Shown one piece after another: positions 1 to 32,731 of a stretch of 32,731 nt of DNA. The translations under genes were made by a program, and so were the position numbers. The stretch comes from a virus: the IMG/VR virus record IMGVR_UViG_3300046517_000187, positions 1-32,731 of that record; one strand, 5' to 3'. Numbering within the stretch: position 1 is the stretch's first letter; each line of letters opens with the position of its first letter. The notes beneath the pieces were generated by a model. That model had not been told where the DNA came from. It was given only the letters and a program-made list of their open reading frames with translations, and ran no database searches.

Positions 1-1
1 C

Positions 2-1783
2 ATTGCGTTCAGAAATGAACAAACCAATGTATACAGTGTGCAAGAAGAAGCAGCCATACGCCGTCGTCTTCAATCGCTATACACCACGCCTACTACAAAG
101 ATGGTGTGGCAGAATGGAGGATTTGACATGGCATGGCTATGGTTTAAGGATCGGATTCGTTGCAACCCAGCGTACTCAGACACGATGCTTGCTCATCATG
201 TGCTATACCCAACGATGCCACATGACCTCGGTTTCATTGTCAAACAGTATACAACACATCCCTTCTACAAGAATGAGAAGGACGAGTGGAGACATACGGG
301 TGGTATTGACAATTTCTGGCACTATAATGGGAAGGACTGTGCGCTCACGCTTGCGTCAAATGCTAGCATCGTATCAGAACTACGTGATCAGAAGCTAGAC
401 AAGTTCTACTTTGAACATGTCATGCGACTGCAAGCACACCTAGTGCGTATGACTGTAGGTGGTGTGCTCAATGACATGGACCTACGCCGTCGCATGTTAG
501 ATCCCAATGGCAAGGGTAACTTGTTCGATGATGTACAACGTAAGCTGCAAGCGTTCTATGACGCTGCTCGCGTAGCTACAGGTGAACCACGCTACACACC
601 TAATCCCAACTCACCGAAGCAGATGGCTGAGTTGTACTTCAGTAAGTTGAAACTAGTAGGGCGAGGCACAAGCACAGACCACACAAACCGAGAAATAATG
701 CGGAAGCACCCACGTACCAGTCAAATGGCATGTGCAGTGCTTGATGCAGTAGACGCTTACATCGAAGATGATAAGTTCTATAGTGTGTATGCATCGGCTC
801 AACCTGATGCTGATAACCGGATGCGTTGCGACTACAGACAAACAGGTGTACGCAGCGCACCCGGTAGACTATCAAGCGCCCAGACGTTGTGGGGTAGTGG
901 GGGCAACCTTCAGAACATCCCTGACAGGGCGAAGGAGATGTTTATTGCTGACCCTGACTGCTGCTTTATATACATCGACGGCTCGCAAGCGGAGGCGCGT
1001 GTCGTCGGTTGGCGTTACAACATCGAGACGTGGATGGCGCAGTTTGAGCGTGCGCGGCGTGACGGCTCCTACGACTGCCACCGCGCTCTCGCCAGTGACA
1101 TGTTCGATGTACCGTACAACGACGTTCCCACCTTCGACCGCTACGCACTGGACGAAGCTGCCGCGAAGCGTGATGGCATTGACTACATCGCTGACTTGGC
1201 GGGCAAGCCCACCATTCGCTACATTGCTAAGAGGTGTCGTCATGGTCTTAACTACCGTATGATGCCTGATCGTCTTGCACTCACAACCGGACTACCTCTG
1301 TCTACAGCAAGTGAAGCATTTGTCAAGTATCACAAGCTGACGCCAGAGTTGAAGAAGGGGTGGGAAGCCGACCTGACTAGGGTGAGAACTGAGAAGGCTA
1401 TCTATAACGCCTATGGTAGGCGATATGTTCAACTTGTTCCCATCACAGAGGAGTCAACCGAAGCTATAGTCGCGTTCTATCCACAATCTACAATAGGCGA
1501 TCACATATGTCGGGTCATATACAAAGCACACGACGATCCCTTGTGGCCCAAGGGGTTAGCTCGCGTTGCTCTCAACACACACGATGGGTTGATAGGTATA
1601 GCTAGACATGATGTAGCTAAGAAGGCACTGCGTATCTTAATCAAACACGCAGAGGCACCCATCATGGTGGGTGGTAAGCCGCTCATCATACCGGCTGAGT
1701 GTGCTATGTCGGTGCCTGATGAACACGGTGTTCACAGGTGGAGTACTATCAAGAAGATGAAGCGTAGTGCTATTCTTGGGTAG
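2..1783 (+). CDS. Family A DNA polymerase, 5' end cut by window edge
   Basis: Replicative DNA polymerase of the Pol I/T7 type with a 3'-5' proofreading exonuclease. The reading frame is open from base 2, so the true start and the exonuclease I motif lie left of the window; 593 residues are visible. Seen: an exonuclease II-like N-G-G-F-D near base 115, and an exonuclease III-like Y-N-G-K-D near base 333. Polymerase motif A is D-G-S-Q-A-E-A-R at about 977-1000. Motif B has K-R-x-x-x-G-x-N-Y near 1226-1255. Motif C is H-D-G at 1580-1588, where most family members have H-D-E. The gene ends inside the last codons of the convergent structural block (14 bp overlap) with no terminator hairpin between them. 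The family call is firm; the altered third motif C residue is the odd point. It is the only recognisable replication gene here. Confidence 0.93.
   Translation: MAFRNEQTNVYSVQEEAAIRRRLQSLYTTPTTKMVWQNGGFDMAWLWFKDRIRCNPAYSDTMLAHHVLYPTMPHDLGFIVKQYTTHPFYKNEKDEWRHTGGIDNFWHYNGKDCALTLASNASIVSELRDQKLDKFYFEHVMRLQAHLVRMTVGGVLNDMDLRRRMLDPNGKGNLFDDVQRKLQAFYDAARVATGEPRYTPNPNSPKQMAELYFSKLKLVGRGTSTDHTNREIMRKHPRTSQMACAVLDAVDAYIEDDKFYSVYASAQPDADNRMRCDYRQTGVRSAPGRLSSAQTLWGSGGNLQNIPDRAKEMFIADPDCCFIYIDGSQAEARVVGWRYNIETWMAQFERARRDGSYDCHRALASDMFDVPYNDVPTFDRYALDEAAAKRDGIDYIADLAGKPTIRYIAKRCRHGLNYRMMPDRLALTTGLPLSTASEAFVKYHKLTPELKKGWEADLTRVRTEKAIYNAYGRRYVQLVPITEESTEAIVAFYPQSTIGDHICRVIYKAHDDPLWPKGLARVALNTHDGLIGIARHDVAKKALRILIKHAEAPIMVGGKPLIIPAECAMSVPDEHGVHRWSTIKKMKRSAILG
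30..44 (-). promoter_or_regulatory. 15-bp motif, copy 1
   Basis: CTTGCACACTGTATA on the minus strand, inside the polymerase gene. Identical to the copy at 10776-10790. If it were a promoter it would make RNA antisense to the polymerase gene. Confidence 0.5.
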
Positions 1784-4700
1784 CAGCACCCGCTTGTGAG
1801 TATACTGCATCTGGCGAGGGGGAGCCTATGCTCTCTCTCGCCATCTCATCAAGTGTCTGCACAGTAATCTTGCGACCATTCAATCTAGGTGCTAGGTACT
1901 GACCGAACTTAGCAGACACACGTTGTTCTAGATACTTGATAGCCATGTACTGCTGATCGTAGTTGTCTTGTTGCTTCTGCACGATGATGTCAAGCTTGCG
2001 CTTCTTCTCCTCTGCTGGCATGTTGTAGTTGGAGTTGATAGAGTTCGCAGCTTGTTGATACGTGCGATACTCCTTCTTCAACTTACCCAGCGGACCAGAC
2101 GGGTTCTGATACTGCGACACAGCCTTGACGATCTGTATCATAGCAGCATCAGTCAACGCCTCCTTCGGTATGCCGCCAACCTGTTGTGCGTACTTACGCT
2201 GTAGCTCAGCCTCCTTGCCAGCAGCTTGATCCTTCATGCCAACCATAGCCTGAATGTGTTGTACGTTCTCGTTGACGTACTCCCACTTAGGCGTCATGAC
2301 GCTGCGCTTCTGTTGGCTATCCCACAAGTTGCCAGATAGACCAATGACATCAGGCACGTTCTTAGTAGCACGTTGAGCTACTACACCTAACGCCTTACGC
2401 AAGCCAACACCGAAGTCCTGACTTTCGCGTAGTGTGAGCTTGCCGTCATCTCCCACTGGATAGTACTTGCTAGCATGTAAGAACACATCAGTGCCAGCAG
2501 CTATGTGTGCACCGAACGTACCTAGCAATGCATTGAGCACAAGCGACGTAGTGTTGCTGACCTGACCTAAGTTGCTCATGCTCTCAGCTTGTGGCCCAGC
2601 ACGGAAGTTAGCACCGATCTGCCTGATCATCTTACCACCACGCATGTCTGCTGACTGCGGATCAAGCTTCATACCGCTCTCACCTAGCAGTGCTTGCACT
2701 ACAGGTGGCATAGCTGGTACGAGGCTCATCACCATCAGCTTAGGCCATTTGTTGCTGATAGGTTCAGGCGTGACGTTGCTAGGCAACATGCCCATCATCT
2801 GCATCACAGCACCAGTACCAGCGACCATGCCTACTAGGTCAGGTGGCAGCATGATGTCGTAGTACAAGTCACGTGAGTAGTTAGGGTTCTCACCATTAAA
2901 CCATGCCATCAGCAGCTTAGGTGTGGGTATGCTGACGTACCTCCACAACTCATGATCAGGTCTATTCCAGAACTCCTTACGGCTCTCCTCATTCCAGTAC
3001 GTGCGCCAGTACATAGCCTGACCCATGCCGTACATGGCGAGTGCAGCGGTGGGTAGCACATACGTCATCGTGCTAGGGCTACCCATGTTACGCATCAACT
3101 CATATGCACCCAGCTTGGTCTGCGTGAGATATGGGAAGGTAGCTTCCAACTGACGCATACCCTTGCTAGCTGGCATCTTATGCATGTTGCCACCTAGGAA
3201 GCGTGTCTCGCTGATCAACCTATCAAGCTCAGCCTGTGGTATGTTGCGTCCGTATGTATGACGCAGTAGGCCCATGTTCTCAGTATAGAACATACGCTGT
3301 GGTGTAAGGTAGATCATGTCAGCTAGGTCTTTGTAGAATGACCACGCCGACTTGAGTGGCTTAGGCATCGTATCACTGATAGTGCCATAGACACCGCGCA
3401 CCTTCTCGATGTTGTCAATAGCACCGAGGTTGTGACCTATGCCCCTAGCACGTAGCTGTCCTAGTACACTATGCTCATGCACCCACGTAGCTAAGCTGGC
3501 AGAACGCTGCACCATGCTTTCAAAGTTACGCCTTCCCATTGTATACCTGAGAACTTGGAAGACGCTGTTGTGGTTAGCAAGCGTATCAGCTATACCACGT
3601 GTGAAGCGCATAGCGAACAGGTCAGCGAAGTTGCGTGCTAGGTGCCACGGTATAGTAAGCAACGCAGTAGGGTCAGGTACACGTCCTAGTGTATGCTTGG
3701 CTAACCCTGCTGGCATGACATGCCGTAGCGCAGTAGACAGAGGACCGAACGCTCTGTCATTACGCTTGAGGAACATCTGCATGATCTGGTTGTACATCGC
3801 ACCCACTGGTGGGAACAGTGGATTGCCGTAGCCTGTCGTCAACTGCTTGAACATCTGCGTAGCTTTGTACACACCACGCATCATGCCATCGAGGATGACA
3901 GGTTCTTGCCGTAGCATGGCAGCTATCGGCCTATCACCGAACTCCCACAGGCGCAGTGAGCCACCCTGCCACTCAGGTACTATGTGCTGATCATTCAACC
4001 TAGCACGTAGCCACGGACCTGCACCTTGTGTCGATTGTAGCTGTGCACGTGAGAACCATGTCTGATTGCCAGCAGGGTTCACTACCTCACGCATATGACC
4101 GCGGTTGTAGAACTCAGTAGGTATAGTCCTCGCTGCATCCATATATGAGTACCTACGGATGAACTCATTACGCATGGTGGTGTGTGCCACCTCACGTATG
4201 TGGTTCTGTAGGAAGCCACGTATAGAGCCTTGGCTCTGTAGTAGTGATGTGATACGTGTCTCTGGTCCTACTGTAGGCTCAGGTATATTACGACCAAGCT
4301 GATCAATGCTACCTTCACGTGCTACAGACGTATCACCTCTAGCATCAACCTTCCTACCGCTATTGCGTACAGTCTTCACAACAGCACGCCACATACGCTG
4401 TATACCTACAGCACCCTCAAGAGGATCATTCAACGCTGGTGTGTAGTATGGATTAGCACGATGCTCAGCGGCAGCTTCAGCAGCATTCATACGTCCTGCA
4501 GCAACATCCATATCACGCCATGCTTGGTTCAACCTACTAAGCGCAGCCTTGTGTGCTACTGCCTCAGGTGATGTATCCCTAATGTATGCCGCAGCCAAGT
4601 TGCGTACATCGTTCATAGGTGTCTGCGGCAACATCATACGTGCATCAGGGTCATCTCTAGCTACACGGGTTAAGGTGTTCTGCAACTCAGCTATACGATT

Positions 4701-6104
4701 GTTAGCAGCAGTCAATCCATGTGGCTGTAGACGACCACCAGCTATACTCTGCTGCAAGTCAGCTATCTCGTCATTTATCCTGTTCAGTGTTTGTGTATGC
4801 CGTGCCGTATACGATGTCATACTAGCGCCAGTCTCTAGTGCACGTGCACGATCAGCGGGCATACTAGTCATGACGCGGTTGTATTGCTCTGTCATCTCCG
4901 CTATACGTGAGGCTATATCATCGTTCAGCACAGAGCCTACACTGGCGTGGTATATCTGCTCAGCTTCATCAGCTACTTGTGCACCATGTATATCTCTTAT
5001 AGCACCGACAGGTATAGCACTCTCATCGACAAGCTCATTCACTCCCCGACGCTGTGCAGCTACTACAGGATTGAGCCTGTCAACTGACGGCGTGACAGCT
5101 TGTCCTTGTGGTGGACCTGATACAATAGAAGCAGTACCGGGGGCTTGCTGTCCAGCTACTTGTGCATTGAGCGTAGGTGCATTCTGTAGTGCTTGCTGTG
5201 TGGGTGAAGGTACTTGTGAAGCTTGCACGGCTTGATGTGCTCTGCCCTTCATAGCAGCTAACACCGCAGCCATACCAGCAAACCCTGCACCCCCTGCTAC
5301 CAGTGTACCTATACCAGCACTGTCATTGGGTGTAGGCGTGAATGCAGTAGACTTACCCTGCGCGTAGCGCATACCCTGATCAAGGGCTACACCAGCCGCA
5401 GCGTTGAGTACCACGTTGCCTGTCGTATAGGGTATAGTAGCAGGTGTCAGCACTTCCGCGGTCTTAAGCGCACCACGTGTGAGTGGGTTGTTAAGTAGTG
5501 TGTTGCCAGTGCGAGCGGCTATAGCTGTAGCAGTAGCACCACCACTCACTGCACTCAGAGGCAGACCAACGAGTGCACCACCTATAGCCTCCGCTCCACT
5601 CTCCGTCCAGCTACGTTGACTGTCAGGACGCTCATCACCTAGGAAGCTACGTATAGCACCCTTAGCACTTGCAGCTACACCCGGCATATGACGCAGTTGT
5701 CCTTCTGCGAAGTCCTCGAACTGCTTAGACTTCTTATACTCCTCTATGCCAGCGTCGATCTCTTCTTGTGTAAGCTGTGGGTTCTCCTGTTGCCACGCAT
5801 TAGCTATGGTGTTGAGATGCTGCTGCAACCTACCCTGTGCACCCTCGCTCTGTAGGTTAGCATTGAATGCTTCGAGGAACGACTTGTCAGTGCCATACGT
5901 ATTGTAGAGTGCACTAGCTGCTGGGCCTATTGAGCCGATTGCACCGTATAGATCAGTAGGTACACTAAGAGCGCCGACAGCAGCACTACGTATGTGGTCT
6001 TTCCAACCACCTCGTTCTTCAGGTTGCATCCGCTCGACAGGATCATAGCCGAATGCCTCCTTGAACTCCTCACGTGAGTAGCTGCCATCTGCGCTAGGCA
6101 TCAT
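1770..6104 (-). CDS. Giant ejection-type internal virion protein (1444 aa), LPD38-like segment
   Basis: Probably a very large internal virion protein ejected with the DNA, in the place and size class of T7 gp16 (about 1300 aa). Seen: hydrophobic Gly/Ala stretches at roughly residues 175-198 and 263-285, a Gln/Pro-rich linker at about 295-345, helical regions at 375-480, and a segment near 745-785 (T-T-G-Y-G-N-P-L-F-P-P followed by M-Y-N-Q). That segment resembles the start of the large polyvalent protein-associated domain 38. More hydrophobic segments lie past residue 1000. There is no catalytic motif of the transglycosylase type; that activity sits in the upstream gene. The start overlaps the stop of the 1206-aa gene as ATGA, which implies coupled translation. 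It is the last gene of the leftward block. The LPD38 link is by eye only. Confidence 0.75.
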   Translation of the reverse strand: MMPSADGSYSREEFKEAFGYDPVERMQPEERGGWKDHIRSAAVGALSVPTDLYGAIGSIGPAASALYNTYGTDKSFLEAFNANLQSEGAQGRLQQHLNTIANAWQQENPQLTQEEIDAGIEEYKKSKQFEDFAEGQLRHMPGVAASAKGAIRSFLGDERPDSQRSWTESGAEAIGGALVGLPLSAVSGGATATAIAARTGNTLLNNPLTRGALKTAEVLTPATIPYTTGNVVLNAAAGVALDQGMRYAQGKSTAFTPTPNDSAGIGTLVAGGAGFAGMAAVLAAMKGRAHQAVQASQVPSPTQQALQNAPTLNAQVAGQQAPGTASIVSGPPQGQAVTPSVDRLNPVVAAQRRGVNELVDESAIPVGAIRDIHGAQVADEAEQIYHASVGSVLNDDIASRIAEMTEQYNRVMTSMPADRARALETGASMTSYTARHTQTLNRINDEIADLQQSIAGGRLQPHGLTAANNRIAELQNTLTRVARDDPDARMMLPQTPMNDVRNLAAAYIRDTSPEAVAHKAALSRLNQAWRDMDVAAGRMNAAEAAAEHRANPYYTPALNDPLEGAVGIQRMWRAVVKTVRNSGRKVDARGDTSVAREGSIDQLGRNIPEPTVGPETRITSLLQSQGSIRGFLQNHIREVAHTTMRNEFIRRYSYMDAARTIPTEFYNRGHMREVVNPAGNQTWFSRAQLQSTQGAGPWLRARLNDQHIVPEWQGGSLRLWEFGDRPIAAMLRQEPVILDGMMRGVYKATQMFKQLTTGYGNPLFPPVGAMYNQIMQMFLKRNDRAFGPLSTALRHVMPAGLAKHTLGRVPDPTALLTIPWHLARNFADLFAMRFTRGIADTLANHNSVFQVLRYTMGRRNFESMVQRSASLATWVHEHSVLGQLRARGIGHNLGAIDNIEKVRGVYGTISDTMPKPLKSAWSFYKDLADMIYLTPQRMFYTENMGLLRHTYGRNIPQAELDRLISETRFLGGNMHKMPASKGMRQLEATFPYLTQTKLGAYELMRNMGSPSTMTYVLPTAALAMYGMGQAMYWRTYWNEESRKEFWNRPDHELWRYVSIPTPKLLMAWFNGENPNYSRDLYYDIMLPPDLVGMVAGTGAVMQMMGMLPSNVTPEPISNKWPKLMVMSLVPAMPPVVQALLGESGMKLDPQSADMRGGKMIRQIGANFRAGPQAESMSNLGQVSNTTSLVLNALLGTFGAHIAAGTDVFLHASKYYPVGDDGKLTLRESQDFGVGLRKALGVVAQRATKNVPDVIGLSGNLWDSQQKRSVMTPKWEYVNENVQHIQAMVGMKDQAAGKEAELQRKYAQQVGGIPKEALTDAAMIQIVKAVSQYQNPSGPLGKLKKEYRTYQQAANSINSNYNMPAEEKKRKLDIIVQKQQDNYDQQYMAIKYLEQRVSAKFGQYLAPRLNGRKITVQTLDEMARESIGSPSPDAVYSQAGAATQE

Positions 6105-9100
6105 TCAGTCTCAGCAGGTTGTATCTCATCAACTGGTGCTTGTTGTTGCTGTGGTTGTAGTACAGGTCTGAACCTACCGTCAGGACCAATGGTGAAGCCC
6201 ACCTCTGCATTAGGTATAGGCTTCTTACCCGGTGCAGGGGGTATGTTAGTAGGTGCAGCACCCGGCTGTGCTGCTGGTTGACCAGTGATGTCAAGCAAGT
6301 TCTCACCAGTCTTCTTAGCTGGTGGTATGTGATGTGGCTTGGTGTTAGGTAGCCATGGAGTGACACCATCCTTCATCATCTTAGGTGGTACGAACACATT
6401 CGGATCGGCTGGCTTAGCTGGTGCAGCAGTAGCAGGTTTAGGTGGTGGTTGTGCTGGCTGCGCGGGTGACGGTGCCATCTTACGAGCAACCCACTCCTTG
6501 ATCTTCTGTATGCTCGCCGCATAGTCAGGTGTCTCAGGCTTATACTCACTACCACCCTCAGAGAAGATAGCACCACTTATACGCTTCTTCAGTTCTTCAG
6601 CCGATACAGGTGGTGCATCTTCATCCTCTACAGCGTTAGGCTGTGGAGGTAGTGCACCCTTGTATCTTGCATCAGGCTGTGGATTGAGTGACGGACCACG
6701 ATTGACATCTATCGTAGGCACGTTCTGTTGTACAGCGTCACGGTACTTGCCGTAGTTCTCCTTAATGAATGCACCAAGCCGCTCAAGCTCTTGCTGGCGA
6801 CTATCAACCATCGTGTTGTATCTGCCAGCTTGCTCACCTACAACGCCAGCAACGTCACTCGCAGTAGCAGCACCACTGCGTGCAGCGTCCGCTACGCTAC
6901 TAGCGACATCACCTACGTCTTGCTTCAAGTGTGCGGCGTTGCCAGCGATGTGACTACCTGCACCACTGATAGCACTAGGCACACCGAAGATGGCATCCTT
7001 GATGCTCTGTAGTGTAGGAGGCACATCCTCTTTGATTGCTTGCCACGGTAGACGACGTGGTGCTGGTGGCTTGGGTAGTGGTAGTGGTACAGGTGGGTGT
7101 GACAACATGTCAGCACCAGCAGGTCCACCCGGAGTAGCATTAGCTGATGCTGCATCTTGATATGCTATGTCAGGTACATCAGGCACCACCTTGCGTGGGT
7201 CCATGCGTGGCATAGGTACATCAAGCGCATTCAGCCCATCATCAATAGGCACATTCTTAGCTTCATCAGGTGCCATGTCCTTCGGTACATCAAGCGGTGT
7301 ACGTGCAGGAGGCTCCTCGTACTGCATATCGAGTTGCTTATCAACTGCTGACTGCTCTGGTGCCTGTGGTGGTTGCTCACCGAATGGTGCATCAGCTTGA
7401 ATAGGACGCTGTGTGTTAGGACGTGGTAGTGCACTCGTCAACGTGCTATCCGCACTGTCAGCGAAGTTAGGATCAGGTGGTAGTGTGTCGGCTGGTGTAC
7501 CACGCTCTAGATCACCACTCTCAGTAATAGGACGTGAAGGTGGCATAGGCATCTCAAGCTCAGGTCCACCGCTGCGAGCTAGTATTGCTGCTTCTGCTGG
7601 TGGTGCAATGCCTATCCTCTTATTGCCGAATGCCTTAGTATCTGTGAAGTTGCCAAACGCATCCATCGTTGCAGTGTTAGCAGCTTGTGGCCCGAAGTGT
7701 GTAGGTGGTAGCTGTCCCGCTGGTGTATAGCCTTCAGCCGGTGTATGCGGCAGCTTATCAGGTTCGTACTTGTTATACTCAGCACGCACTACACCCGGAG
7801 GCAGCTTCGGTAGCGGCTTAGCTACTGGTGCTTCCTTAGCTGGTGGAGGTCCAGCTAGACGTGTACGTGGTTCAGTGTTGCGCTCATGCGCTTGTAGTGG
7901 TTGTAGTCTAGCGAACTGCACCTCAGGCCGCATACGACCACGGCTACCACCCCAATCATAGTGCATCAGGTCAGGTACACCACCGCCACCTATCTGTGTA
8001 CCGAATGCGCCACCATAGCCTATGCTACGCTCAGCACTTGGATCGTTCTCTTGCACCCACGACTTAACACCACGTGCTAAACGTGTGTATAGACCTGTAG
8101 TATCCTCGCCCTTATGAGGTATAGCTTCGCCATTAGGCTTGATGATCTGGAAGTCAGCAGCTTGACCCCTGCTATGGTAACTACGACTATCAGTGCGCCC
8201 TTCACGACCTGACACAGCACGCACAATGTAACCCGGTGGTAGTGCTAACTCAGCACCACCACGTACAGCATCAACTAGACGCCTATTGACGCCTACCAGT
8301 GCACGTGCGTTGTGTAGTACAGGTATGTTAGCTGGTGGCCTAGGAGGCGTTGAAGCTGAACTTGCCGAGGTCTGTGTCTCCTGCTGTGTCCTCGTTCCAA
8401 AAGGGCGCTCGCTACCTGCCTCGCCTCCTTGTGCTTGTGCGTATGCATCACCACCCGGTATAGCTGACTGCGGCTTAGGCTTGACAGGTGCACGTTGCAT
8501 CAGCGGGGGTGTGTTAGCATCATTGATGTTCTGCTCGACAGCAGTAGACGGCACACCTGTATTCGTCGTTGCAGTAGGACGTGTAGCAACTGGTCTATCC
8601 CCTGCCAGCTTGAACGCTTCATTAGTCCACGGCACGTAGTAGCCAGCTTGACGCTTGACCAGTGCATCAACTGTCGCGGTTGGATCAAGGCCATTGTTGA
8701 CTAGTGTGCGGTAGTTCACATTAGGGTCTTTGTTCTGCCTCATCGCAGCCGTAGCTGGCATGTTAGGGTTGAGTTGATGTGCAACTAGGAATAGCGGTCC
8801 ATTAGTATGACCGAACTGATGCAGTATGCCCCAACGTGGTATGTCGGCAGGGTCACTAGACAAGCCTTGGCCCTTGTTGATACGCTTCAACTCCATGTTG
8901 TTGCGTATCAAGTTCTGTGCAGTGACATCAGCCATCTTGTAGATGTCTTGTCTGTCGTTAGGATTGAGGCCATGTTCTTTAGCTAGCTCATCAGTGAACT
9001 TGAACCAGCCTTCAACACGCCCCTCACGCTGTGCGTTGCGACCACCATCGTTCTCAAGGCCGAATAGCGTCATCAACGTGTGACGAGGTAAGCCGTACTT

Positions 9101-9721
9101 CTGCTCTGTCTGTTCAAAGTGATTGACTATAGCTGGATCAAGCCCATCAACGAAGCCAGCGTGACGCGACTTCTTACCTGTTCCCGGTCCCGGTAGTGCA
9201 CTAGTAGGACGCTCAGTGCGTACATTAGGTCTAATGCCTTTAGTAGCAACAGGTGGTGCTTGTGCATATGCATCGCGAGCTTCATCACTCACGTTGCGAG
9301 ATGAGAAGTCTGTGCTATCGCTTGTACCTTGTACCTCTGACAGCTTACCACTTGGTAGTATAGGTGTAGTACCTAGTGGTGCTGAGCTAGGCTGTGGTTG
9401 ACGTGCTGCTGGAGGTGGTGCAGCTTGCGGTGGTGGTGTATCTCTAGCATCAGCCTCTGCACCTAGTCTAACACGGTTGCCATCAGGTCCAGTAGGATCA
9501 GGTTGTGTACCACCATATGCTAGACGCTTATCAAGCATCTCATTCTGTAGAGCAGCACCACGCTCAAACATCTCACGCTTGAAGTCTTCGCTATCACGTC
9601 CCTCATTGTGCTTAGCAAGCAACGACACATACAGCCTAACGAGTGCTTCGTTAGCCGCAGCTTGGCGTGATAAGAAGAACGCACTCTGATCAGGTGCGCC
9701 ACCGGGGATCATCTTTGCCAT
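6101..9721 (-). CDS. Ejection protein with lytic transglycosylase-like and M15 peptidase-like domains (1206 aa)
   Basis: Predicted virion-associated peptidoglycan-degrading ejection protein. Residues about 190-300 look like a lysozyme-like transglycosylase: Y-G-L-P at 209-212, then the likely catalytic glutamate E223 in G-L-E-N-D-G-G, then a G-W-F-K-F segment in the place of the usual G-L-x-Q. Residues about 465-600 look like a zinc M15/VanY-type peptidase: H-S-R-G-Q-A-A-D gives the H516 and D523 ligands and M-H-Y-D-W gives H587. The rest is long Pro/Ala/Gln-rich linker (85-180, 370-465, 615-900, 1020-1206) with an Ala-rich helical segment near 905-965. The ATG is preceded at a distance by the end of the 343-aa gene, and the stop overlaps the next start by 4 bp. 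It probably opens the murein during DNA entry. The two domains are read from motifs, not from a search. Confidence 0.85.
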   Translation of the reverse strand: MAKMIPGGAPDQSAFFLSRQAAANEALVRLYVSLLAKHNEGRDSEDFKREMFERGAALQNEMLDKRLAYGGTQPDPTGPDGNRVRLGAEADARDTPPPQAAPPPAARQPQPSSAPLGTTPILPSGKLSEVQGTSDSTDFSSRNVSDEARDAYAQAPPVATKGIRPNVRTERPTSALPGPGTGKKSRHAGFVDGLDPAIVNHFEQTEQKYGLPRHTLMTLFGLENDGGRNAQREGRVEGWFKFTDELAKEHGLNPNDRQDIYKMADVTAQNLIRNNMELKRINKGQGLSSDPADIPRWGILHQFGHTNGPLFLVAHQLNPNMPATAAMRQNKDPNVNYRTLVNNGLDPTATVDALVKRQAGYYVPWTNEAFKLAGDRPVATRPTATTNTGVPSTAVEQNINDANTPPLMQRAPVKPKPQSAIPGGDAYAQAQGGEAGSERPFGTRTQQETQTSASSASTPPRPPANIPVLHNARALVGVNRRLVDAVRGGAELALPPGYIVRAVSGREGRTDSRSYHSRGQAADFQIIKPNGEAIPHKGEDTTGLYTRLARGVKSWVQENDPSAERSIGYGGAFGTQIGGGGVPDLMHYDWGGSRGRMRPEVQFARLQPLQAHERNTEPRTRLAGPPPAKEAPVAKPLPKLPPGVVRAEYNKYEPDKLPHTPAEGYTPAGQLPPTHFGPQAANTATMDAFGNFTDTKAFGNKRIGIAPPAEAAILARSGGPELEMPMPPSRPITESGDLERGTPADTLPPDPNFADSADSTLTSALPRPNTQRPIQADAPFGEQPPQAPEQSAVDKQLDMQYEEPPARTPLDVPKDMAPDEAKNVPIDDGLNALDVPMPRMDPRKVVPDVPDIAYQDAASANATPGGPAGADMLSHPPVPLPLPKPPAPRRLPWQAIKEDVPPTLQSIKDAIFGVPSAISGAGSHIAGNAAHLKQDVGDVASSVADAARSGAATASDVAGVVGEQAGRYNTMVDSRQQELERLGAFIKENYGKYRDAVQQNVPTIDVNRGPSLNPQPDARYKGALPPQPNAVEDEDAPPVSAEELKKRISGAIFSEGGSEYKPETPDYAASIQKIKEWVARKMAPSPAQPAQPPPKPATAAPAKPADPNVFVPPKMMKDGVTPWLPNTKPHHIPPAKKTGENLLDITGQPAAQPGAAPTNIPPAPGKKPIPNAEVGFTIGPDGRFRPVLQPQQQQAPVDEIQPAETE

Positions 9722-9729
9722 GTGGCTAC

Positions 9730-10761
9730 CTATGCGTTATCGCGTTCATCGAGTTGATACATGCCGCTGCCACCGCCACCACCGCTAGAGCCAAAGCCTT
9801 GCACCTGTCGATTGTCGTATGCACTCTTAGCACCCATCGCATTGAATGCACTACCGAGTGCAGCACCACCACCAGCTATAGCGTTACCGACGCCGAAGTT
9901 AGGTGACATGTAATCAAGCTCGCCACCCTTCTTGCCATACGACTGTGCAGCTAGTGCACCTGATTGCAATGCACCGGCCATAGACGGTCCCAGCGTGCCA
10001 CTAGTGTCAATCGCTTGTGGCTTGTAGCTGACATCAGGCAACACACCCGCACGTGTAGCGAACATGTTGTAGAGGTTAGCCAGACCACCAAGCTTATCAC
10101 TGCGCTCCTTAGCAGCTACACCATGTGACATCAGCTTTGACTTGAGTGCAGCTTCAGCATACGCCGCATTGTTGACCTGAGCCAACTCACCAGCGATCTT
10201 AGGCATGTTGCTGTTGTTGCCAGTACGCATAGCCTGTGTGTATGAACGACCTGATGCTATGCGGTTAGCTTCACCTAGTCCGATGTTCTGTGCTTGCAGT
10301 AGATCATTAGCATACGCATCATCGCTGCCAGCACCTTGCGCTAGTTGATTAGTAAACATCCGCTTCAACGTGTCCGCGGTGTTCTCGTCAGCGAAGCTAC
10401 GTTGTCTATTGCGCTGTATATCACTACGACGTTGTTGCAGGTCATTGATAGACCGCATCTGCTCCTGATCTTGCGCCTTCATCATCGCAAGTACGCTGTC
10501 AGAACCAGTAGTAACCCAGCCCTGACCCGGTACGAACTTAGTCCTTGTACCACGTATATCAGTAGAGCCTAGCTGTTGCTCCTTCCTCAACTTGTTAGCC
10601 ATTGCTATCTGTTCAGTGCGCTCACGCTCGCGCTGCTGATAGTTCATGATAGCAATCGCCCAGTTCATCTGGCGATTTTCTTCTTGCTCCTCGCTATTGA
10701 TCAATGCACCCGCAATGGATGCACCTGCACCAGCAATAGCGCCGATACCCATGTCCATCAT
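9730..10761 (-). CDS. Predicted internal virion/ejection protein (343 aa)
   Basis: Not matched to a named family. The N-terminus (residues 4-22) is a Gly/Ala/Ile-rich hydrophobic stretch of the type found in membrane-active ejection proteins such as T7 gp14. Residues 23-130 are Gln/Arg/Glu-rich and likely helical. The C-terminus is Gly-rich, with a run of five glycines near residue 330. It sits just upstream of the two giant ejection proteins, the usual place for a gp14-like partner. The start is a double ATG behind AAGGGG. The 33-bp gap to the upstream gene is one of the few in the block and holds a copy of the 15-bp motif at 10776-10790, so expression may be stepped up here. The role is inferred from position and composition. 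Confidence 0.65.
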   Translation of the reverse strand: MMDMGIGAIAGAGASIAGALINSEEQEENRQMNWAIAIMNYQQRERERTEQIAMANKLRKEQQLGSTDIRGTRTKFVPGQGWVTTGSDSVLAMMKAQDQEQMRSINDLQQRRSDIQRNRQRSFADENTADTLKRMFTNQLAQGAGSDDAYANDLLQAQNIGLGEANRIASGRSYTQAMRTGNNSNMPKIAGELAQVNNAAYAEAALKSKLMSHGVAAKERSDKLGGLANLYNMFATRAGVLPDVSYKPQAIDTSGTLGPSMAGALQSGALAAQSYGKKGGELDYMSPNFGVGNAIAGGGAALGSAFNAMGAKSAYDNRQVQGFGSSGGGGGSGMYQLDERDNA

Positions 10762-10775
10762 TGCAGATTACCCCT

Positions 10776-10790
10776 TATACAGTGTGCAAG
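10776..10790 (-). promoter_or_regulatory. 15-bp motif, copy 2, before 343-aa ejection protein gene
   Basis: CTTGCACACTGTATA on the minus strand, in the 33-bp gap before the 343-aa gene. It is followed by AAGGGG, which also serves as the ribosome site. Orientation matches the direction of transcription. Confidence 0.65.
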
Positions 10791-10794
10791 TGGC

Positions 10795-11907
10795 TTAGAA
10801 GGTGCCTTCATTCGCCCGCACATTCTCATTGTTGCGTGTGGCTTCGTTAGCGAAGGTGTCGAACAATGCATTAGTGCCACTGGTGCCAGTAGTCTGATTG
10901 CCTACACGTGCATTGGCCTTGCCAAGCAACGAGTTGACATCGAAGAACTCCTTGCCACCTACTGCACCACGTAGTTCACCTTCAAGACCAGCTTGTCTAT
11001 CGCTGCCATACGACTTGATACGATTAGCCTCACCCATTGGATCGAAGGTAGAGCCAAAGTCCCAGTTCGCAGCGTTGTCAAGTGCACTGGTACGACGAGT
11101 ACCAATGTCACCGATGATCTTCTCACGTACACCGCGACCAGTGTTCTGCAACTCAGTGTTAGCAGTAGACTTAGCAGTACCAAGCTCACGCAGTGCACGG
11201 TCGTAGACACTGCTGCTAGCCTGACCACGATCACGTGCTGCATTCAAGTCAGTGAGTGCATCACCGTACTGCGTGTCGAGGATAGATGATAGGATTGCAT
11301 CATCCGACGTATCACCAAATGTATCTTCACCGTAATATTGTGGGAGATCTTGGTTGAATGCAGTCTTGTACTTGTTACGCTGTCCGCTACGTGCAGTGCC
11401 TAGTACTTCGTCAAGGATGGTAGGATTGAATGACGACGAGTAGTCTGCACCTGTAGCTAGATTGCTGTTAGCTTGGTTGATGCGACTAGTGAAATCACTG
11501 TATGCACCATACGGATCGTTAGCTTCAATCCCCAAGCCCTTCAACCTATTTGTACCACTCTGCAACGCGGTGTTGTATGCTGCGTTCTTGCTAGCCAACC
11601 ACGTAGCATCGTCATTAGTCTTCTTGTCAGCAGCAGCTTTATCAAGTCGATCCTGTGCCGCTTGATCACGTGTAGCTTGCTGCTGCGCCTCCCAATCACG
11701 AGCTTCAGCTTGCTCCTGTGGTGTAGGTGTAGGAGGCGGCTGATAACCACCACCACCCTTTGTCTCTAGTACAACCTCGTCAGGCTTGTGCTTAGCCTTC
11801 TTCGGCTTGTCATTGATGTTCGACACGTGAGTGGCAACAACCGCCGCCACATCAGTGTTAGACTTGCGCTTGTTCAGCGCCCACGCTGCGATGTGTGGAG
11901 CGATCAT
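10795..11907 (-). CDS. Predicted virion protein with charged coiled coil (370 aa)
   Basis: No family recognised. Residues 30-45 are Lys-rich. A Gly/Pro-rich hinge follows at 50-63, and a Gln/Asp/Ala/Lys-rich segment at about 63-97 is very likely coiled coil. The remainder is rich in Asn, Thr, Gly and Asp with repeated short helices and no hydrophobic stretch long enough for a membrane span. The ATG has GAGGA eight bases upstream and lies 50 bp inside the end of the GNAT-like gene, a longer overlap than elsewhere in the block. Its place between the GNAT-like protein and three ejection proteins suggests a structural role, probably an internal or tail-associated protein. There is no evidence for an enzyme. 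Confidence 0.6.
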   Translation of the reverse strand: MIAPHIAAWALNKRKSNTDVAAVVATHVSNINDKPKKAKHKPDEVVLETKGGGGYQPPPTPTPQEQAEARDWEAQQQATRDQAAQDRLDKAAADKKTNDDATWLASKNAAYNTALQSGTNRLKGLGIEANDPYGAYSDFTSRINQANSNLATGADYSSSFNPTILDEVLGTARSGQRNKYKTAFNQDLPQYYGEDTFGDTSDDAILSSILDTQYGDALTDLNAARDRGQASSSVYDRALRELGTAKSTANTELQNTGRGVREKIIGDIGTRRTSALDNAANWDFGSTFDPMGEANRIKSYGSDRQAGLEGELRGAVGGKEFFDVNSLLGKANARVGNQTTGTSGTNALFDTFANEATRNNENVRANEGTF

Positions 11908-12400
11908 TGTCCTTGTCCTCGTTGTTTATAACCTTTACACAGATGTAGCCTTGCTTCTTATAGCCCATTGAAGTCATCAGTCTAAGTATACGTTCAGTCA
12001 GCATCTCGTCGTGATCGTGTTCGACCTGCATGTAGATGCGCTCAGCATTGCGCTCTAATGCCCACTTCTCGAACTCATGTAGCAACATCAACCCAGCGAA
12101 CGATCTACGTGCATGAGGCAACACATACCACATCTCTTGTATGGCGTAGTTGCGCGTGCTGAACATGCTCTGTCGCATGGTAGCAACCATGTAGCCGACA
12201 GGCACGTTGTTGATGTCATACGCAACCCAGCCGTTAATGTACTTGCGTTGCTTGTCCATCACGCATACGAACACATGCTTACCAATCTCACGTGCATCGA
12301 AGGCACGACCGCAGCCGTGCTCGTTGTTACAATGCGTAGCAACGTCCTCGATGTCATTAGCATCGCGTGGTGTCTCGACCTGACGAACAGTGATCTTCAT
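11858..12400 (-). CDS. GNAT-fold N-acetyltransferase-like protein (180 aa)
   Basis: Resembles the GCN5-related acetyltransferase fold. Around residues 90-115 the sequence Y-V-L-P-H-A-R-R-S-F-A-G-L matches the beta4/alpha3 acetyl-CoA loop (R/Q-x-x-G-x-G/A), although the second glycine is replaced. It is followed by a helix and an R-I-Y-M-Q-V strand. An early C-N-N-E-H-G-C-G segment is unusual. I place the start at the ATG giving M-K-I-T-V because it forms an ATGA overlap with the stop of the 56-aa membrane protein. An in-frame start further upstream would run back through that gene. T7-like phages often carry a protein of this fold near the ejection genes (compare T7 gp13), so it may be a virion assembly protein rather than an active enzyme. 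The substrate is unknown. Confidence 0.7.
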   Translation of the reverse strand: MKITVRQVETPRDANDIEDVATHCNNEHGCGRAFDAREIGKHVFVCVMDKQRKYINGWVAYDINNVPVGYMVATMRQSMFSTRNYAIQEMWYVLPHARRSFAGLMLLHEFEKWALERNAERIYMQVEHDHDEMLTERILRLMTSMGYKKQGYICVKVINNEDKDNDRSTHRSVGAEQAQV

Positions 12401-12567
12401 GAGTGGATGACAAACCCAAATGCGTGCCACCCTAGCAAGAACAGCAGCACGAAGAACAAGAACTCGCTCGCATACAGGTACGGCCCAGTCAGACCACCCC
12501 AGCGTGTACCGATCCATGAGAAGAACCACAGGATCATGAGTACCCAGAACAGCAGACCTATAGACAT
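12397..12567 (-). CDS. Small two-span membrane protein (56 aa)
   Basis: A short gene between the TM/coiled-coil protein and the GNAT-like protein. It starts with M-S-I-G-L-L-F-W-V-L-M-I-L and ends with G-F-V-I-H-S. Two hydrophobic segments (about residues 4-20 and 35-53) are joined by a short loop containing T-R-W-G-G. The ATG is preceded by GAGG with a 7-base spacer, and the TGA overlaps the next ATG as ATGA. Perfect packing into the gaps on both sides and clean membrane-protein composition make it very likely real. Small two-span proteins of this kind are common in phages of this type. A holin or accessory lysis role is possible, but nothing in the sequence proves it. Confidence 0.82.
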   Translation of the reverse strand: MSIGLLFWVLMILWFFSWIGTRWGGLTGPYLYASEFLFFVLLFLLGWHAFGFVIHS

Positions 12568-12568
12568 G

Positions 12569-12853
12569 TTATGGCCTCGTAGGTGCGATGTGTAGTTCTT
12601 TAGTCATGATAGTAACAATGCGATCAATCCGCGCTAAGTTGTCCTTCGTTGCAGCTTCCAACACTGTCAACCGATTGTCTATCGTATTCAGATGCGGCGA
12701 ACCTCGCACCTCCAGAGTGTTGACACGTGCCTCTAACTTCGTCATATACGCAGTCATAGTAACAATAGCGCCGCACAGTCCCAACGCTTGCGCGATGAGG
12801 AAGTATACAAGCGTGCTGTTGTCTTTGATCCATGACTTAGCTTCGACCATCAT
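12569..12853 (-). CDS. Membrane-anchored coiled-coil protein (94 aa), spanin- or holin-like topology
   Basis: One hydrophobic span at about residues 15-37 (Y-F-L-I-A-Q-A-L-G-L) is followed by a coiled coil with heptad-spaced Leu/Val/Ile at about 38-85. This N-terminal anchor plus coiled coil is the topology of an inner-membrane spanin subunit, but also of some phage membrane proteins of unknown role. The length, 94 aa, is short for a typical i-spanin. No Rz1-like gene overlaps it; the only lipoprotein in the window lies 14 kb away. The start overlaps the stop of the 178-aa gene (ATGA at 12850-12853). A second ATG follows directly, so either may be used. It is likely translated together with the adjacent 56-aa membrane protein. 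Confidence 0.75.
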   Translation of the reverse strand: MMVEAKSWIKDNSTLVYFLIAQALGLCGAIVTMTAYMTKLEARVNTLEVRGSPHLNTIDNRLTVLEAATKDNLARIDRIVTIMTKELHIAPTRP

Positions 12854-13386
12854 TTGTGTGGGTGCTTCTCTAGCTTCTCCAATCGCTCTAACACCTTGTC
12901 AAGCACGTTGAGTATCTTCTGCTCAGTGAACGAAGGCAACGGCTCTCTAGGTGGCGGCTTGTTCTTGAGTGACTTAGTAGCATGATCGTACATCTTACCG
13001 CTGATGTCCTTGAGTGGATCGCTGCCAGTGTAACCGACAACCTCAATCACACGTTGATCATTAGGGTATACAGCGGTGGGATCGTCAGTAGCATTGCCAA
13101 TGACGTAGCCCTCATTATACTCACTATAGAACACGTTGCATACTAAGCTGCCAGCTTTGAAGTTCGACGGTGGTATAACTGGCGGTGGAAGCGGTGCACC
13201 TGTGTCAGGGTGGAATGTAGGCCGTACAATCGCATGTAGGCGCATGAAGTCAGGATACACGTAGTCGTACCAATCAACGTCAACACCATTGATGTTACGC
13301 TTGGCGAACTTAGCCTTACGCGGTGCATCCCTAGGTGGGTTCGCTGGTTGATACGTGTCCCATGTACCGTGATCAATGATCTCCAT
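12850..13386 (-). CDS. Unknown protein after tail fibre (178 aa)
   Basis: No family recognised. The N-terminal half is rich in Pro, Asp and aromatic residues (W-Y-D-Y-V-Y-P-D-F near residue 40), with a Pro-rich turn near 70-80. The C-terminus (residues 150-178) is a short charged coiled coil, E-R-L-E-K-L-E-K-H. It begins 2 bp after the tail fibre stop. I choose the ATG at 13386 over the TTG two codons upstream because GAGG and CAGG lie at workable spacing. Its place directly after the fibre would fit a fibre chaperone or tail accessory protein, but that is inference from position alone. Confidence 0.6.
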   Translation of the reverse strand: MEIIDHGTWDTYQPANPPRDAPRKAKFAKRNINGVDVDWYDYVYPDFMRLHAIVRPTFHPDTGAPLPPPVIPPSNFKAGSLVCNVFYSEYNEGYVIGNATDDPTAVYPNDQRVIEVVGYTGSDPLKDISGKMYDHATKSLKNKPPPREPLPSFTEQKILNVLDKVLERLEKLEKHPHK

Positions 13387-13388
13387 GA

Positions 13389-16298
13389 TCAACCTGCCTC
13401 AGAGTTGTAGTAGGCAGCAGTCGCGTGTACTTGCAACAACCTATAGCGTGCTACCCATGCGTAGTATGCACTAAGACCTGTCATGCCTGTAACAGCAGCA
13501 ATACCCCACGGCTCATTAAGGCCGCTCTGATTGCCGTGGTCAACGTCACCTACATACACAAGGCGTGTGTTGATAACAATGTCACTTACATCTTGTGCAG
13601 TCCACAGCTTGTACCACGTAGCACCTAATGACCAGCCACCAACACGCAGTATGTTGTCACTGCCAAGGCCGAAGTTGACAGCGAATGAACCTGCGTTGTG
13701 GAAGCTCAACCCTGCTGTATAACCAGTAGCACTCTGTATCATCATCGGCATTGGGCCGCCTTGATACAGCCATGCCGGATATTGACTGACGTTGAAGGTG
13801 CTATTCGTCGTAGCTACACCAGCGACATTCAGTGCACCATTGATATTTGCTGCTGGTGCAACGATTGTATGAGTGAAGTTGAATGTGCCATTGTAGTGTA
13901 TGTAAGCACCCGCGCTATTGCCGAAGTAGACAAGACCCTCTGGTGCATTGCCAGGACGAGTCGTCATCATGTCAGCGGTAGCAGTTACACGCCCGTTGAC
14001 GGTGATGCTACCGCCATTGAGGGTATATGCTGTACCATCAAATGTTAGATACTTAGTACCAGTGTTACCGAAGCGCAGCGTACCAGTTGTACCAGCATAA
14101 CCAACAACTAACTCAGGACTCCTAACGTACCACCCACCACCATTCACTGTATAATTTGCGCCGTCATACTGTATACTAGCACTGCCATTGCCGAAGCGAT
14201 ACGTGCCACCTGCACCACTAAAGCCAGCGTACACATCGCCGTTAGATATAAGTTTCTGTGCGATTGTATTGCCAACACTATCAATGCGTAGACGTTCAAC
14301 ACCACCAGCTCCAGACGAGTCACCAGTCTTGAAGCTGAATGCTAGAGGAACATGTCCAGCAGACACAGGACCATCAACGACAGCACATACTGATGCAGAT
14401 GATGGACGGAATGCAGTACCATCATGCCCACTGATAGCTATACCCCACGGCTCAGTGCCTTGTGTAATAGCAGCAGGTGCGGCCTTAGTACCAAATGCTT
14501 GACTGATGTAGTCCCAATAACCGTAATTCACTGACCCTGTGTATAGATACGCTTCACCATATAGTAGACCCTTAGTCTCCACACCAATAGTACGACGAGC
14601 ATCACCGTCAGTGACTTCTGTGATGGTTTGAACTGGCCCACCTAGATGAGCTTGAGTGAATGTAGACTTACCACTGCTATCAATGCGTAGACGGTCAACG
14701 CCACCATCTACACTGCCAGTACAGAACTGCAATGACATCGGGACAGCGCCAACTACCACCGGACCATCGACAAACGCATTGATGGCAGCACCACTCGCCC
14801 AATCGCCACCATCATTAGCGTTATAAAATGTAGTACCAATCATTGTACCTTGGGTGACAGGAGCAGGCGTAGACATTGTTCCTTTTGAGCGAGCAAGACA
14901 ATGTGTTGCTGTTGCAGCGTTGTCAAACACAGTCTCCTCAAACCATGCCCATGTCGGACTATAAGAGAGCGACCCCATAAGGCTATCGCTAACTTCAAGA
15001 AATGCGCCGGGGAAAGGAGCAGCACCAGTAGGATTAATGGCAAGCGCACCTGTCATCGTGTCGCCAGCTTTATTGACCTTGCCAGCGAGTGCAGCAGACG
15101 TACCACTCTCCAAGTAAGCTTGAGTTACTGCGTGCTGTGGTTGTGTAGGATCAGCGAGTAGCACTTGATTGAACGTCACAACCTGTCCAGCACCTACACC
15201 TAAGTTATTGCGTGATGTGCCGATGTTAGCAACATCACTCAAGTTAGCACTACGCAGCATGTCACCAGTGCCACTACCAGTGCCACCAGTATTACCAGTG
15301 CGTGCGAAGCCTACTGTCGTCTCCTCACCAGCTAGAACGAGTCCATTCTGTGATAAGAACGTAACGTCAAACTCGACCCACGTGGTGTGATCGACAGCAG
15401 TACCGATGATATTGAAGATGAAGAAGTTGTCAGGGAAGCCTAGCTTGCGTACATAGATAGTACCCTTGACAGGTATACTCGTACTATCATCCCATGTCAT
15501 CAACCACTGTTGGACATTCGGATTACCGCCGTCAGCAGACCTACCACTGATTGACAACTTAGTAGCAAGTGCAAGGTTGGCGTTGTTGTACTTCTGATTG
15601 CCTGTGCCGGGGTCAGACACAGTGGCGTCGTTAATCAGATGCCACTTGAATGCGCCTTGAGCAGACAACGCATTGTCAGCAGACGTATGAGCAGCATCAG
15701 CAGAAACCTGTGCAGCATCAGCCGATATGTCAGCCGCAGTTGCTGACGCCGCAGCATTAGCTTCTGAGATGTCAGCAGCAGCCGCAGATGCAGCAGCATT
15801 CGCCTCTGACAACGCCGCCGCATTGACTACAGCAGTAGCATCGAATATGACGACCCACATGGCAGGGTCGAATGCTGCTGTGGATGTGTGTGCAGTAGCA
15901 CATAGATAGTAAGTATACGGTGTATAGTGTACAATGTCGCCGCTGTCGTATGCTACACCACTTGACCATGCCCCACGGTAGATAGGCACAGCTTCAATTA
16001 GGTGCGCCCAGTATGTAGGATGTAGTAACCGATCTTCTGCGAATGAACCAGTAGCAGCACTCAGATGTCCTTCTTGACACCTGTATATGAGATTGTCATC
16101 AACATCAATAACACGCTCACCTTCGATGTAAGCAGTAGCATTAGTCCATTCACCCTTAACATGTGATAGACCAGCCTGCGTCAACAACGCATCAAGCAGC
16201 GTCCAGTTGGAATACTCAAGTGTATGCCAACGAGGTGTGTCGAAGTTAATAAGCTTGAAGTCGTAATTAGGAGTGAAGCCGCGTATGTTGGCTACCAT
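13389..16298 (-). CDS. Tail fibre protein (969 aa)
   Basis: Host-recognition tail fibre. Order of parts (numbered from the chosen ATG): a short attachment region with the G-F-T-P-N-Y-D-F-K-L pattern (1-45); two modules resembling CBM5/12 chitin-binding folds (about 46-100 and 105-153), each with Y-x-x-G-x-x-V and a closing Trp; an Ala-rich coiled coil (156-214); A-D-P-T-Q-P-Q-H-A-V-T and K-A-G-D-T-M-T-G phage-fibre motifs (about 380-415); two tandem copies of a module ending in R-L-R-I-D-S (about 470-545 and 600-675); three F-G-N/Y-x-G beta repeats; and a C-terminal E-P-W-G-x-A-x-V-T-G-M-T-G segment typical of fibre tips. The ATG at 16298 has GGTGG upstream. An in-frame GTG at 16379 lies inside a promoter and is less likely. 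Confidence 0.9.
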   Translation of the reverse strand: MVANIRGFTPNYDFKLINFDTPRWHTLEYSNWTLLDALLTQAGLSHVKGEWTNATAYIEGERVIDVDDNLIYRCQEGHLSAATGSFAEDRLLHPTYWAHLIEAVPIYRGAWSSGVAYDSGDIVHYTPYTYYLCATAHTSTAAFDPAMWVVIFDATAVVNAAALSEANAAASAAAADISEANAAASATAADISADAAQVSADAAHTSADNALSAQGAFKWHLINDATVSDPGTGNQKYNNANLALATKLSISGRSADGGNPNVQQWLMTWDDSTSIPVKGTIYVRKLGFPDNFFIFNIIGTAVDHTTWVEFDVTFLSQNGLVLAGEETTVGFARTGNTGGTGSGTGDMLRSANLSDVANIGTSRNNLGVGAGQVVTFNQVLLADPTQPQHAVTQAYLESGTSAALAGKVNKAGDTMTGALAINPTGAAPFPGAFLEVSDSLMGSLSYSPTWAWFEETVFDNAATATHCLARSKGTMSTPAPVTQGTMIGTTFYNANDGGDWASGAAINAFVDGPVVVGAVPMSLQFCTGSVDGGVDRLRIDSSGKSTFTQAHLGGPVQTITEVTDGDARRTIGVETKGLLYGEAYLYTGSVNYGYWDYISQAFGTKAAPAAITQGTEPWGIAISGHDGTAFRPSSASVCAVVDGPVSAGHVPLAFSFKTGDSSGAGGVERLRIDSVGNTIAQKLISNGDVYAGFSGAGGTYRFGNGSASIQYDGANYTVNGGGWYVRSPELVVGYAGTTGTLRFGNTGTKYLTFDGTAYTLNGGSITVNGRVTATADMMTTRPGNAPEGLVYFGNSAGAYIHYNGTFNFTHTIVAPAANINGALNVAGVATTNSTFNVSQYPAWLYQGGPMPMMIQSATGYTAGLSFHNAGSFAVNFGLGSDNILRVGGWSLGATWYKLWTAQDVSDIVINTRLVYVGDVDHGNQSGLNEPWGIAAVTGMTGLSAYYAWVARYRLLQVHATAAYYNSEAG

Positions 16299-16369
16299 TT
16301 CAACGCCACCATATGATGATGTGGCGATGAAGCCGACGCGATTTGCCGCTTTGTGATAATATAGCAAGC

Positions 16370-16398
16370 TATATAGCACATTTCTTTAATCCTGTCAA
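16370..16398 (-). promoter_or_regulatory. Leftward sigma70-like promoter before tail fibre
   Basis: The -35 box is TTGACA (16393-16398) and the -10 is TATATA (16370-16375), with a 17-base spacer. It lies in the gap after the tubular B stop and reads into the fibre gene with a leader of about 65 bases. The 16 bases GTGTAAGCTATTGACA covering the -35 and its upstream edge are identical to those at 30795-30810. The promoter also argues that the fibre starts at 16298 and not at the GTG at 16379. Confidence 0.6.
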
Positions 16399-16408
16399 TA
16401 GCTTACAC
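16393..16408 (-). repeat. 16-bp exact repeat, copy 1 (over -35 of fibre promoter)
   Basis: GTGTAAGCTATTGACA on the minus strand, identical to 30795-30810. The right part is the -35 box. The left part, GTGTAAGC, resembles a half of the palindromic motif found in the control region, so it may be a regulator half-site next to the -35. Confidence 0.8.
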
Positions 16409-18883
16409 TTATCCTCTCACTACACTTCCACGCTGATACAGGAAGCTAATAGCATTGACTGATAACGCTCTCACGCTACTTCCACTTATACGTGCTTTCA
16501 TCAGCTTGAACTTGATAGGCATCTGCCATAGCTTCTGCTCACGTGTACGCCTACCTGCACCATATACCTGTGCACCTGATCCATATGCACCTGTGTCATT
16601 GGGTACAAAGGTCAAGTTGCGTGCTGGTTTGAGCCTACCAGTCTGTGCGTCTTTGTATATGTTGTCTGCGAACAACGACAGTGTGAACTCTGCACTACCT
16701 GTTGCGTCTACATGTGTAAAGCGCATAGCCTTGGTGATCTGACGTGCACCGAAGTCAGCCCACGGCAACTCCCATGCAAAGTCAATCGGCTCACCTAGAT
16801 ACTCCTCCCATGAGTTGATTGCTATCGCACGTGCTTCAGAGAAGCTGCTAGCTGTGGTGGTTACATCCTCGACGCACTTATACACTAAGTCATCATCACC
16901 ATCGTATACACGGTCGCCAACGATATACGTCTGTCCACTAGTCCAGTGCACGAAGTCATACATGCGGTGCCAATCAGCAGTCACCTTATAATCAGGTGAA
17001 CCATAGCGCATCATGAAGCCATCAGGTGTAAACAGGAATGACCTACCTTCTACTGTGTTACATCCACAGTTGAAGCGTAAGAACTTGTTGGTCTTGAACC
17101 GTGACCACGCTGTGAGCTTCAACTGCGGCACGTAGTGGTAGATGTAACCTATGGTGCCGTCAATGACAGGTTCAACCAATACGTCCTTACCACCACCATT
17201 CAACGACTCTGCTGGTGTAGCTGGTACGAGCGTTGTACCTATCTCGACCATCACGTAGTCTTCACTTAACACACTGTATATCTTACGTTCACCATTGATG
17301 TTTGCTTCGATGATGCCACCGAAGCCTGTAGCACCGCTGATCTTAACGAAGTCACCTTCCTCTAATTGATGATCATCTATACGCATAATGAGCGTGTTCT
17401 TCAACTCATCATGCACTGCCATGTCACGGTCGAAGTAGAATGGATCAATCGTCAGCAGTCGATTGTCTGCTACATCGAACTTAGGCAGGTAGTAGTGTAC
17501 ACACTTGTTCTTACCATCATAGAAGCCAAATGCCTTGAGCCTCATTGTCTCCTTCTTGAGCCTACCAATGTGTGCACTCATCATGCTCTCGATGTAGTTG
17601 CTCACACGCTCAGGAGTGACCATGTTGCCGTAGATCGACAGCTTCGCACTTGGTACACCGTTGAAATCAACCATGAACACGTCGCTGCCTATCTCAACAA
17701 TCGTGCGCGGTGCATTGGTGCCGAAGCTATTGAGTGTGTCTACTGGCTGTGGATCATGTACATCACCACCAGCTATAGTAGTCTCTGCGCCATACTTCAT
17801 CAGCGTAGTAGCTGTAGGCTGTATGACTAGCAACGAGTCCTTGATAGTAGCGAACCCACGCACAGTCTGCTCAGGACTAGCAACAACCTTGCTCATATCA
17901 ATGTCTACACTATCACCCGAACCGGGTGCATCTGAATAGACCATTGCAGTGTCTTTAGCTGCTATGCGTATCGACGTGATGTATTCAGGCTGCGTGGCTA
18001 TCTCTGTGTCGTGAATGGTGAAGTAGCGGAATGCTGACTTACACGCATCGAACGCTGGCACCTTCGCATTGCTGCTGCTGTTGCCAGGATCTACCATGTA
18101 CTGAATGATGTTAGTACGTGTGAAGTCGATAGTCAGTGGCTTGTCTCTACCATTGCAGCATATCAACTCTTTGCCGAAGATGTCACTAGCTATCATGTCG
18201 CTAGTCGTCCATGCAATAGGATTGCCTACTAGTGCATAAGCAGCAGCAGAACTCCATATGAGTTGTACATTCTTATCACGGTCGATGCGTAGTATCTCAC
18301 CAATGCTAGTCCACACGACGACATAGTTGGCAAAGTACTTGCATTCTATAGGCTCACCACCTAGTGCATGTGTATCGACGTTGAAGTTGACACTATCAAC
18401 TGCACTAGTACCACTGCCTACTGCTGAGTTGGTAACTACGATCTCAAGCTGTGTAGGGCTGATGATCTGACGCACACCGTGTGTGCCGTTGATCATCGCC
18501 TCTGTGATACCGTTGAATGGTATCTCCCAGCCGTTGATCGTGATGTGTGCGTTAGAGCCTGTCAATCCGTGTGTGATGTTGAGTACTACAACACGTGACT
18601 CCGCTGTAACAGTGATTGACATGTTGGTAGCAGAGAAAGCTGTCTCACCACCTTGCTTCAACTTCAACCACATCTCGTAGCCATGACGCGGCCCTACACG
18701 TCGATCTGTGTAGGTGATCATGTTGTCGAACACAGGTGCGAACTTGCTCGTCAAGTTCTGCTCACTGTCAACGACGTTTAGTCCACCGCCAAAGTCACGT
18801 ATGGTGGTGTTCTGTAGCTTAGGTGTAGGGCGTGGCTTGGGTCTATTAGCAACCTTGGGCGCTCTAGCGAGCATCTGTACCAT
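16409..18883 (-). CDS. Tail tubular protein B, T7 gp12-like nozzle (824 aa)
   Basis: Nozzle of the short tail, binding the tubular A ring and the fibres. Seen: an N-terminal region with R-D-F-x-G-G-L-N-x-x-D followed by F-D-N-M and R-R-V-G-P-R-H-G-Y, a pattern typical of the family. Two similar inserted domains (about 85-155 and 497-552) both read as H-x-L-x-x-G-x-x-x-x-I-x-G, then I-N-G. A CBM5/12-like module lies near 648-699 (W-T-S-G-Q-T-Y-x-x-G-D-R-V-Y), before a conserved-looking C-terminal beta region. The ATG at 18883 forms TGATG with the tubular A stop and has AGGTGG five bases upstream, so I prefer it to the GTG three codons earlier. Length is near T7 gp12 (794 aa). Confidence 0.88.
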   Translation of the reverse strand: MVQMLARAPKVANRPKPRPTPKLQNTTIRDFGGGLNVVDSEQNLTSKFAPVFDNMITYTDRRVGPRHGYEMWLKLKQGGETAFSATNMSITVTAESRVVVLNITHGLTGSNAHITINGWEIPFNGITEAMINGTHGVRQIISPTQLEIVVTNSAVGSGTSAVDSVNFNVDTHALGGEPIECKYFANYVVVWTSIGEILRIDRDKNVQLIWSSAAAYALVGNPIAWTTSDMIASDIFGKELICCNGRDKPLTIDFTRTNIIQYMVDPGNSSSNAKVPAFDACKSAFRYFTIHDTEIATQPEYITSIRIAAKDTAMVYSDAPGSGDSVDIDMSKVVASPEQTVRGFATIKDSLLVIQPTATTLMKYGAETTIAGGDVHDPQPVDTLNSFGTNAPRTIVEIGSDVFMVDFNGVPSAKLSIYGNMVTPERVSNYIESMMSAHIGRLKKETMRLKAFGFYDGKNKCVHYYLPKFDVADNRLLTIDPFYFDRDMAVHDELKNTLIMRIDDHQLEEGDFVKISGATGFGGIIEANINGERKIYSVLSEDYVMVEIGTTLVPATPAESLNGGGKDVLVEPVIDGTIGYIYHYVPQLKLTAWSRFKTNKFLRFNCGCNTVEGRSFLFTPDGFMMRYGSPDYKVTADWHRMYDFVHWTSGQTYIVGDRVYDGDDDLVYKCVEDVTTTASSFSEARAIAINSWEEYLGEPIDFAWELPWADFGARQITKAMRFTHVDATGSAEFTLSLFADNIYKDAQTGRLKPARNLTFVPNDTGAYGSGAQVYGAGRRTREQKLWQMPIKFKLMKARISGSSVRALSVNAISFLYQRGSVVRG

Positions 18884-19524
18884 CAGGTCCACCTATTCAG
18901 AGTAGAGCGCGATGCTCGCACAGTGTTGAGTGGGATGTTGAATTGCTGCCTGTTGAACTGCGCTAGTGCATCTTGGAACAGTGCCTTGAACTTGTCGCTA
19001 GCACCCGGATTGGTGCCGTCATCTTCAAGCACATCCCAGCATGTACCTAATATCAATAGCTGTGTGTCTAGGTGTATCTCGTCACTATCCTCCTCGAAGT
19101 CGTCAGGCTTAGTGCGATATGTGATCCACACCTTACCCTGTGTATTCACTGGTAGGATGCGAAACCAGTACCTCTTGTTAGTGGCTAGAGGTTGAATACT
19201 CATGTAGTTGATGTCGATACCACGTGCGTGTGGTGGTGCTAATGATAGTGAGTTGTATGAGTTCTCACTGAATACACTATGTATATCTCGCCAATCCTTG
19301 ATCTTGTCACTCAAGTCCCCAACGATCATACCTGTCGTACCATCGAGTGTGTATTCCTCTTGATACACTGTATACTCTGGTAGCCAGTATTCACGGAACA
19401 GCATATCGAACTTGTGCTGAATAGCTAGCTGTATGCGTGGCTCAGCGTATATCTGTGCATCTAGTCCTTCGACTAGTGCAAGTCGCTGCAACACCTTAGT
19501 CACAAGGCTGCCGAATAGGATCAT
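18883..19524 (-). CDS. Tail tubular protein A, T7 gp11-like (213 aa)
   Basis: Adaptor ring between the portal and the nozzle. Length (213 aa) is close to T7 gp11 (196 aa), and it sits directly before the tubular B gene, as in T7-like phages. Seen: a helical start (residues 1-40) with repeated Leu, an R-E-Y-W-L-P-E-Y-T segment near residue 45, a W-x-R-I-L-P beta region near 125, and a C-terminal helical part with F-N-R-Q-Q-F. The start is placed at the ATG at 19524 because AGGAG lies six bases upstream; an in-frame codon nine residues earlier has no such site. The gene follows an 88-bp gap with two hairpins, the boundary between the head and tail parts of the block. Confidence 0.82.
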   Translation of the reverse strand: MILFGSLVTKVLQRLALVEGLDAQIYAEPRIQLAIQHKFDMLFREYWLPEYTVYQEEYTLDGTTGMIVGDLSDKIKDWRDIHSVFSENSYNSLSLAPPHARGIDINYMSIQPLATNKRYWFRILPVNTQGKVWITYRTKPDDFEEDSDEIHLDTQLLILGTCWDVLEDDGTNPGASDKFKALFQDALAQFNRQQFNIPLNTVRASRSTLNRWT

Positions 19525-19548
19525 CACACGCTCCTGTAGGAAGCAGCC

Positions 19549-19571
19549 CACACAGGATGGAGTTCTGTGTG
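19549..19571 (-). other. Hairpin in gap between head and tail genes (first of two)
   Basis: CACACAG (19549-19555) and CTGTGTG (19565-19571), 7-bp stem, 9-base loop, no T-run. It lies about 25 bp before the tubular A start. Confidence 0.55.
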
Positions 19572-19585
19572 AGCTACCCCGTTGC

Positions 19586-19610
19586 CTAGCTGTCGGGAGT
19601 TACAAGCTAG
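19586..19610 (-). other. Hairpin after 86-aa gene (second of two)
   Basis: CTAGCTGT (19586-19593) and ACAAGCTAG (19602-19610), an 8-bp stem with one bulged base, beginning 2 bp after the stop of the 86-aa gene in the direction of transcription. With the neighbouring hairpin it may trim or slow the transcript between head and tail genes. Confidence 0.55.
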
Positions 19611-19612
19611 AC

Positions 19613-19873
19613 TTACTCAGGTTCGTACAGGTCGCTGCTCTTGATGACCTTCTCGCTGCCATCTTCAAAGATGATCGTTACTTGGTCATCAATCGTGCTC
19701 AACTGATAACCATCATCACCTTGACGAGCTGATCTACGTGCTACGATCTTCTTGTCTCCGAACGTAGTACGCAGCTTCTGCGGCTTCGGCTGTGATTGCA
19801 CTGTGTGTGCCTCTGCCGGTATCTGCGTAGGATGCGAAGTGTGTGGTGGTTGATATGCAGGTTCTTTAGCCAT
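19613..19873 (-). CDS. Small unknown protein (86 aa) after head genes
   Basis: No family recognised. The N-terminal 40 residues are Pro/Gln/His-rich and probably disordered. The second half reads as a small beta domain: Y-Q-L-S-T, V-T-I-I-F-E-D-G-S-E-K-V-I, then an acidic tail ending in E-P-E. The ATG has GGAGG five bases upstream, a strong site, so it should be well expressed. It lies 11 bp after the 213-aa virion protein and is the last gene before the two-hairpin gap at 19525-19612. A head-completion or capsid accessory role is possible from position only. Confidence 0.6.
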   Translation of the reverse strand: MAKEPAYQPPHTSHPTQIPAEAHTVQSQPKPQKLRTTFGDKKIVARRSARQGDDGYQLSTIDDQVTIIFEDGSEKVIKSSDLYEPE

Positions 19874-19884
19874 TGTATCCTCCG

Positions 19885-20526
19885 TTAGACGATAACGTGT
19901 GCAGAACCATGCAGATTGCTGCGATCAACGAAGCACGTGAAGCGGTACGCCTTAGTACCATCGGGTGCCGCTGCTGGTGCATACGTACCACGTGGATCAG
20001 CACTAGTGAGTGTCTGCGCGTTCGTACCAGCAGTAAGCGCACCCGCCGCTGCTGTGACATCGTTCGTCAACTCACCAAGGATTGAAGTGTGCAGTACTTT
20101 GTAAGGCACACCGAGAAGAGCACCAAGACCGATGCCATACGTACCCGCTGCTGGTCCGATAACATAGGCAACGTCTTTGAACATCTTCTTGCCGACAACT
20201 GAGCCGACAGTAAGCGTGATGCTCTCTCTCATTGCCTGACCGAGATAGTCATAGCCAACAATCACGCCAGCACCAGCAACAGTAGAAGTAACATTGACGG
20301 CACGACCATAACGACCCATCACGAAGTCAGTCTGAGCAACAGTAGGCACGACGTTGCCCGCCGCAGCGAGAACTACGCCGCTAGCAAGCGCACCAGTACC
20401 TCCTGTTGAAACTACAGGGATGTCAACTGTAGTAATACCATCAACGCCGACATCAGCCGCGTAGCACAACTGGTCTACACGGCAGTTGATACGACGCATA
20501 CCCGAGGTAGCGACTTGTACTGCCAT
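19885..20526 (-). CDS. Predicted virion structural protein (213 aa), decoration-like
   Basis: Composition is typical of a beta-rich virion protein: high Gly, Ala, Val and Thr, no charged coiled coils and no membrane spans. Segments such as V-S-T-G-G-T-G-A-L-A-S-G and A-V-N-V-T-S-T-V-A-G-A-G-V suggest repeated beta hairpins. The C-terminus has D-G-T-K-A-Y-R-F-T-C-F-V-D. It sits two genes after the major capsid protein, where decoration or head-closure proteins are often found. The ATG directly follows the preceding stop (TAAATG), with AGAGGA at good spacing. The decoration role is inferred. Confidence 0.6.
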   Translation of the reverse strand: MAVQVATSGMRRINCRVDQLCYAADVGVDGITTVDIPVVSTGGTGALASGVVLAAAGNVVPTVAQTDFVMGRYGRAVNVTSTVAGAGVIVGYDYLGQAMRESITLTVGSVVGKKMFKDVAYVIGPAAGTYGIGLGALLGVPYKVLHTSILGELTNDVTAAAGALTAGTNAQTLTSADPRGTYAPAAAPDGTKAYRFTCFVDRSNLHGSAHVIV

Positions 20527-20964
20527 TTACTTGTCCTCTTTATCTGTGACACTGCCAAGCAGCTTGTCAACTAACGCTGGGTCAGTCTCTATAAGCTGCG
20601 TGATAGCATCGAGTGCTTGTTTCTGCTTCATGGAGAGTGCAGACGGTGGAGATGCGTTCTGCATTCCTATTGGTGTATCGTCGCCGCCTTCTGCCAACAG
20701 TGGTATAAGGTTGCGATCAAGCTTCATGCGTACAACCTCCTCATGCGTGAGGAATACACTGTCACCGCGGAGTGTACGTACCATGTAGCCTTCTACAACT
20801 ACATCAGTAGGTACAATGCGGAAGCCTATCTCGTCCTTCACCGTGCGATTGACGACAGTGTGACGCTTCATAGGCTCGATCGTGTATGCAGGGACAGCTT
20901 TACGCTGTTGCTCCATACTAAGTGCTTGCATGGGTCGCTCAGCGAAGCTGACTACTTCTGCCAT
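20527..20964 (-). CDS. Unknown protein after major capsid gene (145 aa)
   Basis: No family recognised. A predicted beta region at about residues 35-70 (G-F-R-I-V-P-T-D-V-V-V-E-G-Y-M-V-R) is followed by a helix, a flexible Gly/Asp/Pro/Ser segment near 92-108, and a C-terminal helical part rich in Lys, Asp and Leu. The protein is charged and soluble. The ATG has AGGAG six bases upstream, and the gene is set between the capsid gene and a beta-rich virion protein with no spare bases. It is likely a head assembly or connector component; no specific function can be read. Confidence 0.6.
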   Translation of the reverse strand: MAEVVSFAERPMQALSMEQQRKAVPAYTIEPMKRHTVVNRTVKDEIGFRIVPTDVVVEGYMVRTLRGDSVFLTHEEVVRMKLDRNLIPLLAEGGDDTPIGMQNASPPSALSMKQKQALDAITQLIETDPALVDKLLGSVTDKEDK

Positions 20965-20976
20965 TGTAGGCTCCTG

Positions 20977-21927
20977 TTAGTCGTTGACAACTGCGTGTGT
21001 GCGATACTGCTTCCACGTGCAGAACTGGCACTGCGTGATGACACGTTGTCCGTAGCCGTCAATCGTCCACGGTGCAGTGAGGTCAACATTCTTCATGTTG
21101 TTGTCACCGAGGATGTGAAGGCGCAGATACGTGTCGTTGAGGAAGTAGGCACGATCAACAGGGCAACTCTCATCATAGATGATCGGTACACCGTTGTGGC
21201 TGATGCCGTCGAAGCCTAAGTCCATCATTCTCTTACCAGCACCAGTGTTGTTGAGCGGGATGGTAAGCTTGCTGCGAACAGCAGCGCGATACAGGCGATA
21301 GTGGTTACGACCTGAGATGATGACCTTGGGACGCTCTGTACCCTGTTTGAGATCAAGTAGTACGTCGTCGTATGCTTCTTCGATGTTCGTAGCGTTGAGA
21401 GTACCTGCGAAGTCATAGGACGAAGAACGCCACTGCACTTCTGCTGCACGATCCACACCGGCAAGAGAACCAGTAGTAGGATCATCAGGTATGAGAAGTG
21501 CCAAGCCATTCGGGTCGTTGCCACCACCGAGGCCATACAAGTAGCCGCTGAACTTCTCCTTGATTGAGAGTTCAAGAGCTTCAAGCTTGCCCTGTAGCAA
21601 CTTAACTGCCGCCTGTTCACCTTTATTCTCGTCTTCCTCTTGATTAGAGATGATCACCGTACCAGCAATACGTGACCACCTGTATTCAAGCTTGATGAAC
21701 TCTTGCGTTTGCTGGACGGGGAGGGAGTCGTAGTAGCTATAGCTGCCCACTGTCGGATTGCGACCAGTCAACAGGGGGTTAGTGATGTTGTAACCGCTGC
21801 TCTCATTCTCAATGCGGTCACGTGCGAAGCACCACGCCATGAGCGCATTGCTCTGCATAGCGGCGACGATGAGCTTCTTACGTGAACGCTCAATCGTCGT
21901 TGCCAAGATGTTTTGAAGTACAGGCAT
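20977..21927 (-). CDS. Major capsid protein (316 aa)
   Basis: Shell-forming capsid protein, most likely of the HK97 fold. Supported by position directly after a scaffold-like gene and portal, by length, and by features of phage capsid proteins: a helical N-terminus, a Y-N-I-T-N-P-L-L-T-G-R-N-P loop, a long helix with E-D-E-N-K-G-E-Q-A-A-V-K-L-L-Q, a G-L-G-G-G-N-D-P-N-G-L turn, and an A-P-W-T-I-D-G-Y-G-Q-R C-terminal strand. No separate protease gene or cleavage domain is visible nearby. The call rests on context plus general similarity; exact family placement needs a profile search. Confidence 0.85.
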   Translation of the reverse strand: MPVLQNILATTIERSRKKLIVAAMQSNALMAWCFARDRIENESSGYNITNPLLTGRNPTVGSYSYYDSLPVQQTQEFIKLEYRWSRIAGTVIISNQEEDENKGEQAAVKLLQGKLEALELSIKEKFSGYLYGLGGGNDPNGLALLIPDDPTTGSLAGVDRAAEVQWRSSSYDFAGTLNATNIEEAYDDVLLDLKQGTERPKVIISGRNHYRLYRAAVRSKLTIPLNNTGAGKRMMDLGFDGISHNGVPIIYDESCPVDRAYFLNDTYLRLHILGDNNMKNVDLTAPWTIDGYGQRVITQCQFCTWKQYRTHAVVND

Positions 21928-21939
21928 CGTGTGTGTACC

Positions 21940-22989
21940 TTATTTGTTGCTAAGTTCTGTGAAGACTGCGCTAGCAATATCACGCCAAGGCGCGTTGCTC
22001 TTGAAGTCTCCGCGTGAGCCGTTTGTAGTGCTATGGGTTTGAACATTGCCAGCCGGCACACCGCGCATGTCACCCGGTGTTGACTGTCTACGTTGACCAT
22101 TGCCGCGTCTTGCGTATGCCTCAAGCTGTGGGCGCAACGGTGACGTGAAGTCCATGCCTCTGCGTTCAACCCAACTACGTAGTTCAAAGTATGCACGTTC
22201 AGGCGTCAAGCCATGTTGTGCTACTAAGTTGCTAATCTCTACACCATGCGTTTCAGCATGTGGATGATGTTGAACAAAGTTCTCCATCTGCTCTTGTGCG
22301 CGTTCTTCAATCTGCGCTTGTCTCTGTCGATCTTGTGTCTGCTTCTCAAGCGGACCCAAGCGACGATCTAACTCCTGCTTAATCACACTCGCATTGATAG
22401 CAGGTACAGCATCATGCCCGAGTATCTGCTCCATCGTGGCACCTGCCGCTAGTACGCGAGCTATAACATCGCGCACGGCAGTGATGGGGTCTTTCTCAGC
22501 AAGTGCTCGTAGTTGCAGAGCTTCCATTGTCTGTGTGAAAGACAAGTTGTTCTGCTTCATAGCAACGTCGATCTCTTTATACTGATTGAGAGCGGCGTGC
22601 ATCTTCCGTGCTTCACGTGATGCCTGATTGGCGGCATACTGTGCGCGGTTGAGGTTGTAGGCTAATCGCTTCTCATTGCGCGTTACAGCGACGATGTTGC
22701 CGTTCTTATCAAGCAACTCACCACGTGGCCCCTTGCGGGGCTTGTCGGTGAATAGCTGATCTTTATCATCACGTTGTTTAGCGACGTGACGATCACTGCC
22801 AGTTTCAGGTCGATCTTGTTGCTGGTTGTTAGATGATGTATTGTCATCTAACTGAGGTTGTGATAGCGGTTGATCTTGCTGTTCGCCACTATCACTCCCC
22901 TCATCACCACCTTCCTGAGGTTGCGGAGCTTCTTTGATGCCAAAGCTGTCGCCTACCTGAGACATCAGGTCTTTATCTTGTTCGGCCAT
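21940..22989 (-). CDS. Scaffolding protein (349 aa)
   Basis: Predicted internal scaffold for head assembly. It lies between portal and capsid genes, the standard place. The N-terminal 85 residues are acidic and Gln/Asp/Ser-rich (disordered). Residues about 100-250 are almost wholly helical with many Arg, Glu and Gln, and the C-terminus is Gly/Arg/Gln-rich. A short basic C-terminal segment could contact the capsid protein, as in other scaffolds. The start ATG has AAGGGGG five bases upstream. No protease motif is seen, so it is probably not a fused protease-scaffold. Confidence 0.82.
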   Translation of the reverse strand: MAEQDKDLMSQVGDSFGIKEAPQPQEGGDEGSDSGEQQDQPLSQPQLDDNTSSNNQQQDRPETGSDRHVAKQRDDKDQLFTDKPRKGPRGELLDKNGNIVAVTRNEKRLAYNLNRAQYAANQASREARKMHAALNQYKEIDVAMKQNNLSFTQTMEALQLRALAEKDPITAVRDVIARVLAAGATMEQILGHDAVPAINASVIKQELDRRLGPLEKQTQDRQRQAQIEERAQEQMENFVQHHPHAETHGVEISNLVAQHGLTPERAYFELRSWVERRGMDFTSPLRPQLEAYARRGNGQRRQSTPGDMRGVPAGNVQTHSTTNGSRGDFKSNAPWRDIASAVFTELSNK

Positions 22990-22999
22990 TGAAGCCCCC

Positions 23000-25324
23000 T
23001 TATGCGGCAGCGCCGCTTTGCATCTGTTGCATCATCTGCGTAGCTATTTCAGCTACACTCTTGCCACGCGCTAGTTGCACACCTAGTGACTGCTTTATCT
23101 CAGGTGGCAAGCCGTCGATAAGTCCAGCTACTTCTTGCACTATTGAAGCGATGTCGTCAATCTGTGGCATACCGCCACCTTGCCCACCACCACCCTGTGC
23201 ACCCTGCGCCTGACCACGCGCTTTCATAGCTTCGACTACCATCTCTTGCTTACGGTCAGCACCTTGCTGTGCACCGTCTTGTTCCATCTGCTGTTGTTGT
23301 ACATCAGTAGGAGCAGGTGCAGAAGCTTCCTTCATTATGCCCTTGTATATCAATTCCCAGTCTTCTTTACTCACAAGCACGTTGTCGAACGCAGCGGCAA
23401 GCACTTTCAATGAGACTACTGCTGCAATCGGCGTAGCACGTGTGAATTGGCCTATGACTTGTGAGATTTGGAGTGCTTGTTCCTTCTTCGCACGTGAAGT
23501 CGGCTTAAGAGTGCTACCACCTACTACACGCGGCGTGAATTTGGTGCGAATTGTCAGTGGATCGAAGTTTTCCCAATCCTCTGCGAACTTATCACCCAAA
23601 AGACCAGCTACTTCTTCTTTAGGCATGAATTGTATGACCATTTGCGCTGTCAACCAGAGGATTGTGCCTACACTGTCCTCGATTGCGTCCATTTTCTCGT
23701 CAGCGCGTGTCTGAACCTGACTTTCGTAGCTCTCGATGGCGCGGTTTGTGGTGTTTGTCTTGTATTCTACACCACGTTGTACTGATGCTACGCCAGATAG
23801 ACGGTCGATTGCATCTAGTACGGGCTTTTTGTCGAAAAACTTGATCGCTTCTGCGCTAGGTGGCAGCAATGGGCCAAGTACGTCACCTATCTTCTTGCCT
23901 TCAGGTAGATCAAGGCCAATGACGTTGGTATCCATCGTGCCATTGATGATACCTTCAAGCAACGACGTGTCCTTTAGGCTATTCTTGTCATATGCAAGCT
24001 TGCCAGCAGCAAATTTACGTACCTTCGCCCACTCATTGTTGATAATGTTAATGTCGTCTTGTTGGTCGAGGTAGTAGGTGACTTCTCCTTTAGCATACAT
24101 TGTAATAGGGTCGGTATGAAACTCCATTGGTACAACCGAAAAGAACTGGTCAAGGTGGTAGGGATCATCCCAAACCCACAAGGGATAACACCAGTCATTG
24201 CAGTTGTAGAGTTCAACACGACGAGTAACTTTGTCCCAAACATAGACCACCTTCGTCATCTGTGCAGCTAAGAATGACTTCTGATCGCTGTATCCGTACT
24301 TGGCGTATTCGCTTGTACTGTAACTAAAGAGTTGGAAGTTGTCCGTCTGACCACGCTCACCCTGATCTGGCGATACTCCTGCTTTAATAACATTCGTAGG
24401 TGAGAATACACTTTCCCATTCATCGCTATCTGGCTTCTTTCTCCCATAGCGAGCGCGAAGAAGTGAAGTGTACATGAGGTCTTCAATCATCACCCAATTG
24501 CAAGCACCGCTAAGATCTAACTCTGTAGCTGTAGGATCGACTATGATCTGATCAGGTCTACGCACCTTACACCACGGACCTGATGGTGTGAGCATGTCGA
24601 TTGTATCTTCCAACGCAAGCAGCTTACCTTCAGTCTCTTTGATGTCCTTCTGCGACTTAGCCTTCTCTAGTTCACCAGCTAGCCGCTGTATCTCCTCAAG
24701 TGCTTGCTCACTGCTATTCTGCTTGAGCGTGTAGCCGACTTCAAACCAGCCCACGTTGCATAGTGTAGTGCTGACGATATTACGCTTGACCTTACGCTTC
24801 AGGTTCAGTCCCGGTGATGTCTTCTTAGCTGCGAGCACATTGACCAGCTTCTCGATGATACGTGCGCGTGGTTCATCTTCTTTATCTTCAACTGTGAACT
24901 CCGCATCCGGGTTCTTCGTAAAGAGCATAGGGACGAGTGCGGATACGTTAGCGAACACGATGTTCTCTGTGCTATTGAACTCACCCTGCATAGGTGTACC
25001 AGCGGTGGTGTCGTTGTCACCATGTCGATTGCTCGCACCTTGGCGTGTGTGATCGTGGCGATAGTAGCGATATGCTTCGTTCCATGCATCTAGCTGCTTA
25101 GACATTGCGGACTTGCCTTGGTCATAGCGACTACGCCACAAGGGTCCGCGGTGCTTGCTGACAGGTATCTTGCTCTCACCTATGACGCGGTAGATGGGCA
25201 TGTCATCTACAGGTGCGCCATCAGGTGCCATCACGCCTTCATACGAGTTGAACGCTGCACCGTCTTGATCGGTGGCGTCAGACGCACGTGGCGTTGTTAG
25301 TGGATCGTTGTAGTCATCAGCCAT
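23000..25324 (-). CDS. Portal protein (774 aa)
   Basis: Dodecameric portal through which DNA enters and leaves the head. Directly after the large terminase (8 bp overlap) and before the scaffold. Seen: A-N-V-S-A-L-V-P-M-L-F-T-K-N-P near residue 127, typical of large podoviral portals; a coiled-coil insertion at about 203-245 (Glu/Lys/Leu-rich); a W-V-I-E-D-L region near 278; and a long helical part with A-I-E-S-Y-E-S-Q-V near 540. The Gln/Gly-rich tail (about 685-725) includes several glycine runs and ends with a helix that may project into the head. At 774 residues it is larger than T7 gp8 (536 aa) and closer to P22-like portals. Confidence 0.87.
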   Translation of the reverse strand: MADDYNDPLTTPRASDATDQDGAAFNSYEGVMAPDGAPVDDMPIYRVIGESKIPVSKHRGPLWRSRYDQGKSAMSKQLDAWNEAYRYYRHDHTRQGASNRHGDNDTTAGTPMQGEFNSTENIVFANVSALVPMLFTKNPDAEFTVEDKEDEPRARIIEKLVNVLAAKKTSPGLNLKRKVKRNIVSTTLCNVGWFEVGYTLKQNSSEQALEEIQRLAGELEKAKSQKDIKETEGKLLALEDTIDMLTPSGPWCKVRRPDQIIVDPTATELDLSGACNWVMIEDLMYTSLLRARYGRKKPDSDEWESVFSPTNVIKAGVSPDQGERGQTDNFQLFSYSTSEYAKYGYSDQKSFLAAQMTKVVYVWDKVTRRVELYNCNDWCYPLWVWDDPYHLDQFFSVVPMEFHTDPITMYAKGEVTYYLDQQDDINIINNEWAKVRKFAAGKLAYDKNSLKDTSLLEGIINGTMDTNVIGLDLPEGKKIGDVLGPLLPPSAEAIKFFDKKPVLDAIDRLSGVASVQRGVEYKTNTTNRAIESYESQVQTRADEKMDAIEDSVGTILWLTAQMVIQFMPKEEVAGLLGDKFAEDWENFDPLTIRTKFTPRVVGGSTLKPTSRAKKEQALQISQVIGQFTRATPIAAVVSLKVLAAAFDNVLVSKEDWELIYKGIMKEASAPAPTDVQQQQMEQDGAQQGADRKQEMVVEAMKARGQAQGAQGGGGQGGGMPQIDDIASIVQEVAGLIDGLPPEIKQSLGVQLARGKSVAEIATQMMQQMQSGAAA

Positions 25325-26912
25325 AGCGATGAGCCTTTGAGTTAGTCTTCGTCTTGTCGTTCTCTTGCCACATCATGTAGCTAGGCACACGTTCTTCTGC
25401 GGCTATCTGATACTTGCCGATGTCAGGCATGTCACCTAGCAAGTACTTGGTTGTATCCATCGCATGATCATTGCGATCTATCGGCTTGTCAATGCGTTCA
25501 CCAGAAGTAGATTGCTGCCAGAAGTAACCAGCAACTTCATCTGTCCACCAGTCAAGCTTGGCGTTGATAAATAAGCGAGGTGATCCTGCAACACGATTGA
25601 TGGGGTGTAGCAGTGTACGATTGACGTTGAGATAAGAACCAACCTTAACAATGCCGTTGTTGACATCATTGTTGCCACGCTTCATGTAGATGCCGTCGTC
25701 TTTGAACATGTCAGCTATAGTCTTACCGACTGTGCGCTTGTTGATTGTCTTGCGACCGAAGATGCTAGGATCAGCTTGTATCTTGTGCATCTCGTCAATC
25801 TCAACCATCCACTCCTTACGTATACGCCGTATACATGAAATCTGCTCATCAAGCGGCATCTCTTTCTTGTGAAAGCCATCGCATATGATGACATGCGACT
25901 CCGGTGTGACGAACGCTAGGATGTAGCAGGAGGCTTGAGCTTGCCCGTAATCGTATGCCTCAATCCAGTTAGGTTGATAATGTGTATCAACGTAGCCGTC
26001 AAACAGCGAATGTATGTTCCCTTCTTGCAGTAGATGCACCGCTGCGTCGTACTGCGGATAAACAAGTCCTTCGTAAGCCACCCATTTACCGAGTAAGAAC
26101 CTATCCCGCTGTTGACCTTGATACATCGTCTCAAGGGTTTGGATGAAATCACCGCCTTCAGCTTCGTGAACATGTCGTAGTTCATATGTGCTGCCCTCTA
26201 TGACCTCGATGAGTAGTTGCGGCTTACCATCGTGTAGTACGGGCTTACGATCAACGTCACGTGCACAGATCAAGTCATCAGTGATCATACCTGTTGCCTT
26301 ATATTGGGCAAGCGGTCTCACTAACTTTGTATACACCCAGTTGCCAGTTGGATTGCATGTCAACATCATCCAACGTGGCCCAGTGACAGGCATCGTACCA
26401 TCATCACCTACATAGCGTGCGCGACCACGTAGACGACCGAACAAGTCGAGGAAGTCCTTATGTGTTATCTCCGGGTCTTCGACTTGATCCACTATCACCC
26501 AATCGAACGTCGCCGAAAGCAAATTCGAGCTGCTGCTCTCCGTCTTTGTGCCCTGTTGTGCTATGTACCTGAAGTAGATTGTCGTCCCGTTCTTTAGATG
26601 ACAGATGTTGTCGCCATTCTGCCCTACGGCGAATGATACTATCCATGTGGGGGGACACCATTTCTGGAACTCCTTACGTATAGTGTCATTCAACTTGGGA
26701 TAGGTTGAGCGTGATATGAGTCCTACACTACCGGGGTACATGTCGCTTAGTTGCAGTGCCTTGATGACAGCGGCAGTAGTCTTACCATTGCCGAAGCCCC
26801 CGCCGTAGACTTGCACCTTCGCCTTGCTATGCAGAAAGCGATCCTGCAAGCTGCCCTCTTTGAGTAGCAACTCAGGTCGCTCAGCTACATTGATAGTGCG
26901 TGTGCGTGCCAC
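25317..26912 (-). CDS. Terminase large subunit (531 aa)
   Basis: DNA-packaging motor: ATPase plus nuclease. Walker A is G-G-F-G-N-G-K-T at about residues 38-45. Walker B is W-V-I-V-D-Q-V-E-D at about 138-146, with Gln where many have Glu next to Asp. The coupling motif is L-T-C-N-P-T-G-N near 184-191. Nuclease acidic residues are probably D321 (E-A-Y-D-Y-G), D381 (A-D-P-S) and D482/D486 (N-D-H-A-M-D). The start is a GTG: AAGGAG lies five bases upstream, and no ATG occurs in frame before Walker A. It begins one base after the stop of the 55-aa lipoprotein gene. Length fits the family well. Confidence 0.95.
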   Translation of the reverse strand: MARTRTINVAERPELLLKEGSLQDRFLHSKAKVQVYGGGFGNGKTTAAVIKALQLSDMYPGSVGLISRSTYPKLNDTIRKEFQKWCPPTWIVSFAVGQNGDNICHLKNGTTIYFRYIAQQGTKTESSSSNLLSATFDWVIVDQVEDPEITHKDFLDLFGRLRGRARYVGDDGTMPVTGPRWMMLTCNPTGNWVYTKLVRPLAQYKATGMITDDLICARDVDRKPVLHDGKPQLLIEVIEGSTYELRHVHEAEGGDFIQTLETMYQGQQRDRFLLGKWVAYEGLVYPQYDAAVHLLQEGNIHSLFDGYVDTHYQPNWIEAYDYGQAQASCYILAFVTPESHVIICDGFHKKEMPLDEQISCIRRIRKEWMVEIDEMHKIQADPSIFGRKTINKRTVGKTIADMFKDDGIYMKRGNNDVNNGIVKVGSYLNVNRTLLHPINRVAGSPRLFINAKLDWWTDEVAGYFWQQSTSGERIDKPIDRNDHAMDTTKYLLGDMPDIGKYQIAAEERVPSYMMWQENDKTKTNSKAHRYG

Positions 26913-26913
26913 A

Positions 26914-27081
26914 TCATCTCCTTACACTGCACTTCTCTATCTGCAACAAGTTACGAGCTAGATTGCGGCACGCTACTTCTGCGTTGATAGCATCCACATC
27001 TGCGCGTGTATAGTACGCACGTTCGACAGTGTGACAACCACACAGTGCTGTGAGCAGTGCAATAGTTGCCAACACTCTCAT
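26914..27081 (-). CDS. Small lipoprotein with lipobox (55 aa)
   Basis: A short gene filling the gap between the 72-aa gene and the large terminase. Residues 1-16 are a lipoprotein signal: M-R then a hydrophobic core and L-C-G-C, with lipidation expected on C16. The mature part is 40 residues, charged, with two more cysteines (C38 and C51) that could pair, and ends in V-R-R. The ATG overlaps the preceding stop as ATGA, and the TGA ends one base before the terminase GTG, with the terminase ribosome site inside its last codons. An outer-membrane spanin role is conceivable but unusual this far from other lysis genes. Surface exclusion or another envelope role is equally possible. Confidence 0.78.
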   Translation of the reverse strand: MRVLATIALLTALCGCHTVERAYYTRADVDAINAEVACRNLARNLLQIEKCSVRR

Positions 27082-27296
27082 CGTATATTCGTTTCAATCC
27101 ACGACGTAGTACCAGTAGCAAGTGCACGATACACTTCACCTGTCGTTGTGTTGAGTGCCATCTGTGATGCGAATGTAGACACACCAGCAGGTACACCTGC
27201 ACCTACGATGGTAGGCACTTCGTAGCTAGGATCAACTGCACCATATATGCCGTTAACTTTGATGCCTTGTCCGTCCTTGTTAGCTACAATAGCCAT
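27078..27296 (-). CDS. Small virion-like protein (72 aa)
   Basis: No family recognised. Gly/Val/Thr-rich, apparently all beta: G-I-K-V-N-G-I-Y-G-A, V-P-T-I-V-G-A-G-V-P-A-G and a C-terminal T-T-S-W-I-E-T-N-I-R. This resembles small repeat-type structural or tail-tip-like domains more than a regulator. The ATG at 27296 makes TGATG with the stop of the terminase small subunit gene and has GGAG seven bases upstream. A GTG one codon earlier has poorer spacing. It is co-translated with the lipoprotein downstream (ATGA). Function unknown. Confidence 0.6.
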   Translation of the reverse strand: MAIVANKDGQGIKVNGIYGAVDPSYEVPTIVGAGVPAGVSTFASQMALNTTTGEVYRALATGTTSWIETNIR

Positions 27297-27934
27297 CACT
27301 TGTCTCCTTTGATCGGTGTCACGTCGATTGTAGGCATATGCTTAGGTGCAGCTATCTCACGTATATGTCGTATAACGAGGCCACCCTCCAAGGAATGACG
27401 ATGCTCCATTACCTGCTTAGGACTAAAGCCACCGCGATCTAGCATGTTCATTGCTATGCGAGCCTTAGTTGCAGGTCTAGTCTCCTCATCTTCTAACAAG
27501 TCCTCAAGCTTATCTAGCGCGCCAGCAGACATGCCGTCGATGCGCTTCTGCACGTTGTCAGCAGTCAACGCAGCTAGGTTGTCACGTAGTAGGATGTCCA
27601 ACTGCCCGAACAGTTGTAGTCCTTTGATCATGTCAACTTGACTGATCTTCAAGCCTGTAGCATCAGCTATCTCAGCGTCATTGATACCTAGGTTGTAGTA
27701 TAACCAAACAACACCAGCCGTAGTCACTGCCTTTGTATCAGCCGGAAGATCAATAAGACCACGACGAATGGCACGGTTGTTGCGATCACGACCTCGTACA
27801 ACAGTAGCTTCTTTCGTTTGCTTAGTCTTTGTCGTTTGTTGCTGTATAACGCTATCTGGCGACGTGTTAGGTAGTATCGCCTGACCCGTCGTAGTGTCGA
27901 TGATAAGTCCATTTGCTAATGGTAGATCAGTCAT
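27296..27934 (-). CDS. Probable terminase small subunit (212 aa)
   Basis: Predicted DNA-recognition subunit of the packaging motor. Residues about 72-105 form a plausible helix-turn-helix (W-L-Y-Y-N-L-G-I-N-D-A-E-I-A-D-A-T-G, then a recognition helix). Residues 110-165 are helical and may oligomerise. The C-terminus has basic and His-rich segments (M-E-H-R-H-S). It lies two short genes upstream of the large terminase; in most phages the two are adjacent. The ATG overlaps the preceding stop as TAATG. The call combines the helix-turn-helix with position. A transcription regulator is the main alternative. Confidence 0.62.
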   Translation of the reverse strand: MTDLPLANGLIIDTTTGQAILPNTSPDSVIQQQTTKTKQTKEATVVRGRDRNNRAIRRGLIDLPADTKAVTTAGVVWLYYNLGINDAEIADATGLKISQVDMIKGLQLFGQLDILLRDNLAALTADNVQKRIDGMSAGALDKLEDLLEDEETRPATKARIAMNMLDRGGFSPKQVMEHRHSLEGGLVIRHIREIAAPKHMPTIDVTPIKGDK

Positions 27935-28764
27935 TACGTGCGCGGTCCACGCTTCACACCCGTCTGTGCTACACCACGGTCCTTAGCCGCAGCGTCACGA
28001 TACATCTGCCTAATCATATCCTGATTAGTGCCTTTGGTAGCTTTAGCTGTAACAGTAGGTGACGCAGGGCCGCTCATACGCGGACCGCCACCAGCGGGAC
28101 CACGCAGCTTCGGACCACCGGGGATGTCACCACCGAGTGATGCACTTATAGCTGCATCCATTCCACCACCACCCATCGGTACACCCGCTGGCATTCCTCC
28201 ACGTGGCATAGCACCACCTCCTGTCTTACTGCTGATGATCTGTTGAGCTTTAGCCATGTCCTCTGGTGTAGGCATACCACCAGCACCACTACCGGGGCCT
28301 TGTCCTTGCATGTCAGCAGGGGAGCCTTGTGCTTGTGCTTCCATGCCTTCATACTCAGCATCAGGATCAGCTTGTGTACCTTCTTCAGGTGACGCTTCTT
28401 CATTAGAGGCGGGGGATGCTGAACCCGTTGGCTCTGGTGGTGGGGCAGGACCACCTTCATCCCCCGCAGCAGCGTCAGTGGGTCCGCCGTCACCACCTTC
28501 ACCGCTAAGCTGACCAGCACTATCTTCGATCCAAGCTTTAGATGCTGCAACTAATTCATCAGGGTCTACTTCCTGACCTGTCAACTGCGAGATAGCTTGC
28601 GCCGCTTGTTCAGGTGACATCTGTGCAAGCTGTGCCATCAAGTTGGTGACATCACTACCACTCATGCCTTGCATCATCTGCATGAGTTGTTGTTGCATCT
28701 CAGGTGGTATAGATGCAGGCATAGCCTGACCACCACCCATCTGTACTTGTGCTTCATCGGGCAT
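27934..28764 (-). CDS. Low-complexity Met/Gln/Gly/Pro-rich acidic protein (276 aa)
   Basis: No family recognised. Residues 1-90 are Met/Gln/Ala-rich and helical (M-Q-Q-Q-L-M-Q-M-M-Q-G-M, Q-A-A-Q-A-I-S-Q-L). Residues 90-160 are acidic and disordered (Gly, Glu, Asp, Pro, Ala). Residues 160-235 are Gly/Met/Pro-rich, and the last 40 are basic with R-Q-M-Y-R-D-A-A-A-K. The start is placed at the ATG at 28764 because AAAGGA precedes it and it begins just after the upstream stop. The acidic middle with a basic tail recalls scaffold-like or DNA-mimic proteins, but a proper scaffold gene already exists. A virion or assembly role is a guess from position. Confidence 0.55.
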   Translation of the reverse strand: MPDEAQVQMGGGQAMPASIPPEMQQQLMQMMQGMSGSDVTNLMAQLAQMSPEQAAQAISQLTGQEVDPDELVAASKAWIEDSAGQLSGEGGDGGPTDAAAGDEGGPAPPPEPTGSASPASNEEASPEEGTQADPDAEYEGMEAQAQGSPADMQGQGPGSGAGGMPTPEDMAKAQQIISSKTGGGAMPRGGMPAGVPMGGGGMDAAISASLGGDIPGGPKLRGPAGGGPRMSGPASPTVTAKATKGTNQDMIRQMYRDAAAKDRGVAQTGVKRGPRT

Positions 28765-28768
28765 AATA

Positions 28769-29065
28769 CTAGTCCTTTGGAATGTTGAAGCTACCATCAG
28801 GATTTATAGTGACTGCGCGCTTACGTGGTTGTGGTGCATATGGTTCGCTGTACTTATCACGCATAGCTGCACGTTCAAATTGCTGTTGTATATCCTCACC
28901 ACGTTGACGTTCTTCTCCTTCAGCCCTCATACGCATTGACGTTGCAGCACGTGGATTACGTGCTATGAACTCAGGTGACGGTGATGGTTTATTAAGGTTC
29001 ATCATGTTGTCTATGATGTCTTCTATTGAACGACCATCAACATCAGCACTTACGTCATCGGGCAT
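28769..29065 (-). CDS. Small charged helical protein (98 aa)
   Basis: No family recognised. It contains R-S-I-E-D-I-I-D-N-M-M-N-L-N-K, a Pro/Ser turn, and a strongly charged Arg/Glu/Gln helix at about residues 40-75, ending with N-P-D-G-S-F-N-I-P-K-D. The ATG at 29065 has GGAG six bases upstream. It overlaps the end of the predicted ADP-ribosyltransferase gene by 11 bp, so the two are co-translated. The tight pairing could mean a partner or chaperone of that enzyme, but nothing in the sequence shows binding. Confidence 0.55.
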   Translation of the reverse strand: MPDDVSADVDGRSIEDIIDNMMNLNKPSPSPEFIARNPRAATSMRMRAEGEERQRGEDIQQQFERAAMRDKYSEPYAPQPRKRAVTINPDGSFNIPKD

Positions 29066-30305
29066 GTGCTTCTCCACCGCTACCAGCTACCATCCCTGCA
29101 CCTGTACCAAGGACACCAGCACCTATAGCGAATTTGTTGATGATCTTGAGTATGTCTGTATCACTCACAACGTGGTTGTATGTAGGAGTAGGCTTAGTGA
29201 CTTTATATTGCTCAGCTTCGGCAGGGCGAGCACGTAGCATGTTATTCATATGACGCTGGGCATCGTCTTCAGTTCTAAACGTCATACGCTGTGCTGGATC
29301 ACCTGAGATGTGTTCCATTGCGAATGGCTTGTGCAGTAGATCATATGACCCTTGATCTAGATAGCGTATACCCGGTATGCCAGCCCCTTGCAGTTGCTCT
29401 GATGCATGTTGTCTAGCTTCACCGGGTGTACTAGCACCTGCACGGTGTAGCCTACCATACATGTTACGACCTGTGGCATCAGGTGTGAACACTTGGTTGT
29501 ATGCAGTGTTCGATGGATGAATAGTTCGCAATGCTTCTTGAACGTATGGTGATTGTTTAGTGAGTGTCTTATCCCAATCTAGGAACTGTTCAGGTGCAGC
29601 GTTGATGTTCACTTCATATACATGTGCACCGACAGGCTTATCTGCTCTCAAGTGCTCGTATGCTTGTATACGGTTCCGTGCCAGAGCCGGTGTATCTGCT
29701 GGATGTTCTCTCATCAACATCTCAAGCGCACGCATAGCACGGTCTTTGTCGAAGTCTACCTTCTGCATGAAGCGCGTAGCAACGCCACGTGGTGACACTT
29801 CATCAGCTACACGTGGTGTGAACTCACGCCAGTACTCGCTCTTGTCAGGTCCGCTTACACGTGGGTTCTCAGCTAGATAGATACCACGCCCGTATGAGTT
29901 AGCACCTTGACCTGTACCTATCTTACTCATATCGAACTTGGTGAAGTCATGCGGCGAAGCGTGCCATGCACGTATACCCTTAGCACCTTTAACAATCGGC
30001 CTAGCGAATGGTATAGGCAGCATACCAGCCATACCAAGCGTCAACCCAACAGGATCGTGTGCCTGTGCAGCATCTACTACATCAGGCACACCACCCACAC
30101 CTGGGATGAAGCCGAACATATTCTCTGCTATGTCTTGCTGCATCTGTTGCATAGGGTCGTATACTTTAGGCATCATCTGCTTGATGATACCGGGTTGTTC
30201 AGGTCGCGGTGGTATATCAAAGGATTTAGGCAGCGGCTCCTTTAGCTTAGCAGCCGATACATCAATCCAATCATCATCAGCAGTAGTGCTGCTGTCTTCA
30301 GCCAT
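29055..30305 (-). CDS. ADP-ribosyltransferase-domain protein of the polyvalent type (416 aa)
   Basis: Residues about 108-150 read G-I-R-A-W-H-A-S-P-H-D-F, then I-G-T-G-Q-G, then Y-G-R-G-I-Y-L-A. This is the NAD-binding core of the ART-PolyVal family (canonical form Y-H-G-S-P...G-x-G-x-Y-F-A). H115 and Y138 or Y143 are the candidate NAD-contacting residues. The later G-I-P-G-I-R-Y-L-D (about 309-317) and H-V-V-S-D-T-D-I-L (about 378-386) match the usual C-terminal strands of the domain. The third catalytic residue is not clear. A hydrophobic Gly/Ala stretch near 392-408 could be a membrane segment. As second gene of the structural block, it may be packaged and injected to modify host proteins, like T4 Alt in principle. 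Target unknown. Confidence 0.78.
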   Translation of the reverse strand: MAEDSSTTADDDWIDVSAAKLKEPLPKSFDIPPRPEQPGIIKQMMPKVYDPMQQMQQDIAENMFGFIPGVGGVPDVVDAAQAHDPVGLTLGMAGMLPIPFARPIVKGAKGIRAWHASPHDFTKFDMSKIGTGQGANSYGRGIYLAENPRVSGPDKSEYWREFTPRVADEVSPRGVATRFMQKVDFDKDRAMRALEMLMREHPADTPALARNRIQAYEHLRADKPVGAHVYEVNINAAPEQFLDWDKTLTKQSPYVQEALRTIHPSNTAYNQVFTPDATGRNMYGRLHRAGASTPGEARQHASEQLQGAGIPGIRYLDQGSYDLLHKPFAMEHISGDPAQRMTFRTEDDAQRHMNNMLRARPAEAEQYKVTKPTPTYNHVVSDTDILKIINKFAIGAGVLGTGAGMVAGSGGEAHAR

Positions 30306-30730
30306 CAGTTGATCGTGCCAGCCTTACCACCACCACCATTACCAGACTTGTCAACAGGGTAGCCACTTGTTGCTACGTTAGGTGTAGCAGCAAGAGGCAT
30401 AGGCATGAAGTACGGCGTCATCTGCGACTGGAACGCCTCCTTCTCAACGATAGTAGTGTTGTGCTGTGGTACAACGTAGTAGTCAGCTACAGGACGTTGA
30501 CCACCTTGGTTCAACCCGTCAGCCTGTATAGCTGCAACCTGTTTGATTGACAACACAGTGCCAGCACCTACACCGTTAGCGAGTGCGCGGCCTATCTCAC
30601 CGAACGCTTGACCACCTGCTGATTGCGTGAGACGAGCTACACTACGCATCGTCGCAGTACCTTGCAGCATCGGTGCATAAGGTCCAGGTGTTACTGGTGC
30701 ATTATCCCAACCACCGGCCCATGACGGCAT
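30305..30730 (-). CDS. First gene of the structural block, unknown (141 aa)
   Basis: No family recognised. Gly/Ala/Pro-rich, with an R-S-V-A-R-L-T-Q-S segment and a moderately hydrophobic Gly/Ala helix (G-R-A-L-A-N-G-V-G-A-G-T-V-L) near residues 47-61. A C-terminal part contains several Met-Pro steps and a four-glycine run. Composition fits a minor virion protein. The ATG has AAGGAG seven bases upstream and a leader of a few tens of bases from the promoter at 30772-30800, so this is where leftward transcription enters the block. Its stop overlaps the next start as TGATG, coupling it to the ADP-ribosyltransferase gene. Confidence 0.6.
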   Translation of the reverse strand: MPSWAGGWDNAPVTPGPYAPMLQGTATMRSVARLTQSAGGQAFGEIGRALANGVGAGTVLSIKQVAAIQADGLNQGGQRPVADYYVVPQHNTTIVEKEAFQSQMTPYFMPMPLAATPNVATSGYPVDKSGNGGGGKAGTIN

Positions 30731-30771
30731 GATGTGTCTCCTTGTGATGTAGTATTAAAGGCCCATCATCG

Positions 30772-30800
30772 GCCATAGCATGAAACATATGATTTGTCAA
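30772..30800 (-). promoter_or_regulatory. Leftward sigma70-like promoter of structural block
   Basis: The -35 box is TTGACA (30795-30800) and the -10 candidate is TATGGC (30772-30777), with a 17-base spacer. The -10 is weak, but the consensus -35 and the 16-bp repeat it shares with the tail fibre promoter support it. It points at the 141-aa gene, the first of the block. An 8-bp inverted repeat (CTTACACA/TGTGTAAG, 30804-30828) begins 3 bp upstream of the -35 and may be an activator or operator site. Confidence 0.55.
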
Positions 30801-30810
30801 TAGCTTACAC
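30795..30810 (-). repeat. 16-bp exact repeat, copy 2 (over -35 of structural block promoter)
   Basis: Identical to 16393-16408. In this copy the GTGTAAG half is part of a complete inverted repeat at 30804-30828, absent at the fibre promoter. Confidence 0.8.
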
Positions 30811-30828
30811 ATATATACACTGTGTAAG
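30804..30828. repeat. 8-bp inverted repeat overlapping motif copy 3
   Basis: CTTACACA (30804-30811) and TGTGTAAG (30821-30828), a perfect inverted repeat with a 9-base spacer. It is a candidate dimer-binding operator next to the leftward promoter. Confidence 0.65.
30814..30828 (-). promoter_or_regulatory. 15-bp motif, copy 3, upstream of structural block
   Basis: CTTACACAGTGTATA on the minus strand. It contains the perfect palindrome TACACTGTGTA and overlaps the inverted repeat at 30804-30828, just upstream of the -35 box at 30795-30800. Confidence 0.7.
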
Positions 30829-30829
30829 T

Positions 30830-30846
30830 CCGGCCCGAAGGGCCGG
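30830..30846. other. Short GC hairpin in control region
   Basis: CCGGCCC and GGGCCGG separated by GAA: a perfect 7-bp stem. No T-run follows on either strand, so it is not a typical intrinsic terminator. It lies 1 bp from motif copy 3. Confidence 0.6.
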
Positions 30847-30873
30847 TCGATGGAGATGCCATCTAACCGTACC

Positions 30874-30902
30874 TTGCATCTACACGCTATATGTGATATA
30901 CA
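30874..30902 (+). promoter_or_regulatory. Rightward extended -10 promoter of short RNA unit
   Basis: TTGCAT (30874-30879), a 17-base spacer, then TATACA (30897-30902) preceded by TGA as an extended -10. The -35 part TTGCATCT is shared with the strong promoter at 32668-32695, which also has an extended -10. The only element downstream before the terminator at 30927-30978 is non-coding. Confidence 0.5.
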
Positions 30903-30908
30903 CAACGT

Positions 30909-30978
30909 GTTGCGTTGATTACTACTGCACACATACACCTAGCTCACATAGAGGGCGAACGTGTATGTGTGCTTTTTT
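30909..30978 (+). ncRNA. Candidate small RNA of about 70 nt
   Basis: The interval between the predicted start of transcription (about 30909) and the end of the T-run at 30978. It has no ribosome site and no credible reading frame. The RNA would be a short 5' tail plus a 12-bp stem with a 22-base loop (30939-30960) followed by U residues, the form of Hfq-type or decoy small RNAs. It is inferred from a promoter-terminator pairing only; expression is not shown. Confidence 0.4.
30927..30978 (+). terminator. Intrinsic terminator, rightward
   Basis: GCACACATACAC (30927-30938) pairs perfectly with GTGTATGTGTGC (30961-30972), followed by six T residues. There is no matching A-run on the left, so it works rightward only. 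It would stop rightward RNA entering the control region. Confidence 0.85.
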
Positions 30979-31090
30979 ATTTATATATACTAGGTACTTA
31001 TGCATATAACACATACGCATAAAGGCACCGGGGGAGTCGTCGCATGTGCACATTTTCATCGTGACATGCAGTGTGTGTTGCAGCCTCGCG

Positions 31091-31110
31091 CTTGCGCGCT
31101 CGTCCGCAAG
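31091..31110. repeat. Small inverted repeat in control region
   Basis: CTTGCG and CGCAAG with an 8-base loop. It lies in a locally GC-rich patch of an otherwise mixed intergenic stretch. Confidence 0.5.
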
Positions 31111-31140
31111 GTCAAGCCTATTTGGGAATTGGCGGGGGAC

Positions 31141-31245
31141 ATACCACATATAGTAGGTATGCGTCCAGCGCAGACTAGATGTAGTATGAACATTGCCATG
31201 CGTAGGGCGCATACCATGCACTGCGCGCATAGCTATATGTGGTAT
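31141..31245. repeat. Nested inverted repeats with pseudoknot-like order
   Basis: Outer arms ATACCACATATAG (31141-31153) and CTATATGTGGTAT (31233-31245) are a perfect 13-bp inverted repeat. Inside lie GGTATGCG (31156-31163) with CGCATACC (31208-31215), and GCGCAG (31168-31173) with CTGCGC (31221-31226), in the order B-C-B'-C', which as RNA could make a pseudoknot. A competing local hairpin, ATGCG/CGCAT, lies at 31198-31212. No coding frame here looks real. Confidence 0.75.
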
Positions 31246-31275
31246 ACAATGTGTGTGTGTGGTGCTGTATAGTGT

Positions 31276-31298
31276 GTGGGCAGAATAGTGGGCAGAAT
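31276..31298. repeat. Tandem 11-bp direct repeat
   Basis: GTGGGCAGAAT at 31276-31286 and again at 31288-31298, period 12. It is followed at once by motif copy 4 and then the DnaA box; iteron-like in form but only two copies. Confidence 0.75.
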
Positions 31299-31299
31299 G

Positions 31300-31314
31300 T
31301 ATACAGTGTGTAAA
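31300..31314 (-). promoter_or_regulatory. 15-bp motif, copy 4, control region
   Basis: TTTACACACTGTATA on the minus strand, one base from consensus. It lies directly after the tandem GTGGGCAGAAT repeat and 9 bp before a perfect DnaA box. Confidence 0.65.
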
Positions 31315-31323
31315 TGGTGCCTG

Positions 31324-31332
31324 TTATCCACA
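31324..31332 (+). promoter_or_regulatory. Perfect DnaA box
   Basis: TTATCCACA, a full match to the host DnaA consensus TTATNCACA. It is the only one I noticed in the intergenic region. Together with the nearby repeats it makes 31141-31390 a candidate replication origin. Confidence 0.55.
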
Positions 31333-31348
31333 GCCAGTGTGATTGTGC

Positions 31349-31377
31349 TTGCGTCTGATGTTTACCTAGTTTAGACT
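31349..31377 (+). promoter_or_regulatory. Weak rightward promoter candidate for 280-aa gene
   Basis: TTGCGT (31349-31354), a 17-base spacer, TAGACT (31372-31377). Each box has only a partial match. It is offered because the gene needs a start of transcription after the terminator at 30978 and nothing better is visible. Confidence 0.25.
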
Positions 31378-31388
31378 GCTACCTAGTT
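31363..31388. repeat. Direct repeat of 9 bp
   Basis: TACCTAGTT at 31363-31371 and 31380-31388, 17 bp apart, in the region between the DnaA box and the leader of the 280-aa gene. Confidence 0.7.
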
Positions 31389-31501
31389 GGACGGCTTGGC
31401 TTCGAGTACCTGCGGTGCAGGCGACATGTCCCGGTCCCCCAGCTAGCGGCTAGCGCTTTGATCGCACGGTGTGCGGGAGCCTCGCGAACAGACCCTAACA
31501 G

Positions 31502-31535
31502 CGCAAGCATTCAGCTTGCGTTGTATTCAACGCAA
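31502..31535 (+). promoter_or_regulatory. Leader with two mutually exclusive hairpins
   Basis: Hairpin 1 pairs CGCAAGC (31502-31508) with GCTTGCG (31514-31520). Hairpin 2 pairs TTGCGTTG (31516-31523) with CAACGCAA (31528-31535) around a 4-base loop. They share TTGCG, so only one can form. Hairpin 2 ends 3 bp before the AGGAGGA ribosome site of the 280-aa gene (31539-31545), so the switch could set translation. Two smaller hairpins with GGT loops lie upstream (31409-31421 and 31463-31475). Confidence 0.65.
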
Positions 31536-31552
31536 CATAGGAGGAAGCCAAC

Positions 31553-32395
31553 ATGGCTTCTAATCACTCCACATTCGGACAGGACATCCTGTCGAATGCT
31601 GACCACAAGCTTGAGAGCGACACTGGCAAGCTTAAGCTCGCGAACACACATGATCGTGAGTTTAAGGACATCAGCGAGAAGCTGAAGGTCGAAGGTGCAA
31701 AGGTTCGCACCGTCTTGCTCGCCTCGTTCGCCGCTACGCCTGTCGGAGAGAGCTTCATGCTCGCTTACGATGACTTGAAGGCTGACGGCACGGCTCGCAC
31801 TAAGACGCAAGAGAAGCAATTCAGCGTCATGCAAGGCCGGCTCAAGGCGATTAACACCACACTGTCGCGCGCGTTCGACACTTGGCGCGGCATTGCTACC
31901 CTTCGCGAGCTTGGCCGCACGGTTAAGATCGAGAAGCCTAAAACACCGACAGACGTCGAGAGTGCTGACGTCTGGCTGTGTCACGTTCACTATGACAGCG
32001 ACAAGCTGTCGGAGGAACAGCGCAAGCTTGAGAAGAGCGAGCCGGTGCTGTTCGATGCTACCAAGCTTGCACGTATCGCTAGCGTGAAGGCTTCGATCAC
32101 TGACACAATGGACACCATCACTGTTCGCAAGCTTGTCAGTGCTAAGGCTACCGCCAACAAGAAAAAGGGCGGCAACGGTGTGGTCGAGCCTAGCAAGGTT
32201 CGCGAACAGGTCGAGCTAATCGACACCGCATTGAGCAAGTTGCTCAAGTCGGACGGCACGGGCATTGCGGGTGGCAAAGGCGTCGAGACAGCTTACGCCT
32301 TGTTGTTCGCTAAGCTTGAGGCTGAGTTGCCTGAGGCTGTGAAAGAGGCGGGCCGCAAGGAATATGCGGCAGAGGGTGCAGACGCTGCGGCGTAG
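31553..32395 (+). CDS. Unknown rightward gene with structured leader (280 aa)
   Basis: No family recognised. The protein is soluble and almost entirely helical, with high Lys, Glu, Ala and Leu, no cysteine-rich site, a basic Lys/Gly patch (K-K-K-G-G-N-G) near residue 207 and an Ala-rich acidic tail. The ATG has AGGAGGA eight bases upstream, one of the strongest ribosome sites in the window. A leader with two mutually exclusive hairpins lies directly upstream. Third codon positions look more G/C-rich (many AAG, GTC, CGC, CTC) than in the leftward genes, suggesting selection for high expression or a different origin. It is flanked by a repeat-rich control region and by twin hairpins, so it forms a one-gene transcription unit. 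An early or DNA-binding role is possible but unproven. Confidence 0.72.
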   Translation: MASNHSTFGQDILSNADHKLESDTGKLKLANTHDREFKDISEKLKVEGAKVRTVLLASFAATPVGESFMLAYDDLKADGTARTKTQEKQFSVMQGRLKAINTTLSRAFDTWRGIATLRELGRTVKIEKPKTPTDVESADVWLCHVHYDSDKLSEEQRKLEKSEPVLFDATKLARIASVKASITDTMDTITVRKLVSAKATANKKKGGNGVVEPSKVREQVELIDTALSKLLKSDGTGIAGGKGVETAYALLFAKLEAELPEAVKEAGRKEYAAEGADAAA

Positions 32396-32397
32396 CA

Positions 32398-32412
32398 CTT
32401 ACACACTGTATA
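32398..32412 (+). promoter_or_regulatory. 15-bp motif, copy 5, after 280-aa gene
   Basis: CTTACACACTGTATA on the plus strand, 2 bp after the stop of the 280-aa gene and immediately before an 11-bp-stem hairpin. A promoter here would read straight into two hairpins, which argues for an operator or another binding site. Confidence 0.65.
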
Positions 32413-32440
32413 CCTCACGCCGCACGATCGCGGCGTGAGG
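32413..32440 (+). terminator. Hairpin after 280-aa gene (no T-run)
   Basis: CCTCACGCCGC (32413-32423) and GCGGCGTGAGG (32430-32440), a perfect 11-bp GC-rich stem with loop ACGATC. It lacks a T-run, so it may pause, protect the 3' end or be part of a regulatory site with motif copy 5, which touches it. Confidence 0.6.
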
Positions 32441-32467
32441 CACGCTACATCAAAGGCGCACGATCGC
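32421..32467. repeat. Direct repeat CGCACGATCGC shared by the two hairpins
   Basis: Exact 11-bp copies at 32421-32431 and 32457-32467. Each sits in a different place within its hairpin (across the loop in the first, in the 5' arm in the second), so the repeat is not simply a duplicated stem. Confidence 0.7.
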
Positions 32468-32525
32468 ATATGCCAGCACCACGCACACGCAGCGTGCTGA
32501 GCCTATGCGTCGTGCGCCTTTTTTT
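32453..32525 (+). terminator. Strong intrinsic terminator, rightward
   Basis: AAGGCGCACG...CGCATA (32453-32470) pairs with TATGCG...CGTGCGCCTT (32504-32520): about 17 bp with one bulge, then a run of seven T residues (32519-32525). An inner stem CAGCAC/GTGCTG lies within the loop. It ends the transcript of the 280-aa gene. Confidence 0.88.
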
Positions 32526-32603
32526 GTGCCTAAGTTCCAGCAGTAAGCAGTCGAGCACGCACGCTCCAGCAAGGCGTGCGCCCGCCACTCGCACGCTCGC
32601 TCG

Positions 32604-32618
32604 CTTACACAGTGTATA
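32604..32618 (+). promoter_or_regulatory. 15-bp motif, copy 6, upstream of early promoter
   Basis: CTTACACAGTGTATA on the plus strand, identical in sequence to copy 3 and containing the perfect palindrome TACACAGTGTA. It lies 49 bp upstream of the -35 of the strong rightward promoter at the right edge. Confidence 0.7.
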
Positions 32619-32667
32619 TCTGCTGCACAGCACACAACTCAACATCATGCTTGACCTATGTACCAGC

Positions 32668-32695
32668 TTGCATCTGTTCCTACTTGTGGTATAAT
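32668..32695 (+). promoter_or_regulatory. Strong rightward sigma70-like early promoter
   Basis: TTGCAT (32668-32673), a 16-base spacer, TATAAT (32690-32695) preceded by TGG, giving an extended -10. It reads out of the window to the right, probably into the early genes. An ATG at 32709 follows within about 10 bases of the expected start site but has no ribosome site, so I do not call a gene. Confidence 0.75.
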
Positions 32696-32731
32696 ATAAG
32701 CTGTACAAATGAGAAGATCTACTTTGGGTTG

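What the first reader, a model, noticed from the sequence alone, without database searches (positions are those of the whole stretch)
29055..30305. ADP-ribosyltransferase-like protein encoded as second gene of the virion block
W-H-x-S-P-H-D-F, I-G-T-G-Q-G and Y-G-R-G-I-Y-L-A in order match the polyvalent ADP-ribosyltransferase family. Its place among virion genes, coupled to the first gene of the block, suggests it is packaged and enters the cell with the DNA. A target (host RNA polymerase, ribosome or a defence protein) would make it a take-over or anti-defence enzyme. The 98-aa protein overlapping its 3' end could be a partner.
Basis: partly seen in the sequence, partly recalled or inferred. 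Interest (0 to 1): 0.75.

Follow-up and report, generated by a model that had tools for sequence, protein, structure and literature searches.

The report
Phage ADP-ribosyltransferase beside head genes
The window's phage carries, at the front of its head-assembly genes, a predicted enzyme of the ADP-ribosyltransferase superfamily that many phages keep next to their portal gene and probably inject with their DNA; the enzyme class and this placement were already described, but the family is large and its members in other phages carry unexplained tags at their two ends.

Summary
ORF 29055-30305 (minus, 416 aa) is the second gene of the head operon and overlaps the first by one base (TGATG). It is a divergent ADP-ribosyltransferase (ART) of the polyvalent-protein kind. 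The window protein alone matches nothing in Pfam, but 44 of 57 relatives match PF18760 ART-PolyVal (E<=0.01), and the nine best solved-structure matches of a compact relative's model, all weak, are ARTs. H115 and Y143 are essentially invariant. The third catalytic position is Asn (N377 in 100 of 104), not Asp/Glu. The family is large (at least 589 stretches in IMG/VR). In at least 26 loci its immediate neighbour is the portal gene; elsewhere it sits inside giant polyvalent proteins. Packaging and injection are plausible but not shown; the target is unknown. The '98-aa partner' is unlikely: a close relative (ART 86% identical) lacks it, apparently an indel between 11-base direct repeats. ARTs in polyvalent proteins and ARTs beside head genes are both published (Iyer 2017; the 2022 viral NAD/ADPr survey). 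New here: some relatives carry short motifs (MGxLA, VDHDPF) at both ends, partly shared with unrelated neighbouring proteins, which suggests a cargo tag. The window protein lacks them.

The parts
29055..30305 (-). 416-aa ART-PolyVal-type ADP-ribosyltransferase gene
   Evidence: ORF; relatives match PF18760; predicted ART fold
29982..30305 (-). N-terminal leader, residues 1-108, variable between relatives, mostly low-confidence in the model
   Evidence: alignment, AF2 pLDDT <50 for 1-52 and 60-107
29121..29981 (-). ART core, residues 109-395, with a helical insert (about residues 167-222)
   Evidence: AF2 core mostly 80-97 pLDDT; conservation
29961..29963 (-). codon of H115 (first catalytic position, strand 1)
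   Evidence: H in 104 of 105
29877..29879 (-). codon of Y143 (second catalytic position, YGRGIYLAE)
   Evidence: Y in 105 of 105
29175..29177 (-). codon of N377 (proposed third catalytic position, strand 376-380, Asn instead of Asp/Glu)
   Evidence: N in 100 of 104; DSSP strand; PF18760-type domain in L026 has Glu and in L081 Asn at the matching place, aligned by eye
29058..29135 (-). C-terminal Gly/Ala-rich tail after the last strand (KFAIGAGVLGTGAGMVAGSGGEAHAR), divergent form of the K-Y-G-[ILV]-A-G tail of relatives
30305..30730 (-). first gene of the block, 141 aa, unknown function, 1-base stop/start overlap with the ART gene
   Evidence: 90% identical in L001
28769..29065 (-). 98-aa ORF overlapping the ART stop; absent from L001
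29055..29065 (-). direct repeat ATGCCCGATGA, copy 1 (98-aa start / ART stop)
28754..28764 (-). direct repeat ATGCCCGATGA, copy 2 (start of the next gene)
   Evidence: single copy in L001 at 2177
27934..28764 (-). next gene, Met/Gln/Gly-rich protein of unknown function (ORF opens at 28797)
   Evidence: no Pfam/PHROG match
27296..27934 (-). 212-aa HTH protein, small-terminase candidate
   Evidence: weak HTH_23, E 0.036; position ahead of the large terminase
25317..26912 (-). terminase large subunit
   Evidence: PF04466 and phrog_2
23000..25324 (-). portal protein candidate
   Evidence: weak PF16510 P22_portal, E 0.002
20977..21927 (-). major head protein
   Evidence: phrog_9953, E 5.6e-55

Best explanation
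The gene encodes a stand-alone ADP-ribosyltransferase of the ART-PolyVal group. It is made late with the head proteins, taken into the head near the portal and delivered with the DNA, where it uses host NAD+ to mono-ADP-ribosylate (or otherwise act through NAD+ cleavage on) a host component early in infection, by analogy with T4 Alt. Shown here: the ORF, the ART-type fold prediction, near-invariance of H115, Y143 and N377 in relatives, purifying selection, and recurrent placement beside portal and terminase genes. Inferred: activity, packaging, injection. Unknown: the target.
For: Homology: 44 of 57 relatives match PF18760 at E<=0.01 and several exceed its cut-off. Fold: model of compact member L109 (pLDDT 88) has as its nine best PDB matches only ARTs: tankyrases, a bacterial toxin catalytic domain, RES toxins, PARP4, ParT (E 0.02-0.3); the window model matches viral ART-PolyVal-like models at E about 1e-16. 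Catalytic positions near-invariant. Purifying selection, dN/dS 0.12-0.27 across segments. Context: portal-like immediate neighbour in at least 26 loci, 18 upstream and 8 downstream (PHROG tallies), upstream genes mostly overlapping or within 10 nt. Fusions: same domain inside 1,100-3,300-aa proteins with PBECR nuclease, LPD, NUDIX/GNAT or histidine-phosphatase domains; in L093 with a peptidase-like region shared with the window's own 1206-aa late protein. Published precedent: PMC5512222 and PMC9503650.
Against: The window protein itself reaches no Pfam family. Foldseek to PDB is weak: TM about 0.4 for L109 and nothing significant for the window model. Third catalytic position is Asn, not the Asp stated for this clade. 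No virion proteomics seen; the data for phiGT1, whose gp5 is a homologue (31% identity over the core), lie in a supplementary table that could not be opened. Late-operon placement is also compatible with a non-packaged late function.
Confidence: 0.58

Rival explanations
1. Active ART that is not packaged: made late, it acts inside the producing cell, for example on terminase, portal or host factors to time assembly, or as a superinfection or lysis-timing factor.
For: Same operon and timing as the head genes. PMC9503650 itself mentions a possible alternative in which these ARTs counter immunity directed at packaging components.
Against: Recurrent fusion of the domain into giant polyvalent proteins of the kind known or thought to be injected. 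Stand-alone relatives with tagged ends beside the portal fit cargo better.
Confidence: 0.22
2. NAD+-consuming enzyme without macromolecular target: hydrolyses or phosphorolyses NAD+ (as the RES toxins do) to starve or trigger the cell, or to blunt NAD-based defence signals.
For: H-Y-N at the active site; RES domains also have Asn at the third position and make ADPr-1''-phosphate (PMC9503650). RES structures are among the top fold matches.
Against: RES domains have Arg, not His, at the first position (established knowledge). One ART-PolyVal-type domain (L081) also reads Asn at the matching place, so Asn does not by itself imply RES-like chemistry.
Confidence: 0.12
3. Degenerate ART fold kept as a structural minor head protein.
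For: Third acidic residue lost; weak similarity of the window protein to the Pfam model.
Against: H115, P118, Y143, G139/G141 and N377 are near-invariant in very divergent relatives, which a purely structural role would not need; the gene evolves faster than TerL and portal (dN/dS 0.22 against 0.035 and 0.044).
Confidence: 0.06

Closest known systems
ART-PolyVal (Pfam PF18760), polyvalent-protein ARTs of Iyer et al. 2017
   Same: HG/S-SP..F..FD start, G.G(L/I)YFA second motif, phage provenance, fusion into polyvalent proteins, late-gene context
   Different: Window protein itself not matched; relatives mostly match only about the first third to half of the profile; third catalytic residue Asn; stand-alone 416-aa protein
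phiGT1 gp5 (QLB38217.1, Sulfitobacter phage)
   Same: Same domain (31% identity over residues 110-323), same length class (387 aa), two genes after the portal gene and two before the scaffold gene
   Different: Different phage lineage; has the YGIAG tail, which is divergent in the window version
T4 Alt
   Same: Works like: ART packaged in the head and injected to modify host proteins
   Different: R-S-E active site of another ART clade; different genomic place; packaging here is unproven
RES-Xre toxins / ParT
   Same: Weak fold match; Asn at the third position
   Different: Arg first position, toxin-antitoxin context, no phage head genes

Membership tests
ADP-ribosyltransferase superfamily | split-sheet ART fold | tested here: met
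   Top nine PDB matches of the L109 model are all ARTs, but E only 0.02-0.3 and TM about 0.4; window model matches viral ART-PolyVal-like models
ART-PolyVal (PF18760) | profile match above the curated cut-off | tested here: inconclusive
   Window protein: no match. Relatives: L011, L020, L009, L048 above the cut-off; 44 of 57 at E<=0.01
ART-PolyVal / HYD2 clade | His in strand 1 | tested here: met
   H115, 104 of 105
ART-PolyVal / HYD2 clade | Tyr in strand 2 | tested here: met
   Y143, 105 of 105
ART-PolyVal / HYD2 clade | Asp (acidic residue) in strand 5 | tested here: not met
   N377 at the start of the strand, N in 100 of 104; placement by motif and DSSP only, coordinates were not at hand
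Polyvalent effectors | several effector domains in one polypeptide | tested here: not met
   Window protein holds one recognisable domain; its relatives do occur in multidomain proteins
Virion-packaged injected effector (T4 Alt-like mode) | present in purified virions | not testable with these tools
   Only context evidence
Virion-packaged injected effector (T4 Alt-like mode) | encoded with head genes | tested here: met
   Head genes follow on the same strand; portal neighbour in at least 26 loci

The most novel reading that the evidence does not exclude
Portal-adjacent ARTs belong to a modular cargo system of tailed phages: unrelated effector proteins share N-terminal leaders and short linear tags duplicated at both termini (MG-x-LA-x-QD-x-Y or V-D-H-D-P-F, often after a K-Y-G-[ILV]-A-G tail), which load them into the head or through the portal, much as encapsulin cargo peptides or the T4 capsid-targeting sequence do. 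The window's ART would be a member whose tags have diverged.
Probability: 0.3. Interest if true: 0.68.

Novelty: new member of a known kind. Interest (0 to 1): 0.42.

Why it matters
If packaged and active, this is a compact, single-domain, portal-linked example of the injected ARTs otherwise known mostly inside giant polyvalent proteins, so its target and chemistry (with Asn at the third catalytic position) could be tested with one small protein. The terminal tags seen in its relatives, if they direct loading, would give a sequence rule for predicting which phage proteins are injected; I know of no such general rule for short-tailed phages.

Tried and rejected
Single-sequence Pfam and PDB sequence searches of the window protein gave nothing; so did a profile against PDB sequences. 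Foldseek of the full-length window model against PDB failed, which I put down to floppy ends and the helical insert; a compact relative was folded instead. A transmembrane role of the N-terminal leader or C-terminal tail was tested by hydropathy and not supported: no 19-residue window reached 1.6, and leaders are no more hydrophobic than their shuffles. The link between the YG-tail and C-terminal position of the ART (70 of 75 against 5 of 28) is strong as counted but not shown to be independent of descent (only 2 pairs on supported branches). The 98-aa ORF as an obligate partner was rejected. The claim that Asn at the third position is unique to this family was dropped, since a PF18760 domain in L081 also reads Asn there. 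A sigma-70 promoter for the block was not found above chance. The terminal motifs MGxLA and DHDPF were searched for in the window and in the contig of L001 as DNA patterns: none.

Full report
Observation. The ORF at 29055-30305 (minus strand) encodes 416 aa. It is the second gene of an operon read leftwards. The first gene (30305-30730, 141 aa) has a strong AAGGAG site and its stop overlaps the ART start by one base, TGATG. Downstream on the same strand follow a 98-aa ORF, a Met/Gln/Gly-rich protein, a small-terminase candidate, the large terminase, a portal candidate and the major head protein. The record is a viral contig of 32,731 bases.

Is it an ART? The protein alone matches no Pfam family at E<=1 and no PDB sequence. 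Its relatives do: four phage records at 28-31% identity, 24 IMG/VR loci with the single-protein query, at least 589 stretches with a family profile and 21 bacterial genome loci, mostly in MAGs. Of 57 family members cut to the domain, 44 match PF18760 ART-PolyVal at E<=0.01; L011, L020, L009 and L048 exceed its cut-off. In most, only roughly the first third to half of the profile is matched, so the C-terminal half is divergent. The AlphaFold model of the window protein has a confident core with floppy ends and a helical insert; it matches viral models named ART-PolyVal-like at E about 1e-16 but no PDB entry. A compact 198-aa relative gave pLDDT 88, and its nine best PDB matches are all ARTs (tankyrases, toxin ART domains, RES toxins, PARP4, ParT), though each is weak (E 0.02-0.3). 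Taken together I consider the ART assignment very likely.

Active site. In 106 non-redundant sequences H115, P118, Y143, the two glycines before it, Y158, Y230, G312 and N377 are near-invariant. H115 and Y143 fit the His/Tyr of the polyvalent ARTs described by Iyer et al. 2017 (PMC5512222), who give an Asp in strand 5. Here the matching strand (376-380 by DSSP) begins with Asn in 100 of 104 sequences. The assignment of N377 to the third position rests on motif alignment, not on coordinates. Among PF18760-type domains, L026 reads Glu and L081 reads Asn there (by eye), so the position varies. RES-family ARTs also carry Asn (PMC9503650). Asn leaves mono-ADP-ribosylation, NAD+ hydrolysis and phosphorolysis all possible.

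Context. Among 59 same-strand upstream neighbours and 52 downstream neighbours of non-redundant viral members, PHROG matches are led by portal families. Clustering to four portal seeds gives 18 upstream and 8 downstream portal neighbours, 26 distinct loci. Upstream genes usually overlap the ART gene or lie within 10 nt. The same domain also sits inside proteins of 1,100 to 3,300 aa, with a PBECR nuclease, LPD domains, NUDIX/GNAT or a histidine phosphatase. In L093 it shares a polypeptide with a region homologous to the window's own 1206-aa late protein 6101-9721 (31% over 161 aa, E 5e-11). The 2017 and 2022 surveys already conclude that phage ARTs sit near head genes and are probably packaged. 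The new case fits that picture; it does not prove it. Virion proteomics exists for phiGT1, whose gp5 is a homologue, but the table was out of reach.

The 98-aa ORF. In L001, whose TerL is 98% and ART 86% identical, the ART stop runs straight into the next gene and the 98-aa ORF is missing. The 11-mer ATGCCCGATGA stands at the start of the 98-aa ORF and of the next gene in the window and occurs once in L001. This looks like loss or gain between direct repeats, so the ORF is dispensable and not an obligate partner. The ART gene evolves under purifying selection but faster (dN/dS 0.22) than TerL (0.035) and portal (0.044), as expected for a gene in conflict with hosts.

Tags in relatives. Where the ART is the last domain, the protein usually ends in K-Y-G-[ILV]-A-G and a short Gly/Ala-rich tail (70 of 75), against 5 of 28 where it is internal (the looser pattern used there also accepts the window's KFAIGAG); this could be descent. 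More striking, some members carry the same short motif at both ends: MG-x-LA (both ends in 5 proteins, 12 termini in all, against a mean of 0.63 in shuffled termini, none with both) and HDP[FWY] (8 termini, both ends in 2, against 0.05). In several near-genome-length records DNA matches to these motifs are few; in G028 (42.6 kb), G013 (41.1 kb) and G023 (34.1 kb) there are exactly two, at the two ends of the ART gene (positions converted with the contig ranges). Unrelated genes next to ARTs (L051, L056, L060) carry the MGxLA motif at both of their ends, and others (L064, L066, L067) at the C-terminus. A tail profile of ART proteins finds the C-termini of non-ART proteins in L051, L064 and L030 among its top four non-ART hits. 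N-terminal leaders of ART proteins in L008 and L073 are homologous to those of non-ART proteins beside ARTs in the same or other phages. I read this as a possible cargo-loading or delivery tag. The window protein lacks both motifs, so this is a lead about the family, not about the window.

Verdict. Observation confirmed; interpretation partly supported. New member of a known kind, with a divergent active site and a lead on cargo tags.

Noticed in passing
L083:4638-5969, L073:4563-5825, L076:1296-2513, L061:4782-5912, L006:5599-7065: ART proteins with the motif MGxLA (often MG[AG]LAAQDxY) at both the N- and the C-terminus; shuffled termini never gave both.
   Followed up: partly
L085:4728-5975, L091:3346-4491, L079:4767-6164, L090:3069-4217, L003:2239-3447: A second terminal motif, V[DE]HDP[FWY], at the N-terminus, C-terminus or both of ART proteins; absent from the termini of 933 neighbouring non-ART proteins.
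   Followed up: partly
L008:7041-8480, L051:4702-6516, L060:1069-2727, L064:5699-7684, L066:5861-7189: Non-ART neighbour family (some match DUF7178) that shares leaders and terminal motifs with ART proteins; may be a second packaged effector.
   Followed up: partly
window 28754-29065: 98-aa ORF bounded by 11-base direct repeats ATGCCCGATGA, absent from close relative L001.
   Followed up: yes
window 6101-9721 (-): 1206-aa late protein with a peptidase-like region also found in L093 fused to the ART domain; possibly an ejection protein.
   Followed up: partly
window 11858-12529 (-): GNAT acetyltransferase (PF00583, E 5e-7) among the late genes.
   Followed up: no
window 30886-30895, 31145-31154, 31232-31241: Repeats of CACATATAG[CT] in the intergenic region before the head operon; possible phage-specific promoter or operator sites.
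   Followed up: partly
window 13389-16379 (-): Tail-fibre-like protein with a carbohydrate-binding module match (CBM_5_12, E 1.5e-4, below the cut-off).
   Followed up: no
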